The translations under genes and the position numbers were made by a program. A stretch of DNA of 64,000 bases, from NCBI RefSeq assembly GCF_002723935.1, contig NZ_BEWM01000006.1:62001-126000 (forward strand). Reading direction: 5' to 3'. Each line of letters begins with the position of its first letter. The stretch's first letter is position 1. Origin of the DNA: Gluconobacter cerinus. Lineage in GTDB: Bacteria > Pseudomonadota > Alphaproteobacteria > Acetobacterales > Acetobacteraceae. Below are positions 1 through 64,000 of this stretch, in pieces. The notes under the pieces were generated by a model. That model was given only the letters and a program-made list of their open reading frames with translations. It did not search any database and was not told the DNA's origin.

Positions 1-202
1 GATTTCGTCAGCTGGAGCGCTTTCAGCGTTTCTTGTTGCGCCGATTTTGATGGTTGTCGTGCTGGGCCGGGGTGCCAGTTCTCCCATTCCTGTCGCAACT
101 TTTCTCATCGCCCTCCTGATTTGGGTGCGACACTATAGCAATATAGTCCGTCTACTGACGGGCAACGAACCTCGGGTGAACGCCAAGACAAAATCATCCT
201 GA
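1..202 (+). CDS. plsY: Glycerol-3-phosphate acyltransferase PlsY, C-terminal end (partial)
   Basis: The window opens inside a reading frame (second base of the window is a codon start) that closes with TGA at 200-202. The visible residues form hydrophobic membrane segments followed by an HYSNIVRLLTGNEP tail, which matches the conserved C-terminal end of PlsY, the inner-membrane enzyme that moves acyl groups from acyl-phosphate to glycerol-3-phosphate in phospholipid synthesis. The N-terminal two thirds lie outside the window. It is followed on the same strand by dprA after about 40 bases, a common alphaproteobacterial pairing. The assignment rests on the short tail motif and the neighbour. 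Confidence 0.75.
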   Translation, partial: ISSAGALSAFLVAPILMVVVLGRGASSPIPVATFLIALLIWVRHYSNIVRLLTGNEPRVNAKTKSS

Positions 203-243
203 TTTTAAGCAACCGTTAATGAAATTCGGATAGGAGCGAAAAC

Positions 244-1431
244 ATGACGACGTTTTCTGCTCCACCGTTCCGGTTGTCTGATCAAGAGCGACTCGACGCG
301 ATGCGTCTTGCTCGCACGCCGGGCGTGGGTCCGATCAATTTTTCCAGGCTGCTTTGCCAATATGGCAGCCCGACTGCTGCTCTTTCCGCACTTCCTGAAC
401 GGATGCGTCAGGCTGGTCGTCTGGATCTTCCGGTTATTCCATCGGCTAACCAGATGGCCGATGAAGTTGAAACCCTCCGGAAAATGGGTGGAAACGTTTT
501 GATCCGGGGGGACGCCAATTATCCCCTGATGCTGTCCTTCATCAAAGACGCTCCCCCTGTGCTTTTTGTTCAGGGAGATCCAGCTAAACTCTCTCTGCGC
601 TCTGTCGGCATTGTTGGGGCACGCAACGCTTCAGCCGCGGGCATTCGCATGGCCGAAAGCCTCTCTGCCGAGCTGGCAGACTCGAAAATCTGTGTTGTTT
701 CAGGTCTGGCCCGTGGGATCGATTCGGCTGCTCATGAGGCAGCCCTTTATCCCGGCCTGACGGCGGCGGCTGTCGCTGGAGGGCTGGATCACGTGTACCC
801 GCCAGAAAATGCGAAGTTACAGGCCAATATTGCCGAACGCGGGTGCCTGGTGACAGAGGCGCCATTGGGTACCGTTCCCCAAGCGCGGCACTTTCCTCGC
901 CGCAATCGGCTGATTGCCGGGATCTCTCTCGGATGCGTTGTTGTGGAAGCCGCACTGCATTCCGGAACGCTGATTACGGCCAGTCTGGCGATCTCATACG
1001 ACAGAGAAGTCTATGCCGTTCCCGGCTCGCCACTCGATCCCCGGTCTCGCGGCGGCAATGAGCTTTTAAGGCGCGGAGCGACGCTCACGGAAAATGTGCA
1101 GGATATTCTTTCTTGCCTCCCTTCCGAGCTCCCGGCTCCCCTTTCACCTCCATGGGTAAAGCAGTCGCACCAACCTGGTATTTTGCAAGGCTTTTCAGAA
1201 CCTTACACAGCATGGAATGTGAGTACGGAGGATCACTGGGAAGACCCCGATCTTGTACTGTCTGAGGTGCTTCCGCTTCTCTCCATGACACCGGTAACAG
1301 TTGACGAGGTGATGCGCCGCTGCCAGTTCTCCGTTTCGGCAGTACTGTCGACACTGACCGAGCTTGAGCTTGGGGGTGTCGTGGAGTTCGTGCCCGGCGG
1401 GCGCGTGGCGTTACAGCCGAACAGGAAGTGA
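244..1431 (+). CDS. dprA: DNA-processing protein DprA (Smf)
   Basis: A 395-residue protein. The N-terminal part carries a helix-hairpin-like segment (TPGVGPINFSRLL), the centre holds the Rossmann-like DprA fold with the signatures VGARNAS, VSGLARGIDSAAHEAAL and GGLDHVYPPEN, and the C-terminal about 60 residues form a winged-helix domain (TVDEVMRRCQFSVSAVLSTLTELELGGVV). DprA loads RecA onto incoming single-stranded DNA during transformation. The ATG at 244 follows a GGAGCG ribosome site. Its stop overlaps the upstream GTG candidate start of topA, so the two are probably co-transcribed. Confidence 0.93.
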   Translation: MTTFSAPPFRLSDQERLDAMRLARTPGVGPINFSRLLCQYGSPTAALSALPERMRQAGRLDLPVIPSANQMADEVETLRKMGGNVLIRGDANYPLMLSFIKDAPPVLFVQGDPAKLSLRSVGIVGARNASAAGIRMAESLSAELADSKICVVSGLARGIDSAAHEAALYPGLTAAAVAGGLDHVYPPENAKLQANIAERGCLVTEAPLGTVPQARHFPRRNRLIAGISLGCVVVEAALHSGTLITASLAISYDREVYAVPGSPLDPRSRGGNELLRRGATLTENVQDILSCLPSELPAPLSPPWVKQSHQPGILQGFSEPYTAWNVSTEDHWEDPDLVLSEVLPLLSMTPVTVDEVMRRCQFSVSAVLSTLTELELGGVVEFVPGGRVALQPNRK

Positions 1432-1451
1432 CGCGGAAGACCGGAGTGGCA

Positions 1452-4157
<2,706 letters not shown>

Positions 4158-4168
4158 AGCGTTACTCT

Positions 4169-4199
4169 GGAAGGGGTGTGACCTGGTTGCACTCCTTCC
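4169..4199 (+). terminator. Hairpin after topA, possible terminator
   Basis: GGAAGGGGTG (4169-4178) can pair with CACTCCTTCC (4190-4199), with one G-T pair, around an 11-base loop. There is no T-run behind the stem, so intrinsic termination is uncertain. It could be a Rho-linked or RNA-stabilising hairpin. Confidence 0.35.
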
Positions 4200-4326
4200 A
4201 ACAATGTCATTGGTGTGTCTTTACCGGGGCCGAAGTTTGTGGCGTGGTCAAAAGATGGATGGGGTAACCACTTCCTTCTTTCCGCCTCTCCTCAAGGACC
4301 CCTCTTTGCGCCATGCCGCACGTCCC

Positions 4327-6021
4327 ATGATCCTGTTTCTGTCGCATATTCGCGAGACGGCGTGCCGCCCGGTTCTTATCCTCAGCCTTCTCACACTGGC
4401 GCTGGGAGGAAGTGTCCAGCCTGCTCTTGCCCAGACGCAGGCCACGCCATCAAGCAGCACACCTACATCACCTGAAGCCGCTCCGGCCTTTGCTGGTGGC
4501 ATGACCAGAGACGTTCTTGTCGCCGCCCTCGGGTTTCTGGCGCCGCGCACCCTTGATGCCCATTCCGCAAGGGAATTCTGTATCTGGGGACTGGATGGGC
4601 TAACAGCGATTGATCCCACAATTATCGTGACAACGAACCCTGCTGAGGATCGTGACAGTCAGCATATTCCTGAAACAGTGACAATCACGCGTGGGCAGAA
4701 GGCTTTCTTCAAGCATCCCCTCCCCGCTGATACCAGCCGAACCGGATGGGCCGATCTTGTAACTGCCGCCATGGACGCTGCCTGGTCCCACTCATCCACG
4801 ATCCGGGAGGCGGGTGATGATGCCCTGCTTCAAGGGTTCTTTGATGAACTGTTCAACCACATGGACCCGTATTCACGGTATCTGGGACCGACCCCTGCGG
4901 TTGCGGACCGAACACGCCGTACCGGCCAAAGCGGCACTGTAGGCCTGACGCTGGGACAAAAAGGTCATTCGATCGTTGTGACGGCTGTCAATGCCAATGG
5001 ACCGGCTTGGGAGGCTGGGGTGGACATGGGACAGCGTTTGGTCTCGGTGAATGGAAAATCTACGCACGGACAGTCTCCTGATACCGTCCAGAGCTGGCTG
5101 AACGGAGATGAGCGCACAGCCGTATCTCTGGCCCTCGCCTCCAAGGGAAAACGTCCGGCGACCTTGAAGCTGATGAGAGCGCAGGTCCCGCCCGAGACTG
5201 TTTTTGCATCTACGATGGATGCCTACACGCTTCTGAGGATCTCTTCCTTTTCTACCCAGACGGCTGAGGAAATCAGCCAGTATCTCGATCAGGTGGTGGA
5301 AGATGACACACCCGATGGCCCTGGTGCCACGCAGGCGGCAGGCAAAGCAAAGCGCCCTGCGGGGATCATCATTGATCTGCGCGGGGATCGTGGCGGCGTT
5401 CTTCAACAGGCTGTTACGGCTGCCGCCCTGTTCCTCGATCATGGCGTAGCAGTCACAACGCATGGCCGCGATCCTCAGGCCAATCACATCTGGGCCGTTC
5501 AAGGCGGCGACATGACAAGTGGAGCGCCAATTGTCATTCTCGTGGATGGCCGCACAGCAAGTGCAGCGGAAATTCTTGCCGCAGCCTTGGCCGATCATCG
5601 CCGCGCCGTCGTCATTGGCAGCGAGACCTTGGGCAAGGGTCTGGTTCAGGTGATTGGCCAGATGCCCAATGGCGGCGAACTGTTCGTGACATGGAGCCGA
5701 AATCAGGCCCCGCTGGGCTGGCCCATTCAAGGTCTGGGCGTCATGCCACAGGTTTGCACCTCCCGGGGGAGCGATGACCTGCATGCCCAGCTTGACGCCC
5801 TGAAAAACGGGAATGCCCCGCAGGCAGGCGCTGTTCAAATGGCTCGGGCAGCGCGCTATCCCGTTCCTGTTGCCCGAATTCTGGACATTCGACGTCATTG
5901 CCCGGCAGCGATCGGGACAGACGCAGACATGGACACGGCAAGATTCATGCTGTCTTCTGCTTCGGCCTACAAGGCAGCACTTGAAGCTGTCCCAGACGAA
6001 AATACCGCACCTCTGCACTAA
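4327..6021 (+). CDS. S41-family C-terminal processing peptidase, exported
   Basis: A 564-residue protein with an N-terminal signal segment (hydrophobic run LILSLLTLALGG ending in PALAQ), so it should act in the periplasm. A PDZ-like region (about 195-290) precedes the S41 protease core. The predicted nucleophile Ser412 lies in DGRTASAAEI and the general-base Lys437 in ETLGKGLVQ, the Ser/Lys pair of tail-specific proteases such as CtpA/Prc. ATG 4327 puts the signal peptide at the very start. An in-frame ATG at 4255 is possible; the longer open frame back to 4018 runs inside topA and is unlikely. The substrate cannot be told from the sequence. Confidence 0.88.
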   Translation: MILFLSHIRETACRPVLILSLLTLALGGSVQPALAQTQATPSSSTPTSPEAAPAFAGGMTRDVLVAALGFLAPRTLDAHSAREFCIWGLDGLTAIDPTIIVTTNPAEDRDSQHIPETVTITRGQKAFFKHPLPADTSRTGWADLVTAAMDAAWSHSSTIREAGDDALLQGFFDELFNHMDPYSRYLGPTPAVADRTRRTGQSGTVGLTLGQKGHSIVVTAVNANGPAWEAGVDMGQRLVSVNGKSTHGQSPDTVQSWLNGDERTAVSLALASKGKRPATLKLMRAQVPPETVFASTMDAYTLLRISSFSTQTAEEISQYLDQVVEDDTPDGPGATQAAGKAKRPAGIIIDLRGDRGGVLQQAVTAAALFLDHGVAVTTHGRDPQANHIWAVQGGDMTSGAPIVILVDGRTASAAEILAAALADHRRAVVIGSETLGKGLVQVIGQMPNGGELFVTWSRNQAPLGWPIQGLGVMPQVCTSRGSDDLHAQLDALKNGNAPQAGAVQMARAARYPVPVARILDIRRHCPAAIGTDADMDTARFMLSSASAYKAALEAVPDENTAPLH

Positions 6022-6047
6022 CTTTTCAGGATATGGACGGAACTTTC

Positions 6048-6389
6048 ATGGGTGCACGTTTAAAAACAGGTCTCTGGGTGCGCGCCGTGATGCGACGGAT
6101 TTCTTCCGACGGCACGTCCGCCATGGTCCTGAAAAAGGGTGATGAGGATGCCGGAGCCGTCCTGATCGTTCTCAGGGACCGCGACGACAATGTTGCCCTC
6201 CTCCGTGAAAATGGTTCTGACTGGATTCGGGCCGACGTTGAAGGTGCTGCCGGACTGGAAGAGTATCTGGAACGCCAGCGTCGCTATGATCCGGACCTCT
6301 GGGTCATTGAACTGGAAGTTCGGAATGTGGCCACGCCGCTGGAACGAACACTCGGTTCGCGTCGCGCAGATCTGGACGTGATGCACTGA
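6048..6389 (+). CDS. DUF1491 family protein
   Basis: About 113 residues beginning MGARLKTGLWVRAVMRR, with the family signatures KKGDEDAGAVL and EYLERQRRYDPDLWVIELE. These identify the small alphaproteobacterial DUF1491 family, whose function is unknown. ATG 6048 has GGACGGA upstream at good spacing. The ATG at 6033 lies only one base after its AGGA, so it is the weaker choice. It follows the S41 protease by 26 bases on the same strand and may be co-transcribed. Confidence 0.8.
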   Translation: MGARLKTGLWVRAVMRRISSDGTSAMVLKKGDEDAGAVLIVLRDRDDNVALLRENGSDWIRADVEGAAGLEEYLERQRRYDPDLWVIELEVRNVATPLERTLGSRRADLDVMH

Positions 6390-6531
6390 ACTGTGGGAGG
6401 GAGGACACACTGGGCGACGAACATGCCCATTGTGAAACTTTCGCATCACCCATTAAAGGGTTCGGCGCGTTGCCATCGCCTGTAGTTTCGGCAAGAAGAC
6501 TTTCAAATTGGGTTGGTTGGAGAGAAATGAC

Positions 6532-7680
6532 ATGATGCAGCGATCCGTTTTCAGGACCTGGCTTGCCCGGGCCGGGCTCACTGCAGGCGTTTCGATGCTG
6601 GTCATGGGGGCCGCAGAGGCGCAGCCGGTCAGGGGACTGTACGTTTCCGGGTCTGGCGGCGCGAGCTTCAACCAGGATCAGACAGTCCGTCTTTCTCCTG
6701 TCTTCCCGAGCGGCCGTGACCATTATCAGGCAGGCGTCACGGGACTCGGCAGCGTTGGCTGGGGCCTCGGAAACGGGTTCCGGGTCGAGGTTGAGGGAAA
6801 TTACCGCAACAATCGTCTCCAGCAGTTCAAGAGCAGCCTGTTCCCGTCTTCTGTTGGTGGTCGCCAGCAGAGCTACGGCGTGATGGCAAATGCCCTGTTT
6901 GACATGGATATCGGGCAGTCCTGGGTTTATCCGTATTTCGGCGCAGGCGTAGGCTACGGCTGGCAGTCCATGAACACCTATGTTCATGCGCCTAGCGGTG
7001 CATTCGACCAGCACGTCACGGGTACGGCAGGAAACTTCGCCTATCAGGGCATCTTCGGTCTGTCCTTCCCTGTTCCCTGGGTGGTTGGTCTCTCTGCCAC
7101 GACAGAATACCGTTTCTACTCCCTGCTTGGGCCTAACGGTCATCACGCTACGGCGACAGGCGTTTACGGCGGCTGGGATCAGAAGCAGGCTTATGGCTCT
7201 TCCACGGGCAACCGCGATACCCGCACGAACTTCAATCACTCGCTGCTCCTAGGCCTGCGTTACGAGTTCAACCCGGCTCCGCCGCCTGCGCCACCAGCTC
7301 CAGCAGTGATTGCTGCGCCCGCGCCAGCCCCGACACGCACGTATCTGGTCTTCTTTGACTGGGATTCGGCTGCTCTGAGCGAACGTGCGAAGTCTGTGGT
7401 TGCTGAAGCTGCCAAGAATTCCACTTCGACCCAGGTCACGCATATTGAAGTCAGCGGATATACGGACACGTCCGCTGCCCAGCCAGGTGCACGCGGTCAG
7501 GCCTACAATCTCGGCCTCTCCAACCGTCGCGCCGAAAGTGTGAAGGCTGAGCTGATCCGTGACGGTGTGGCAGCTGGCCTCATTTCAACACAGGGCTTTG
7601 GCGAGGCTCACCCCCTCGTCCCGACAGGCCCGAATGCTCGTGAGCCTCAGAACCGCCGCGTTGAAATCGATTTCAAGTAA
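6532..7680 (+). CDS. OmpA-family outer-membrane protein
   Basis: A 382-residue outer-membrane protein. A signal peptide (GLTAGVSMLVMGAAEAQ) leads into a glycine- and aromatic-rich beta-barrel (about 25-245), then a proline/alanine hinge (PAPPPAPPAPA). The C-terminal OmpA domain carries HIEVSGYTDTSAAQ and the peptidoglycan-binding signature LSNRRAESVKAELI...GFGEAHPLVPTG, ending NRRVEIDFK. It should anchor the outer membrane to peptidoglycan. ATG 6532 follows GGAGAG; a second ATG is directly adjacent at 6535. A strong terminator follows, so it is probably monocistronic. Confidence 0.92.
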   Translation: MMQRSVFRTWLARAGLTAGVSMLVMGAAEAQPVRGLYVSGSGGASFNQDQTVRLSPVFPSGRDHYQAGVTGLGSVGWGLGNGFRVEVEGNYRNNRLQQFKSSLFPSSVGGRQQSYGVMANALFDMDIGQSWVYPYFGAGVGYGWQSMNTYVHAPSGAFDQHVTGTAGNFAYQGIFGLSFPVPWVVGLSATTEYRFYSLLGPNGHHATATGVYGGWDQKQAYGSSTGNRDTRTNFNHSLLLGLRYEFNPAPPPAPPAPAVIAAPAPAPTRTYLVFFDWDSAALSERAKSVVAEAAKNSTSTQVTHIEVSGYTDTSAAQPGARGQAYNLGLSNRRAESVKAELIRDGVAAGLISTQGFGEAHPLVPTGPNAREPQNRRVEIDFK

Positions 7681-7710
7681 GGTTTAGCCTTACTGTTTAA
7701 ACGGCCTTGA

Positions 7711-7744
7711 AAGTCGGCGCCCTTGACTGGGTGCCGGCTTTTTT
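7711..7744 (+). terminator. Rho-independent terminator of the OmpA-family gene
   Basis: GTCGGCGCCC (7713-7722) pairs with GGGTGCCGGC (7729-7738) around a 6-base loop and runs directly into six T residues (7739-7744). Confidence 0.9.
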
Positions 7745-7770
7745 CATGTCTGATCCGGTAAAAACGATAC

Positions 7771-7801
7771 AAAAAAAGCGGGGATAAACCCCGCCTTTTT
7801 C
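7771..7801 (-). terminator. Bidirectional terminator between the OmpA and lipoprotein genes
   Basis: GCGGGG (7778-7783) and CCCCGC (7789-7794) form a stem with a 5-base loop, with seven A on the left and five T on the right. It can end the minus-strand lipoprotein gene (stop at 7821) and also back up the OmpA terminator. Confidence 0.85.
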
Positions 7802-7820
7802 GTCACGAAGCTGAAGAGCT

Positions 7821-8372
7821 TCAGTGCTTGCGACGTGTCGTCTGACGCGTAGCTGTCTTCTTTTTCGTGGTGGTTGTAGCAGCCTTCGGCGTCGGTGCCG
7901 TAACAGCAGGCTTGGCAACAACAACGCCGGTCGCATCCACAGTGATGTGTACAACGAGGTGTTCGCGCTTCTTGCCACCACCTGGGATCAGCTCCGCCGT
8001 GAACGTGTCTGCGCCAGCATAGGCCGTTGCAGGGGTATAGTTCACGTAGGTGTGGCCATCGTAGTTGTAGAGGAAAGCCTTGCCGTGTGACGGCGCAGGA
8101 TTCACACCGAAGGAGGAATAGCTGCTGCCGAAGGACTTCTGCACGGAGATCGCGCAGAGGCCATCGTCACTGCGAACGGTCATGTCCACGTTCATCGTGC
8201 CATCAGCGGCGGTTGTGACCGGCGAGACGTGGCAGACTGCAGAAACCTTCTGGTAGCCGAAGGGGTTCGGCGTCACAGAGCGTTGAACGATCGCCTGCTG
8301 TGCGCAGCCGGAAAGAAGCAGGGAAAAGGCAAAGGCCGATCCCAGGGTAATGACGGAACCTCGCAGGCGCAC
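7821..8372 (-). CDS. Predicted lipoprotein, function unknown
   Basis: About 183 residues. With a GTG start at 8372, preceded by GGAG at 6-base spacing, it begins MRLRGSVITLG and has a clean lipoprotein signal with lipobox LLSGC, so it should be a lipidated envelope protein. The middle (DGTMNVDMTVRSDDGLCAISVQ... YVNYTPATAYAGADTFTAEL) has the look of a small beta-sandwich domain. The C-terminal 35 residues are Lys/Thr/Arg-rich. The frame also opens at a TTG at 8384. No enzymatic motif is visible; I recognise it only as an acetic-acid-bacterium-type lipoprotein. Confidence 0.7.
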   Translation of the reverse strand: MRLRGSVITLGSAFAFSLLLSGCAQQAIVQRSVTPNPFGYQKVSAVCHVSPVTTAADGTMNVDMTVRSDDGLCAISVQKSFGSSYSSFGVNPAPSHGKAFLYNYDGHTYVNYTPATAYAGADTFTAELIPGGGKKREHLVVHITVDATGVVVAKPAVTAPTPKAATTTTKKKTATRQTTRRKH

Positions 8373-8688
8373 GGTCAACTCCAACGCTCGTGACAGACTT
8401 AATGCCGCGCTTCCCGCGACAAGATAGACGTTCGCATGTAGAACAGGACGAGGCGGGGTGAAAGCCTGTCCGTCTCCCTTATGCGTACTTTCAGGGCTTT
8501 TTCTGCGGTCGGCGCGATAAATTACAATTGAGAACGCGAACGCCCATTTTCCGCCACGAAATTATGTTGCAGGTAAAGAGCTTGCCGCACGTTTCTCACA
8601 TGCGGATTCATCTTTCCGCGGGCCGCAAGCCCGGATTATGCTGTCTGTCTGTTTCCGGCCATCAGTCCCGGCCTTGTGGAGTTTGTCG
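8373..8688. promoter_or_regulatory. Divergent intergenic region
   Basis: About 316 bases between two outward-facing genes for exported proteins. It must hold promoters for both, but I cannot fix convincing -35/-10 pairs. A small GC hairpin (CGGGC-cgcaa-GCCCG, near 8618-8632) lies upstream of the plus-strand gene. No open frame here looks coding. Confidence 0.4.
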
Positions 8689-9249
8689 ATGCCTTCGTTT
8701 TTCCGTCGTTCCTTCGTCCGTCTGGCTGGTGCTGGCCTGGCGTGCACAACACTGTTCGCCGCTCATGCCACGCCAGCTTTCGCAGCTGAGTGCGGCAACT
8801 CCCCGGCTCATGAAGCTTTTGACGTCGCCGGCCTGAAGTCCGAACTGATGGTAACCGCTCTCTCCTGCAAGTCGCAGGATCGCTACAACGCGTTCGTTGC
8901 CAAGTTCCGCCCGTCCCTTCTGGACGCGGAAAAGCGCCTTGATGGCTATTTCCGCACCACATACGGCCGCCGCGCTCAGGCGGCTCACGATGATTACATC
9001 ACGCAGCTGGCTGATGTGCAGTCTCTTGGCGGCCTGAAGTCCGGCACGGTCTTCTGTGAACAGCGCACAGCCATGTTCGATGAGATTGATGCACTCGAAA
9101 CAGGTTCCGACCTGGCTCACTACGCCGAAGCCAAAGATGTCGCCCAGCCTGCGTCCTATGAGAGCTGTGCAGCACCTGCCACGGTTGACCGTCGTCCGCG
9201 CCATGGCACAACCAAAAGCACCACGACGCGTCGCACGCACCGCGCCTGA
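8689..9249 (+). CDS. Exported protein of unknown function
   Basis: About 186 residues from ATG 8689, preceded by GTGGAG. A signal peptide (FVRLAGAGLACTTLFAAHATPAFA) is followed by a mature domain rich in charged helices (VAGLKSELMVTALSCKSQDRYNAFVAKFRPSL...), with three or four cysteines that may form disulfides, and an Arg/Thr-rich tail similar in style to that of the divergent lipoprotein. I recognise no domain. The paired basic tails suggest both proteins belong to the same envelope compartment, but that is inference. Confidence 0.7.
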   Translation: MPSFFRRSFVRLAGAGLACTTLFAAHATPAFAAECGNSPAHEAFDVAGLKSELMVTALSCKSQDRYNAFVAKFRPSLLDAEKRLDGYFRTTYGRRAQAAHDDYITQLADVQSLGGLKSGTVFCEQRTAMFDEIDALETGSDLAHYAEAKDVAQPASYESCAAPATVDRRPRHGTTKSTTTRRTHRA

Positions 9250-9330
9250 TCTGCTGCCAAAAGTCAGTCGTTCTGTTCCATCCGGAAGCGTTCTCTTGAC
9301 GTTCCGGACTGGGACGGCGACAACGCAGAC

Positions 9331-11346
9331 ATGAGCGATCTGTTCGAGTCAGGCAAAGCAGGAAATACCAAGGCGACTGGCGGCCGCAAAGGCGCCGTCA
9401 ACACGGATTATGGCGCACAGGATATCGAGGTCCTTGAAGGACTGGAGCCTGTTCGTCGTCGCCCTGGAATGTATATCGGTGGCACGGATGATAACGCCTA
9501 TCATCACCTTGCCTCCGAAATTCTCGATAATGCCATGGATGAAGCCGTAGCCGGCCATGCCAGTAGCATCGAAATGCGACTGGAAGGCCCGCGGACACTC
9601 ATGGTGCGCGATAACGGCCGTGGCATCCCAACGGACCCTCATCCCAAATTCCCGGATAAATCCGCGCTGGAAGTGATCTTTACGACGCTTCATGCGGGCG
9701 GAAAATTCTCTGGAAAGGCGTATGATACGTCTGGCGGCCTGCATGGCGTCGGCAGTTCGGTTGTCAACGCGCTTTCTGACAAGCTTGAAGTGGAGGTCGC
9801 CCGGGACCGGGTACTTTATCGGCAGGATTTCTCCCGTGGTGTGCCGCTTGGCCCGTTAGCAGAAGTCGGCAAGGCTCCCAATCGTCGAGGCACCACGGTT
9901 CGATTTTCGCCTGATCCGGAAATCTTCGGGAATCTTCATTTCTCCGCATCCCGCTTGTACCGGCTCTGCTGCTCCAAGGCCGCTCTGTTCCGTGGCGTCA
10001 TCATTCAGTGGAAATGTGATCCGGAGCTGATCAAGGCTGGCGACGAAACACCAGTCGAAGCCACGATCCAGTTTCCAAACGGTCTGGAAGATGCCCTGAC
10101 GGCAGAACTCGGTGCCAACCCTGATCTGTTGACGCCACTTTGGGCCGGAGAAGCTGAGCTTCCTCTGGCAGCCGACGGCCGAACAGGTGGCAAGGTAGAG
10201 TGGGCTGTCGCGTTTCTGGAAGCTGGCACATCCACACTCACCTCCTACTGCAACACGATTCCCACGCCGCAGGGCGGCACGCATGAAGCGGGCTTTCGAG
10301 CTGCTCTGGTTAAGGGTTTCCGTTCCTGGGGGGACCAGCGCAAGGTCAAACGAGCAGCGGCGATCACGGCTGAAGATGTTCTTGGCGCCGTTGCCGCCAA
10401 GCTTTCTGTTTTTATTCGTGACCCGCAGTTTCAGGGCCAGACCAAGGACAAGCTGACCAATCAGGAAGCCTCGCGTCTTGTAGAAGGCGCCCTGCGTGAC
10501 CGAATCGATCATTGGCTCGGCGGGAACCCGCAGCAGGCCGATAATCTTCTGGCGTTCATGGTGGAGCGCGCTGAAGAACGTTTGCGCCGTCGTGAAGTCA
10601 AGGAAACGGCGCGAAAAAGCGCGACCCGCAAACTGCGCCTTCCCGGCAAGCTGACAGACTGCACCCGCGAGAACGCCTCCGAGACCGAACTGTTTCTGGT
10701 CGAGGGCGAATCGGCCGGTGGCTCTGCGCGCCAGGCACGTGACCGGGAAACGCAGGCGGTTCTGCCACTGCGTGGCAAGATTCTGAACGTCGCCTCCGCC
10801 ACCGCCGACAAGCTCCGCGGAAATCAGGAACTCCGTGACCTGACGGAAGCTCTTGGCTGCGGTCTGGGGTCGTCTTTCGACATCAGCCGACTTCGCTACG
10901 GCCGCGTCATCATCATGACAGACGCTGACGTCGACGGTGCGCATATCGCCTCCCTTCTGATGACGTTTTTCTATCGCGAAATGCCGGAACTGATCCGTCA
11001 TGGTCATCTGCATCTGGCTCAGCCGCCGCTGTATCGCCTGACGCATGGGGCAAAGACGGTCTATGCGATGAACGATCAGGATCGTGACAAGCGCATCAAG
11101 GCGGACTTCAAGTCCAATGCGAAGGTCGAGGTGTCCCGATTCAAGGGTCTGGGCGAGATGCCTGTGAAGGACCTCAAGCAGACGACGATGGACCCTGCAC
11201 GCCGGACGCTTCTGCGAGTGGTCGCTCTTCCTGAAGATCGCGCGCTGACAAGCGAGCGCGTGGAAAGCCTCATGGGGCGCAAGCCGGAACTCCGATTCCG
11301 CTTCATCCAGGAGCATGCTCGTTCCGTCGAAGATCTTGACGTCTGA
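9331..11346 (+). CDS. parE: DNA topoisomerase IV subunit B (ParE)
   Basis: A 671-residue GHKL ATPase/TOPRIM protein. The N-terminal ATP-binding site shows RRRPGMYIGG, EILDNAMDEAV, DNGRGIP and GGLHGVGSSVVNALS. The TOPRIM part contains LVEGESAGGSARQARDR (from about residue 455) and MTDADVDGAHI. The short length and TQAVLPLRGKILNVASA favour ParE over GyrB, although GyrB cannot be strictly excluded without alignment. With ParC it decatenates daughter chromosomes. The ATG at 9331 is the natural start. Confidence 0.93.
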   Translation: MSDLFESGKAGNTKATGGRKGAVNTDYGAQDIEVLEGLEPVRRRPGMYIGGTDDNAYHHLASEILDNAMDEAVAGHASSIEMRLEGPRTLMVRDNGRGIPTDPHPKFPDKSALEVIFTTLHAGGKFSGKAYDTSGGLHGVGSSVVNALSDKLEVEVARDRVLYRQDFSRGVPLGPLAEVGKAPNRRGTTVRFSPDPEIFGNLHFSASRLYRLCCSKAALFRGVIIQWKCDPELIKAGDETPVEATIQFPNGLEDALTAELGANPDLLTPLWAGEAELPLAADGRTGGKVEWAVAFLEAGTSTLTSYCNTIPTPQGGTHEAGFRAALVKGFRSWGDQRKVKRAAAITAEDVLGAVAAKLSVFIRDPQFQGQTKDKLTNQEASRLVEGALRDRIDHWLGGNPQQADNLLAFMVERAEERLRRREVKETARKSATRKLRLPGKLTDCTRENASETELFLVEGESAGGSARQARDRETQAVLPLRGKILNVASATADKLRGNQELRDLTEALGCGLGSSFDISRLRYGRVIIMTDADVDGAHIASLLMTFFYREMPELIRHGHLHLAQPPLYRLTHGAKTVYAMNDQDRDKRIKADFKSNAKVEVSRFKGLGEMPVKDLKQTTMDPARRTLLRVVALPEDRALTSERVESLMGRKPELRFRFIQEHARSVEDLDV

Positions 11347-11348
11347 AC

Positions 11349-12245
11349 GTGACCACTGGTGTGCAGCCTGTTGAAAAATACGGACAACTTAAGGCGGTAG
11401 GGCTACTGATCGGGGGGATATCCTCCTTCCAGATCGGCGCCACGCTGGCGAAGGGGCTTTTCCCGCTCTTTGGTCCAACCGGAATGGTGGGCCTGCGTGT
11501 CTGCATGGCCGCACTCATTCTGCTGGCCATCTGGCGCCCGACTCGCATGACCCTGACACCAGCAGCCCTGAAGCTGCTGCTGCCTTATGGCGCGTCTGTC
11601 GCGGTCATGAACTTCTGCTTTTATGTGGCGCTGGTTCGCCTGCCACTGGGAATCGTGGTTGCACTTGAATTCACGGGCCCGCTGACGCTTGCACTTGCTG
11701 GATCACGTCGCTGGCTAGACCTGTGCTGGGTCCTCTTTGTGATTTCCGGGCTGTATCTGCTGCTGCGTCCCGAGACAGCAGCTGTGGCCGGATCTGCCCA
11801 TGCTCTGGATATATTCGGAGTCTGTGCAGCACTCCTGAGTGGCTGCGGGTGGATCGTGTACATTCTCACAGGCACCCGCATGGGGAAGATACTGGATGCG
11901 GGGCAAGCAACGACACTGGGTATGGCGACGGCGGGGATTTTTCTTCTCCCCTGCCTGATCCCCACAATTCCCACCGTCATCACACATCCGTGGCAGGGAG
12001 GAGCGGCCCTCAGCGTGGCCGTTCTTTCCTCGGCCGTGCCTTATATCCTCGACATGATGGCCATGCGTCGACTTCGGCCGAAAGACCTTGGAATTCTGCT
12101 GAGCATGGAGCCCATGCTCGGCGCCGTTTCAGGATGGATCTTTCTGGGCGAAGCGCTGTCGATCACGCGATGGGCAGGCGTTCTGTGCATCGTTGTTGCG
12201 TCTCTCGGCAACGTTCTCACAGCCCGGAAAGCCACTCTGCACTAA
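11349..12245 (+). CDS. rhtA: DMT-superfamily exporter, RhtA type
   Basis: A 298-residue integral membrane protein with about ten hydrophobic segments arranged as two EamA repeats. The wording of the segments (LGIVVALEFTGPLTLAL, SSAVPYILDMMAMRRLRPKDLGILLSMEPMLGAVSGWIFLGE) fits the RhtA group, inner-membrane exporters of threonine/homoserine and related amino acids. Translation appears to start at GTG 11349, three bases after the parE stop, so it may be coupled to parE; no good ribosome site is visible. The transported substrate is inferred from family only. Confidence 0.82.
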   Translation: MTTGVQPVEKYGQLKAVGLLIGGISSFQIGATLAKGLFPLFGPTGMVGLRVCMAALILLAIWRPTRMTLTPAALKLLLPYGASVAVMNFCFYVALVRLPLGIVVALEFTGPLTLALAGSRRWLDLCWVLFVISGLYLLLRPETAAVAGSAHALDIFGVCAALLSGCGWIVYILTGTRMGKILDAGQATTLGMATAGIFLLPCLIPTIPTVITHPWQGGAALSVAVLSSAVPYILDMMAMRRLRPKDLGILLSMEPMLGAVSGWIFLGEALSITRWAGVLCIVVASLGNVLTARKATLH

Positions 12246-12264
12246 CCATCCGGGCAAAGGATAA

Positions 12265-13980
12265 TCAGACGCTTTCAGCAACCCAGTTCCGGCGTTTGGT
12301 GGCTTTGCCAATACCCGGGTTAAAGCAGTTGCATGGGTCCAGACTGCGATAGTGTTCGATCATCTCTTCCGGCGCATCATAAAGATGACCGACGTTATGC
12401 TCGGCAGGATAACGGGCGCCCCGGGCTTCCAAACCTGGCAGCATGGAGTGCTCCACGGCCATAGCGTTGTAGCCCTTTTTCACCACGTAATCCTGATGCA
12501 TCACGTGGCAGAAGAAGTGGCCGTAGTAGAGTTTGACGATAAGCTTGTCTTCAATCTCTTTCGGCAGGGTTTCAAACCATTCCCGGTCATTGCGGCGCAG
12601 CGCCACATCGAGAGCAACAATGTCTTCTGCCGTCTTTGAATGAACGGCACGATAACGGATGGCTGCTCCGGCTGCTGCAAAGCGATGAAGGAACGCCAGC
12701 TTGCCTTCTTCCGGGGTGCAGGCAAAGAAATCGCCAGACGTTTTTGAGTGCCAGTCTTCAAGATACGCTTTGACGGGCGCTGCAAGCTCCGCCGATACCT
12801 TGAGCATGAGATGATGCTCGAAACGATCCCGGAAATCACACATGCGTGCCGGGAGCTGCTTGGGAATAATCTTGCTGAACGCCTGAAGCAACAGGTCACT
12901 CAGGTGGCCTGAAATGCCGGGGATGCGCTGTACGGCAATATCGAACCGGGATTTCAGACCGAAGAACGTGGGCAGGAACCGTGTGCCCATGTAGCGAATG
13001 ATGGCTGTCGTGTCCTTGCCATACACCTCGGCAATATTGAACGCGTCGCGGTGGATATATTCTCCGGCGATTGGCAACTCATCGAAGCTTGTCAGGATAT
13101 GACGACGCAGATCTTCCAGATCCTGCGTGCTGTTGGTCCCGATGTAGAACACCGCTGGATTTTTATTGGCCTTGAAGGTGTCGAGGCGAACGGCAAACAC
13201 AACCAGCTTTCCCGCGCATCCCGCGGCTTCGTGCCAGCGGTTGGGGTCCGCATTAAAGCGTGCAGGCGTTTCAGCATCCACGTCCCGCACATGCTGGGCG
13301 TAACCAGCGTCATGGCCGCGGCCTGCGTTCCAGTCGATAGCGCTATCCGGAAGTTGCCCAGCCTGGACGGCAGAAAGAATCTGCTCCGGATCACCCGCGA
13401 GGCGGATTCCGAGATGATTGACGAGATGCAGTTTCCCATCTGCCCCCATCTGACCGAACAGGGCCATTTCCGTGAAAGCAGGCCCGCGCTGGACCAGAGC
13501 GCCGCCGGAATTGTTACTCACACCCCCGAGAACAGAGGCACCGATACAGGATGAGCCAATAACCGAGTGGGGCTCGCGGCCAATCTTGGCGAGCTTTTCT
13601 TCCAGATCATGCAGGGTCGAGCCAGGAAGACAAACAACCTGCCGCCCCTCACCGATCAGGTGGATGCCATCCAACCGGTTCGTGCTGATGATGACGATCT
13701 CGCGGTCGTAGTCATTGCCGTCTGGTGTAGAGCCACCGGTCAGGCCGGTATTGGCGGCCTGCATGATGATGATCTTGCCGCTTTCAGCACAGAGCTTGGC
13801 AGCTTTCCACAGTTCAACAAGGTTTCCTGGCTGTAGAACGGCCAGCACATCGCCGAGCCCAAACCGGTATCCTTTACGGAAGCGATAAGTCGCGTTGGGC
13901 TTGGTCAGAACATGACGACGGCCAACGACCGAACGAAGGGCATCAAGGAAAACCGTGTTCCCGCTGGAGCTGGCCGGCAT
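12265..13980 (-). CDS. dld: Quinone-dependent D-lactate dehydrogenase
   Basis: A 571-residue peripheral membrane flavoprotein that oxidises D-lactate to pyruvate and feeds electrons to quinone. The N-terminal FAD-binding PCMH domain is marked by AANTGLTGGSTPDGNDYDR and GSSCIGASVLGGVSNNSGGALVQRGP. The C-terminal half matches the Dld membrane-binding domain (HHLMLKVSAELAAPVKAYL..., YYGHFFCHVMHQDYVVKKG), and the last stretch has HNVGHLYDAPEEMIEHYRSLDPCNCFNPGIGK. The length is that of E. coli Dld. It is convergent with the RhtA-type exporter with only 19 bases between stops. Confidence 0.93.
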   Translation of the reverse strand: MPASSSGNTVFLDALRSVVGRRHVLTKPNATYRFRKGYRFGLGDVLAVLQPGNLVELWKAAKLCAESGKIIIMQAANTGLTGGSTPDGNDYDREIVIISTNRLDGIHLIGEGRQVVCLPGSTLHDLEEKLAKIGREPHSVIGSSCIGASVLGGVSNNSGGALVQRGPAFTEMALFGQMGADGKLHLVNHLGIRLAGDPEQILSAVQAGQLPDSAIDWNAGRGHDAGYAQHVRDVDAETPARFNADPNRWHEAAGCAGKLVVFAVRLDTFKANKNPAVFYIGTNSTQDLEDLRRHILTSFDELPIAGEYIHRDAFNIAEVYGKDTTAIIRYMGTRFLPTFFGLKSRFDIAVQRIPGISGHLSDLLLQAFSKIIPKQLPARMCDFRDRFEHHLMLKVSAELAAPVKAYLEDWHSKTSGDFFACTPEEGKLAFLHRFAAAGAAIRYRAVHSKTAEDIVALDVALRRNDREWFETLPKEIEDKLIVKLYYGHFFCHVMHQDYVVKKGYNAMAVEHSMLPGLEARGARYPAEHNVGHLYDAPEEMIEHYRSLDPCNCFNPGIGKATKRRNWVAESV

Positions 13981-14145
13981 GTCTGTATTCTTCCTTCAAC
14001 GTTTCTGGCGTTGCTACCGTCAAAGCGCAGCCAGCGGACTCCATGGTTCCAAAATTTACGCCTGTTCAGCGACAGGCTTACAGACACACCCGCAAGAGCG
14101 CGCCGTCCATGCCTCAGATCAAGCAATGGGATCACAATCGGGCGA

Positions 14146-16008
14146 CTATTTAATACGCCCGAAAAGACGCTCGATCTCGCTACGCGTCAGTTTTAACCAG
14201 GTTGGACGGCCGTGCGAACAGGTATTGGCGCGCGGAGTACGCTCCATTTCCCGCAAAAGAGCATCCATTTCTTCCGGTTTCAGGCGTCGGCCCGCGCGAA
14301 TGCTTCCATGACAGGCCATCCGGGCCAGAATGGCATCCAGACGATTGGAAAAACTATCCGTATTGCCAGCATCAAGATCCGGATCATTGGCGAGTTCATC
14401 CGCCACATCCCGCAGAAGGCCCTGAACGTCCTTTGTGCCGAGAAGGGCGGGGACTGATCGGAGCAGCACGCTCCCTGCACCAAAGGATTCGAGGTCTATC
14501 CCCAATCTGGACAGATCTTCAGACCGTGCCAGGAGAGCCTCAGCATCCCGCCGGGAAAGATCAACGACTTCAGGCAGTAGGAGCGCCTGAGACCGTAGAG
14601 TCCCGCTGGCATATTGCTCTCGCAAGCGCTCATGGGTCAGACGCTCATGAGCCGCATGCTGATCCACGAGAACCAGATCCCCATCAGGGGCAACGGCAAT
14701 AATGTATGTGTCAAAGACCTGAGCCACCGAAGCGCCGAGCGGAAAAGAGGCGTCAAGATGCTCTGGGACAGGTTGGGGCGCACGCGCAGCCGGCGCAAAA
14801 CCGGCCTCCTGCTCAGCAAAGCCCGATCGATCGGGAGCGAATGGCGCTGCCTTTGGCACACTTAAGGGCAACGATGCTGCTGGCTCTGCCCGGAACTCAT
14901 TGAAAGAGGGCAGTTCAACAGGAACGTCTGGCCGCGACGGATAGGAAATTGAGGGACGCGATGGACGTGACCCAAAGCTGGCGTGGATTCCGCCTCCGCC
15001 ACTGGACCCATGACCGAGGGCCCGACCCAAACCGCCAATGACGAGTGCCCGGACTTCAGCTTCATCGGCAAAGCGCAGTTCCGTCTTGGCAGGATGTACG
15101 TTCACATCCAGTCGCTCCAGAGGCACCTTGAGATGAAGAGCCATCACCGGAAAACGTCCACGTTCAATGACGGGACGATACGCCACACGAATGGCTGTCC
15201 GCAGCATGGGATCTGTAACCGGGCGGTGATTGACCATGATGAACTGGCCAGAACCGGTAGCCTTTGTTTTGGCAGGGCCACATGCAAAGCCGGACAGGCG
15301 TATATGGCCGCGCTGTTCATCAAGCGGGATCAGCGTGTCGGGTGTTGTCTCCAGAACCGTTGCCGTCCGGGCGATGGGGCTCTGTTCGGGCAGGTCAAAC
15401 AGGACCTTGTCGTCCAGTGTGACGCGCATGGCGCAATGCGGCGCGCTCAGAGCCAGCCGCCGCATGACCGATTCGGCATGACTGTTTTCAACACGCGGGC
15501 TTTTAAGAAACTTGCGTCGCGCAGGGGTAGCGAAGAAGAGATCCGTAACCACAATCCGCGTGCCCACCGGACCGGACGATGGGTGTGGCGGCGTGATGAC
15601 GCCTCCGTCGACACGAATGCACCAGGCCGTGTCAGATTCGGCTGTTCGGGATGTAATGGAAAGGCGTGCGCTTGCCCCAATGGATGGCAAGGCTTCCCCA
15701 CGGAAACCAAGCGTGCGGATCTGAACGAGACGTTCGTCCTGCAATTTGGATGTGCAATGGCGCTGGACAGCCATGTCCAGCTCTTCCGGCGTCATGCCGC
15801 AACCATTGTCCGTGACATCAATACGATCTGTGCCGCCAGCGCGAAGGGCGACCACAAGACGTGTGGCGCCAGCATCAATCGCGTTCTCGACAAGCTCTTT
15901 CAGAGCCGCAGCCGGGCGTTCAATCACTTCACCCGCCGCAATCAGATCAACAACATGACCTGAAAGCCGACGGATGACCGGGCGTACAAGGGAAGTTTTC
16001 TCAGACAG
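14146..16008 (-). CDS. mutL: DNA mismatch repair protein MutL
   Basis: Homology runs from IRRLSGHVVDLIAAGEVIERP through the GHKL ATPase motifs (KELVENAIDAGATRL, DNGCGM, TLGFRGEALPSI, VGTRIVVTDLFFATPARRKFL) to the C-terminal dimerisation domain ending LTRSEIERLFGRIK. A proline-rich linker covers the middle. The frame continues upstream to a TGA just before codons reading ATILSEKTSLVRP and contains no ATG, GTG or TTG before the conserved start. The nearest usable codon is CTG at 16008-16006, giving about 620 residues. The first GTG (15927) would cut off the LIAAGE helix needed for ATP binding. Third gene downstream of ileS on the same strand. Confidence 0.88.
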   Translation of the reverse strand: MSEKTSLVRPVIRRLSGHVVDLIAAGEVIERPAAALKELVENAIDAGATRLVVALRAGGTDRIDVTDNGCGMTPEELDMAVQRHCTSKLQDERLVQIRTLGFRGEALPSIGASARLSITSRTAESDTAWCIRVDGGVITPPHPSSGPVGTRIVVTDLFFATPARRKFLKSPRVENSHAESVMRRLALSAPHCAMRVTLDDKVLFDLPEQSPIARTATVLETTPDTLIPLDEQRGHIRLSGFACGPAKTKATGSGQFIMVNHRPVTDPMLRTAIRVAYRPVIERGRFPVMALHLKVPLERLDVNVHPAKTELRFADEAEVRALVIGGLGRALGHGSSGGGGIHASFGSRPSRPSISYPSRPDVPVELPSFNEFRAEPAASLPLSVPKAAPFAPDRSGFAEQEAGFAPAARAPQPVPEHLDASFPLGASVAQVFDTYIIAVAPDGDLVLVDQHAAHERLTHERLREQYASGTLRSQALLLPEVVDLSRRDAEALLARSEDLSRLGIDLESFGAGSVLLRSVPALLGTKDVQGLLRDVADELANDPDLDAGNTDSFSNRLDAILARMACHGSIRAGRRLKPEEMDALLREMERTPRANTCSHGRPTWLKLTRSEIERLFGRIK

Positions 16009-16047
16009 GATGGTGGCTCACAATCCTGAAGGCAGGGAGAGTGCTGT

Positions 16048-16623
16048 TTACAGCACGCCCAGAAAGTGACCGCTCTTTTTCTTGACGGTCGGGGTCGCGC
16101 CTGTTGCAGGGTTACGCCCCAGAGCCGAGTTCTCACGAATACGGCGGTTTTCAGCGTCCCCGTCGACTACGGAGCCAGCCTGGCCGCCCTTCCAGAACAT
16201 TAAGTTATCAACGAAGCCAGCATCGGCAGCACCGAGTTCGGCATTGTTGGGAGCACCCGAAGCCTTGTCCACCTGACCAACCAGCGCGGACTGGCCGCTG
16301 CTGTTTTCACCGTTGAACGGGTGAAGGGCTGCATCCGGAGACAGCGTTTCAAGAGCCTGCATCCGCGGGCTCTCGTCCGGACGGTGCGCATCGGCAGCAC
16401 CAGGAAGCTGCATCTTCTCTGTAGGCGGCATGGACAGCGGAGCACGCGTCGTGACGGTGTATTCGTCTGGCATGTAGCGTTCCATGCCGAAGGCCCGCTC
16501 CAGATCGCTGCCTGAGCAACCAGACAGCATCAGGCCGAATGAAGCAATTGCACCCATCTGTACGCTGAGACGGGCAACTGGAAGACGGTTACGGCGCATT
16601 GAGGGACCCTGGGACGCGATCAT
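16048..16623 (-). CDS. DUF3035 lipoprotein, BamF-like
   Basis: 191 residues with a lipoprotein signal ending in lipobox MLSGC, followed by a region reading MPDEYTVTTRAPLSMPP, the hallmark of the alphaproteobacterial DUF3035 group described as BamF, an accessory lipoprotein of the outer-membrane beta-barrel assembly complex. The rest is low-complexity and polar. It lies between lspA, which would process it, and mutL, as in other alphaproteobacteria. The ATG at 16623 is used here; the ATG at 16599 (MRRNRLPVARL) gives a tidier signal peptide and is equally possible. Confidence 0.75.
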   Translation of the reverse strand: MIASQGPSMRRNRLPVARLSVQMGAIASFGLMLSGCSGSDLERAFGMERYMPDEYTVTTRAPLSMPPTEKMQLPGAADAHRPDESPRMQALETLSPDAALHPFNGENSSGQSALVGQVDKASGAPNNAELGAADAGFVDNLMFWKGGQAGSVVDGDAENRRIRENSALGRNPATGATPTVKKKSGHFLGVL

Positions 16624-16672
16624 GATGGGATAGTCCTACAGTCCACGCAGCGTGGGGGCAAGCTCCCCTTGT

Positions 16673-17184
16673 TCACTGCGGCTGGCTGTTACGTTCAGCA
16701 AGAAGAGAGTCGATCAGCCAGACGGCCACTCCGCACACAATACCGGCATCGGCAATGTTGAAGACATACCATGACCAGCCGAAGGCATGAGCATGAAGAA
16801 AATCTACAACAGCGCCGTACCGCAGGCGGTCAATGACGTTACCGATGGCTCCGCCTGCGATGGCCCCGCAGGCGCCGGCAACCAGGGTTCGGCGCGTCTT
16901 TGTCATGGTCCAGACCAGCAGGCAGACAGCCAGCAGCGAGACCGTGCAGAAGACCAGAGGCCCTTTGCTGCCTAGGCCACCAAACATTCCAAACGTCACG
17001 GCATGGTTCCAGACCATGGTGAAGTTCAGGAATGGGAGGATCTGGACGGACCCTTTCTCCGGCAGATTATAACCGTAGAGAATCCAGTCCTTGCTGGCCT
17101 GATCCAGAACGAGGACCAGAACCAGCAGGGCGAGCCCGAGAACCAGCCGCCCCATACGGCTCATACCTTCCTGCCAGAGGGACA

Positions 17185-17185
<1 letters not shown>
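16673..17185 (-). CDS. lspA: Lipoprotein signal peptidase (signal peptidase II)
   Basis: About 170 residues, four membrane helices, with the two catalytic aspartates in GNVIDRLRYGAVVDFL and VFNIADAGIVCG. The N-terminal LVLDQASKDWI motif is also typical. The enzyme removes signal peptides from prolipoproteins in the inner membrane. The ATG at 17185 overlaps the ileS stop in a TGATG arrangement, indicating translational coupling; upstream in-frame starts would lie inside ileS. Confidence 0.95.
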
Positions 17186-20031
<2,846 letters not shown>

Positions 20032-20250
20032 GGGACGGGCCAACTTTGGTCATTCACACAAAATAAGGGGGACCATATGGAGATTGGGCGGGGATGTGGT
20101 CAAGTCTTCTGAGGGTAAACCGCGTCATGTTCTGCCAAAAACGCTGTTATTCAGGCCTTCAAGACAATTGAATGACAGGTCTGGTCATGGATTGTTTCAG
20201 GGGCAGAAGCATGATCTGTTTTGGCAGAAGATCTGTACGGGGGCATTTTC

Positions 20251-21216
20251 ATGAAGACATTCTGGCTGGCTGCGATCCTGGCGATTGCTCCTTCTCTCGC
20301 GGTAGCACAGGCCCCTCGTTGTCCGGCGTCGGCAACTGTTCCGTCCAAATCTGATCTGCCTCATCTTCTGATGACATCCCAGGACCGCGGTTTTCTGTGG
20401 AAAGCCACGAAAGATGGTCATACGTCTTGGCTGTACGGCACTGTTCATGCCTCTCGCGAAGAATGGTTGATGCCTGGGCCGCTCATACGGTCCGCCATCC
20501 TGCAAAGCCAGGCTGTTGCGCTTGAACTGAATCTGCAGGATCCCCAGACACTGGCAGCCCTTCGCAAACCCGAAGAACCAGCTAACCGTGAAAAGCTGAT
20601 TGCTTCAGGGCGGAAGAAAAAACTCGATGCCCTGGCAGATGAACTCTGTATTCCCACGGCAGGCTTTGCCACTACGGCAATCGGCCTTGAAGCGGCCGGG
20701 CTTAGCGCGTCAGCTGCGCGTGCAGATGGATATTATCCCGATTATGCCGTCGACTTTGTCCTTCAAGGAATGGCTGGCAGCCTGAAAAAAGAAGTTATCG
20801 CTCTCGAAGATGTTCAGACACAGCGTAACCTCCTGATCTCCCCGAGACTGTCCGAAGAAAACGCCTTCATTGATGAAACCATCAAGCAGATTTCCTCGGG
20901 GGAAGCGCGGAAGGATGAAGATCAGTTGATTGCGATGTGGGGGCGCAGCGATCTGACGCGACTGAACCAGTACAAACAGTGGTGCAAATGCGAGCGGACA
21001 CCAGAGGAGAAACGCCAGACGCTCCGCATGGTTGATGAGCGAAATGCAGCGATGGCCCAGAAAATTCTGACCCTCCATGATTCTGGAAAGTCCCTGTTCG
21101 TGGCGGTTGGGTCTTTACACATGGCGGGCCCAGAAGGACTTCCTGCGCTCCTGAAAAAGGACGGTTTCGACGTTCAGCAGATCGTACCTGCGCCTTCGGC
21201 AAAAACGTCGCTATAA
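20251..21216 (+). CDS. TraB/GumN family protein, exported
   Basis: About 321 residues. ATG 20251 follows a G-rich ribosome site and begins a signal peptide (MKTFWLAAILAIAPSLAVAQ). The two short motifs that define the TraB/GumN fold are present: LYGTVHASREEW near the start and VGSLHMAGPEGLPALL near the end. The fold is predicted to be a metal-dependent erythromycin-esterase/protease-like hydrolase, but the family's bacterial role is not established. It probably acts in the periplasm. Confidence 0.82.
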   Translation: MKTFWLAAILAIAPSLAVAQAPRCPASATVPSKSDLPHLLMTSQDRGFLWKATKDGHTSWLYGTVHASREEWLMPGPLIRSAILQSQAVALELNLQDPQTLAALRKPEEPANREKLIASGRKKKLDALADELCIPTAGFATTAIGLEAAGLSASAARADGYYPDYAVDFVLQGMAGSLKKEVIALEDVQTQRNLLISPRLSEENAFIDETIKQISSGEARKDEDQLIAMWGRSDLTRLNQYKQWCKCERTPEEKRQTLRMVDERNAAMAQKILTLHDSGKSLFVAVGSLHMAGPEGLPALLKKDGFDVQQIVPAPSAKTSL

Positions 21217-21305
21217 ACAGCCGGCGCTTTGCCTGAACGACCTGGGGCGGTACAGTCTGGCAGCAGTATTTTCTGCATTCGGACAGGGCGGATGGTGACC
21301 CCGGC

Positions 21306-22085
21306 ATGAAGCGCGTTTTCAGGAAAATCTTTTCCCGCCCACCCGAACGTGAGGCAGCCCCCCCGCTGCCGTCTCATATCGAGATCATCCGTGAGAAAGC
21401 CCTGAAAGGGCACCATCTGGAAATCGTCCAGTGGGGGCAGATCTTGCTGGAGAGCATTTATGTTCCCAAAGACCCTGTCGGGGCATTGGAATGGTTTACC
21501 ATTGCAGCAAAGGCTGGGTTCGGGCCGGGGCACAATATGCGGGGCCGGTGCTTTCAATTCGGCTGGGGATGCGAACAAGACCTTCAGGAAGCCGCCCGGT
21601 GTTATGCAGCAGCAGCTGACGCAGGAGACGAATGGGGCCGCTATAATCTGGGCATTCTGACCATGCGGGGCATCGGGCACCCCCAGGATCTGCCAAAGGC
21701 GCTCAATCTGTTTCGAACAGCGGCACACAACGGCCATGCCAAATCCATGAACCTGTATGCGCGCTTTCTGGAGGAAGGCTGGGTTGTGCCCCAAGACCGC
21801 GCGGCAGCCTTGGACTGGTATCGGAAGTCAGCAGAAGGTGGAGATTACCGGGGGCAGCACAACTATGCGACGGCGCTGGTGGATGCTGGCCAGGTTGACG
21901 AAGCGCTGGGCTGGTGGCGCAAGGCTGTTGTGGATGCCACGTCTGACATTCTTCTGGCGATGAACAAGAAGCTGGCTCTTCTGGGAAACAAAAGAGACCC
22001 AGCTCTGGAAACACGGGTTCAGGACCGTCTGAAAGAAATGGGCGTACCGCCCTCCACCGAGGACGCAAAAGTCAGGCCGGAATAA
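21306..22085 (+). CDS. Sel1-repeat (TPR-like) protein
   Basis: 259 residues with at least three Sel1-type helical repeats: DPVGALEWFTIAAKAGFGPG, then a repeat ending AARCYAAAADAGDEWG, and RAAALDWYRKSAEGGDYRG. No signal peptide is evident and the first 20 residues are basic. Sel1 repeats mediate protein contacts. Genes of this kind are often found beside TonB-dependent siderophore receptors, and here it converges on one with a shared terminator; a role in iron uptake is inference from position only. Confidence 0.78.
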   Translation: MKRVFRKIFSRPPEREAAPPLPSHIEIIREKALKGHHLEIVQWGQILLESIYVPKDPVGALEWFTIAAKAGFGPGHNMRGRCFQFGWGCEQDLQEAARCYAAAADAGDEWGRYNLGILTMRGIGHPQDLPKALNLFRTAAHNGHAKSMNLYARFLEEGWVVPQDRAAALDWYRKSAEGGDYRGQHNYATALVDAGQVDEALGWWRKAVVDATSDILLAMNKKLALLGNKRDPALETRVQDRLKEMGVPPSTEDAKVRPE

Positions 22086-22096
22086 TCCGGCCTGAC
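22071..22096 (-). terminator. Shared hairpin terminator of the Sel1 and TonB-receptor genes
   Basis: GTCAGGCCGG (22071-22080) and CCGGCCTGAC (22087-22096) form a perfect 10-bp stem with a 6-base loop that contains the Sel1 gene stop codon. On the minus strand the stem runs into TTTTGC, so it fits best as the terminator of the receptor gene. Confidence 0.75.
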
Positions 22097-22108
22097 ATAA
22101 GATAAGGC

Positions 22109-24496
22109 TCAATAATTGGCCGAAATGTTGGCCAGGAACGAGCGACCAACCGCAGGTGTTGCGCGGTCAGAGAACAGATTGCTGTAGTTCAGGCGGTTAT
22201 CGAGGTTGTAGCCATTCATGGCGATCCGCCAGTGCTTGCCGAAATTATGGGAAATCACGGCATCCCACTCCATGGTGGCAGGAACACGCGCCGTATTGGC
22301 GGCATTGAGCCAAACCCCGTCGCGCCATGTCAGTCCGCCACCAAACGTCAGGTTCCAGGGACGATTGGGAGCGATGGTGTAGGTGGACCAGATGGTTGCC
22401 GAATTTTTCGGCGCATACTGAATACGCTTGCCAACATCCGCCGCCGTGAGGGAGCTAACTGTGGTCGCGTCGTAGTACGCGTAGGTGCCGATCATGGTCC
22501 AGTTCTTCAGGATCTCACCGGACACACTGAGTTCGACGCCCTGATTGCGCTGCCTGTCGCTGGATGACGTGACATCACCGGTAGACGCATCGGTCTGCAT
22601 GGCGTTGCCCTTCTCCAGTCTGAAAACAGACGCCGTGAAGCCCATACGACCGTGGAAGGCGTTATATTTGGCGCCGAGCTCGTACAGGCTGCTGCGTTCC
22701 GGGCTGAATCCTTCCGTTGAGGATTTCAGAGGCTCGGTTCCACTGGTCACATACAGGCCAAGTGGTGTCGTGGACTGGGCCCAGTTGAAATAGACCATCA
22801 GATTGCTGTTTGGCGTGTACATGAGGCTGACACTGGGATTGAACGTATCCTGTGTCTGTCCATAAGAGACGCCTGCCCCGGCCTCCCCACCGTTCGCTGC
22901 GTAGTGACTGTCCCAGTGATCCCAGCGAAAGCCACCGCGGACCGAGAACCATGACGTCAGCCAGAACTGTTCGGAGAAGAACGCGCCAACATCAGTCGCA
23001 TCGCCTGTCTTGTAACGCGGCTGGCCGACCCCGGACACATTGACCAGATCGTAGCTGTACTGACTGGCAGACCCCAACAATAGGCCCGGCTGCGTGGCAG
23101 AAGGGTTGAGAAGGCTTGTGGTATCGGCCTTTGTGCCATTCTGGCCGTTGAAGTTGTACGCGTAGTTTGTGCGGCGGTCATAAACGTGTTCGATATCCAC
23201 ACCTGCAATAATCTGGTGACGGATGCTGCCGGTCGAAAATTTCGCAACGCCGGAGAACACGTCCTGCACCGACCAGTCATTCTGCTGGTAGGGCTCTGGA
23301 CCGCCAAGATGGCCACGTCTGTCAACAACCGCGGCAGACGGATTGGTGAAGAAATCCGTCGCGCAGGTTGTGTCACAGCCGGGCTGGGAGGCTGAGAAAT
23401 AACGGCTGTATTTGCCGCCGCGAAGGTCGTTATAGAACGTGATGTTCTTGTTCAGGTCGAACTTCAGTCGGGCCGTCAGCATATCCACACTGGAGGCGTC
23501 CTGGTCATAGGTCGTGCCATACCAGTTGTTGCGGTTGAGCCCGTATTCCGTGATGGGGACAGCAACCTTTGTTCCCGGCTTGGTAATGACAGGCACACCA
23601 TAATCCGGAACGTTGTTGCTGGTCTGATGCAGGTATTCGAGGGTGAGCGTTGTACGCTTGCCCAGGCCAAAGGCGATGGATGGCGCGATACCCCAGCGGT
23701 GCGAATAGACGTCATTCCGGCCAACCGTGTTGTTCTCGTTCCCCATACCCGTGATGCGGATGGCCGTTGATTCACCGATCTGCTTGTTGAAATCGAGAGT
23801 ACCGCGATAGTAGTCAGCAGAGCCGCCTGAGAAACTGCCGCTATAGCTGTCCCCGAGGTGGGCAACCTTCGTGGTAATGTTGATCGCTCCGCCCGTCGTC
23901 CCGTTCCCGAAGACTTCCGACGAGGGTCCTTTGATGACCGTGATATGGTCGTAATCAAAGCTGTCTCGGGTATAGACGCCGAAGTCACGCAGGCCATTCT
24001 CGTAAATGTCGTTACTGGCCGAGAAGCCGCGGATCAGAAACTGATCTCCCGCCATTCCCCCCTCGCCCTCTCCGACAGACGCGGTGACACCCGGAACATT
24101 GCGCAAAGCCTCATCAAGGGATTTGACGTTCTGCTGCTCCATCAGGACTTTCGGCACAACGTTGATGGTCTGCGGCGTGTGCAGAACATCATCCGGGAGG
24201 CGGCTGATTCCCATAGGCGTCTGCAGAATGTTCATCGGCGAACCGACGACATGCAGATGCTCGGCCTCTGCGGCGCTGGCCTCCACACTACTGGCCTGCT
24301 GAACATCAGAATGAGGCGTTGGAGCCGTAGTTTTCGGTGTTTCCTTGGGAAGAGCTGCTGCATTGCGCCGCCCTTGTGAATGGCGCGTTTTGTGATGGTG
24401 CGAGGTGGACTGAGCATGGGCGGCCGTGCCCACCAATGTCAGACCAGCGGCAAGAGAAAGTGGCCCAAGGGGCCGGATGGAATGTTTCGGGTGCAT
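22109..24496 (-). CDS. TonB-dependent siderophore receptor
   Basis: About 795 residues. ATG 24496 starts a signal peptide (LGPLSLAAGLTLVGTAAHAQ). A His/Lys-rich linker leads to the plug domain (DDVLHTPQTINVVPKVLMEQQNVKSLDEALRNVPGV, DQFLIRGF, VIKGPSSEVFGNGTTGGAIN) and then a 22-strand barrel ending in the aromatic signature ...GRSFLANISANY. The plug wording is that of ferric-siderophore receptors of the Fiu/FhuE/FpvA group. A Fur box lies upstream, and the annotated longer frame would start inside it, which supports this start. The ligand is not predictable here. Confidence 0.9.
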   Translation of the reverse strand: MHPKHSIRPLGPLSLAAGLTLVGTAAHAQSTSHHHKTRHSQGRRNAAALPKETPKTTAPTPHSDVQQASSVEASAAEAEHLHVVGSPMNILQTPMGISRLPDDVLHTPQTINVVPKVLMEQQNVKSLDEALRNVPGVTASVGEGEGGMAGDQFLIRGFSASNDIYENGLRDFGVYTRDSFDYDHITVIKGPSSEVFGNGTTGGAINITTKVAHLGDSYSGSFSGGSADYYRGTLDFNKQIGESTAIRITGMGNENNTVGRNDVYSHRWGIAPSIAFGLGKRTTLTLEYLHQTSNNVPDYGVPVITKPGTKVAVPITEYGLNRNNWYGTTYDQDASSVDMLTARLKFDLNKNITFYNDLRGGKYSRYFSASQPGCDTTCATDFFTNPSAAVVDRRGHLGGPEPYQQNDWSVQDVFSGVAKFSTGSIRHQIIAGVDIEHVYDRRTNYAYNFNGQNGTKADTTSLLNPSATQPGLLLGSASQYSYDLVNVSGVGQPRYKTGDATDVGAFFSEQFWLTSWFSVRGGFRWDHWDSHYAANGGEAGAGVSYGQTQDTFNPSVSLMYTPNSNLMVYFNWAQSTTPLGLYVTSGTEPLKSSTEGFSPERSSLYELGAKYNAFHGRMGFTASVFRLEKGNAMQTDASTGDVTSSSDRQRNQGVELSVSGEILKNWTMIGTYAYYDATTVSSLTAADVGKRIQYAPKNSATIWSTYTIAPNRPWNLTFGGGLTWRDGVWLNAANTARVPATMEWDAVISHNFGKHWRIAMNGYNLDNRLNYSNLFSDRATPAVGRSFLANISANY

Positions 24497-24544
24497 CGCA
24501 TCACGATCCTGCAAAAGGATAAAAGCGATTGCCCTTAAAGCGAC

Positions 24545-24563
24545 AATGAGAATGATTCTCAAT
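24545..24563 (-). promoter_or_regulatory. Fur box
   Basis: A 19-bp inverted repeat whose core TGAGAATGATTCTCA (24547-24561) is a perfect 7-1-7 palindrome matching the Fur consensus. It lies 49 bases upstream of the receptor's start codon, implying iron repression by Fur. Confidence 0.85.
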
Positions 24564-24652
24564 ATAGGAAAGTGCGAATTTTACATCTTTCGTCATAAAT
24601 TAGACATTCAGTGATATAATTAACACAGAGACCGCTCTGCGGATGTGGGCAT

Positions 24653-24686
24653 AAAAAAACAGGCTGTTCCTCACGGAACAGCCTGC
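24653..24686 (-). terminator. Terminator of the tatA-mtnBDC-ribF operon
   Basis: An 11-bp perfect stem, CAGGCTGTTCC (24660-24670) with GGAACAGCCTG (24675-24685), loop TCAC. On the minus strand it runs into seven T residues. It lies 30 bases past the ribF stop. Confidence 0.92.
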
Positions 24687-24715
24687 TGGAAGGCTCATCA
24701 AAAATGATGCGGGTT

Positions 24716-25639
24716 TTAAATCTCTAGAAGACCGCGCGCCTGTTCGGCATCCTGAGCAATCTGGGCCTTGAGCTCCTCGAGCCCCGAGAAGCGCTTTTCA
24801 TCTCGCAGCAGAGCAATCAGAGCGACACTCAGGGTCTTGCCGTAAAGGTCTTCCGAAAAATCAAAGAGATGGACCTCAAGACGGCTTTCCTGCCCGTCGT
24901 TGATCGTCGGGCGTCGGCCAATATTTGCCACTCCGGGGATGACACGCCCATCTGGTAGCGTCACCTGAACGGCATAAACTCCGCGTGCGGGTTCGAGATG
25001 CTGACGGAGGGGAATGTTCGCTGTGGGAAAGCCCAGAAGCCGCCCCCGCTGATCTCCGTGGATAACCGGCCCGACGATCGACCATGGTCGGCCCAGTTCC
25101 AGGGCTGCCCGTTCAGGATATCCTTCCTGAAGGAGACGGCGAATGCGGCTGGATGAGATAGGGCCGCCCTCATCCACTAACTGCGGCACGATCGTCAGCC
25201 CGATACCCTTTGGCGCCAGAAGCGCTTCCAGATCGTCAGTATTGCCGGTTCTGCGGTGACCGAAGGCAAAATCTGCACCACAGGCGACGTGACGAACACC
25301 CAGAGACTGCAGAAGAACATCCTGAACGAAGGATTCAGCGCTTAACCGTGAAAACTCTTCGTCAAACGGAATCTGGAAAACGTGCGACACCCCCTGCTCT
25401 TCCAGAGCTTTGGCGCGAACGTCCGGGAGCATGAGCCGACACGGCGGGTCCTGAGGGCGAAACAGCTCTCTGGGATGCGGATCGAACGTCACGACGGACA
25501 GGGGATGGTCTGGACGTGCGGCACGGAGGCTATTCAGAAGGTGCACATGCCCGCGATGAACGCCGTCAAAATTCCCTAGAGCGGCAACTGTACCAAGGGC
25601 GTCCTTCGGGATATCCCGCCAATCAGTGTGCAGGGTCAT
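24716..25639 (-). CDS. ribF: Bifunctional riboflavin kinase / FAD synthetase
   Basis: 307 residues. The N-terminal adenylyltransferase domain carries ALGNFDGVHRGH and the ISSSRIRRLL motif; the C-terminal flavokinase domain carries GFPTANIPL and GVANIGRRPT, with the LEVHLFDF segment. It makes FMN and FAD from riboflavin. Its ATG overlaps the mtnC stop (ATGA), so it is the last gene of the methionine-salvage operon here rather than sitting next to ileS as in many bacteria. Confidence 0.95.
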   Translation of the reverse strand: MTLHTDWRDIPKDALGTVAALGNFDGVHRGHVHLLNSLRAARPDHPLSVVTFDPHPRELFRPQDPPCRLMLPDVRAKALEEQGVSHVFQIPFDEEFSRLSAESFVQDVLLQSLGVRHVACGADFAFGHRRTGNTDDLEALLAPKGIGLTIVPQLVDEGGPISSSRIRRLLQEGYPERAALELGRPWSIVGPVIHGDQRGRLLGFPTANIPLRQHLEPARGVYAVQVTLPDGRVIPGVANIGRRPTINDGQESRLEVHLFDFSEDLYGKTLSVALIALLRDEKRFSGLEELKAQIAQDAEQARGLLEI

Positions 25640-26316
25640 GCGGGGAGACTGAACTTCTGAGTAACTTCATTCAGATCTGTCGCGTGTGGTACGCCTTCAT
25701 GCGGCACTGTCTGATCCTGTGGCCGCACGAGCTGACAGACCTTAAGGCCAGCTTCCAACGCAGCATCCAGTTCTGCTCCGATATCAGAAAGGAAGAGAAT
25801 ATCTTCCGGCTTCAGGCCGCAGGCTGCCGCAATTTTTGTGTATGACGCTGCGTCTTTCTTCCCACCTGTGGAAAGGTCGAAAAAGCCGTCGAACAGGGAC
25901 GTCAGGTCACCCTGCTCCGTGTAGCCATACAGAAGCTTCTGGGATGGAATGGAGCCGGAGGAGTACACCGCGAGACGCAAGCCGCCCTCAGACCAAGCCT
26001 TCAGGGCTGGTGGAACATCCTTGTAAAGATCTGCCCGGAGCGTGCCATCTTCAAAACCCTGCCGCCAGGTGATGCCCTGAAGTGTTTTGAGGGGAGCCGC
26101 TTTCTCGTCCTTGGCCATCCAGTCCTGACAGACCTTCAACGGATCTTCTCCAGGATGGGAGATGGCAATATCTGCTCGTGCGGCCACAACCTGCGGATTT
26201 GTGTGGTCTTCGATCAAAGCCGGAAGGGCCTTGGCCGCATAAGGGAACATGACGTCCCGAACGAAAGAGATCGGCAGGGTCGTGCCTTCGATATCAAGCA
26301 GGACGAGACGGATCAT
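25636..26316 (-). CDS. mtnC: Acireductone synthase (enolase-phosphatase E1)
   Basis: 226 residues of the HAD superfamily. The nucleophile motif is LLDIEGTTLPISFV, the second motif AVYSSGSIPSQKLLYGY, and the third LFLSDIGAELDAALEAG. MtnC converts 2,3-diketo-5-methylthiopentyl-1-phosphate to the acireductone in methionine salvage. It lies nine bases after mtnD and overlaps ribF. Confidence 0.95.
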   Translation of the reverse strand: MIRLVLLDIEGTTLPISFVRDVMFPYAAKALPALIEDHTNPQVVAARADIAISHPGEDPLKVCQDWMAKDEKAAPLKTLQGITWRQGFEDGTLRADLYKDVPPALKAWSEGGLRLAVYSSGSIPSQKLLYGYTEQGDLTSLFDGFFDLSTGGKKDAASYTKIAAACGLKPEDILFLSDIGAELDAALEAGLKVCQLVRPQDQTVPHEGVPHATDLNEVTQKFSLPA

Positions 26317-26325
26317 GTCGGACTT

Positions 26326-26880
26326 TCAGGAGGAAATGGAGACGTCTGCAGGGAAACGCTCGGCGATGTCATCGCCTGTATATTGCGCGATCCACCCGGT
26401 TGTGTCGGTAAAGACGCGCAGAGCGACCACATCCGGGGATGGGCCCGCATCAAACCAGTGCGGAATGCCTTCTGGCACAGAAATCAAGTCTCCGGCCGTG
26501 CAAAGAACCGAATAGATCCGGCCGTGAATGTGCAGGACGAAAGCGCCCTGACCATGCACGAAGAACCGGACTTCATCTTCGCTGTGCGTGTGCTCCGAGA
26601 GGAACTTTTTGCGCAACTCCGGCAGATTGGGCGTGGACGCATTGATGCGCACCACGTCTGCACTTCCCGCGCCCGTTTCACCCATAAGGGTGTCGAGATA
26701 GGGGCGATACGCGTCCAGAATTTCGTCCGTCGTCGCGTCTTTTGCAGGCGTGACAGGCGGCGTCCAGCGTTCAAAACGGATGTTGTGCGGGCGCAGGGTC
26801 TCGGCGATTTCCCCGGGGGTGGTGACGTCGAGAAGGATCGTTTCGGGGCTATCGTCCCGATAAACAGTCAGTCTGCTCAT
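26326..26880 (-). CDS. mtnD: Acireductone dioxygenase
   Basis: A 184-residue cupin. The metal-binding motif HTHSEDEVRFFVHG (near residues 96-109) and the later PEGIPHWFD supply the His/Glu ligands. Depending on the bound metal (Fe or Ni), the enzyme yields the methionine precursor KMTB or an off-pathway product. It sits between mtnB and mtnC with very short gaps. Confidence 0.95.
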   Translation of the reverse strand: MSRLTVYRDDSPETILLDVTTPGEIAETLRPHNIRFERWTPPVTPAKDATTDEILDAYRPYLDTLMGETGAGSADVVRINASTPNLPELRKKFLSEHTHSEDEVRFFVHGQGAFVLHIHGRIYSVLCTAGDLISVPEGIPHWFDAGPSPDVVALRVFTDTTGWIAQYTGDDIAERFPADVSISS

Positions 26881-26883
26881 GGT

Positions 26884-27510
26884 TCAGCGTGCCTTCTGGA
26901 GACGGGCGAGATGGCAGGCGAGCAGAAATTCAAGCCCTTCAAGCCGCGCCAATGCTGTGAACATGTCTTTACCCCAGACATAAACGCCATGACCGCGGAT
27001 CAGGTAACCCAGACGCATGTCCGACAGTTTCGGAGCGACAACTGTCGAGAGACGGGCGATATCCTGATCGTTGTGAAACAGTGGCAAGTCCAGACTGGTG
27101 TCGTGCGTTGGCTGGCCTTCGAAAACCTTCAGCACTTCATAGCCTGCGAGCGTGATCGCGTCTGTTGGTTCATCCATGGACAGGATGGTGGCCGCAACAG
27201 AGTGACCGTGCAGTACAGCACCGATCGACGGATCATGCGCATAGAGCTGGGTATGCAACAGGGTTTCTGCACTGGCACGCTTCGTCGGGTCCAGCGGTAC
27301 GCCTTCAGGGGTGATCTGGATCACGTCCTGCTCTGTCAGGAAGCCTTTGTGGCCTCCAGAGCGCGTGATGGCGATGCGGCCATCTGCCAGACGTACGGAC
27401 AGGTTGCCAGCTGTCGCTGGAACCCAGCCGCGCTGATCCATCCGCTGGCCTGCCCGGACGATTTGCCCGGCGGCCTCGGTCCATGCCGTATCAGACGTCG
27501 TATTCAACAT
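26884..27510 (-). CDS. mtnB: Methylthioribulose-1-phosphate dehydratase
   Basis: 208 residues of the class II aldolase/adducin fold. The zinc ligands lie in AVLHGHSVAATIL and LIRGHGVYVWGKD. RSGGHKGFLTEQDVIQI and TLLHTQLYAHDPSIGAV are typical of MtnB. It dehydrates methylthioribulose-1-phosphate in methionine salvage. Its ATG overlaps the tatA stop (TGATG). Confidence 0.94.
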   Translation of the reverse strand: MLNTTSDTAWTEAAGQIVRAGQRMDQRGWVPATAGNLSVRLADGRIAITRSGGHKGFLTEQDVIQITPEGVPLDPTKRASAETLLHTQLYAHDPSIGAVLHGHSVAATILSMDEPTDAITLAGYEVLKVFEGQPTHDTSLDLPLFHNDQDIARLSTVVAPKLSDMRLGYLIRGHGVYVWGKDMFTALARLEGLEFLLACHLARLQKAR

Positions 27511-27767
27511 CAGACCTGCGTGCGGTGCGTGTCGCTGTTGGTGGTCGTCTGGCTGTAGCCGGGCGACTGATTGGGGGCCGAGATATGACCCGGCGCCTGA
27601 TTGGCTTCAGGCGGCGTCATGTTCTCGTCTTCGCCCATGTTCTTCTTGAAGGACTTGATGCCCTTCGCGAAGTCTCCCATCAGGCCGCTGATCTTTCCAC
27701 CGCCGCCAAACACGACGAGCAGGACGACCGCCAGGATCAGCCAGTGAACGGGGCTCATGCTGCCCAT
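27510..27767 (-). CDS. tatA: Sec-independent translocase protein TatA
   Basis: 85 residues with the TatA layout: short N-terminus (MGSMSPVHW), one membrane helix ([15 protein letters not shown]), an amphipathic helix ([20 protein letters not shown]) and a polar tail. The charged FAKGIKSFK stretch favours TatA over TatB. It forms the protein-conducting part of the twin-arginine pathway, which the small subunit of the dehydrogenase at 35.8 kb should use. No tatB or tatC lies nearby; it heads the mtnBDC-ribF operon by overlap. Confidence 0.88.
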
Positions 27768-27838
27768 AATGTATTACTCCGAAAAGCCAAGGCTACACCT
27801 TCATGTGGCAAGGCTTGGGCGTTTGTGCAAGCGTTCGC

Positions 27839-28309
27839 TCAGGACGCATCATCCGGACCGGAGGCCGAAACGAAGCCATAGGTTGGATAGGCTCGGCGCC
27901 CCAGGCCGTGAATGGGTGCCCACCAGACCCGGACGAGTGTCCAGTCATGACGGGGTGAAACATCCGTGATGGGAACATTGCGATCAATGCGTCCCGGTTC
28001 CCAGTTAGCATGATCTACGAGGATCGTGTTTGAAGAAATCTGTCTGCGCACGATGGAAACGTGTCCGCTCGGTACGCGTGACGTCGCCCGGAAGACCAGA
28101 ACAGAGCCCGCAATGGGGGCATGGCTTCTGGCATAATGACCCGCGGACTGGCGCCACCATGAGGCAGCATCTCCCCGCAACTGAAGACCTGTTCGGGAGC
28201 GGGCATAAGGCGCGCACTGGAGTGGCCCATTGAAACTGGCACGACTGTATTCGCGGCTACCACCACAGGCTGTGAGTGACAGCAGCAGGCAGAGTGCCAG
28301 TTTTTTCAT
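27839..28309 (-). CDS. CHAP-domain lipoprotein
   Basis: 156 residues. The signal peptide has lipobox SLTAC. The mature domain shows CHAP features: QCAPYARSRTGLQLRGDAASWW (catalytic cysteine), then SGHVSIVRR (histidine) and LVDHANW. CHAP proteins are cysteine amidases or peptidases that usually cut peptidoglycan, so this one should be anchored in the envelope facing the cell wall. It overlaps the recX stop by a few bases. The linker to tatA (71 bases) shows no clear terminator. Confidence 0.8.
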   Translation of the reverse strand: MKKLALCLLLSLTACGGSREYSRASFNGPLQCAPYARSRTGLQLRGDAASWWRQSAGHYARSHAPIAGSVLVFRATSRVPSGHVSIVRRQISSNTILVDHANWEPGRIDRNVPITDVSPRHDWTLVRVWWAPIHGLGRRAYPTYGFVSASGPDDAS

Positions 28310-28980
28310 GGGCGGCTCCGGAAGGCAATGATGCGGTCTTCTGCTTCTTCAGTGTCCATTTCCAAAGCTGTCTGCACGACATCCCTGGAAAAACCATTGC
28401 GCGCAAAGATTCCCATAACGCGAACCGGATCCTCTTGCGGACGGTCCGGGCGGCAGAAAGGACCGACGCGACGTTTGCGCGCCAGGACGAGCGCCGCCGC
28501 CAGTTCCGCCTCCCGCGCCGTTTCGTCTGATCTTTCACCCAGCGATTCGTTGAGCGCTTCCTGTGTGGTTGTCTGATCAACGCCCTTCGTGGCCAGATGT
28601 GCGGCGACAGCTCGGCGAGATCGTCCGGTCCGGGTCAGGTTCAGAGCGCGGGAACGGGCGAATCCGGCATCATTGACGGCTCCGAGTTCTGTCATGGCGA
28701 CAATGACGTCTTCCACGGCTGGCCGAAGAGTTCTGATTGTGGCTTCGGCATCTTCTTCAGGCAGCCCGGCATGCACGGCTCGCGTGCCCCAGCGCCGAAG
28801 ACGACGTTCCAGCGTCTGGCGCAGACTATGCTCGGTTGTGGCAAAGCGAGCCACGTGGGCCAGGGCCATTTCGCGCAGTGCCTTGAAATCAGGTGCTGTT
28901 GGTATGTCCTCCATAGTGGAGGAGTATGCTGCGAAGAGGGCATTTACGGCAAGATCGGATAGGGTCATCATTCGAGCCAT
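28306..28980 (-). CDS. recX: Regulatory protein RecX
   Basis: Up to 224 residues, rich in the three-helix RecX repeats: LRQTLERRLRRWGTRAV, AAVNDAGFARSRALNLTRTGRSRRAVAAHL-like segment around 105-135, and DPVRVMGIFARNGFSRDVVQTAL at the end. RecX modulates RecA filaments. The start is unsure: ATG 28980 overlaps the start of the divergent dap gene on the other strand, and ATG 28914 (MEDIPTAPDFKAL) is an alternative that would leave room for a shared promoter region. recA is not in the window. Confidence 0.8.
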   Translation of the reverse strand: MARMMTLSDLAVNALFAAYSSTMEDIPTAPDFKALREMALAHVARFATTEHSLRQTLERRLRRWGTRAVHAGLPEEDAEATIRTLRPAVEDVIVAMTELGAVNDAGFARSRALNLTRTGRSRRAVAAHLATKGVDQTTTQEALNESLGERSDETAREAELAAALVLARKRRVGPFCRPDRPQEDPVRVMGIFARNGFSRDVVQTALEMDTEEAEDRIIAFRSRP

Positions 28981-30544
28981 GAGCGACTCTCTTTCAGCCC
29001 GCCTCGAGGCGGCTGTCTCCGCCCTTCCTGTCCGTTTTCCTGGCCCCGGTGGGGCTGTGGCTGTCGTGAAAGATGGCGAGGTTCTTGTCCGTCACACATG
29101 GGGCTACGCCAATGCAGAGCGGCGCCTGCCGTTCACCCCGTCTTCCCTATTCCGCATGTGCTCCATCACGAAGCAGTTCACCTGCGGCGTATTGCTGGAT
29201 CTTTTCCAGGACCCGGCGGAACTGGATGGAGATGTGGACGACCGGTTGCCGCAACTGGATGAGCCCGCGCCAGGCGCGCTTCATCTTGCACACAACCAGT
29301 CAGGCCTGCGTGACTACTGGGCTGTGGCGATGTTGCATGGCGCACCAGTCGAAGGATTTTTCGGGGATCGGGAAGGACGTCGCGTTATTGATGGCACGCG
29401 TACGCTCCAGTTCCAGCCCGGTACGTCTTACTCCTATGTGAACCAGAACTTCCGCCTGCTGTCTGACATTCTGGAAGACAGAACAGGGCGGAATTTCGCT
29501 GAACTGCTTCAGACGTCCATTTTTAATCCCGTGGGCATGGAACGGGCTATTCTGGCTGCCGAAACACGCGCCATGCCGGACGGGACTGTTGGATATGAAG
29601 GAACCGTGGAGAGCGGCTTCCGCCCGGCTGTCAATAACATCTGGTGGACCGGGGATGCAGGTCTGGGCGCATCGCTGGATGACATGATTGCCTGGGAGCG
29701 TTTCATTGATGCGACGCGCGATGATCCTGACGGGCTTTACAACCGTCTGACAACGCCGGTGACCTTCCGTGATGGTGAAGCAGCACCTTACGGATTTGGG
29801 CTGCAACGGACATCACTTTTCGGACGTGATGTGACGATGCATGGTGGCGCGCTTAGGGGCTGGCGGTCCCACAGACTGCACGTCGCGTCTGAGCGTCTGT
29901 CTGTTGTTGTGATGTTCAATCATATGTCGCCTGCACAGGTTGCAGCGGGACAGATCCTGGCAGCAGCACTGGGTGTTCCCTATGAGCCGGATCGGACAAC
30001 ACAGCCGCCTCATGAATTGTACGGCACGTTCATTGAGCGAGAGACCGGGCTATCCGCGCGAATCGATCCCGCTCCCGGCGGAGCCAAGCTTCGATATCTG
30101 ATGGTACCGGAAATGCTGGAAGGTGTTTCCGCCTCGCGGGCTGAAACACCGGGCGTCCAGATTGTTCGTCAGGGAGACGAAATCCGGATGGAGCGGCCGG
30201 GTGAAAACCGCGTAGGCATTCTCACCGCCTGTGACGAAACTGCCGGTGAAGACATCGAAGCACTTGAAGGCGTTTATCGCTGTGAGGAGCTGGATGAAGC
30301 GGAAGTCACCATCGAACTGGCAGGTGGCGTGGTCTATGGCGGTTTCTCAGGCTTTCTGGGCAATGGCCGGATGGAACCGCTCCAAAGGCTGGCACGGGAC
30401 GTCTGGGTTTTGCCGTGCCCTCGGGCGCTCGATCATACGGCACCGGGCGACTGGACGCTGCTGTTCGAGCGGGATTCTTCAGGCGTCAACACGGTGAAGG
30501 TCGGGTGCTGGCTAGCGCGGGATCTGATTTACAGGCGCGCCTGA
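28979..30544 (+). CDS. dap: D-aminopeptidase (beta-lactamase-fold serine hydrolase)
   Basis: 521 residues, the length of the Ochrobactrum anthropi D-aminopeptidase, and closely similar in wording along the whole protein (GPGGAVAVVKDGEVLVRH, NQSGLRDYWAV, MIAWEQ-like MIAWERFIDATRDD, VGCWLARDLIYRR). The penicillin-recognising triad is complete: Ser62-x-x-Lys65 in SITK, Tyr153-x-Asn155 in YVN, and His288 in HGG. The two C-terminal beta-barrel domains are present. It releases N-terminal D-amino acids from short peptides. ATG 28979 matches the family start; the longer open frame upstream is a shadow of recX. Confidence 0.92.
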   Translation: MSDSLSARLEAAVSALPVRFPGPGGAVAVVKDGEVLVRHTWGYANAERRLPFTPSSLFRMCSITKQFTCGVLLDLFQDPAELDGDVDDRLPQLDEPAPGALHLAHNQSGLRDYWAVAMLHGAPVEGFFGDREGRRVIDGTRTLQFQPGTSYSYVNQNFRLLSDILEDRTGRNFAELLQTSIFNPVGMERAILAAETRAMPDGTVGYEGTVESGFRPAVNNIWWTGDAGLGASLDDMIAWERFIDATRDDPDGLYNRLTTPVTFRDGEAAPYGFGLQRTSLFGRDVTMHGGALRGWRSHRLHVASERLSVVVMFNHMSPAQVAAGQILAAALGVPYEPDRTTQPPHELYGTFIERETGLSARIDPAPGGAKLRYLMVPEMLEGVSASRAETPGVQIVRQGDEIRMERPGENRVGILTACDETAGEDIEALEGVYRCEELDEAEVTIELAGGVVYGGFSGFLGNGRMEPLQRLARDVWVLPCPRALDHTAPGDWTLLFERDSSGVNTVKVGCWLARDLIYRRA

Positions 30545-30569
30545 CAACCGTTCTTTCCCCGCAAGGGGT

Positions 30570-30599
30570 TTGACGGATCGTATTTCTGCCGCACAGTAT
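30570..30599 (+). promoter_or_regulatory. argD: Candidate promoter for the argD operon
   Basis: TTGACG (30570-30575), an 18-base spacer and CAGTAT (30594-30599). The -35 is good and the -10 moderate. It lies just past a small CCCC-GCAA-GGGG hairpin (30557-30568) following the dap stop. Confidence 0.4.
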
Positions 30600-30618
30600 G
30601 TGTCTGCGGAATCTTTGG

Positions 30619-30648
30619 CCCTGCCCCGGGCGACCGGGGCAGGGTTTT
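30619..30648 (+). terminator. Strong hairpin with T-run in the argD leader
   Basis: CCCTGCCCCGG (30619-30629) pairs perfectly with CCGGGGCAGGG (30634-30644) around GCGA and is followed by TTTT. It lies between the candidate promoter and the argD start, so it is either the terminator of dap read-through or an attenuator of the arg operon. Confidence 0.75.
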
Positions 30649-30695
30649 CCGATTCTGCAGCTTTCATTCACCCTGATCCAGGATCGACGATCATC

Positions 30696-31898
30696 ATGAT
30701 CTCCTCCCTCATGCCCAATTACAAACGTGCCGACCTTGCTTTCGAGCAGGGCGAAGGCGTCTGGCTGACGGCATCGGACGGGCGACGATATCTGGATTTC
30801 GGGGCTGGTATTGCCGTCTCTTCGCTGGGCCACGGCCACCCGAAGCTGGTGAAGACCATTGCGGATCAGGCCGCGAAGGTCATGCACGTCTCGAACCTCT
30901 ACCGTATTCCGCAGGCTGAAAAGCTGGCGGATCTTCTGGTGAAGAACTCATTCGCGGACTCTGTGCTGTTCTGCAACTCGGGCGCTGAAGCGAACGAGGG
31001 CATGGTGAAGATGATCCGTCGGGCGCAGTTCGAGAACGGCCATCCCGAGCGCACGCGCATTCTTTGCTTTGACGGCGCGTTTCACGGTCGGACACTGGCC
31101 ATGATTTCTGCGACCGGAAATCCTGCCTACCAAAAGGGGTTTGGGCCTGTTGTTGAAGGGTTCGACCATGCGCCGTTCAACAATACCAACACGCTGCGCG
31201 CAGCTATTACGCCGGAAACTGCCGGCATTATCGTGGAGCCCATCCAGGGTGAAAGCGGCATCAAGCCCGCGTCTGAAGTCTTCATGAAGGCCTTGCGCGC
31301 AGTCTGTGACGAGCACGGCATCTATCTTGGCTTCGACGAAGTCCAGACCGGTGTTGGTCGGACAGGAAAGCTGTTTGCGCATGAATGGTATGGCATCAAG
31401 CCGGACGTCATTTCCATTGCCAAAGGCATTGGTGGCGGCTTCCCGCTCGGGGCTGTTCTCGCAACGGAAGAGCTGGCCAAACATCTGACACCCGGTTCTC
31501 ACGGAACGACGTTTGGCGGCAATCCCTTGGCTTGTGCGGCAGGAACGACAGTTCTGGAAGAAGTTCTCAGACCCGGCTTTCTGGAGCATGTCTGCGCGGT
31601 TGGAGAGGCCTTCGACGGCATGCTGCGGGATGTCGTGAAGCGTTCACCGGGCGTTTTTGACGATGTCCGCGGCATGGGTCTGATGCGTGGTCTGCACTGC
31701 GTTCCGCCTGTTGGAGAGGTGATGCCGCTCGTAACAGCCGCCGGGCTTCTGACCGTCGGTGCGGGCGATAATGTGCTGCGTCTGGTGCCTCCGTTGATCG
31801 TGACGGAAGAAGACTGCCAGGAAGCCTGCAAGAAATTGATCGAAGCTGCCGAAGCATATGTAGCAGCCCATAAGAAAGAACAGGAGAACGTGTCGTGA
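30696..31898 (+). CDS. argD: Acetylornithine aminotransferase
   Basis: About 400 residues of the class III PLP aminotransferases. The cofactor lysine is Lys243 in ISIAKGIGGGFPLGA; the GAEANEGMVKMIR and FDEVQTGVGRTGKLFA segments are family hallmarks. It converts N-acetylornithine semialdehyde to N-acetylornithine in arginine synthesis and often also serves lysine synthesis. ATG 30696 gives MISSLMPNYKRADLAFEQG, the usual N-terminus; the longer frame from 30570 runs through the leader hairpin. First gene of a five-gene overlapping operon. Confidence 0.95.
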   Translation: MISSLMPNYKRADLAFEQGEGVWLTASDGRRYLDFGAGIAVSSLGHGHPKLVKTIADQAAKVMHVSNLYRIPQAEKLADLLVKNSFADSVLFCNSGAEANEGMVKMIRRAQFENGHPERTRILCFDGAFHGRTLAMISATGNPAYQKGFGPVVEGFDHAPFNNTNTLRAAITPETAGIIVEPIQGESGIKPASEVFMKALRAVCDEHGIYLGFDEVQTGVGRTGKLFAHEWYGIKPDVISIAKGIGGGFPLGAVLATEELAKHLTPGSHGTTFGGNPLACAAGTTVLEEVLRPGFLEHVCAVGEAFDGMLRDVVKRSPGVFDDVRGMGLMRGLHCVPPVGEVMPLVTAAGLLTVGAGDNVLRLVPPLIVTEEDCQEACKKLIEAAEAYVAAHKKEQENVS

Positions 31899-32869
31899 GT
31901 CTGGCAATTGCCCCCCGGACAGCAGGAACGGACCAGCAGATGCCACGGCATTTTCTTGATATTCGTGATTTCAGCGGCGACGTAATCCGACAGATCATTG
32001 ATCTGTCGGCCCGCATCAAGGCACTCCAGAATAATCGTAAAAATCCGCTACATCCGGACCGTCCTCTTGAAGGGCGTACGCTCGGACTGATGCTGGCACA
32101 GCCTTCCACCCGTACACGTGTTTCATTCGAAGTGGGTATGGGGCAGTTGGGTGGCCAGGTGTCTGTCCTGTCGCCGGGCGATATGCAGCTTGGCCGCGGG
32201 GAAACCATTGCAGACACGGCGCGCGTTCTGTCGCGCTTTCTGGACGTAATTGTTCTGCGAACGGGCACGGACGAGAACCTGCGCGAGTTGGCAAAGTGGA
32301 GCACGGTTCCGGTCATTAACGGTCTGACGCCGGTCTCGCATCCTATCCAGATCCTGGCAGACGTACTGACATTTGAAGAGCATCGTGGCCCGATTGCGGG
32401 AAAGACGCTTGCGTGGATTGGGGACGGCAACAACGTAGCCACTTCCCTGATGGAAGCGGCAGCTCTGCTCAAATTCAATGTTCGTCTGGCAACGCCAGAG
32501 GGTTTCGCGCCCAGTGAGCGTGCTGTTGCCTGGGCACGCCAGAACGGTGCCTCCATCGAGGTCTTCCAGAACCCTGCCGAGGCTGTCGTAGGCGCAGATG
32601 CTGTGCTGACAGACACTTGGGTCAGCATGGGGGACAAGGATCGCGATCAGCGTCTTTCTGCTTTCCGTCCTTACCAGGTGGATGCAGCCCTTATGGCAAA
32701 AGCTGCACCCGATGCCCTGTTCCTTCACTGCCTGCCTGCCCATATCGGGGAAGAAGTGACTGCCGAGGTGTTCGAAAGCCCGGCGTCTGTTGTTTTTGAC
32801 GAGGCGGAAAACCGCCTTCATACGCAAAAGGGCCTGCTTCTCTGGGCTCTTGGAAGAGAGAACGGGTGA
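31895..32869 (+). CDS. argF: Ornithine carbamoyltransferase
   Basis: 324 residues. The carbamoyl-phosphate site STRTR starts at Ser71, the ornithine-site motif is HPIQILADVLTFEE, and the C-terminal HCLPAHIGEE loop with the catalytic cysteine is present. It makes citrulline from ornithine and carbamoyl phosphate. The GTG start overlaps the argD stop (GTGA), showing translational coupling. Confidence 0.96.
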   Translation: MSLAIAPRTAGTDQQMPRHFLDIRDFSGDVIRQIIDLSARIKALQNNRKNPLHPDRPLEGRTLGLMLAQPSTRTRVSFEVGMGQLGGQVSVLSPGDMQLGRGETIADTARVLSRFLDVIVLRTGTDENLRELAKWSTVPVINGLTPVSHPIQILADVLTFEEHRGPIAGKTLAWIGDGNNVATSLMEAAALLKFNVRLATPEGFAPSERAVAWARQNGASIEVFQNPAEAVVGADAVLTDTWVSMGDKDRDQRLSAFRPYQVDAALMAKAAPDALFLHCLPAHIGEEVTAEVFESPASVVFDEAENRLHTQKGLLLWALGRENG

Positions 32870-33798
32870 TCGATACACCGCCATTCCTTGACAGGGGACG
32901 CCCCAACGTCCCGAACATGGTCGTTTCAGGGGGGATTGTGCCATTTCATCTGGCACAGTCTCCCGTCCGCGGACGCCTGATTCGACTGGGAGCACTGGCA
33001 GACGCCATCCTGTCACGGCATGATCTCCCGGATGCTGTTTTGACCATGGGTGGGCAGGCTCTTGCATTGGTTGCGGGCATGGCGTCTGCCTTGAAATTCA
33101 AGGGATCTTTCTCCCTTCAGATCAAGGGAGACGGCCCAGTCTCCATGCTGCTAGCTGATGCCACAGACACAGGCGATCTGCGTTTTACGGCCCGACTTGC
33201 GGAAGATGCTGACCCTGCAGCGCTACCGACATCCCCCAAAGAGTTGCTTGGTAACGGCTACCTCGCCTTCACGATCGACCAGGGGGCGGATATGGACCGC
33301 CATCAGGGTATCGTGGAGCTGACGGGTGAAACCCTTTCTGAGATGGCCGTCCACTATTTTCAGACCAGCGAGCAGCATGACTGCTGGATCCGGCTGTTCT
33401 GCCTCAAGACGGTTGACGGCTGGAGTGCCAGTGCTCTGGTGCTGGAACGGATCGCAGATGAAGGCGGCATCGAGAATGCTGCTCAGGCTGAGGATGCCTG
33501 GGAAACGGCCTGCACGTTTGCCGAAACATTGCGGGACCAGGAAATTTTTGACGAAACGCTCGAAAGTGGTGATCTGATCTATCGTCTGTTCGGGACGTTA
33601 GACGTTCAGATTGCTACACCACGCGCTCTGGCTTACGGCTGCCGTTGCTCCCGGGCACGACTTGCCTCAGTTCTGGAGCGCTTTGGCGAAGACGATCTGG
33701 ATCACATGGTGGAAAACGGCGCCATCACGATGAACTGTGAGTTCTGCAACGTCGGCTTCCGTTTCACCCGTGATGAGCTTGGAGAAAAACCTGCATGA
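32866..33798 (+). CDS. hslO: Redox-regulated chaperone Hsp33
   Basis: 310 residues. The N-terminal Hsp33 domain is recognisable (VRGRLIRLGALADAILSRHDLPDAV, FKGSFSLQIKGDGPVSMLLADATDTGDLR). The C-terminal zinc switch has all four cysteines as CRC and CEFC around ERFGEDDLDHMVENGAITMN. Oxidation of these cysteines turns on holdase activity. The GTG start overlaps the argF stop. The argF-hslO pairing is seen in other alphaproteobacteria. Confidence 0.94.
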   Translation: MIDTPPFLDRGRPNVPNMVVSGGIVPFHLAQSPVRGRLIRLGALADAILSRHDLPDAVLTMGGQALALVAGMASALKFKGSFSLQIKGDGPVSMLLADATDTGDLRFTARLAEDADPAALPTSPKELLGNGYLAFTIDQGADMDRHQGIVELTGETLSEMAVHYFQTSEQHDCWIRLFCLKTVDGWSASALVLERIADEGGIENAAQAEDAWETACTFAETLRDQEIFDETLESGDLIYRLFGTLDVQIATPRALAYGCRCSRARLASVLERFGEDDLDHMVENGAITMNCEFCNVGFRFTRDELGEKPA

Positions 33799-34847
33799 CG
33801 CTTCCACTGCTCGACGGAATCAGGATCGACGGCCTTCCCGTCGAACAGCTTTATCCAGGTTGGATAGCTTTGGAGCGCCACCCGGTTGTTGGCCAGTTCG
33901 AAGTTATTCTCTTCCAGGATGAGGACAGCGGGCGACAAGCCTGCTGGTGGATTGAGGAGGGAGCCTACAAGGGCAGCCATGTCATGGCGCTTCGCCCGGA
34001 TGTGCAAAATCGCCTTCTGACGGGCATGGACCCGGTATTCTGGCCATTGGCAGAAGGTGTTCTCGGTGGTGACATCCGGGACGATGCCACCTCTTTCAGA
34101 ACTGACCTGCCTTCAACAGCTTTTCGGGAGCTGTCGGGCCTCTGGTTGGGACGACATGCGCCCCATGCAATTTTCATTGCTGCCGGACATGCGGACAGCG
34201 GCGAAGCCCTGACCTGCCCTGATGGGAAGCCCGTGGCTGAAGGGCGGATGAAAGCACTTCTTTCAGCTCGCAGAGGAACGGACGTTCTGGTCGTGTCCTC
34301 TCCTTTTTCTGCAATGCCTGTACGGGCGCAGATTGAAATGAAGCTGGGCACAGCAACTGCTTATCGCTTCCACGATGCACTGGAAAATTCAGTTTTCTAC
34401 CTTGTGTGGAACGAAGCAACACCGGGAAACCGTCCATCATTTTACTATCCAGGAGGCCCACTCCTGATTAGTGACGACCCGTCAGGACCGTTGATTCCTG
34501 GCTGGATTTTAGAATGGTTTGCACGACATTCCGGACATGCCGATGTCATCAGAGCTGCACGTCCTTTCCTTCCGGAAGATTTTGGTGTCGGTCAGGCGTC
34601 TTCGCTACGGACGCCCCGCGTTCCTCAGGCGGCTCCGGCTGCGTCGGTTGTGAAACCGACTGATCCTGAGCCAGAAAAGCCTTCTGATAACAGTCCGGAA
34701 GTGACGGAAATTCGAGAAGCAGAGCCTGTTCAACGTCGGTCTTTTTTGCCGGAGCTTCCGTTAGAGCCGCCTCCGGTATTACAGTCACCGCACAAGAAGG
34801 GGCTGTTCGGGCGTTTCAAGAGCCTATTGGGCCGCGACGACCAATAA
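33795..34847 (+). CDS. Conserved protein of unknown function in the argDF-hslO operon
   Basis: 350 residues, no signal peptide or membrane helix. The first 250 residues read as a compact mixed alpha/beta domain; the next 70 are a proline/glutamate-rich linker (VKPTDPEPEKPSDNSPEV...), and the end is a short basic helix (KKGLFGRFKSLLGRDDQ) that could bind membrane or nucleic acid. The start overlaps the hslO stop (ATGA). I recognise no family. Its tight coupling suggests a function linked to the operon, but that is inference only. Confidence 0.75.
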   Translation: MTLPLLDGIRIDGLPVEQLYPGWIALERHPVVGQFEVILFQDEDSGRQACWWIEEGAYKGSHVMALRPDVQNRLLTGMDPVFWPLAEGVLGGDIRDDATSFRTDLPSTAFRELSGLWLGRHAPHAIFIAAGHADSGEALTCPDGKPVAEGRMKALLSARRGTDVLVVSSPFSAMPVRAQIEMKLGTATAYRFHDALENSVFYLVWNEATPGNRPSFYYPGGPLLISDDPSGPLIPGWILEWFARHSGHADVIRAARPFLPEDFGVGQASSLRTPRVPQAAPAASVVKPTDPEPEKPSDNSPEVTEIREAEPVQRRSFLPELPLEPPPVLQSPHKKGLFGRFKSLLGRDDQ

Positions 34848-34851
34848 GATC

Positions 34852-35694
34852 ATGGGGAATAGCGTGATGGGTGTACGGTACTGGTTCGGAGCAGTCGCTC
34901 TGGGATTATCACTCGGTCTTGCGGGTTGTGCAGATGATGAGCCAGCGCAGACATTCCCTCCCGCAGACTACAGCTATTTGTCGCAATTGCACCTGAATGT
35001 GGCGACAATCAACATTCAGGATGAAGCTGTTCCATCCCCAGGTTCCCTGAGTTCGAAAGCCCCTACGCCCCCCGATCAGGCCCTAAAACAAATGGCTAAC
35101 CAACGACTGGTTGCCAGTGGACAGCAGGGTCAGGCAACATTCATCATTAAACAGGCTTACATTTCTTCAGAGGGCGAGAATGCGATCTCAGGCGCCCTGG
35201 ATGTGCAGCTGAATATTGCCGATGCGGGAAATCTGCATACGGGATATATCCATGCACGGATCAGCCGAAAGCTCGACACCGGCACCAAAAGCGCTACATC
35301 CCGCGCCTCTCTGTATGCCCTGACCAATCAGATGATGCAGGACATGAATGTTGAGCTTGAGTTTCAGGTCCGTAAAAAACTCATGAGCTGGATGACAGAT
35401 GCGGTAGGAAACCCTCTGGTTGATGGCGGCGTGAAGCAACAGGCTCTTGATGGACCAGGCAGTACCGCATCAGCTGCTCCCGCCAAGCCTGTCACACAGG
35501 ATGTTCCAGCCGCAGTCACAAATACGCCAAGCGTTGCTGCCCCCGTTCAGTCCAGCATTCCAGATGCAATTTTCCCGACGGGCGCAGGGGATGACAGCAC
35601 AGCCCCTGTAACAGCAGCACCGAAGCAGAAATCTCCTCCTGCAGGTGTTCTGCAACTTCCATCTAATGGGAAAGCCAGCGATTCAGCAGGGTAA
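34852..35694 (+). CDS. Predicted lipoprotein of unknown function
   Basis: 280 residues. The N-terminus has a lipoprotein signal (YWFGAVALGLSLGLAGC). The folded part (about 40-180) contains NQRLVASGQQGQATFIIKQAYIS and YALTNQMMQDMNVELEFQVRKKLMSWM, a mixed alpha/beta pattern; the last 90 residues are Ala/Pro/Thr-rich and probably disordered. It starts four bases after the preceding stop and closes the argD operon. The mature domain recalls small outer-membrane lipoproteins, but no family could be named. Confidence 0.72.
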   Translation: MGNSVMGVRYWFGAVALGLSLGLAGCADDEPAQTFPPADYSYLSQLHLNVATINIQDEAVPSPGSLSSKAPTPPDQALKQMANQRLVASGQQGQATFIIKQAYISSEGENAISGALDVQLNIADAGNLHTGYIHARISRKLDTGTKSATSRASLYALTNQMMQDMNVELEFQVRKKLMSWMTDAVGNPLVDGGVKQQALDGPGSTASAAPAKPVTQDVPAAVTNTPSVAAPVQSSIPDAIFPTGAGDDSTAPVTAAPKQKSPPAGVLQLPSNGKASDSAG

Positions 35695-35830
35695 ATAGCG
35701 CTCATCGCTAAATGATGATCGAAAGTTCTCTGGCATTGCGACCTCTACCCGTCCTATGGGGGTCTGATATCTTTTATTCCGGATATGTTTGTTTTCCGAA
35801 TATGACCCTACCCTTATGCTGGAGAACAGT

Positions 35831-36541
35831 GTGCCTTCGACGGAACCGACCGTGACCCGCCCTCTTCGCCGCAGTTTTGTCAAAGGCCTGCTTGGGTCCA
35901 CATCCTTCTGGATGGTTGGGGGCCATGCCCACTGGGCTGAAGCCCTGGCTGAAGAATCCCAACAGCCATACCACCCTTCCTTCTTCACACCTGACGAGTA
36001 CCGCCTTCTGGAATCCGCTACGGAACGGCTTTTTCCACAGGATCAGCATGGACCAGGTGCGCGTGCCTTGGGTGTTGCAGAATTCATAGATCGTCAGATG
36101 GAGACGCCCTACGCACAGGGAGACAACTGGTACATGTCAGCCCCTTTCGTACAGGGCCCGGCTAATCTCGGTTATCAGCTGCCGTTTGTGCCGCGCGATT
36201 TGTATCGTAAAGGCCTTCAGGGACTGGACGCCTATACCCGCCAGCAACATGGAAAATCCTTTCCGGATCTTCCTGTGGCGGAGCAGGACGCTATTCTGAC
36301 GGCACTGGAAGGCGGCTCTGTCTCGTTGGGAGATATTCCTGGCCGCGTTTTCTTCGAGCAACTCCGAACCAACACCCTTGAGGGTGTATTTTCTGATCCT
36401 CTTTATGGGGGCAACAGAGGATTGGGCGGGTGGCTGATGCTGGGCTTCCCGGGTGCTCGGGCCGATTTCATGGACTGGTTCAATCAGGACGGCGCAGCCT
36501 ATCCATTTGGTCCGGTTTCGATCTCAGGTGAAACGGCCTGA
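35831..36541 (+). CDS. Gluconate 2-dehydrogenase-type small subunit (Tat-exported)
   Basis: About 236 residues of the gluconate 2-dehydrogenase subunit 3 family. A twin-arginine signal (TRPLRRSFVKGLLGSTSF) at the N-terminus should carry it, with the folded flavoprotein, through the Tat pathway. The body has EYRLLESATERLFPQDQHGPGARALGVAEFIDRQM, the family signature. GTG 35831 has GGAG at 6-base spacing; ATG 35816 in frame lacks a ribosome site. First gene of a three-gene operon. Confidence 0.85.
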   Translation: MPSTEPTVTRPLRRSFVKGLLGSTSFWMVGGHAHWAEALAEESQQPYHPSFFTPDEYRLLESATERLFPQDQHGPGARALGVAEFIDRQMETPYAQGDNWYMSAPFVQGPANLGYQLPFVPRDLYRKGLQGLDAYTRQQHGKSFPDLPVAEQDAILTALEGGSVSLGDIPGRVFFEQLRTNTLEGVFSDPLYGGNRGLGGWLMLGFPGARADFMDWFNQDGAAYPFGPVSISGETA

Positions 36542-36553
36542 GGGGCTTAAATC

Positions 36554-38332
36554 ATGACAAAAAAACACGTAGATGCCATCGTGGTCGGAGCTGGATGGGC
36601 TGGTGCGATCATGGCGAAAGAACTGACCGAAGCCGGACTGTCGGTCATCATGCTGGAACGCGGCTCCGAGCGTACGACGCCGGTAGAAGGCGCTTACCCG
36701 GAATCCATCGATGAACTGCGGGGGGCAATTCGCAAACGCCTCTTCCAGAATCTTTCCCAGACGACAGTCACAGTCCGCAATACCATTGACCAAACTGCAC
36801 TGCCCTATCGTCAGTTAGCAGCATTCCTACCAGGCGAAGGCGTTGGGGGGGCAGGGCTACACTGGTCAGGCGTCCATTTTCGCGCTTCGCCAGAAGATCT
36901 CAGGCTTCGTAGTTCAGTAGTGGAGCGTTACGGCGAGAAGTTCATTCCTGAGGACATGAACCTTCAAGATTACGGCGTGACCTACGCAGAGCTGGAACCT
37001 TTTTTCGACAAGGCCGAAAAGGTTTTCGGGACATCTGGCGAAGCCTATCGGGTCAACGGCAAAATTGTCGGAAACGGTAATATCTTTGATGGAGACCGGT
37101 CGGATAATTTCCCGCTCCCGGCCATGAAAGACACCTTCACAGCCTCTACCTTTCGGGACGCGGCTTCCCAGGTAGGCTATCATCCCTATTCTCTGCCCGC
37201 AGCCAATGCATCCCGCCAGTATACGAACCCGTATGGCTGCCAGATGGGGCCCTGCAATTTTTGCGGGTATTGCAGCGGATATGACTGCTACCTCTACTCA
37301 AAAGCGTCTCCGAACGTGAATGTTCTGCCTGCTCTCCGGCAGGATCCTCGGTTCACTCTTATTTCCGATGCGCACGTTCTTCGTGTCGACTTGGACAGCA
37401 CCAAGAGCAAGGCAACCGGTGTCACGTATCTGGAGACCAAAACGCAGAAAGAAGTTTCCCTCTCCGCTGATCTCGTCATTCTGAGTGCGTTTCAGTTTCA
37501 TAACGTCCATCTGATGCTCCTCTCGGGCATCGGAAAGCCGTATGATCCTGTTCAGAACACAGGCACAGTTGGGCGGAACTTCGTTTACCAAACCATTACG
37601 TCGTCGCGCATCTGGCTTCCACCGTCCAAATATACCAACCAGTTCATTGGTGCAGGTGGCGTTGGTGTCGCATTTGATGACTTCAACAGCATGAATTTTG
37701 ATCATGGCCCGCTTGGCTTCATCGGAGGGTCTCCGGTGTGGGTCAATCAGGCCGGAACGAAGCCGATTGCCGCAGCCATCGGGACGGGCGGCGGGGGCAC
37801 CCCACGATGGGGCTCAGCGTATAAAGGCGCTCTCATCGACAGTTATAAGCACTCTATCGGGGTGGATGCCCATGGCAGCAACATGGCCTATCGAGATGTT
37901 TATCTAGACTTGGACCCGACATGGAAAGACGCCTACGGCCTGCCCTTGCTTCGCATGACTTTCACGTGGAAAGATAACGATATCCGCATGAACCAGTACG
38001 TTGTCAGCAAGATCGAACCACTGGCAAAAGCCATGGGCGCCACGAAGACCAATCTCGTTCATCTCAATGCTGGCCAACCTTTTGACACGCGTCACTATCA
38101 AACCACTCATCTCGGCGGCGGCGCAGTTATGGGCACAGATCCCAAGACAAGCGCGCTCAACCGTTACCTTCAAAGCTGGGATGTTTCGAACGTGTTTGTC
38201 ATCGGCTCCAATGCTTTTCCGCAAGGGATGGGATATAACCCCACAGGCACAGTCGCGGCCCTGGCCTATTGGGCGGCCTACCACATCCGTACAACCTATC
38301 TGAAATCTCCTGGTCCATTGGTGAAGGCATGA
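36554..38332 (+). CDS. Membrane-bound gluconate/2-ketogluconate dehydrogenase, FAD subunit
   Basis: 592 residues of the GMC flavoprotein family. The FAD site begins VDAIVVGAGWAGAIMAKELTEAGLSV. LAAFLPGEGVGGAGLHWSGVHFR and the C-terminal LGGGAVMGTDPKTSALNRYLQSWDVSNVFVIG...NPTGT match bacterial gluconate 2-dehydrogenases closely. A cysteine cluster CQMGPCNFCGYCSGYDC fits the [3Fe-4S] site known in related dehydrogenases. It oxidises sugar acids in the periplasm and hands electrons to the cytochrome subunit. Gluconate 2-dehydrogenase and 2-keto-D-gluconate dehydrogenase are homologous and cannot be separated by eye. Confidence 0.88.
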   Translation: MTKKHVDAIVVGAGWAGAIMAKELTEAGLSVIMLERGSERTTPVEGAYPESIDELRGAIRKRLFQNLSQTTVTVRNTIDQTALPYRQLAAFLPGEGVGGAGLHWSGVHFRASPEDLRLRSSVVERYGEKFIPEDMNLQDYGVTYAELEPFFDKAEKVFGTSGEAYRVNGKIVGNGNIFDGDRSDNFPLPAMKDTFTASTFRDAASQVGYHPYSLPAANASRQYTNPYGCQMGPCNFCGYCSGYDCYLYSKASPNVNVLPALRQDPRFTLISDAHVLRVDLDSTKSKATGVTYLETKTQKEVSLSADLVILSAFQFHNVHLMLLSGIGKPYDPVQNTGTVGRNFVYQTITSSRIWLPPSKYTNQFIGAGGVGVAFDDFNSMNFDHGPLGFIGGSPVWVNQAGTKPIAAAIGTGGGGTPRWGSAYKGALIDSYKHSIGVDAHGSNMAYRDVYLDLDPTWKDAYGLPLLRMTFTWKDNDIRMNQYVVSKIEPLAKAMGATKTNLVHLNAGQPFDTRHYQTTHLGGGAVMGTDPKTSALNRYLQSWDVSNVFVIGSNAFPQGMGYNPTGTVAALAYWAAYHIRTTYLKSPGPLVKA

Positions 38333-39645
38333 AATTTTTTCCTTTTCTGGCCTTCACCAGCAGCGTCCTGTTCTTCAGTTACGATGCCTCAGCCAATGAT
38401 GAGAAATCTGCCCTGATCGAAGAGGGCCGCTATCTTGCCGCCGCTTCTGATTGCGCAGCCTGCCATTCAATTCATGGGAAACCGGAATATTCTGGAGGAG
38501 TATCGTTTTCTCTTCCGATCGGTACAGTTCATTCCACGAACATTACCCCCGATATGGAGCATGGGATCGGAAAATATTCAGAGGCCGAGTTTGGAAAAGC
38601 CTTGCGAGAAGGCATCCGCCGAGATGGTGCAACACTTTATCCCGCAATGCCCTATCCATCCTATGCCCGCCTGACAGATCATGACGTCCACGCGCTCTAC
38701 GCTTATTTCCACGACGGTGTTGAGGCATCATCCGTCGCAACACCGGACAATGGTATTCGCTGGCCGCTTTCCATGCGTTGGCCGCTGACATTCTGGCGCT
38801 GGATGTTCTCTCCTGCCCCAGTCAAGGCTCAAGCCAAGACGCTTCAGACATTTAGAGATCCACAGATAGCCCGCGGAGCTTATCTGGTGGAAGGTCCAGC
38901 ACATTGTGGAGCCTGTCACTCGCCACGTGGCCTTGCAATGCAGGAAAAAGCTCTTACAGCAGCCGATAGCGAGGCCTTTCTGTCAGGTGGAGTAGCTGTC
39001 GATGGATGGGTCCCAACCTCGCTTCGTCAGGAAAACCGAACTGGCTTAGGTCGATGGAGCGAAGAGGACATCGTCGCGTTTCTTAAAACCGGACGAAATA
39101 TGCAGGGAGAGAGTTTTGGTGCCATGACGTCTGCCATTGTTCATGGCACGCAGCATCTTTCTGCCGCAGATCTTCTTGCGATGGCCAAATATCTGCGCAC
39201 TCTCCAGCCTTACGACAAAACGCAGAAAAACTGGGTCTATGACCCGGCGTCCACCAATACTCTGCGTAGAGCAGACGTTTCCGCGCGAGGGGCAAAAGTC
39301 TATATCGATAATTGTGCAGCCTGCCACAGAACAGACGGCAAGGGATATCCTGCCGTCTTTCCGCCGCTTGCGGGTAACCCTGTTGTCATGGGAGAAAATC
39401 CGGCATCGCTCGTTCACATCATTCAGAGTGGAGCAACATTACCGAAGACCAAGACAGCCCCTTCTGCCTTTACGATGCCGGATTTCATGCATCGCCTCAG
39501 CGATCAGCAGATCGCAGATGTCACAACGTTTATCCGTCATGCATGGGGAAACAACGCACCTGCTGTCAGCCGAGAGGACGTTGTAAATCTGAAAAAAGAC
39601 ATGCCGCCGCGCAATATGGTGGACGGCGAAATTTCATTGAACTGA
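38329..39645 (+). CDS. Tri-haem cytochrome c subunit of the dehydrogenase
   Basis: 438 residues from ATG 38329, which overlaps the flavoprotein stop (ATGA). A signal peptide (FFPFLAFTSSVLFFSYDASA) precedes three class I cytochrome c domains with haem motifs CAACH (about residue 43), CGACH (about 194) and CAACH (about 334), each with a downstream methionine ligand candidate. It passes electrons from the flavoprotein to ubiquinone. The C-terminus lacks an obvious long membrane helix. Confidence 0.92.
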   Translation: MKFFPFLAFTSSVLFFSYDASANDEKSALIEEGRYLAAASDCAACHSIHGKPEYSGGVSFSLPIGTVHSTNITPDMEHGIGKYSEAEFGKALREGIRRDGATLYPAMPYPSYARLTDHDVHALYAYFHDGVEASSVATPDNGIRWPLSMRWPLTFWRWMFSPAPVKAQAKTLQTFRDPQIARGAYLVEGPAHCGACHSPRGLAMQEKALTAADSEAFLSGGVAVDGWVPTSLRQENRTGLGRWSEEDIVAFLKTGRNMQGESFGAMTSAIVHGTQHLSAADLLAMAKYLRTLQPYDKTQKNWVYDPASTNTLRRADVSARGAKVYIDNCAACHRTDGKGYPAVFPPLAGNPVVMGENPASLVHIIQSGATLPKTKTAPSAFTMPDFMHRLSDQQIADVTTFIRHAWGNNAPAVSREDVVNLKKDMPPRNMVDGEISLN

Positions 39646-39655
39646 TTCTACGTAA

Positions 39656-39685
39656 CGAGGGGAACACCCATTTGAGGTCCCCTCG
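39656..39685. terminator. Hairpin between the cytochrome gene and the prophage
   Basis: CGAGGGGA (39656-39663) and TCCCCTCG (39678-39685) form an 8-bp stem with a 14-base loop, placed between two convergent genes. No T-run follows on either side, so it may act on both strands only weakly. Confidence 0.45.
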
Positions 39686-39691
39686 CCTGCC

Positions 39692-40948
39692 TTACGGCAG
39701 AAAACGATACATAACACACCCGGAATAACCAGCGCCGCCCGGCGAATGCGTTCCATCTGCAGGTGTAGAATAAGAGCCCCCGCCGCCGGCACCAAAATGG
39801 GTGCCATTGCGCCCTCCTTCGTTTCCGCACCGGCCGCCGCCGCCCCATGGGCCGCTACCGCCGTAACCTGCAAAGGTACTGGAATTCGTTTGGCCATCTC
39901 CTCCCGAAGTCCCAGTCTGATTCCAGACAGTGCCGCCTGACGCTACGCCACCTTCACCACCTGCAGAGCCCATGGCGCTATAAAAATAGCCACCCTGCCC
40001 TCCACCAGCCTGTAGCAATGTTTGCCCATTGTAACTGACAAGGGAGGTGCCGCCCGTCTGCTCCGATCCGCCACCTGCGCCAACTGTCACATTCAGTGCG
40101 CTACCAGTCGCGAGGCTGACGTCATAAATCCCTGAGGCATCTCCCCCACTGCCACCGCCGCCACCTGAAAATGATCCATTCAGTGTCATGGAATTAGACG
40201 ATGCGCCCCCGCCGCCGCCGCCCACAACACGCAACTCCACACGGGACGCCCAAACTGGAATGGAAACTGATGCATTGGCTGTGACAAGCTGTAGAGGCTG
40301 CATAGCGGCACGCAGCAAAGTCTGCGTCGCCAATTCAGGAATTGTTGGCCAAAAAACCTTCCCTGCCTGCGGCTGTACGCCAGAAAGAGACGTGGCTCCC
40401 TGAGGCACATTCAGAGTATATAGCCCAACAATTGCGCTGCCGGGCGGCACAGCTGGTGTATCTGTCGAAACAACAAAAGAAAGACCTGCCTGTCTCCGCG
40501 TTGGCAAGGCATTTCCGTCGTTATTCATGCCCGCCTGCGTCTGGGAGGGGTTTGAGGCATTGAAAAACGGGAGGACAGTCTGATCGACATCCTGTTCGGT
40601 ACAAAGAGCGAAAACCGTATATGTCGCGCCAGTTCCTGGAACAGAAACCGTTACATCCTGATCACTTGAATACTGGCAAGTTGTAGGGGTTGCGTCCGCG
40701 CCATATCCCCCACCGGCGCCCCCGAGAAATGCGGCATCCATAGTCCCTGGTGCCGTAATGGACCCTGCCCCGATTGTAACAGACAGACCGGAGGTAGAAG
40801 GCATACAAATCAGACCCGAAGCAGCTGTCACATCCCGGCCATAAAGCATATCAGACAGATGACCGAGCGCCGCCTTGCCATATCGCCCTATTCGCAGCAG
40901 ATCCGTATCCATTGGAATTGATCCTGCGTATACAATTGCCCGATCCAT
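39692..40948 (-). CDS. Phage tail fibre with glycine-rich tip
   Basis: 418 residues. The first 180 form an ordinary-looking fibre attachment region. The last 160 are a glycine-rich domain with repeated blocks (VVGGGGGGASSN, FSGGGGGSGGDASG, VGAGGGSEQTGG, GAGGGGSYSTPADG) ending PGGAGYSGCVMYRFLP. Such domains build polyglycine-II sandwiches at the tips of receptor-binding tail proteins. It is the last gene of the tail operon and its start overlaps the preceding stop (TAATG). Confidence 0.8.
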   Translation of the reverse strand: MDRAIVYAGSIPMDTDLLRIGRYGKAALGHLSDMLYGRDVTAASGLICMPSTSGLSVTIGAGSITAPGTMDAAFLGGAGGGYGADATPTTCQYSSDQDVTVSVPGTGATYTVFALCTEQDVDQTVLPFFNASNPSQTQAGMNNDGNALPTRRQAGLSFVVSTDTPAVPPGSAIVGLYTLNVPQGATSLSGVQPQAGKVFWPTIPELATQTLLRAAMQPLQLVTANASVSIPVWASRVELRVVGGGGGGASSNSMTLNGSFSGGGGGSGGDASGIYDVSLATGSALNVTVGAGGGSEQTGGTSLVSYNGQTLLQAGGGQGGYFYSAMGSAGGEGGVASGGTVWNQTGTSGGDGQTNSSTFAGYGGSGPWGGGGRCGNEGGRNGTHFGAGGGGSYSTPADGTHSPGGAGYSGCVMYRFLP

Positions 40949-41634
40949 TATTTGCTCACCTTGGCCCAGCCGGTTATGCCGCTGGCTGCCGTTTTTTCAA
41001 TTGTTTGGTAAATTACGTGGGCATCAGCGGCGTGCCCCAGCGCTGTCTCCACGAAGAACTGTCCACCGTGCCGGCTGCCGTATCGCAACCCTGCGCTACC
41101 ATATCCATAACCTCCACCACCGGCAGGAGCGGCAAGTGATGCCAATGCATGGCAATCCGCTGCATTCAGAGGTTCGAGAATAGTGGGCGCGACACCCGTG
41201 ACTGACAGCAGCGCGTTGAAAACAGACTCACGCGTATTCTTTTGCGCCACCAGAGAGGACACGATACGGGTGCGATAGTCCCTGTCCAGCTCCGAAGTGC
41301 GACGCGTTAAACCAGCCGGTCCAAAATAATCAGCCGCCAACATATCCAGAAATGGGCCACTCATCGTTATGAGGCGTGTCTGCTTCTGACATTCATCAAG
41401 TAATGTCCATATTCCAGCCAGAACGGCTGAAAATCCCCTCAGAACAGCGACAAGAACTGGTGCAGTTTCCTCTTCCAGATCTTGAGGCGCTGCTGGGAAC
41501 CAGCCGACAGGCAGAAGGCTTCTCAACCTCGACGCAAAATCATCGACTGATCCAGGAACCACCCCCGTATCCAAAAGAATTTTCCCATCAGTCGCCTGAA
41601 AGACCAATTTCTGACGGTCGTACAATCTGGCCAT
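40948..41634 (-). CDS. Baseplate/tail protein in the gpI position
   Basis: 228 residues, no signal peptide. The central segment (LRGFSAVLAGIWTLLDECQKQTRLITMSGPFLDMLAADYFG, then DRDYRTRIVSSLVAQKNTRESVFNALLSVTG) resembles the phage tail protein I / Mu gp48-like baseplate proteins, which link the baseplate wedge to the fibre. The C-terminus adds a short Gly-rich stretch. The position directly before the tail fibre supports the call. Confidence 0.6.
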   Translation of the reverse strand: MARLYDRQKLVFQATDGKILLDTGVVPGSVDDFASRLRSLLPVGWFPAAPQDLEEETAPVLVAVLRGFSAVLAGIWTLLDECQKQTRLITMSGPFLDMLAADYFGPAGLTRRTSELDRDYRTRIVSSLVAQKNTRESVFNALLSVTGVAPTILEPLNAADCHALASLAAPAGGGGYGYGSAGLRYGSRHGGQFFVETALGHAADAHVIYQTIEKTAASGITGWAKVSK

Positions 41635-41637
41635 GCT

Positions 41638-42876
41638 TCAACCTCCAGCCTGCTCTGGAGTCATCAGCGGGATACGATAATCCGTTCCATTGACGCTGAT
41701 ATGCAAAAAGCCTCCCCCCACTGTGGCGGGAAGTGTGCCTGCCGCATTCGTTACCGGGGAAGAGATTTGCAACTGCCCTCCCTCTTCCGGAAACAAACCA
41801 AGGTTTGACGATCCGTTTTCGCCACTTTGCACATACAGACCAGCCGCCTGAGTGCCTGCCCCAGGTTGGACCTGCAACGTGTTGTTGGGTGCCACAGCAC
41901 TTGCGACTGAAAACAGTGTCTGTCCTTCGATATTGCTGAACAGAATTCCATTATCGACAAAATCCTGTCGTACGCCCTTGGAGCGCTCTGTCACGGTAGA
42001 ACGGACAAATGCTCCAACATTACCACCAGAGACCCCACTAACAACTTCCGGCGTATGCCACTCCAGAGCATGATTACGCGCAAGAGACAGGGCAGAGGCA
42101 TATCCATTATCTGTCCCGTTTGTGCCGCTTAAAGCCGTCGCGCCGAAAACAATACCGACCTGCCAGGCGTCAGGGTTTGAAACAAAAACGACCCCCGCAG
42201 CAGCATCGGAAGTACCCGAAGTCTGACCACCACCCGCACCGAGCTGAATGCCATAAACACCACCGCCGACATTGGGGGCATAAGGCGTAGACTGACCAAT
42301 CGCCAAGCCACCAAAATTGACCGCTTCAAGTTCCATGACGAAAGTCGGTTGATAATTCACACCAGCCAGGCGCCACGCTTCTCCATAATAAGCGTAGGCT
42401 GTCGTGGTCGTAGGTGCAGAAATGTCATCAGCGACACCCCATGACGCAATGCCGATCGTACTTGGTTGAAACCCCAAAGTATCTGGTGCCGTTTTTGCAT
42501 CAGATGTCCGGGACGCTGCTACAAAAGCACTATTACCAAACTGGGCTACCGAGGCACATTGCGCGTCCTGCAAGGCCCAGGGCCCAATCGAGGTGGCTCC
42601 CATTGTCTGGGACAGCCAATCGTTTTTAGATGCTGCATCCCGATCGCTCAGTCCCGGATTAGCGGCAGCATCCCCGATCAGAACACGATCAGCAAAACGG
42701 CTGATTTTTGCTCCTTTATCCTGATAGAATGCCCCACTCGGCTGGGAAACTGCTGGAGCACCTGCAATCTGGGAAGCCGTTGCAGTAACGGTTTGATGAC
42801 CGCTGGAATCTGCCAGCACCAGAACTTCATCGCCCGTCAACGTATCAAGCCGCGGGTATGTATTGAAAACAGGCAT
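41638..42876 (-). CDS. Fibre-like phage structural protein
   Basis: 412 residues beginning MPVFNTYPRLDTLTGDEVLVLADSSG, the N-terminal pattern common to phage fibre, spike and head-fibre proteins. The rest is Gly/Ala/Ser/Thr-rich and predicted beta, without transmembrane segments. It lies between the J- and I-type baseplate genes, where P2-like phages have no gene. It has a strong ribosome site (GGAAGG). It may be a second receptor-binding or decoration protein; no specific family is recognised. Confidence 0.6.
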   Translation of the reverse strand: MPVFNTYPRLDTLTGDEVLVLADSSGHQTVTATASQIAGAPAVSQPSGAFYQDKGAKISRFADRVLIGDAAANPGLSDRDAASKNDWLSQTMGATSIGPWALQDAQCASVAQFGNSAFVAASRTSDAKTAPDTLGFQPSTIGIASWGVADDISAPTTTTAYAYYGEAWRLAGVNYQPTFVMELEAVNFGGLAIGQSTPYAPNVGGGVYGIQLGAGGGQTSGTSDAAAGVVFVSNPDAWQVGIVFGATALSGTNGTDNGYASALSLARNHALEWHTPEVVSGVSGGNVGAFVRSTVTERSKGVRQDFVDNGILFSNIEGQTLFSVASAVAPNNTLQVQPGAGTQAAGLYVQSGENGSSNLGLFPEEGGQLQISSPVTNAAGTLPATVGGGFLHISVNGTDYRIPLMTPEQAGG

Positions 42877-42920
42877 AGCCTTCCTTCTGCCCCGATACAG
42901 TTAGCAGGGGGCCTGTTTGG

Positions 42921-44060
42921 TCAGTTCTGAAGAACGTTGATCTGAATTGTGCCGACTGTCAGTGCCTGCTCGCCATTCGCAGCAATATCGGCTTGCCCGC
43001 CATTCAGGCGGACATCCAGAACGGAGGTAACCGTCACACCGGCCCCGACATACGCTAGATATGACAGACGGCTATAGGCATAACCTGCACCAACTACTGC
43101 GCCTGCAATGTCCAAGCTAAGGGCATTCTCAATCGCTGTTGCAGCCTGCTGAACCACAACCGACATTGGCACGACGACTGTCATGGACACATTAACCGCG
43201 AGCGTCTGGGGAGGTCTGACGGCAAAGCCGACTCCCAAGGCCCGAACAACGTCAACAGCCTCATAAACCTGTGTCAGGAGCGCGTCCGATGGCGAGCCAC
43301 TTCCATCATTCACGACGACCGTAAAATACCCGGTCTGCACAGTTCCATCAGCCGCAACGCCATCTCGAAGCGAACTCGATAATCCTGTCTGAACACCCGC
43401 AACAGCATTCCCGACGGCTGCTCTGCACCCAGATGCTTTTGCAGCAAGCCACAGAGGAAAACGCGCACGGAGCTGTGCATCCGTTTCCTGATCTGCACCG
43501 TTAAGAAAAGCCGCTGGATTTGTAACAGTATCAATGCCTGAGATAGCTGTGCCCATCAGACAGAGCGCACCGACAGACACGTTACCATTTGATCCTGCAA
43601 CCTGACATTGAACTGGAACCGATATGCTCTGCATGTCCGTCTGCCGAACATACCCGCCTGCAACGTCGGACCAGACAGGCAGATTGCTATCTTTGATCAC
43701 TGCGAATGACAGGCCGGAAACAGTGCGGACAATGGCTCCTGGCACAATCACTGCCGATTGCTGGGATGGCGAAAATGACATCATCGTCACCATCCCGGTC
43801 GATGCCGTTCCAGGTAAACGCATCATCCCGAAATCTTCTACAAAACTGTCGCAATCCTCAGCAGAGGATGTTGCCAGACGTGTGCGGAGCAAGGTTTGTA
43901 AAATAAGATATTGCAGCCATAATCCTATGCCACCGACACCTTCCATCAGTGCCCGCACGGGCGATCCAACAGAGCCATCCAAAAGCTGCGCACAGGAAGA
44001 CTGCGCCGTCGCCACGGCGGTGGAAACCGTCGTAGCAAACGAGCGAAGAGAAAGAGACAT
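42921..44060 (-). CDS. Baseplate protein J (gp47-like)
   Basis: 379 residues. GADQETDAQLRARFPLWLAAKASGCRAAVGNAV is the conserved core of the baseplate J/gp47 family, preceded by the beta-rich domain VIVPGAIVRTVSGLSFAV. It forms the baseplate wedge of contractile tails. The start codon follows GGAGG. Confidence 0.88.
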   Translation of the reverse strand: MSLSLRSFATTVSTAVATAQSSCAQLLDGSVGSPVRALMEGVGGIGLWLQYLILQTLLRTRLATSSAEDCDSFVEDFGMMRLPGTASTGMVTMMSFSPSQQSAVIVPGAIVRTVSGLSFAVIKDSNLPVWSDVAGGYVRQTDMQSISVPVQCQVAGSNGNVSVGALCLMGTAISGIDTVTNPAAFLNGADQETDAQLRARFPLWLAAKASGCRAAVGNAVAGVQTGLSSSLRDGVAADGTVQTGYFTVVVNDGSGSPSDALLTQVYEAVDVVRALGVGFAVRPPQTLAVNVSMTVVVPMSVVVQQAATAIENALSLDIAGAVVGAGYAYSRLSYLAYVGAGVTVTSVLDVRLNGGQADIAANGEQALTVGTIQINVLQN

Positions 44061-44102
44061 TACGTCCTCCGGAAGCGCAGAACATAGCTCTGCGCTTCTT
44101 GT

Positions 44103-44462
44103 TTAGGCGGAAAAATCCACTGTTTGCTGCTGCCCCGTGTCAGCATCGACATAGGAGATATGGCAAAGGCAAAGCCCGTTATCGGCAGCACTCACAGTCA
44201 CATCAACAGAATGACCGGAATCAACTCCAGGGTCCTTGATAACCTGCACCCGAATAGCAGCTTGCATGACGGCCGGAACAACGACTTCCCCAACCATGCT
44301 TTGCAGACCCACCCCGTATTCCGGCTGCCAGATGTAATCACCAGGATTGGTTAACAAGCGCCTTAAAAGCCTCTGGCGTGTTTCGTCAGCCCCGGAAATA
44401 ACCTGTAAGCCACCGTTCTCCAGCAGCAGATCACCGCCACACAAATGACTGATGGCACTCAT
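44103..44462 (-). CDS. Baseplate wedge protein W (gp25-like)
   Basis: 119 residues with TRQRLLRRLLTNPGDYIWQPEYGVGLQSMVGE, the signature of gp25/W lysozyme-like baseplate wedge proteins. It initiates sheath assembly at the baseplate. It overlaps the V-type gene start/stop by four bases. Confidence 0.82.
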   Translation of the reverse strand: MSAISHLCGGDLLLENGGLQVISGADETRQRLLRRLLTNPGDYIWQPEYGVGLQSMVGEVVVPAVMQAAIRVQVIKDPGVDSGHSVDVTVSAADNGLCLCHISYVDADTGQQQTVDFSA

Positions 44463-45082
44463 CCAACAGGTCCCCCTGTCGTCTGGCTACCCATCAGATG
44501 TACGTGCTGCGTCAACGAGTGCTGATCTGTTTGAATATCGCCACCAGAAACCTTCAGACCATTTGCAGAAAACGCAGCCGTTACGTCGCCTATCGTCAGT
44601 GAAATACCACTCTCTGCAATATGTAAGCGCGCATTGCCTGCCCCTAGGATAACCCCGTCAGAGCCAATCTGACACCAACCAGCCTGAGGATTTACATCAC
44701 CAACCTTGCCGTTTGTATCTGTTGGAGGTGCACCGCACCCTGCCCTGATCAGCATGGTCCCTGGCTGAATAGCCTGCCCATCAGAGGGAGAGACGGGCGC
44801 AGTCACAACCGTGTCAAAAACAGCCCCAATAGCAATCAGATGCTCACCATCCCCTTCAAGGGGTAACAAGGCAACGTGGGTCCCTGGTTCAGATGGACAA
44901 GAAACACGCAGATTTCCGGCCTGTACGCCCCCCACATCAGGTATCCAACCAGTTTCCACATTGTCAGGCTGGATACGAACCTTGATGGCATGGTTCGAAG
45001 GATCAACTGCGGACACAATTCCAAGGACAGCGTGTGCGCTTCGGTTCGCAAGGGCGGCAGCTAGCATTCGCGTATCACTCAT
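44459..45082 (-). CDS. Baseplate spike protein V
   Basis: 207 residues. An OB-fold segment (AVLGIVSAVDPSNHAIKVRIQPDNVETGWIPD...PSEPGTHVALLPLEGDGEHLIAIGAVF) is followed by a repetitive beta-helix-like tail (ARLHIAESGISLTIGDVTAAFSANGLKVSGGDI), ending with HVHLMG. This is the layout of gpV/gp45 baseplate-spike proteins that pierce the outer membrane. Confidence 0.82.
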   Translation of the reverse strand: MSDTRMLAAALANRSAHAVLGIVSAVDPSNHAIKVRIQPDNVETGWIPDVGGVQAGNLRVSCPSEPGTHVALLPLEGDGEHLIAIGAVFDTVVTAPVSPSDGQAIQPGTMLIRAGCGAPPTDTNGKVGDVNPQAGWCQIGSDGVILGAGNARLHIAESGISLTIGDVTAAFSANGLKVSGGDIQTDQHSLTQHVHLMGSQTTGGPVG

Positions 45083-46140
45083 GCCCCACTTCTCCGGCTA
45101 CGCAAAACCACATGCTGAATAAATCCATCATTCACAGAAAATCGGGAAACAACCTGATCCACACCCAGCGTCTGCTCCGTTGTCCCCAGTGAAATCTTTA
45201 TAAATTGCCGCGGGCGCAGCCTTATAATACCAGGCATTGAAATACGGACTGACATTGCATGTGCAGAAATACGCTCATACTTACCACGAGCCAGCCGACG
45301 CAGATCTTCCAAACGACGGCCCGGCACACGAAAGCTGTGGAGTACAGTCACACCTGATGGTGCATCCTGGGAAAATGTTTTGCCATCATAATAAATATGC
45401 GTACTGCTTCTCTGTCGAGAATCCCAAGATGCCATATGCACCACAATACCCGTAAGCAATTGAAGATCTCGAGAAACATCTGTCTCGAATACGGCATTTC
45501 GAACATCAATAATTTCAGCGGTGTCGTCATTTACGTAAGACGGCTGACAGACAAGCGTTTTCCCATCCGCATAAAGATCACACAACGCATCCCTCGCAAC
45601 GGCAAAGGCCAGATCTGCCGCCGTCTGAAAGCGATGCTGTGACAGAAGGGCCCCCCTCTTATGCTCTACTTGCCAAAACTGACCCATCATATGGTCAGAG
45701 CCATCGTCAGGAAGCGAAATCCGGGCCGCAAGTGCTGCGCTTCTGGCAATATCCTGCAGCAGATCAGATCCCGTATGGTTAAGCCAGGAATTCTGCACGC
45801 GAAGGTCTATAAGTGCCGCAAGAGCATCCCGACACTCCATTTCGACAAGAGAATGCTCGTCCACATTCCGGACGTGATCTGCACGCCCTTGAAATAGAAT
45901 AGTCCATCCTGAAGAAATTTTAGTGTCCTTGATTTCAACAGAAATCCACGGGCTTGAAGCTGTATCTTGTTCAAACCAGAACGGTGCCTCTCTGACCCTC
46001 TGCCTCTTTATTGCGAACGTCAAAACTGCCGTATCGCAAGACTCATATCTATTAGAATCCAGTTCGAAACTTTTAAGCGCAAGATCCGGATTTTCTATTC
46101 CATCCCATAAAATTCGAACTTCGATCTGGCGTGTGGTCAT
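45079..46140 (-). CDS. Baseplate hub protein D
   Basis: 353 residues, mostly beta, resembling gpD/gp27-type hub proteins (phage late control D family). It follows the X-type gene with an ATGA overlap and precedes the V-type spike gene, which is the normal X-D-V order. Segments such as VEMECRDALAALIDLRVQNSW and SFRVPGRRLEDLRRLARGKYER fit the family's pattern. Confidence 0.7.
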   Translation of the reverse strand: MTTRQIEVRILWDGIENPDLALKSFELDSNRYESCDTAVLTFAIKRQRVREAPFWFEQDTASSPWISVEIKDTKISSGWTILFQGRADHVRNVDEHSLVEMECRDALAALIDLRVQNSWLNHTGSDLLQDIARSAALAARISLPDDGSDHMMGQFWQVEHKRGALLSQHRFQTAADLAFAVARDALCDLYADGKTLVCQPSYVNDDTAEIIDVRNAVFETDVSRDLQLLTGIVVHMASWDSRQRSSTHIYYDGKTFSQDAPSGVTVLHSFRVPGRRLEDLRRLARGKYERISAHAMSVRISMPGIIRLRPRQFIKISLGTTEQTLGVDQVVSRFSVNDGFIQHVVLRSRRSGA

Positions 46141-46346
46141 CCTCCCTCCTCATTGGGAAGCCCTGATGAGAACGTAAGGCCTTTCATCGGAATTTTCAGG
46201 GGTTGGACTGTTTCAACTTTGCTTAAATCTGGATCTGATAGCCCATTGGTCTGAGCAATTCTCCACCACTGGCAAGCATCTCCCAGTTCACGCGCGGCAA
46301 CATGAAACAGCGAAATATCAGCTGCCGTTACAACAATACTTTTCAT
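46137..46346 (-). CDS. Tail protein X (LysM-like)
   Basis: 69 residues: MKSIVVTAADISLFHVAARELGDACQWWRIAQTNGLSDPDL... then a short KIPMKG. The size and the ADISLFHVAARELGDACQWWRIAQ helix pair are like the small LysM-type tail protein X of P2. The position before gene D supports this. Confidence 0.7.
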   Translation of the reverse strand: MKSIVVTAADISLFHVAARELGDACQWWRIAQTNGLSDPDLSKVETVQPLKIPMKGLTFSSGLPNEEGG

Positions 46347-46352
46347 AATTCC

Positions 46353-47270
46353 TCACGCGTGCACTATCGGCAATTGCCCGGAAGCACCTTGAGAACCACG
46401 GACATACGCCAGAGAATGATTAACCAGACCGCCAGTATCTGATGCTGCACTAAGCAAACCGGCACTCCCGGCAACTGCACCCAGAGACGATGTATCCGCA
46501 ATCGCGACACTTTCCAGATTGCTTCCTGTGCTCTCCATGATGGACATCAACCCACTCCCCGCGGTCGTAAGCTGATGGGATATCGCTGCCATACCGGACG
46601 GAGTAGCCGCAAGATTAGAACCACTCTGACTCAAGGTATTTGCCATACCCAGAGCATCAACAACCTTGGCCGCAGCTCCCCCCGCCCCTACTAAAGTGGC
46701 CAATGGCATAAGCTGGCCTACGATGGAATTAACTTGCCCAGTGCCTGTAAAAACGCCTTCCGAAATACGCGCTACCATATCTGAAACAGTCTTGAGCCCA
46801 CTCTCAGTATCATTTCCTAGAATGCCTGTGAGTGAACTTTGGTCTGTCCCAAAATCAGTGGCTTCCGCTGGCCGTTCCAACGTCAGTTCATAGGAGCAGA
46901 CAGCCCCCTTCGCTTCATATGAATAAACAAAGCGAGCAATCCAAACATCACTTGCCATACCTGCCGCAGAAAAAGCGACAGGCTGGCCCGAAATCCGCAT
47001 CCGCTCCACGGCTTGCGCTCGGACCTGTGCGTTCGGCCCTAAAAAACGTCCTCGCAATTCCAGTCGGCCAGGATCGTTTCCAAGCGTATCAACAACACGC
47101 TCGCCTCCGGGAAGCCTATGCACGACCATCATTTGATGGCCACCAACCTCAAGTCGGTCAGGAACTTCAATACCGCTCAGTACAAGTGAGCCAAGGGTAA
47201 CCGGTGCAGACGTCCCTAAACGGCCGATGGAACCGATAACGTTTTCAATGGCAGAGAGCGTTACACTCAT
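46353..47270 (-). CDS. Tail protein, DNA-circularisation (Mu N)-like
   Basis: 305 residues. The N-terminal half (LGNDPGRLELRGRFLGPNAQVRAQAVERMRISGQPVAFSAAG...YELTLERP) resembles the U/N tail proteins annotated as DNA circularisation N-terminal domain. The second half is Gly/Ala/Ser-rich and helical. It lies between the tape-measure slot and protein X, the usual site of this component, which joins tail tube and baseplate hub. Confidence 0.65.
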   Translation of the reverse strand: MSVTLSAIENVIGSIGRLGTSAPVTLGSLVLSGIEVPDRLEVGGHQMMVVHRLPGGERVVDTLGNDPGRLELRGRFLGPNAQVRAQAVERMRISGQPVAFSAAGMASDVWIARFVYSYEAKGAVCSYELTLERPAEATDFGTDQSSLTGILGNDTESGLKTVSDMVARISEGVFTGTGQVNSIVGQLMPLATLVGAGGAAAKVVDALGMANTLSQSGSNLAATPSGMAAISHQLTTAGSGLMSIMESTGSNLESVAIADTSSLGAVAGSAGLLSAASDTGGLVNHSLAYVRGSQGASGQLPIVHA

Positions 47271-47288
47271 TGCAGCTCTCCTCTAACC

Positions 47289-48164
47289 TCATCCAATTCC
47301 AATGCTACAACCTGGATATTGGGGAAATTGAATTTCATCGACGCCTCCCGTTGCACGTCGCGCAGAAAGACGGCTCATTTTTCCAAAACCGCTTATGTCT
47401 TTGCGCTGCTCTTCACCCAAAGGGGGCATTCCTGATCGGGAGGAGTGAAATGTGTGGGGTAAGGTATTTTCTTCAAATTCAAGCTGCCGTATCCGCCCCA
47501 ATTTTCCCAACGATATTGGAAGGAACTGTGATGAAATTTCTGAACAACCTTCCGGGTCTCGCACACCAGATTTTAGAACAGGGACAGACCGGGTATTGAT
47601 TGCTGACTTCCAAATATCAGGGCGAGAACCCGCTAAATCTGGCGTATTACGGGAAAAAACATGAGGTGCCACGCGGCAGTGCTGCCCCGGGCTTCTTGCA
47701 GAAAAAAAATTCTTCGCCGGTGAGGCCGCGCTTAATCTTCCCGGCTTGATAAAAAAATTTTCCGTGCCGCCCAACTGCATATCATCGCGAATTTTTTGCG
47801 ATACAGCTTGGCCAGATTTCTCCAATTTAGTTTGCAAAATATGCACGATACTTTCTTGCTTAGGCCCGATTTTAAAAATGCTGCTTTTATTTCTTACAAG
47901 CTCTGGAGCGTTTTCTAATATGCCTTCGACATGTGTCTCAGGCACACCTTCCGAGAAGTAAAAGCGCCCAACTGACGTCGCGCGAGACATTAAAGAAGCC
48001 ATCGATAATTTCGGGAAATCCAAATTTCCTTTTTCGCGGCTCTTAACAAAACTCACTGTGGGAATGACAGCCGTCCTTCCCTCTAGCAAAGATCGTCGCA
48101 ACACGTTCAGGGAAAACAACATTCCTGACGAAAGAACGCCTTTCCACAATTTATCCGTATGCAT
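47289..48164 (-). CDS. Gene in the tape-measure position, unrecognised
   Basis: 291 residues. It begins two bases after the stop of the frameshifted tail chaperone, where the tape-measure gene sits in almost all long-tailed phages. The protein has no transmembrane or long coiled-coil stretch, is rich in Ser, Arg, Lys and Phe, and its DNA is clearly more AT-rich than its neighbours. If it is the tape measure, the usual proportion of about 0.15 nm per residue gives a tail of only about 44 nm. Alternatively it is a cargo or degraded gene that replaced the tape measure. Confidence 0.55.
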   Translation of the reverse strand: MHTDKLWKGVLSSGMLFSLNVLRRSLLEGRTAVIPTVSFVKSREKGNLDFPKLSMASLMSRATSVGRFYFSEGVPETHVEGILENAPELVRNKSSIFKIGPKQESIVHILQTKLEKSGQAVSQKIRDDMQLGGTENFFIKPGRLSAASPAKNFFSARSPGQHCRVAPHVFSRNTPDLAGSRPDIWKSAINTRSVPVLKSGVRDPEGCSEISSQFLPISLGKLGRIRQLEFEENTLPHTFHSSRSGMPPLGEEQRKDISGFGKMSRLSARRATGGVDEIQFPQYPGCSIGIG

Positions 48165-48166
48165 GC

Positions 48167-48340
48167 CTATTCTCGGTACTGTCTTTGGTCCCAGTCAAAG
48201 ACATGACCTGCACGCTCTGCCGTCACAACACACGCAGCCATCCGCCTTGCGCGAGACCACGACTTCAACAAATTCCATGGCACCCCATGATCCAGAAGGT
48301 AAAGCATCTCCTGAAACGCAGAGTGCCTACTCAGTTTTTT
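48167..48340 (-). CDS. Programmed -1 frameshift extension of the tail chaperone
   Basis: The heptamer A_AAA_AAC (48340-48334) lies in the proper reading phase at the end of the 106-codon gene, directly before its TGA. Shifting back one base continues as KLSRHSAFQEMLYLLDHGVPWN, later WSRARRMAACVVTAERAGHVFDWDQRQYRE, and stops with TAG at 48169-48167, two bases before the next gene's ATG. The fusion would be about 161 residues. This is the G/GT (E/E') chaperone pattern of long-tailed phages. The W..L..W..ARRMA and FDW content looks coding. Confidence 0.88.
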   Translation of the reverse strand, partial: KKLSRHSAFQEMLYLLDHGVPWNLLKSWSRARRMAACVVTAERAGHVFDWDQRQYRE

Positions 48341-48651
48341 GCTGTAGCGACCACCATCTCTTCATCAGTATCCTGATGAAAACATGGATAAAGCACTGCA
48401 ATTCCACCTTTGCCGATACGGCGCGCCAGATCACGAATTTCTTCTTTCGTACCCGGCATCTGCACTGGAACACCGTCGATAGCCGTAACTGAACAGATCA
48501 TTTCCGCATAGCCCAACCATGCAGCAGCCGAAGCACCAGTCACAGCAGAGCCTGCCGCCTCAATCAGATCCAGCATATCCGCAGGATCGATCTCTTTCAG
48601 AGAAAGACATCGTCCATCAGCAAGACGAACTTCTTTCGGAAGCATACTCAT
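48331..48651 (-). CDS. Tail assembly chaperone, short form
   Basis: 106 residues (MSMLPKEVRLADGRCLSLKEIDPADMLDLIEAAG...) overlapping the tail-tube stop by ATGA. Size, location between tube and tape-measure slot, and the frameshift site at its 3' end identify it as the gpG/gpE-type chaperone that coats the tape measure during tail assembly. Most ribosomes would make this short form and a minority the extended form. Confidence 0.82.
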   Translation of the reverse strand: MSMLPKEVRLADGRCLSLKEIDPADMLDLIEAAGSAVTGASAAAWLGYAEMICSVTAIDGVPVQMPGTKEEIRDLARRIGKGGIAVLYPCFHQDTDEEMVVATAKN

Positions 48652-49073
48652 GAAATCTTTGCCCTCGTTGATGCAAAGAACTGCACCGTTTGATGAACCA
48701 TCTGATCCGACTGCCAGGCATCATTTTTCAACTTGATAGACACGTTCGTGTACTCCCACGTACTTGTCGTGCCATCAGGCTCTGTCACATACTGGTAAAT
48801 TGTACCGCTCCCAACCGTTCCAGCATTCCAGTAAGCAGCTTCAATAGCAGCAACCAGATTGTCCAGCGCCGCACTAGCACGTGCGATCTGAAACGAACCA
48901 CGCCAGCCATTCGGGACATTGAACTCGACTGGCATGCCATTAAGCGGACTTGCTCGCAGAGCATGCGTCTCCTGTGATGCCCCGAAAGACGTGACATCAC
49001 GCAAATCAACCCGCTGGCCGTTCCAGAGAACTGTAATCCGGCAGTCGCGACCAATACTATAAGGATTTGCCAT
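48648..49073 (-). CDS. Tail tube protein
   Basis: 141 residues beginning MANPYSIGRDCRITVLWNGQRVDLRDVTSF, with a beta-rich body and GTTSTWEYTNVSIKLKNDAWQSDQMVHQTVQFFAS. It follows the sheath gene by two bases, the standard sheath-tube order of contractile tails, and is the size of phage tail-tube proteins. Confidence 0.8.
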   Translation of the reverse strand: MANPYSIGRDCRITVLWNGQRVDLRDVTSFGASQETHALRASPLNGMPVEFNVPNGWRGSFQIARASAALDNLVAAIEAAYWNAGTVGSGTIYQYVTEPDGTTSTWEYTNVSIKLKNDAWQSDQMVHQTVQFFASTRAKIS

Positions 49074-49075
49074 GC

Positions 49076-50560
49076 TCAGACGCTCCCGCCCGCAGTCGTC
49101 ACCGTCACGGAGGTGCCGCCCTGCAAATTCACCACAAATTTTTCATTGATGCCTTGGTACCGCACAGCCACGTCAGCCTGCACATATCCCAACGCAGTCC
49201 GCGACTGGGGATTATTCGAACTATCGCAAACAACACGGTAAGGCAGTTCAGAATTCTGAACACCCAAAATACCTTGAGACAACAAGGACGACAGGAAACC
49301 CAGCAGGGTCGATCGAATGTCGGAAAAGAGCGTGTCATTCACGACCTGTCCGACATACGCTCCCATGCCACCAGCAAGGGATGACGCAATATAATTGGTC
49401 AGACGGGTATAATTATCTCCATTTACCGTCGCTTTACTTGACGTATTGTGCCCACACCGTACTGCCCAGTAAGTCCCGCCCGGCGCAGGATTGCAGATAA
49501 CATCGATCCCAGCCGTAAACAGTGTAGATAGCTCGGCCGTGGAATAGGTTGCGCTGCTGCCCCCTAAGCCTGCCTTTTGGCTTCCAACAATACCCGAAAG
49601 TGCTTTATTCAGGCTCGACTGTTCAGGTGAAAGTGCAGAAAGAATGCCTGCAGCAAATGCCTGAGGGCTGACAAGCATCATGCCATTAACGTCATCGTTC
49701 CACCAGATCCAGTCACCGAACATCAACTTTACGGCTGAAGAATCCAGACCGCTGGCGGCTTTGACGGACACTGCATTGCTTACACTGTCATATGCAGGGC
49801 TTGCCGTCACCATATAGACCCCTTCACCGAGGCCAAATGCCGCCTGCGACGAATAGCACGCGCTATCTGTCACGCCATGAAGGGTGGCAACGGCACATCC
49901 CTGCCCCCTCAGAGCATACATACCCGTCCGAATGATATCGTCTTTTCCTAGAAAAGCCGACGTATCAGGCGTCCCACCATCTAGTCCTCCAGACAGCGTC
50001 ACGCTTCCGGGAACAGGATCAGGAACTGCATCCGGCAAATGGATCGTCACCAGAGCTGACAGATCCTGCGCGACAGCGGCTTCCAGGATGTTCCATGTCG
50101 CACCTGAATAAGATGCTGCTCCAAGAACCGGATGCGAAACTGCCAGCCCATAACCCGCCCCCGTTGCGGTCAGGGTCACAACGATAGAATTACCAGCAGC
50201 GCCGGTATGAACAGCACTAAGTGTAACGCCTCCCAAAGAGGCCGTTGCGTTTGCATCCGTTCCATCTGTTACACGCACGACAACGAACGATGACGCCCCT
50301 TGCAGAGCCGCAATATTTACAGCCAGCCCTGCATCCGTCGTTTTGTTCTGCTTACTCCCAAAAGCAGAGAGATAATCACTCATGCCACCCACAGGCACTG
50401 GAAGCCCTACCGGGCCCCAGCCTGCCGTTCCAACGATACCCAGCTTCGATGAAGAGGCACCCGTCAGTCCCAGCGGTTGTGGCTGCGCAATCTGTACATA
50501 AAGGTTAGGAACCGTAAGCGCAGTCGTATTCAGCGTACCCGCCTGATAAACCAGAGACAT
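49076..50560 (-). CDS. Contractile tail sheath protein
   Basis: 494 residues. The start PNLYVQIAQPQPLGLTGASSSKLGIVGTAGWGPVG...SFVVVRVTDGT and the C-terminal VNLQGGTSVTVTTAGGSV are typical of the phage tail sheath family. The presence of this gene shows that the particle is a contractile (myovirus-type) one. It has a strong ribosome site (GGAGGAA) and an AT-rich leader. Confidence 0.9.
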   Translation of the reverse strand: MSLVYQAGTLNTTALTVPNLYVQIAQPQPLGLTGASSSKLGIVGTAGWGPVGLPVPVGGMSDYLSAFGSKQNKTTDAGLAVNIAALQGASSFVVVRVTDGTDANATASLGGVTLSAVHTGAAGNSIVVTLTATGAGYGLAVSHPVLGAASYSGATWNILEAAVAQDLSALVTIHLPDAVPDPVPGSVTLSGGLDGGTPDTSAFLGKDDIIRTGMYALRGQGCAVATLHGVTDSACYSSQAAFGLGEGVYMVTASPAYDSVSNAVSVKAASGLDSSAVKLMFGDWIWWNDDVNGMMLVSPQAFAAGILSALSPEQSSLNKALSGIVGSQKAGLGGSSATYSTAELSTLFTAGIDVICNPAPGGTYWAVRCGHNTSSKATVNGDNYTRLTNYIASSLAGGMGAYVGQVVNDTLFSDIRSTLLGFLSSLLSQGILGVQNSELPYRVVCDSSNNPQSRTALGYVQADVAVRYQGINEKFVVNLQGGTSVTVTTAGGSV

Positions 50561-50644
50561 CCGCCGATATTTCCTCCAAGAAATACAATATATTGTTCCG
50601 ATAATTGAACAATTAATTCTTCTTTATTATATTGATTCTATTTT
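50561..50644 (-). promoter_or_regulatory. AT-rich leader before the sheath gene
   Basis: 84 bases, far more AT-rich than the surroundings. It contains the inverted repeat ATTGTTC-N8-GAACAAT and a TTGTTC-N16-TATTGT promoter-like pair on the minus strand, then a GGAGGAA ribosome site. It may boost tail-gene expression inside the late operon. Confidence 0.35.
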
Positions 50645-51622
50645 TTAATGGCTTTGACAGACGACAGTCCCAAACTGATTGACCATCATTCCCGGATATG
50701 AATTCTGAGCTGCCTGAGAAGTTTGTGCAGCCTGCATTGCCTCAAGAGCATGCAGAACCACACTATTATCAAAAGCAGGCTCGATTGCGCCGAAACTGCT
50801 AACCTGATCACCAGCAGAAACAGTCCCGGCCCCAAACATCATGTCAGACGACCACTGAACCTGCAGGGTGTCAAAAACCAGCTCGTACAAATAATCCCGT
50901 CGATACAATGCTTGATTTTGCATCGTATCGATGTCCTCAACACTCACGAACCTAAGCTGTGCCTGCCGGCCATCCAACGTAGAAATCCAGCTCTTCTCAG
51001 CCAGCTCAGTATCCAGAAACTGTCCAAGCGTATCCCGAACACCAGAATCAGCCGTCCAGAGCGAAACCCTATACCGCTGATTCTGTCGGCGGTTCACCCT
51101 TACGGACTGGCCATAGCCAACAACGTTTCCGGCTAAGTTATACCCCGGAACCTGCACAGAATTTTCGTCTGCAAGACCTTTTGGGAGTTGCCCGGCCAAA
51201 GCCAAAGCTACAGTTTCAGGAGTGTCCTGCTCAGTCACGGCATAGGCGGCAGAAATCTGAGTTTTCCCAGCCTCGTACCAAACACCGACAACACCTGAAG
51301 GCACCCCATCAGAAGGAAAAGCAATGCAAACAGCTTGCGCACTCTGCTTCACTGACACCGTGGGCAGAACACGCGCCTGAACCTGCCAGGGGCGCCCCAA
51401 AGGCTCTGGCACAACAACACCTTTCTGAGGTGCCAGTGTGACCGTCAGGAAATCCGTATTGTTCCGAATATTTTGAGCTGCAAATATATCACTCGGTAAA
51501 AGCCACCCGCGACGAACGATCGTCTGCCGTCCCGTTACAGACGGCTTTTCGAGGCCTTCTGGATATAAAATTCCCGCACACACATAAGCCAGAGCCAATC
51601 CGACCTGAGAAGCATCCGCCAT
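50645..51622 (-). CDS. Phage neck/tail completion protein
   Basis: About 325 residues from ATG 51622, which has GAGGAGAG upstream; the longer open frame runs into the previous gene. The protein is mixed alpha/beta (YVCAGILYPEGLEKPSVTGRQTIVRRGWLLPSDIF..., RYRVSLWTADSGVRDTLGQFLDTELAEKSWISTLDG...) with a polar Gln-rich end. Position between the connector and the sheath gene suggests a neck or tail-terminator role; the family is not recognised. Confidence 0.6.
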   Translation of the reverse strand: MADASQVGLALAYVCAGILYPEGLEKPSVTGRQTIVRRGWLLPSDIFAAQNIRNNTDFLTVTLAPQKGVVVPEPLGRPWQVQARVLPTVSVKQSAQAVCIAFPSDGVPSGVVGVWYEAGKTQISAAYAVTEQDTPETVALALAGQLPKGLADENSVQVPGYNLAGNVVGYGQSVRVNRRQNQRYRVSLWTADSGVRDTLGQFLDTELAEKSWISTLDGRQAQLRFVSVEDIDTMQNQALYRRDYLYELVFDTLQVQWSSDMMFGAGTVSAGDQVSSFGAIEPAFDNSVVLHALEAMQAAQTSQAAQNSYPGMMVNQFGTVVCQSH

Positions 51623-51632
51623 TTTTCTCTCC

Positions 51633-52265
51633 TCAGACCTGTTGCAGAGACATGGTGCAACGCAAACCCCAGTCCGACATCTCGGCAGCATTAATCGTGT
51701 ACGTCGTATCCAGGTCCGTCGTGACCGTCATATAGGGTTGCAACACGATGCCCGGCAGCCGCGGTAAATACATGACAAACTGCCCAGGCTTGGCTGAGCC
51801 CGGAATGCCACTCCCAGACCCCTCTCCTTTAGACCGCAAAACAATCGCAGCAGGACATTCCTCAACGATGTTCCCTTGCGTCCCAGAAACGCCACTGATC
51901 TCCACAGTCCGATTACATGCCACACACAGCGGAGGTCGAAGGTCATCCACTGCCGCAACAAAAAACGTATTTCCCCCGCAAGTCAGAATATCTCCGACCA
52001 CAGTATCTTCACGGCAATCCGTAAGCACATATTCCATAACCCCACCCCAATTGGGGGATCGGGAGAATGTAAAGTCAGCACTCGAATCAAAAGCGAGCAT
52101 CGGGTGTGCATAAATATTTTGCATGGGAGACAAGGGATTATCCGGCCGGTATTGCTCTCCGGAGTGACCTAAAATCCCTGCCGCTTTTGCATACCCTCGA
52201 CAAAGTCTGGACGCGATCTGTTCCGCCCGCATCATGCCCCCTTCAGATGATGACCAATCGGCCAT
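51633..52265 (-). CDS. Phage head-tail joining protein
   Basis: 210 residues. MRAEQIASRLCRGYAKAAGILG at the N-terminus (from the ATG at 52235 or with the ATG at 52265 as annotated) is helical; the rest is beta-rich (VVGDILTCGGNTFFVAAVDDLRPPLCVACNRTVEISG). Its place two genes after the capsid is that of head-completion or adaptor proteins. It overlaps the end of the preceding gene. Confidence 0.6.
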   Translation of the reverse strand: MADWSSSEGGMMRAEQIASRLCRGYAKAAGILGHSGEQYRPDNPLSPMQNIYAHPMLAFDSSADFTFSRSPNWGGVMEYVLTDCREDTVVGDILTCGGNTFFVAAVDDLRPPLCVACNRTVEISGVSGTQGNIVEECPAAIVLRSKGEGSGSGIPGSAKPGQFVMYLPRLPGIVLQPYMTVTTDLDTTYTINAAEMSDWGLRCTMSLQQV

Positions 52266-52644
52266 CCTGCAATTCCAAACCGCCTGTCACCCCGAGAAAC
52301 GCGCATAAACGCCGACGCCATAACGTCAGAAGCATCACGCGATCACGCACTTCATGACCGTTGTGATACCAACTCGCAGCCTGTGCCGTATCCAGATTTT
52401 CAGATGCCCCCAAAAGAGCCGTTTCCAACGGGTAAAGCTGTGAAAGGTACAAACGCACCTGCTGCAGTTCTGCGCCAGATAAGCTGTTAATCCGCCATTC
52501 CAACGCTCCCTCAACCTGAAAGAAGCGCCAGGATTCCTGCCCTGTCTCCCGCGATCCAATTGCCGGATACCCGCAAAATCGCCGAACATCGACCTTTTCG
52601 CCGTCCGTCAATGGACCCGAGGACAGGCTTGCAGTCCCAGACAT
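52243..52644 (-). CDS. Phage head-tail connector protein
   Basis: About 133 residues from ATG 52644, which follows GGAGGAGGATTAT, an unusually strong ribosome site. The protein is mostly helical (SLSGAELQQVRLYLSQLYPLETALLGASENLDTAQAASWY) and small, as expected for connector proteins directly after the major capsid gene. The next gene overlaps it by 23 bases. Confidence 0.65.
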   Translation of the reverse strand: MSGTASLSSGPLTDGEKVDVRRFCGYPAIGSRETGQESWRFFQVEGALEWRINSLSGAELQQVRLYLSQLYPLETALLGASENLDTAQAASWYHNGHEVRDRVMLLTLWRRRLCAFLGVTGGLELQDGRLVII

Positions 52645-52664
52645 ATAATCCTCCTCCACCAGAA

Positions 52665-52690
52665 GAACCCCCATGGAATCATGGGGGTTC
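52665..52690 (-). terminator. Hairpin behind the major capsid gene
   Basis: GAACCCCCATG (52665-52675) pairs perfectly with CATGGGGGTTC (52680-52690) around GAAT, 11 bp. On the minus strand it lies upstream of the capsid gene's stop-side neighbour: transcription passes the connector start after it. No clean T-run follows, so it is probably a weak terminator or RNA-stability element separating capsid from connector. Confidence 0.5.
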
Positions 52691-52699
52691 GAAGTCAGC

Positions 52700-54079
52700 T
52701 TAGAAGGTCATGCCAAGTGCATCCGTGCCCAGGCTCTCAATGATAACGCCACGCTTGAGATAGCTGTTCGTCGCCGTGGGAATAACGTTTGTATCTGCCG
52801 TCACATCCGTCGGTAGCGCGAAACCCCCAATCCAGTACCAGGACTGAGCGATAATCTGGCGCAGTCGATCCAGTGGCTCACGCGTCACCATTGCAACCCC
52901 ATCCACCATCTCAATCAGTGCGCGATCAGCGTCTGGGATGTCCGAATGGCCGGTCAGCGCACAGTCACCCTCGATCAGAGCCCCCTGACCCAACAGCAGA
53001 GCACGATGAATAGGACCGGCACCAAGAGAAAGCTGCTGAGGGGCCTCTGTTGTCGGAATAAATCGAACACCCAGAAGTTCAATCACCTGCCCGGAACGAT
53101 ACTCTTCCGAACCATATGCTCCCCGATAAAGATGCTTGAAGTCATCGTCACGGAACAGCGATAGAAGCTGAATATCATCCAGATAACAATGATATGCCCC
53201 ATTGATCATAGGAACGTTGTTACGGCGAAGCGTCGCAACACCAGCCAGAACCTGCTGAATACCCAGCGTATCCGCGAGACCGTTTGCACTCGCCGTCTGT
53301 AGAGCTGCCGTCGTCAGACGGCCATTCGGACGGATCACCTTCGGTGCCGTTGCCGCAACCACCGGCTGCCCAACGGCACCATCCGCGACAGACACGCTGG
53401 CGGAGAATGTCATCTGCCCGGAAATTCCGCCCGGCGCCGTAGAAACATTGGTCGCGTCAGCTACCACGCGCACAAGCGTGTACACATCCGAACCAACTGT
53501 CACAGTCATGCCATTGCTGGATCCAATCAGCGTAACCTGACCATTAACGATGACGGACTGAAATCCCCGAATGTCATCAACCTGAATGGTGTCGCCTTCA
53601 GCATCAAGTGCAACACTAACGCGCGTATTGCCACCCAGATAACCACCTACTCCATTCTGAGCTCCACCAAACAGCGTATTGCGCGCCAGCCGATCCAGAG
53701 ACTGCATGGCCTGAACACCATTTGTATTGGCATTTGCAAGAAACTGCGATGCAATCCCGACACCACTCGTCACCATATTCAGATCAATCGTGTCGCCATA
53801 CTGATTGATCGAAAGAGTGTATTGCTCAACAGACCAGCCAGCAGGGCTCATTCCATTATCGAAGTTGGTATTGCCCGTTGGATTCAGCGGTGTCGTAACA
53901 GGAGCCTTCAGACTCTTACGCGTCTTGGTAAGAGTCTCACCAATAGCGTTGGGGAAAATCTCGCGATCAGCAACCTGTCGAAATCCCATTCGAGATTTGA
54001 GGCCGTTTTCAAACTCCCGTGCCAGAAAACCCTGCTGAATAGCGGCCTGAAGCTGAACTGGAAAATTTTCGATGCTCAT
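52700..54079 (-). CDS. Major capsid protein
   Basis: About 459 residues from ATG 54079 (MSIENFPVQLQAAIQQGFLAREFENGL). The layout is that of HK97-fold capsids: N-arm, then an inserted beta-rich domain (GQVTLIGSSNGMTVTVGSDVYTLVRV...), and a C-terminal half with LFRDDDFKHLYRG and ELLGVRFIPTTEAPQQ. It follows the scaffold gene and precedes a hairpin, as expected for the most highly expressed head gene. The ATG at 54088 is a possible earlier start. Confidence 0.85.
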   Translation of the reverse strand: MSIENFPVQLQAAIQQGFLAREFENGLKSRMGFRQVADREIFPNAIGETLTKTRKSLKAPVTTPLNPTGNTNFDNGMSPAGWSVEQYTLSINQYGDTIDLNMVTSGVGIASQFLANANTNGVQAMQSLDRLARNTLFGGAQNGVGGYLGGNTRVSVALDAEGDTIQVDDIRGFQSVIVNGQVTLIGSSNGMTVTVGSDVYTLVRVVADATNVSTAPGGISGQMTFSASVSVADGAVGQPVVAATAPKVIRPNGRLTTAALQTASANGLADTLGIQQVLAGVATLRRNNVPMINGAYHCYLDDIQLLSLFRDDDFKHLYRGAYGSEEYRSGQVIELLGVRFIPTTEAPQQLSLGAGPIHRALLLGQGALIEGDCALTGHSDIPDADRALIEMVDGVAMVTREPLDRLRQIIAQSWYWIGGFALPTDVTADTNVIPTATNSYLKRGVIIESLGTDALGMTF

Positions 54080-54155
54080 GAATGTCATTCCGTAAATATT
54101 TATGAAAAATTCCGGCATACTTGGCCGGTCAAATATTTAATTCACTGTCGCGCTA

Positions 54156-54644
54156 TCAAGCACGGGCCAGAAACTGCCACTTGCGCGCTTCGTAATCAGC
54201 TTCAGTAGCTGCGCGCGCATCAAAAGGTTCAATGCCGCCAGGCTTCGGTGCCGGGTACCCAACCGTTGTGCCACTCGAATATCCGGGCCGCACAATTTCT
54301 CCGAACAGATATGCACGCTCCTGCCGCGCCTGTTCCAAAGCCTCAATCACTCCCACAACCGCGCCATCCTCAGTGCGGGTAACACCGCCCATATCAATCA
54401 GACGAACAACATCTTCAGGATTATACGCGCCCAAACGAACAGCCTCTGACCGCAGAGCCGCAACCATGATTTCACGGTCACTTTCCTGCTTCACACGAGA
54501 CACAATTTCCTCATGCGATCGCTGCAGATCTTCCTGCCGGGCAACAGCATCCGCCATTTCCCGACGAACGGATTTGACCTCATCCTGCGCTTGAGCAAGC
54601 GCCTGACGAAGAGCCTCCACACCCTCAATAGTTTCTTCAGACAC
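54156..54644 (-). CDS. Capsid scaffolding protein (GP20-like)
   Basis: About 162 residues. GTG 54644 has GGAGGG at 9-base spacing. The N-terminal half is a charged coiled coil (LRQALAQAQDEVKSVRREMADAVARQEDLQRSHEEIV), followed by SEAVRLGAYNPEDVVRLIDMGGVTRTEDGAVVGVIEALEQ, which resembles the phage minor structural GP20/scaffold family. It lies between portal and capsid. A GTG at 54671 overlapping the portal stop is another possible start. Confidence 0.75.
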   Translation of the reverse strand: MSEETIEGVEALRQALAQAQDEVKSVRREMADAVARQEDLQRSHEEIVSRVKQESDREIMVAALRSEAVRLGAYNPEDVVRLIDMGGVTRTEDGAVVGVIEALEQARQERAYLFGEIVRPGYSSGTTVGYPAPKPGGIEPFDARAATEADYEARKWQFLARA

Positions 54645-54667
54645 GGATATTTTCCCTCCGTTCAACA

Positions 54668-56086
54668 TCACGCCTCATCCGACGCAACCCACTGTTCAAG
54701 CACACGCCATTCTGCCCCGGGGTCAGAATTTCCAGATGCCGTCGCATACATTCTGACAGCCGTCTCTCGGCTTAAAATCCCGTTGGAAACAGCCGTCACC
54801 AGCCCCTGCGACAGAGACAGAAGCTCCGGATCCGTTGCAGGGAACCAGGCGGGCCACCTCAATGCCATGCGACAATAAGGGAGGTCTTTCACCAAAACCC
54901 CACCCAACCGCAGACCGTTTTCCAGCACACAGGAAAAACGGCAGGCCATTCGGTAAACAGCCAAAAGCCCATTCTCGCCATAAGAATGCCGCAGCCGATC
55001 CACCAGCCAGATCAGAGGCTGGCACATCATTTCCATGGCCTTGCCAGACTGCACGCCTGAAATCCGATCGCCATGCGCTCGATTGCCGTGCAGTTGCTCC
55101 AACGCAATTTGCCGCAGTTCCCGATAGTGCTCGAGCACTGCCCCTGCAGCATTGCCGTTAATTTCCAGAAGCTTGGCATCCCCTTCAGGAGGCAACGTCA
55201 GAGCCGACGACGCTCCGCCTTGGTGAGCCACACCATCCGAAAAACCTCCAGTTTTCAAAACCAGCGTCGGATCAGAGCCATATTTCAGACCTCGCCCAGC
55301 CTGAGACAGAAGGTAATCCGCCTCAATGACCGTATCGATCGCCCGTTCAAAAGTGCATTCCCCTTCCGGGTCACGCCCATGTACACCACCCAGATTGCGG
55401 ATCCAGATAATCGGTACAAAACCCAGCCCATGGCGCACGGACCGGCTTTCATCCCGAACCCCACCGTCCATACCGACAAGCCAGGGTACGGAAACTGCGC
55501 AATCCATTGGTGTCCAAATCCGCTGCCACCAGAATTGCGCACCCAACAGATCTTCACCAATTGGATAACCCTGCGCAGCAAGATCCCGGCCTCGAACAAG
55601 AAACTGCTCCTCAACACGCAAAAGCTCGCCACTAGCATCATCCCAGACCGGCGTCAGATAAGCCGTATCGAGAACCGAAAGCTTCGGCACGCCGGCCGAC
55701 ACCTCAAAAAGAACCACCACAGAGCCAATGGAACCACACGTTGCGGCCTCCATCATCAGTGATGCTAAACGCGTCTGTGCGGCGAAAACACTCATGGCTT
55801 CCGCAACTCGCACATCATCCGTAATCAGACTGGGCCAGTGCGTATCGCCAAAAAGCAACGAGACGGATTCATCGACAACCGTTCGGCATAAATTGCTCCG
55901 GACAGATGGTCGTCTATTTGAAAGCGGAATGTATTCCCCCGCCCCTGATCGTTCCAGCGAGAACGGATGAGGCAAGGCATCATATTGCGTACCGTCCAGA
56001 ACGCGCCTTAACGCCAGCAGGCGTGCTGTGCGCGCAGACGCACCCGCCGGCACGGCATACCGCCGTTGCAGGGACAACCAGTCCAT
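54668..56086 (-). CDS. Portal protein (SPP1 gp6-like)
   Basis: 472 residues. The wing region has TAYLTPVWDDASGELLRVEEQFLV, the stem/crown LEINGNAAGAVLEHYRELRQIALEQLHGNRAHGDRISGVQSGKAMEM resembles the SPP1 gp6 portal family. The portal forms the dodecameric DNA channel at one capsid vertex. It lies directly after the large terminase. Confidence 0.85.
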   Translation of the reverse strand: MDWLSLQRRYAVPAGASARTARLLALRRVLDGTQYDALPHPFSLERSGAGEYIPLSNRRPSVRSNLCRTVVDESVSLLFGDTHWPSLITDDVRVAEAMSVFAAQTRLASLMMEAATCGSIGSVVVLFEVSAGVPKLSVLDTAYLTPVWDDASGELLRVEEQFLVRGRDLAAQGYPIGEDLLGAQFWWQRIWTPMDCAVSVPWLVGMDGGVRDESRSVRHGLGFVPIIWIRNLGGVHGRDPEGECTFERAIDTVIEADYLLSQAGRGLKYGSDPTLVLKTGGFSDGVAHQGGASSALTLPPEGDAKLLEINGNAAGAVLEHYRELRQIALEQLHGNRAHGDRISGVQSGKAMEMMCQPLIWLVDRLRHSYGENGLLAVYRMACRFSCVLENGLRLGGVLVKDLPYCRMALRWPAWFPATDPELLSLSQGLVTAVSNGILSRETAVRMYATASGNSDPGAEWRVLEQWVASDEA

Positions 56087-56128
56087 GAATTCTCCAATGC
56101 TAAAGCCCGCCTGCAGCCTAGAAGCCGG

Positions 56129-57445
56129 TCAGCGCGCCAACGAAAATGCTGACGGGCTCCAGCCCGCCATACTGCTGCTGCCAGACAGCATCAGTTCACT
56201 CAGTCCCCAGACCATCGCGTCCGCCCGATCCGGAGACCGGGGCCCTCGATATCCACTGACTGAAAAATGACAGAGCTGATCCTCAAGCGCTTCAAAGCGC
56301 CCGTGATGAACCACCTTGCCAATCTCATAGAGCGCCGCCACAGGCTCTGCCCGCGCAGCCTTGCCTCTCGCTGCTGTGACCAGCCGAACCGGCGCAGTCG
56401 CTCGCACACTCCGAATGGTATTCTCTACCAGAGCACCACCGAAATTTCGTTCGGCAACAATCCGCTCTGCCCGCCAGTCATCCAGAGCATGCAATGCCCG
56501 TGCAGCCCATCCTGCCGGACTGTCTCTGGCAGAAAGATCTTCCAGAACATGTCCAACACCATCAGCATCCACGCCGCAGACAACAATTCCGATTTCATCC
56601 GATCGATAATCTTCCGGACCAGAGGCTCCCGAAGGATCAACCGACACCAGAATACGCCGCATGCGTGAAGCAATATCCATCCGCGTCTGAGCCGCAACAG
56701 CAGCTTCGCGTCTGAACGACTCAATCCGCCAGAGCGCCCCTTCAACAGCAACCTGGTATTCTCCATGAAGAAACCGTCGCCGCTCTCGTTCCGGCAACGC
56801 TTCCAGCGCTGCAAGATAACCATCTCCCAGATTATCCCTGTTAGAATGCGGATTAAGAATCATCGTGCCATATAAGGAACGATCCGAAATGGGTTGCCCC
56901 GACTTCGGCTCTATTCCCAACTCGAAAAGCGCATACAGCCAATGACCAACACTCGGCGGGTTGGCATCAATATATTCACGGTTCACCAAGTCACATTTCT
57001 GCGCCAGCCGCGTCAGCAACATGTTCCGCGCGCCATAACTGATCTGGCTCGCCTCATTCAGATAAACTGTCGCAAATTCAAGACCCAGAATTTTCTCGGT
57101 ACGCTGCTCATCATCCAAACCGCCGAACAGAATGGTAGACCCATTGGAGAACGTCACGACACAGTCCTGCCGATCCAGCTTCCACCGAACCCGCGGAAAA
57201 CAGAACTGCATGACCTTCGGGAACGTATCCCGCAAAACAGACGCCTTAAGAGCCGTTAATCTGTGACGAAAAATACCATGACGACTGTCTGGAACCTTCA
57301 ACGCTCGAATAATAACGGCTCGGATCAACACAAACGTTTTGCCTGAGCGTGAGCCACCCCTTAATAAAATATGACGGGCAGGCCCTCCCAACAAACGAAC
57401 AGCCTCGCTTTGTGCATCATTCAGTCTAAAGGGCGCTGTCGTCAT
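56129..57445 (-). CDS. Terminase large subunit
   Basis: 438 residues. The ATPase has Walker A GGSRSGKT (residues 30-37) and a Walker B-like FATVYLNEAS. The nuclease half includes ILVSVDPSGASGPEDYRSDEIGIVV and later DRADAMVWGLSELM with acidic residues. It cuts and pumps DNA into capsids. It overlaps the small-subunit gene by 20 bases. Confidence 0.92.
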   Translation of the reverse strand: MTTAPFRLNDAQSEAVRLLGGPARHILLRGGSRSGKTFVLIRAVIIRALKVPDSRHGIFRHRLTALKASVLRDTFPKVMQFCFPRVRWKLDRQDCVVTFSNGSTILFGGLDDEQRTEKILGLEFATVYLNEASQISYGARNMLLTRLAQKCDLVNREYIDANPPSVGHWLYALFELGIEPKSGQPISDRSLYGTMILNPHSNRDNLGDGYLAALEALPERERRRFLHGEYQVAVEGALWRIESFRREAAVAAQTRMDIASRMRRILVSVDPSGASGPEDYRSDEIGIVVCGVDADGVGHVLEDLSARDSPAGWAARALHALDDWRAERIVAERNFGGALVENTIRSVRATAPVRLVTAARGKAARAEPVAALYEIGKVVHHGRFEALEDQLCHFSVSGYRGPRSPDRADAMVWGLSELMLSGSSSMAGWSPSAFSLAR

Positions 57446-57875
57446 GGCTGATACAGATGGAAATGGAACCTGTCTGGTCTTCGGTATGTCCGGCTTTAAA
57501 ACGAGACGGTCGATGTGCCTTTAAAAGAAACGCCATCAGACCATCACTATATTTTTTCCTGACGAGCGGGCTTCCCGTCTCGGGGTTGCAAATAATTTTT
57601 CCACCATAGGTAATTGGCTCGTCATACCCTTCGACAGCGCGACGCCGGGCTTCAGCTTCCAGGGCGTCTGCCGCTTCCTCCAAAGCATCATCCCAAAGAA
57701 ATGCGAAGTGAGGGTCCGTCTCTTTCCAATGATACAGCGTGCTTCTCTGAACATCTGCAAAACGGCCAGCTGCAGAGATATTTCCATTGGCAGCAAGATG
57801 CTTCAGAAACTGCTCCTTGCGCTGGCGAGATCGCCCATGGCGTATCCGTTGCTTCTCACTCTGTGTCTCGCTCAT
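57426..57875 (-). CDS. Terminase small subunit-like protein
   Basis: About 149 residues from ATG 57875, preceded by GGGAGGGGAA. The N-terminus is basic; a helix-turn-helix region reads FLKHLAANGNISAAGRFADVQRSTLYHWKETDPHF, typical of phage terminase small subunits that recognise the packaging site, followed by helices (DALEEAADALEAEARRRAVEG). The overlap with the large subunit supports the call. Confidence 0.8.
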   Translation of the reverse strand: MSETQSEKQRIRHGRSRQRKEQFLKHLAANGNISAAGRFADVQRSTLYHWKETDPHFAFLWDDALEEAADALEAEARRRAVEGYDEPITYGGKIICNPETGSPLVRKKYSDGLMAFLLKAHRPSRFKAGHTEDQTGSISICISHDDSAL

Positions 57876-57903
57876 TTGTCCATTCCCCTCCCGACTCTGA
57901 GCG

Positions 57904-58338
57904 TCAATCAATCCGAAGCTCTGCTTCACGTCGGCTTTTCATTGACCATCCATCAAGCCAAGCCTCATGTTTTTGCCCGGCATGTATGGGCTTTTTCCTT
58001 GGAAAATGTGTTCTGGGAACTTCCTGTAATCGTAATCTCTGCTCCCGCTGCGCCATAACTTCCAAACGACTTCTGGTCGCCTCGCTTACGCATCCAAGGG
58101 CCTTTAACGAAAGAGTTTTTCGCCGACAGGGAATAGCTCGACAACGCACATCAAGCCGCGTGAGTCCTGCGTCCACCAATTCATGCCATTCAAGAGAACA
58201 ATCCGCCCGATGAATCGCTTCTTCAGCATTCACCAAAGGGCACGCGACGACATCTAAACCATCCCCAAGAATAACAACCATAACTTGGTGACCGGAAAGG
58301 ACAACTGATCCGGAAGAAATGTGAAATCGTTCCAACAC
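57904..58338 (-). CDS. Unrecognised late-operon protein, faintly MazF-like
   Basis: About 144 residues from GTG 58338, preceded by GGAAGAG at 6-base spacing. A beta-rich first half (SGSVVLSGHQVMVVILGDGLDVVACPLVN) and a later WHELVDAGLTRLDVRCRAIPCRRKTL...LGCVSEATRSRLEVM give a weak resemblance to the PemK/MazF toxin fold; the key residues cannot be confirmed. It lies between the early terminator and the terminase genes. It could equally be a phage protein of new type. Confidence 0.5.
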   Translation of the reverse strand: MLERFHISSGSVVLSGHQVMVVILGDGLDVVACPLVNAEEAIHRADCSLEWHELVDAGLTRLDVRCRAIPCRRKTLSLKALGCVSEATRSRLEVMAQREQRLRLQEVPRTHFPRKKPIHAGQKHEAWLDGWSMKSRREAELRID

Positions 58339-58355
58339 TAGAAACTCTTCCAAAT

Positions 58356-58392
58356 AAAAAAGGCCAAACTCAAAATTGAGCTGGCCTTTTAA
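58356..58392. terminator. Bidirectional terminator between early and late phage genes
   Basis: AAAAGGCCA (58358-58366) pairs with TGGCCTTTT (58382-58390); the inner CTC/GAG extends the stem. A- and T-runs flank both sides. It would stop transcription leaving the early operon before it reaches the terminase and structural genes. Confidence 0.88.
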
Positions 58393-58462
58393 AATAAGAT
58401 ATCTTCAATGTACTTTTCTTATGCAATAATCGCGTTCGAAATTCAATACTTTTCTGAAAGAT

Positions 58463-58975
58463 TTAAATTTTATTCTTCATATTTTCGTACGCATACGAAA
58501 GTTGCTCAAGAAGCAACGCACATTGTGCCGAAACTTTCATCCGCGCGCGCCCTTCAGAAAGGCCGGGGTAAAGATGGCGTGCCATCGCAGAAAAAGACAT
58601 TTCTCGTGCCAGCATCATTTCAAGACGCACGTGCCCGCACAATCCCAACCTCTCACGAATTTCCGAAATCCGAACCGAGCACTTGCCACGGCCAATCATC
58701 CACGTGTGCACATCGCCCTTTTCACGAAAACGGCCATCTGACGATTTTTCTTCCACAATACCAATCGTTGCAAAGAGATACTCCCGGTACCACCGATCTG
58801 CAGCAGAAACCTCGTCGTCCCCAATGTCGCCCGCCTCATACATCGAATGCACTGTGTTAACGACACGATGCACCCCATTTCGCTCCACGATTTCATGATG
58901 CTGAAAGCGTTCTGGAGTGGGCTTCATATGGCGGGCAATGGTCACTGGAGGGATTTCCCGAATTAACGTTTGCAT
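58463..58975 (-). CDS. Phage early protein, possible late-gene regulator
   Basis: About 170 residues from ATG 58975, which overlaps the previous stop (TGATG). No known domain is obvious. The last 60 residues (IRERLGLCGHVRLEMMLAREMSFSAMARHLYPGLSEGRARMKVSAQCALLLEQL) read as helices with a helix-turn-helix-like SFSAMARHLYPGLSEGRARM. Its place as the last early gene, just before the terminator leading to late genes, fits a late-transcription activator or antiterminator, but this is inference. Confidence 0.6.
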   Translation of the reverse strand: MQTLIREIPPVTIARHMKPTPERFQHHEIVERNGVHRVVNTVHSMYEAGDIGDDEVSAADRWYREYLFATIGIVEEKSSDGRFREKGDVHTWMIGRGKCSVRISEIRERLGLCGHVRLEMMLAREMSFSAMARHLYPGLSEGRARMKVSAQCALLLEQLSYAYENMKNKI

Positions 58976-59283
58976 CAGTGGATACTTTCCCAAATCGCAG
59001 AAGCCCCCATCGGAGCCAAAACAGGAAACTGCGGAACCCGATCAGCGCCCCACAAAGCGTTCCAACTCACAGGGTGCCCTGGCGGCAGAGCCTCAGCGCT
59101 CTCACGATCCACGACCAGTCTTTTCGGAGTGCCGCCCGATACCTTTGCAATCTTTTTAGCCTTGCGCATCGAACGATTACGCGCCTCTTTATGGAGAGGC
59201 TTCCAACTGTCAGCCGCCAACATGGCTGCAATGGCGCTGGCAGATACCCGACGAGGAGTCTGGCTTTCACTCATCTGCCTCAT
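58975..59283 (-). CDS. Small phage early protein
   Basis: About 102 residues from ATG 59283, preceded by GGAAG in AAGGAAGTTAGA. It starts MRQMSESQTPRRVSASAIAAMLAADSWKPLHKEARNR: a short helical, basic segment resembling a DNA-binding or recruitment region, followed by a proline-containing tail. I recognise no family. An ATG at 59298 is in frame. It is the first gene behind the operator-controlled early promoter. Confidence 0.6.
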   Translation of the reverse strand: MRQMSESQTPRRVSASAIAAMLAADSWKPLHKEARNRSMRKAKKIAKVSGGTPKRLVVDRESAEALPPGHPVSWNALWGADRVPQFPVLAPMGASAIWESIH

Positions 59284-59305
59284 TCTAACTTCCTTCATGC
59301 TGCAA

Positions 59306-59335
59306 ATTTGATTTTTGGCAAAATGCCATAGGCAA
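59306..59335 (-). promoter_or_regulatory. Early promoter containing operator 1
   Basis: On the minus strand: TTGCCT (59335-59330), an 18-base spacer and TCAAAT (59311-59306), 4 of 6 matches each. Operator 1 lies wholly in the spacer, so a bound repressor would block RNA polymerase. It points into the early genes. Confidence 0.45.
59316..59328. promoter_or_regulatory. Operator 1 (TGGC-N5-GCCA)
   Basis: TGGCAAAATGCCA, an inverted repeat with outer arms TGGC/GCCA, extended by one pair (A/T). Also overlapped by TGCCATAGGCA. Between the repressor gene and the early operon. Confidence 0.7.
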
Positions 59336-59360
59336 TAAGAAAAAAAACTTCTTCTGGATT

Positions 59361-59373
59361 TGGCATAAAGCCA
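59361..59373. promoter_or_regulatory. Operator 2 (TGGC-N5-GCCA)
   Basis: TGGCATAAAGCCA, 17 bases upstream of the repressor start codon. It would place a bound repressor over its own promoter, suggesting autoregulation. Confidence 0.68.
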
Positions 59374-59389
59374 TTGCTAAAAAGGCCAC

Positions 59390-59782
59390 ATGGCCAAACA
59401 CAAGCGCTCGGACTCCCTGACTATCCTCCAGCGAGCTATCGGAACACGTATCGCCTGGGCCAGGGAACTCGTTATTCCCAACCAGAGCGAATGTGCCAGA
59501 CTCCTGGGAGTAGATGCCTCTACCCTCAACAAGATTGAGCGTGGCGATCGCGCGCCCAGCGTCTTCCTCATCGCCGCTCTCTCGAACCGCCTCCGCGTCT
59601 CGACAGATTTTCTTCTGAAAGGCGTCCTGAACGGTCGTACCGACGAAGAACTGGCCCTGCGGCTGGCTGCCCTGCACCCAGAGTTGGTGCTCCAGCGGCA
59701 AGACATGGCTCCCGACAGGGACAAAAGCACGACTTCTGACATACCTGATCAGCCCACGAGACCAGACGAGGATCTGCACTGA
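59390..59782 (+). CDS. XRE-family phage repressor
   Basis: 130 residues. A helix-turn-helix of the Cro/CI (XRE) type spans about residues 12-75: LTILQRAIGTRIAWARELVIPNQSECARLLGVDASTLNKIERGDRAPSVFLIAALSNRLRVSTDFLL. The rest is a short polar tail, with no LexA-like protease domain, so induction would not be by self-cleavage. It is the only plus-strand gene of the prophage, and four matching operators flank it, two on each side. It probably binds as a dimer to TGGC-N5-GCCA. Confidence 0.88.
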   Translation: MAKHKRSDSLTILQRAIGTRIAWARELVIPNQSECARLLGVDASTLNKIERGDRAPSVFLIAALSNRLRVSTDFLLKGVLNGRTDEELALRLAALHPELVLQRQDMAPDRDKSTTSDIPDQPTRPDEDLH

Positions 59783-59965
59783 TAGTGTCTTCGCTGACTT
59801 CAATGCGCATTCGAACGCTCCCCCATTCGTCGTAGTGCAGCAAACCTGCCTCGGCGATGGAATGAACAAATCAGAAACGTTTCCAGCTATCAGCGAAACA
59901 CAACGCATCAACCGGCCCCCTTCCTTCCTCAGCAGCCATCCCCACGACAACCGCCGATTAACGAT

Positions 59966-59994
59966 AAATTAATGGCAATATGCCACTAGGTCAA
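59966..59994 (-). promoter_or_regulatory. Minus-strand promoter containing operator 3
   Basis: TTGACC (59994-59989), a 17-base spacer and TAATTT (59971-59966): the best promoter match in the prophage. Operator 3 fills the spacer. It reads toward the repressor gene in antisense, and beyond it to the early genes. Confidence 0.6.
59973..59985. promoter_or_regulatory. Operator 3 (TGGC-N5-GCCA)
   Basis: TGGCAATATGCCA, within the spacer of the minus-strand promoter; its centre is 32 bases from that of operator 4, about three DNA turns. Confidence 0.7.
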
Positions 59995-60004
59995 GAAGCA
60001 AATA

Positions 60005-60017
60005 TGGCTCATTGCCA
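60005..60017. promoter_or_regulatory. Operator 4 (TGGC-N5-GCCA)
   Basis: TGGCTCATTGCCA, just upstream of the -35 element of the minus-strand promoter. Like operator 2 it is followed by TTGC. Confidence 0.66.
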
Positions 60018-60283
60018 TTGCGGGACTTGCGTGTACTCCCCGCTTGGGAAACGTGGCCCCTAACCAACTCCCTCTCACAGCACTCTGACATGATGAAAAC
60101 TGTTGGTTTCCGTAACTTGCATCACATTGCGGAACCGATTTTTTTTTAACTCGCTTCTGTACTAAAAATTAGAATGCAACAAAGTATTGCTAACCTTTGA
60201 TGCCTTCCGTGAATCTGCAAAACGGATATTCCTCGGGTGTTAATTCCCGTCTCAAGATTCGATCTCGGGTGATGCTCGGACAT

Positions 60284-60310
60284 AAAAAAAAGCGGTCCGA
60301 AGACCGCTTT
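60284..60310 (-). terminator. dnaB terminator with UUCG loop
   Basis: On the minus strand AAAGCGGTC-TTCG-GACCGCTTT (stem 60289-60297 with 60302-60310) runs directly into T residues (A-run at 60284-60290 on the plus strand). It is a canonical intrinsic terminator 8 bases past the dnaB stop. Confidence 0.95.
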
Positions 60311-60317
60311 CCAATTC

Positions 60318-61832
60318 TTATTCGTGGATCGTATCCAAATCTCCGAACCGGGTATACTCTCCCTCAAAGTACAACTGGACCATTCCAGTCGGACCATGTC
60401 GCTGCTTCTCAAGAATCAACTCAGCCTTGTTATGCACAAGGGCCATTTTCCGCTGCCACTCTTCAGTTGCTGCCTGAAACTTCTCGTTGCTATCGTATGC
60501 ACTATCTTTGGGCATCCGCTGCTGCAGATAATACTCATCACGATACACAAACATCACAGCATCCGCGTCCTGCTCAATAGAGCCAGACTCACGAAGATCC
60601 GACAACATCGGTCGCTTGTCCTCGCGGGATTCAACCTGACGAGACAGCTGAGACAATGCGATAACTGGTACTGAAAGCTCTTTCGCAATTGCTTTCAGGC
60701 CCTGTGTAATCATTGAAATTTCCAACACACGACTGTCCGGCTTGGTCCCAATCGCAGGACGCATCAATTGCAGATAATCCACAACTACCAAGCTTAACCC
60801 CTGCGTTCGCGCCAACCTCCGGCATCGCGTTCTCATCGCGGAAAGCGAAATAGCCGGCGTATCATCAATGTAAAGTGGCAGCTTCTGCAATTCACGAGAC
60901 ACCCGGACAAACCGATCAAACTCTTTCTGTCCGATATCACCACGACGAATTTTTTCACCCGATACTTCTGCCTCGCCAGACAGAATACGCGTCGCCAACT
61001 GTTCAGATGACATTTCAAGAGAGAAGATAGCGACGGAGCCGTGAGGCTTTTCTCCACGCTCTTCAGCGTCTCTCATGATCGAACGCGCCGCCGAGAACGC
61101 AATTTTCGTCGCCAGCGCTGTCTTTCCCATGGCCGGACGCCCAGCGAGAATCAAAAGATCAGACGGATGCAACCCACCCGTCCTTTTATCCAAGTCTCGC
61201 AGTCCGGACGTCAGGCCAACAACATCGCCCGTCCGTAGAAATGCCTTCTCAGCAACATCAATAGCTCCCGTGAGGGCTTTGCCAAACGAGACAAACCCGC
61301 CCTCCTGACCACGTTCAGTCGCAAGTTTGAACAACGCCTCTTCAGAAGCCGCAATCTGATCACTACCATCCAGATCAGGCCGCGCACCAAAAGCATTGTT
61401 TACAACTGTCTCTCCGATATCGATGAGCTGACGGCGAACCCATGCATCGTGAACAACGCGACCATAATCCCCGGCATTTACGATCCCCACCATGGCGGTC
61501 AGAAGTTTGGCGAGATACGCAGGTCCGCCCGCAGCATCCAGCACACCCGTGTGCTCGAATTCGGCCTTCATCGTAACGGGGTCAGCGAGCTGGCCACGCT
61601 CAATGCGACGGGCCACAGCCTCATAAATCCGGCCATTCACCGAGTCGGCAAAATGCTCGGGCTCCAGAAAATCCGAGACCCGCTCATAGGCCTTGTTATT
61701 GGTCAGGATAGCTCCGAGAAGCGCCTGCTCCGCCGCGATATTCGCTGGCGGAGAACGACGCAGGAGCGCGCCTAGCCCCCCATCATCAGAGGACGCGTCA
61801 GACGCAGCTGGAGAAGGAAAGGATTCGATCAT
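60318..61832 (-). CDS. dnaB: Replicative DNA helicase DnaB
   Basis: About 504 residues. The N-terminal domain starts NIAAEQALLGAILTNNKAYERVSDFL. The RecA-like motor has Walker A GRPAMGKTALA, then GSVAIFSLEMSSEQLA and LSLVVVDYLQLM, ending with RDEYY and a basic region. It unwinds DNA at the replication fork. ATG 61832 is used; a GTG two codons earlier is also in frame. It is a host gene: it has the standard chromosomal form and its own terminator. Confidence 0.95.
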   Translation of the reverse strand: MIESFPSPAASDASSDDGGLGALLRRSPPANIAAEQALLGAILTNNKAYERVSDFLEPEHFADSVNGRIYEAVARRIERGQLADPVTMKAEFEHTGVLDAAGGPAYLAKLLTAMVGIVNAGDYGRVVHDAWVRRQLIDIGETVVNNAFGARPDLDGSDQIAASEEALFKLATERGQEGGFVSFGKALTGAIDVAEKAFLRTGDVVGLTSGLRDLDKRTGGLHPSDLLILAGRPAMGKTALATKIAFSAARSIMRDAEERGEKPHGSVAIFSLEMSSEQLATRILSGEAEVSGEKIRRGDIGQKEFDRFVRVSRELQKLPLYIDDTPAISLSAMRTRCRRLARTQGLSLVVVDYLQLMRPAIGTKPDSRVLEISMITQGLKAIAKELSVPVIALSQLSRQVESREDKRPMLSDLRESGSIEQDADAVMFVYRDEYYLQQRMPKDSAYDSNEKFQAATEEWQRKMALVHNKAELILEKQRHGPTGMVQLYFEGEYTRFGDLDTIHE

Positions 61833-61953
61833 AGTCACGACAGTCTTTTACCATCAGCATCCTCCAGAAGCAGCGCCTCAATGTGCATCTCCTGCCGAGA
61901 CAAAACGTTTTCAGTCCTGTCAGCCTCTCAATCGCTACATCAGGACGCAGGAC

Positions 61954-62268
61954 ATGATCTCAAAAGAGCAGTTCTATGAAAGCCTCAAGAACACCAGTCC
62001 GCCGACCGGCCTGTCTCTTCCTCAAACAGCACTTTGGTGGATTGGAAAGCAGGATTGGGCCAAAGCACACGAACTGGTGCAATCAGCCGAAGGCATACGA
62101 CCAAACGACCGTATTCACGCCCTTCTTCACCGACAGGAAGGAGATTTGGCCAACGCCCGCTACTGGTATTCCAGAGCGGATGCGAGGATGCCGGACCAGA
62201 CCATTATGCAGGAATGGGATGATCTGGTCCGACAAAACTTCGCTCAGACGGAAACCCAGCCATCCTGA
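61954..62268 (+). CDS. Small conserved alphaproteobacterial protein of unknown function
   Basis: 104 residues. The segment LPQTALWWIGKQDWAKAHELVQSAEGIRPNDRIHALLHRQEGDLANARYWYSRADARMP is a conserved pattern in alphaproteobacteria: helical, TPR-like, with tryptophans and a W-Y-R/S-A ending. ATG 61954 gives MISKEQFYESLKN; the longer frame upstream lies over the dnaB start. Its 3' end overlaps folC tail-to-tail by about 25 bases. Confidence 0.75.
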   Translation: MISKEQFYESLKNTSPPTGLSLPQTALWWIGKQDWAKAHELVQSAEGIRPNDRIHALLHRQEGDLANARYWYSRADARMPDQTIMQEWDDLVRQNFAQTETQPS

Positions 62269-63566
62269 GCAAGAGCAACGCCCGCAAGATAAAGACTACC
62301 GCAAATCAGCACGCGTGCGGGCTCTTGCCCACTTTCAGCCAAACGCTCCAAAGCTTTGACAATCGTCGGCCCAGCGATTGCGATTCCCCCGGACGCAGCA
62401 ACAAGCTCCTCCACAGGCGTGGCAAGATGCTGGTCAACTTCCGCCACAGCCTGAACACTTGCTGCCCGCGCCAAGAGGGGCTTGAGAAATCCACTCACGT
62501 CCTTGCTCTGCTTGACCCCGGCAATGATGTGAACAGGTCGATCCTTCCAACCATCAAGCACCTCCCCTAGCACCTCACCTGCACCAGGGTTATGGCCACC
62601 GTCCAGATAAAGCTCCCACCCAGCTGGCAGCATAGCAGCAAGCGTTCCATGCAATCGCTGTAACCGGGCAGGCCAGTCAGTTCTGGCAATACCCTCATAC
62701 GCACTCAACGGGATATTCAACCCAGACACCCGCAAAGCCGCAATCGCAAGAGCTGCATTTGTTGCCTGATGCGGCCCCTTCAAACCCGGCAAGGGCAATT
62801 CAAGGTCACCTTGTGGGTCAGAATAATGCAGCTTTAGACCATCCACCCGAACATGCACATTCTGTCCCAGGCTCCACAGAGGCGCCTTCAATGCCTCCGC
62901 ACGCGACCGAATGGCATTTAACGCTTCTGAAGCCTGGGGAGAGACAACGACGGGCACACTAGGCTTGATAATCCCAGCTTTTTCACCAGCAATGGCCTCA
63001 AGCGTTTCTCCCAGAAAGGCCTGATGATCCAGACTGATCGTCGTGATGGCACACGCAGCAGGCTTAGGAACCACATTTGTGGCATCCAGCCGTCCACCGA
63101 GACCCACTTCAAGAATGACAAGGTCAGCAGGGATGCGAGAGAAAAGAAGAAAACCTGCGGCCGTCAAAACCTCGAAGACGGTAATGGGCGCACCTGCATT
63201 AACGCGCTCAACCTCTTCAAAAGCATCCACCAGCGTATCTTCGTCAACCAGCTTCCCTGCCAGACGAAACCGCTCAGTAATGCTCACAAGATGCGGGCTG
63301 GTCATCACATGCACACGGAGACCTGCTGCCTCGGCAATCGCCCGCAGATTGGCGCATGTGCTCCCCTTGCCGTTCGTACCAGCAACATGAATGACTGGCG
63401 GCAAGTGCAGTTCGGGATGACCCAGCTTAGCCAGAAGAACTTCCAGCCGCCCAAGAGAAAGATCAATCAGCTTGGGATATAACTGGTGCAACCGGGCAAG
63501 AACCTCGCCCGGCCGTCCCTGATATTCACCAGCCAGGCGGACCGGCTCCCCCTTCTGGGCACCCAT
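62244..63566 (-). CDS. folC: Dihydrofolate synthase / folylpolyglutamate synthase
   Basis: 440 residues. The ATP-binding loop is VAGTNGKGSTCANLRAIAEAAG, with PHLVSITERFRL, LVILEVGLGGRLDATNVV and the ligase loop DWPARLQR, then YLDGGHNPGAGEVL. It adds glutamate to dihydropteroate and to folates. Its start overlaps the accD stop (TGATG), as in the common accD-folC operon. Confidence 0.95.
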   Translation of the reverse strand: MGAQKGEPVRLAGEYQGRPGEVLARLHQLYPKLIDLSLGRLEVLLAKLGHPELHLPPVIHVAGTNGKGSTCANLRAIAEAAGLRVHVMTSPHLVSITERFRLAGKLVDEDTLVDAFEEVERVNAGAPITVFEVLTAAGFLLFSRIPADLVILEVGLGGRLDATNVVPKPAACAITTISLDHQAFLGETLEAIAGEKAGIIKPSVPVVVSPQASEALNAIRSRAEALKAPLWSLGQNVHVRVDGLKLHYSDPQGDLELPLPGLKGPHQATNAALAIAALRVSGLNIPLSAYEGIARTDWPARLQRLHGTLAAMLPAGWELYLDGGHNPGAGEVLGEVLDGWKDRPVHIIAGVKQSKDVSGFLKPLLARAASVQAVAEVDQHLATPVEELVAASGGIAIAGPTIVKALERLAESGQEPARVLICGSLYLAGVALAQDGWVSV

Positions 63567-64000
63567 CAGGCAGCGACGTCCGGAGCCGCCTTTTGGCGAG
63601 TTAGCATACCAAGAACGCGCCCCAGAAGCTCAGGCAGCTCGGAGCGCTTTGCAACAATATCAACCATCCCGTGCTCACGCAGGTACTCGGACCTCTGAAA
63701 ACCTTCCGGTAGTTTCTCGCGCACGGTGTCCTGAATCACACGAGGACCAGCAAAAGCAATCAGCGCATTCGGCTCAGCAATGTGAATATCACCCAGCATT
63801 GCGAAAGACGCTGATACGCCCCCTGTCGTCGGGTTCGTAAAGACCACGATATAGGGCAGACCAGCTTCCTGAAGCATCTGCACGCCAATCGTCGTACGCG
63901 GCATCTGCATGAGGCTGACAGCGCCTTCCTGCATACGCGCACCGCCGGAAGCCGTGTAAATCACCAGCGGGGCCTTCTGAAGAACAGCCAAACGACAGGC
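63566..64000 (-). CDS. accD: Acetyl-CoA carboxylase carboxyltransferase subunit beta, C-terminal part (partial)
   Basis: About 144 residues of the 3' part are in the window; the gene runs off the right end. [42 protein letters not shown] and [26 protein letters not shown] are the carboxyltransferase beta core. The N-terminal zinc ribbon lies outside. With AccA it moves the carboxyl group from biotin to acetyl-CoA in fatty acid synthesis. Confidence 0.95.

Follow-up and report, generated by a model that had tools for sequence, protein, structure and literature searches.

The window, i.e., the entire stretch of 64,000 nucleotides of Gluconobacter cerinus DNA that was analyzed, contains a compact cluster of virion genes that occupies about 19 kb, from 39.7 to 58.4 kb. 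The cluster and all features described below are located on the minus strand. The head module (50645..58353), assigned with PHROGs and Pfam, is composed of genes for the major head protein, a scaffold-like protein, a portal, the large and small terminase subunits and one unnamed protein, together with three proteins placed in head-tail joining by position only. It is followed by the contractile tail sheath (49076..50560; phrog_23 tail sheath, E 2.4e-44) and by a putative tail tube (48648..49073), which is so designated by its position between the sheath and the chaperone-like gene and matches phrog_12993, labelled as function unknown (E 2e-43). The tail tip module (39692..47270), also based on PHROGs and Pfam, consists of genes for a 305-residue and a 69-residue protein without assigned function, hub-like, OB spike-like, sheath-initiator/gp25-like and baseplate J proteins, two proteins without a named function and a glycine-rich fibre. 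Beyond the head module is the flanking host gene dnaB for the replicative helicase (60318..61838; Pfam DnaB_C, E 1.9e-100).

When the 24 larger minus-strand ORFs at 39692-59950 were scanned against PHROGs, no integrase, repressor or replication gene was found, and the only recombination-like match was a weak one of the small terminase to the transposase phrog_157 (E 2.5e-4). No tRNA was detected at 38000-62500. The conserved stretch between dnaB and the cluster (59285-59950) had Ks lower than Ka in two pairs and is probably not coding in the scanned frame; several Ka/Ks rows for 59285, and those of two pairs for 57904, are based on few aligned codons and are meaningless.

The gene in the tape-measure position (47289..48164, 291 codons) has a low-complexity, hypervariable sequence, and it matched no PHROG, Pfam or NCBIfam family. 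It was readable in 24 of the 26 genus genomes, with a length of 254-310 codons. Its Ka/Ks is 0.41-0.64, and its product is 45% identical between genomes G000 and G023, compared with 84-100% for the immediate neighbours. The protein is seemingly basic and carries short repeats in some species, and its C-terminal tail is conserved (GGVDEI..PQYPG.SIG in most of the sequences printed). On one reading, this gene is a ruler whose length alone is under selection.

Between the putative tube and the tape-measure position is a gene for a tail-assembly-chaperone-like protein of G/E type (48331..48651). Its zero frame runs from the ATG at 48651 to the TGA at 48333..48331, comprises 106 codons (106 residues) and ends in GCA AAA AAC TGA. 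These last codons contain the slippery heptamer A_AAA_AAC (48340..48334), which is in the zero-frame phase and has the TGA directly 3' of it. After the heptamer, the -1 frame continues as CTG AGT AGG CAC and so on to a TAG at 48169..48167. This extension (48167..48334; the T/E' part) has 55 codons past the Asn codon in addition to the TAG, and the fusion of the two frames would have 161 residues. The ATG of the next gene, at 48164, lies two bases past the TAG. The first-pass annotation had described a heptamer in zero-frame phase directly before the stop of a 106-codon gene, and a -1 frame of about 56 codons that ends two bases before the next ATG; its coordinates and lengths are correct.

The same annotation had considered this arrangement unlikely to occur by chance, which is an overstatement for a single window. 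We defined loosely similar sites as X_XXY_YYZ heptamers (Y = A or T) at most 30 nt from the end of an ORF of at least 60 codons and followed by 50 or more open codons in the -1 frame. Four such sites occur in the window, and one of them, the chaperone site, is flush with the stop. Ten triplet-permuted windows gave 19 of them in total, i.e., about two per window, as well as 11 flush heptamers with any extension length, and we estimate that a flush site with a long extension is expected at about 0.2 per window. Since such a count leaves chance possible, the case was rested on comparison with relatives. The sequence of the window by itself is a lead, and conservation is what establishes the frameshift site.

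Homologues of the zero-frame protein were found in 30 of the 60 genomes searched (its own genome included), and further in 27 viral contigs, two Komagataeibacter phages and 27 named genome contigs, mainly of Gluconobacter and its neighbours. In all 86 loci of close relatives (72 distinct), a slippery heptamer adjoins the stop. It is AAAAAAC in 70 of the 72 and GGGAAAC in two. Cluster genes from the genus and from four relatives use the codons of this site in a minority of cases (GCA for 16% of Ala, AAA for 39% of Lys and AAC for 33% of Asn), and the near-uniform AAAAAAC of close relatives in spite of this background was counted in favour of a slip site.

We then used a profile of the -1 extension. 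At E 0.01, 129 of 299 Acetobacteraceae genomes had matches, which were weak and partial only in four of the 129 (G217, G251, G257 and G278); the 125 solid genomes represent 49 of 102 genera by hand count. Six weak places (E above 0.005) among the 149 listed were left out of the heptamer count, which covers the 143 places with extension matches at E 3e-4 or better (130 + 2 + 11 loci). An in-phase slippery heptamer is present at the junction in 136 of them. In four others (L228, L230, L418 and L421) it occurs solely further upstream, at 12-51 nt, and in three (L223, L229 and L419) there is none near the junction. The pattern that the first-pass annotation had named as contrary evidence, a lost heptamer with the frames left unfused, is seen in one locus, L223, against the 136 that keep the heptamer; L229 and L419, which are remote or decayed, likewise have no heptamer near the junction. 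L229 has stops throughout the zero frame and looks decayed.

In the subset of 130 loci, the heptamer is GGGAAAC in 64, AAAAAAC in 59 and AAAAAAA, AAAAAAT or GGGAAAT in one each, and four have none at the junction. Of the 126 loci in this subset with the heptamer in place, 116 have a flush stop and 10 a later one (+18, +21 or +39). Since the encoded dipeptide changes from Lys-Asn to Gly-Asn while the site stays slippery, selection on the peptide is a poor explanation of this conservation. Upstream of the extension, the two remote homologues L418 and L421 carry C_CCT_TTG in phase, which is possibly a third kind of slippery heptamer or a chance occurrence.

The extension is a coding sequence under purifying selection. 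Mean column identity over 15 diverse sequences is 53% in the extension and 52% in the zero-frame part, and the Ka/Ks of the extension is 0-0.12 in eight hand-chosen pairs of close species. Directly after the slip, 68 of 114 representatives encode exactly LSRHP, and most others a sequence close to it. A search of viral contigs with the extension profile returned 10 stretches that fit the pattern, of which none was kept and nothing was confirmed. In one locus (L248, genome G018), most of the zero-frame chaperone domain has been lost in-frame, while the start, the heptamer and the extension have been kept; this locus is a natural near-minimal frameshift cassette.

An alternative is that the downstream frame constitutes a small gene in its own right, with its own start and translated by reinitiation or coupling without any frameshift. 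The records of the phages phiKX1 and phiKX2 (LC644975 and LC644976), in which the frameshifted gene was deposited as two separate hypothetical proteins, are annotated in this way, and an ATG, GTG or TTG is present within the first 17 extension codons in 80 of the 114 representatives. However, the remaining 34 have no such codon, and the commonest candidate start position is common to only 21 of the 114. Because conservation begins at LSRHP, right after the slip, and 34 representatives lack a start codon, reinitiation is not a general route to the extension; moreover, the conserved phase of the heptamer would serve no purpose in a separate gene. We consider this explanation very improbable.

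The first-pass annotation could not see a further element, which strengthens the frameshift claim: a probable stimulatory RNA hairpin (48279..48327), supported by folding and covariation, whose outer stem pairs 48327-48319 with 48287-48279. The stem begins 6 nt past the heptamer, i.e., 12 nt from the first P-site base. The hairpins of dnaX and HIV are reported to hinder A-site binding only when located 11-12 nt from this base (PMC7282821). In the window, the hairpin folds with -23.6 kcal/mol (z -3.19). In the 114 representatives, the region +5..+65 after the heptamer has a mean z of -4.30, with 99% below -1, compared with -0.47 for +5..+45 and -0.31 for upstream control folds. The site has the parts of a canonical bacterial -1 signal, i.e., an X_XXY_YYZ heptamer, a 6-nt spacer and a stable downstream structure. 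By base composition in the same representatives, G is frequent at positions -8 and -9 upstream of the heptamer.

With the first heptamer base as 0, positions 13-21 pair with 53-61, and an inner helix of 23-25 with 49-51 often extends further inward. In the alignment of 114 sequences, the 12 stem pairs are formed in 92.0% of cells, compared with 36-51% after a shift of one side by 1-3 columns, although these controls favour the model somewhat, as it was built from sequences of the same family. Seven of the 12 pairs have double changes (62 double-changed cells), and none of 500 shuffles, which keep relatedness, reached the stem in any of five measures. In a 19-pair version, 75.3% of cells are paired, compared with 40-52% when slid. 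RNAalifold on the 114 representatives gave eight stem pairs only, and the pair-by-pair count of the symmetric hairpin is more informative.

Codon choice within the stem follows the pairing bases. We compared it with cluster genes from the genus and from four relatives as background, and with the 60 nt upstream in the same 114 sites. The stem Gly codon is GGG in 106 of 113 sequences (26% in background, 30% upstream), the Val codon is GTG in 112 of 113 (39% and 54%), the His codon is CAC in 101 of 109 (19% and 63%, the latter from 30 codons only) and the Pro codon is CCC in 78 of 101 (12% and 25%). At Pro codon 60, which has its third base beyond the core stem, all four codons are used freely.

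Among 151 distinct signals of the family, taken from loci whose heptamer is in place and not including the 11 last-read loci, 147 form at least seven of the nine core pairs. The hairpin is absent in four, L227, L231, L232 and L234. In L231, a different six-pair GC-rich hairpin folds after the heptamer. Viral contigs provided a further set, as they were chosen by a DNA pattern of the heptamer and the 5' arm, without the 3' arm, which occurs in at least 120 stretches. Among the 80 matches listed, 78 contigs were tested after L321 and L325, from the same contigs as L069 and L070, were dropped, and the covariance model matched 77 of these 78, 76 of them at 60 bits or more; L308 matched at 28 bits only and L331 did not match. 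The 78 contigs correspond to 73 distinct sites, four of which were already family loci, leaving 69 new ones. In these 69 sites, again among the matches listed, a model-free reading found at least eight of the nine core pairs in 66, the hairpin being absent as aligned in L308, L319 and L331, and a -1 extension of at least 45 codons is present in 68. In the model-fitted viral alignment, 95.6% of cells are paired. Two of its five covariation measures fell within the shuffles (double-change pairs, 154 of 500; pair types, 16 of 500), because the viral sites are so alike.

A class-wide search with the model found the signal in two of 385 genomes, both of Acetobacteraceae, under stricter filters that weak relatives may escape. 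Rfam gave no match to the frameshift signal, nor any within 38200-62500 of the window, and no report of the hairpin was found in open-licence PMC papers.

Together, the conserved heptamer, its phase, the extension and the hairpin bear out what the first-pass annotation had proposed, -1 frameshifting at A_AAA_AAC in a tail-chaperone-like gene. On this comparative evidence, we hold it highly probable that two proteins are made from the gene through programmed -1 ribosomal frameshifting at this heptamer; very likely, it is a G/GT-type tail chaperone that undergoes such frameshifting here. In the proposed mechanism, most ribosomes would read A_AAA_AAC and stop at the adjoining TGA to give the 106-residue chaperone, and the flush TGA would end this major product without extra residues. 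With AAA (Lys) in the P site and AAC (Asn) in the A site, the strong hairpin would be at the mRNA entry and would cause a pause. A minority of ribosomes would then slip, simultaneously or sequentially, to AAA AAA and continue into CTG AGT AGG CAC and onward, yielding a minor 161-residue fusion. Both the pause and the slippage to AAA AAA are steps that we infer. Our guess for the efficiency is a few per cent, on the order of the 6-7% measured in HK97-like tail chaperones, a related class (PMC3711429). In E. coli, A_AAA_AAC is described as less shift-prone than A_AAA_AAG (PMC5009743).

Two other ways of joining or separating the frames were considered. The run of six A within A_AAA_AAC could allow transcriptional slippage by RNA polymerase, which would join the frames in the mRNA, but six A is a short run for polymerase slippage, 64 of 130 family places use G_GGA_AAC, with no long run, and neither the strict codon phase nor a hairpin at ribosomal spacing would be expected; this explanation is exceedingly improbable. 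That the gene is a decayed remnant, a dead prophage gene split by a frameshift mutation or a sequencing error, might be suggested by G008, which lacks the region, and by the in-frame deletion inside the zero frame of G018, but it can be dismissed almost entirely, since the same split with a slippery heptamer recurs in all 86 loci (72 distinct) and across the family, and the extension Ka/Ks is 0-0.12.

Programmed frameshifting also bears on what the protein is. The zero-frame protein corresponds to phrog_20383, labelled as function unknown in PHROGs (E 1.3e-15), and matched no Pfam or NCBIfam family, tail-chaperone families included; Pfam searches with 60 family members gave scattered single matches. 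Sequence searches of PDB with the zero-frame and extension profiles returned only rows at E 0.28 or worse. The predicted structure of the zero-frame protein has a pLDDT of 88.8. In the PDB list, the HK97 tail chaperone 2ob9 was second, a weak match (Foldseek E 0.70) with a weak superposition (VIA Z 4.0, rmsd 4.9 over 86 residues). A viral structure library gave a phage protein without a named function at rank 1 (E 1.7e-5) and a tail assembly chaperone at rank 2 (E 0.053). The predicted fold is at most suggestive of a likeness to tail assembly chaperones. The assignment as a chaperone is made because of position and frameshift, not fold: the gene comes directly after the sheath and the putative tube, and the next gene, without a family match, is in the tape-measure position. 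By analogy to lambda G/GT and P2 E/E', the short form would coat the tape-measure protein and the extension would recruit the tail-tube protein, which are the roles described in lambda (PMC5009743); the chaperone function and these partners are presumed from this analogy.

The first-pass annotation had also called the gene a prophage tail chaperone. The tail-chaperone-like part of this description stands, whereas the prophage part finds no support in a cluster that keeps its place across the genus and in other genera and evolves with its host. The major head gene is single-copy in all 26 genus genomes (Neokomagataea included) and 86-100% identical. In four of them the match contains a stop at match residue 6-13, and because this stop precedes the probable start, just downstream, these genes are unbroken there. 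In 24 of the 26, the head gene and dnaB share a contig and are no more than 15 kb apart; the exceptions are G006, where dnaB is about 100 kb away, and G017, where the contig breaks. The dehydrogenase that flanks the other side is within about 16 kb of the head gene in 18 genomes, and in the other eight it is 38-40 kb away or on another contig, or no close homologue was found.

Insofar as homologues could be traced, an initial set of nine genomes has an identical gene order. The cluster is bordered by host genes on both sides in G023, G007, G016 and G005 and on one side in G012, G006 and G033, while in G031 and G026 neither a flank nor a complete gene set was found. The same compact cluster occurs in loci of Brytella, Tanticharoenia, Asaia, Acidomonas and Ameyamaea, and in the first three of these, some of the same host genes adjoin it. 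For 14 of the 26 genus genomes, those in which the stretches holding the dehydrogenase and dnaB were whole enough, element and host protein distances were strongly correlated (Mantel r 0.969, p 0.0001), and the two trees were similar, not identical. Most cluster genes have Ka/Ks of 0.01-0.2. Alone among the 26, G008 (L264-L265) yielded no tube, no chaperone and little of the sheath, and the head genes are kept; G008 and G018 show decay of the cluster.

One species has a second, divergent copy of the phage, on contig 4 of G013 (L285-L286). The distance from the tube to the homologue of the 305-residue protein is about 13.7 kb in this copy and 7.7 kb in phiKX1, and 1.3-1.4 kb in the genus cluster (1.1 kb in G018).

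There is some support for the alternative view of the cluster as an ordinary mobile prophage, incidentally carried by Gluconobacter species. The related phages phiKX1 and phiKX2 (60% identity) are reported from mitomycin-induced strains (PMC8566455), there are longer viral contigs (such as L066, L069-L071 and L075), and the divergent copy on contig 4 of G013 points the same way. In the same publication, the A. orleanensis phage is the only one for which no integrase is reported, and phiKX1 is rated as incomplete and phiKX2 as questionable (PMC8566455). Against mobility are the single-copy head gene in every genus genome, with dnaB and the dehydrogenase so often close by, some of the same host genes beside the Brytella, Tanticharoenia and Asaia loci, the correlation of element with host over 14 taxa and the absence of any integrase family among the 24 ORFs scanned. 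Presence is not sporadic, nor is the insertion site variable. A mobile prophage is accordingly unlikely, the label "prophage" is doubtful, and the cluster is better described as a probably domesticated one of phage origin.

We read the cluster, from these genomic comparisons, as one apparently old insertion that was domesticated and inherited vertically, and it looks like a domesticated contractile-tailed element. Because it appears to be vertically inherited, tail assembly from the cluster is probably still under selection. A fuller account would be that acetic acid bacteria have an ancestral, vertically inherited contractile-tailed virion cluster near dnaB, GTA-like or otherwise domesticated, whose frameshift signal is kept because tail assembly matters to the host and whose ruler gene keeps its length and little of its sequence; we give this account an even chance of being right.

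Apparent vertical inheritance and purifying selection, as expected of a gene transfer agent (GTA), were both found. Known GTAs are described as having a small terminase without a detectable DNA-binding domain (PMC11841831). The small terminase of the cluster has a sub-threshold helix-turn-helix match (HTH_28, E 0.017, 15.6 bits with a cut-off of 25), which, if kept, would speak against a gene transfer agent. The Gluconobacter proteins GOX1212 (portal), GOX1215, GOX1222 and GOX1224 were listed in 2007 among Acetobacteraceae signature phage proteins (PMC2241609) and may be candidate members of the same cluster. No report on the virion element was found in open-licence PMC papers.

Frameshifted tail chaperones are already known, and what is distinctive here is the nearly always conserved signal. 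As in lambda gpG/gpGT and P2 E/E', the -1 slippage would occur near the end of the first frame and produce a short form and a fusion (PMC5009743), from a gene flanked by that of the putative tube and by the one in the tape-measure position. Unlike lambda and P2, the protein here matches no Pfam or NCBIfam tail-chaperone family, the heptamer is A_AAA_AAC or G_GGA_AAC with the stop mostly flush, and a strong hairpin is conserved. In the SEA-PHAGES training set, slip sites are reported to be on average 26 nt from the stop (PMC10885494). The tail genes of the haloarchaeal viruses HCTV-1 and HCTV-2 have the same two heptamers, G_GGA_AAC and A_AAA_AAC (PMC5009743), but here both interchange within one homologous family. 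E. coli dnaX likewise has an A-rich heptamer, a 5-6 nt spacer and a hairpin at the mRNA entry (PMC7282821). The A-site codon differs, being AAC here and AAG in dnaX. The dnaX frameshift shortens its protein, whereas here the shift would lengthen the chaperone protein.

Among the closest systems are phiKX1 and phiKX2, whose homologous chaperone genes share the heptamer, directly followed by TGA, and continue in a -1 extension; phiKX1 also has homologous sheath, head and other virion proteins. In contrast to the cluster of about 19 kb, these phages are about 53 kb and have many genes between the chaperone and the baseplate, including a 743-codon gene that was taken to be in the tape-measure position. 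The chaperone family itself had been without a Pfam or NCBIfam match, under a PHROGs label of unknown function, and split into two hypothetical genes in two phage records. Its signal is unusually legible, with swapping heptamers, a usually flush stop and a covarying hairpin at dnaX spacing, and it therefore offers a clean natural series for how the heptamer, stop and hairpin set frameshift efficiency.

Finally, the cluster resembles RcGTA of Rhodobacter capsulatus in being a compact head-tail cluster with vertical inheritance and purifying selection. It differs from RcGTA in its contractile sheath. In 62 genomes of the host order, Acetobacterales, 0 RcGTA-like clusters were counted (PMC6821227). 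The larger point is the apparent presence, throughout a genus of industrially used bacteria, of a domesticated contractile-tailed particle.
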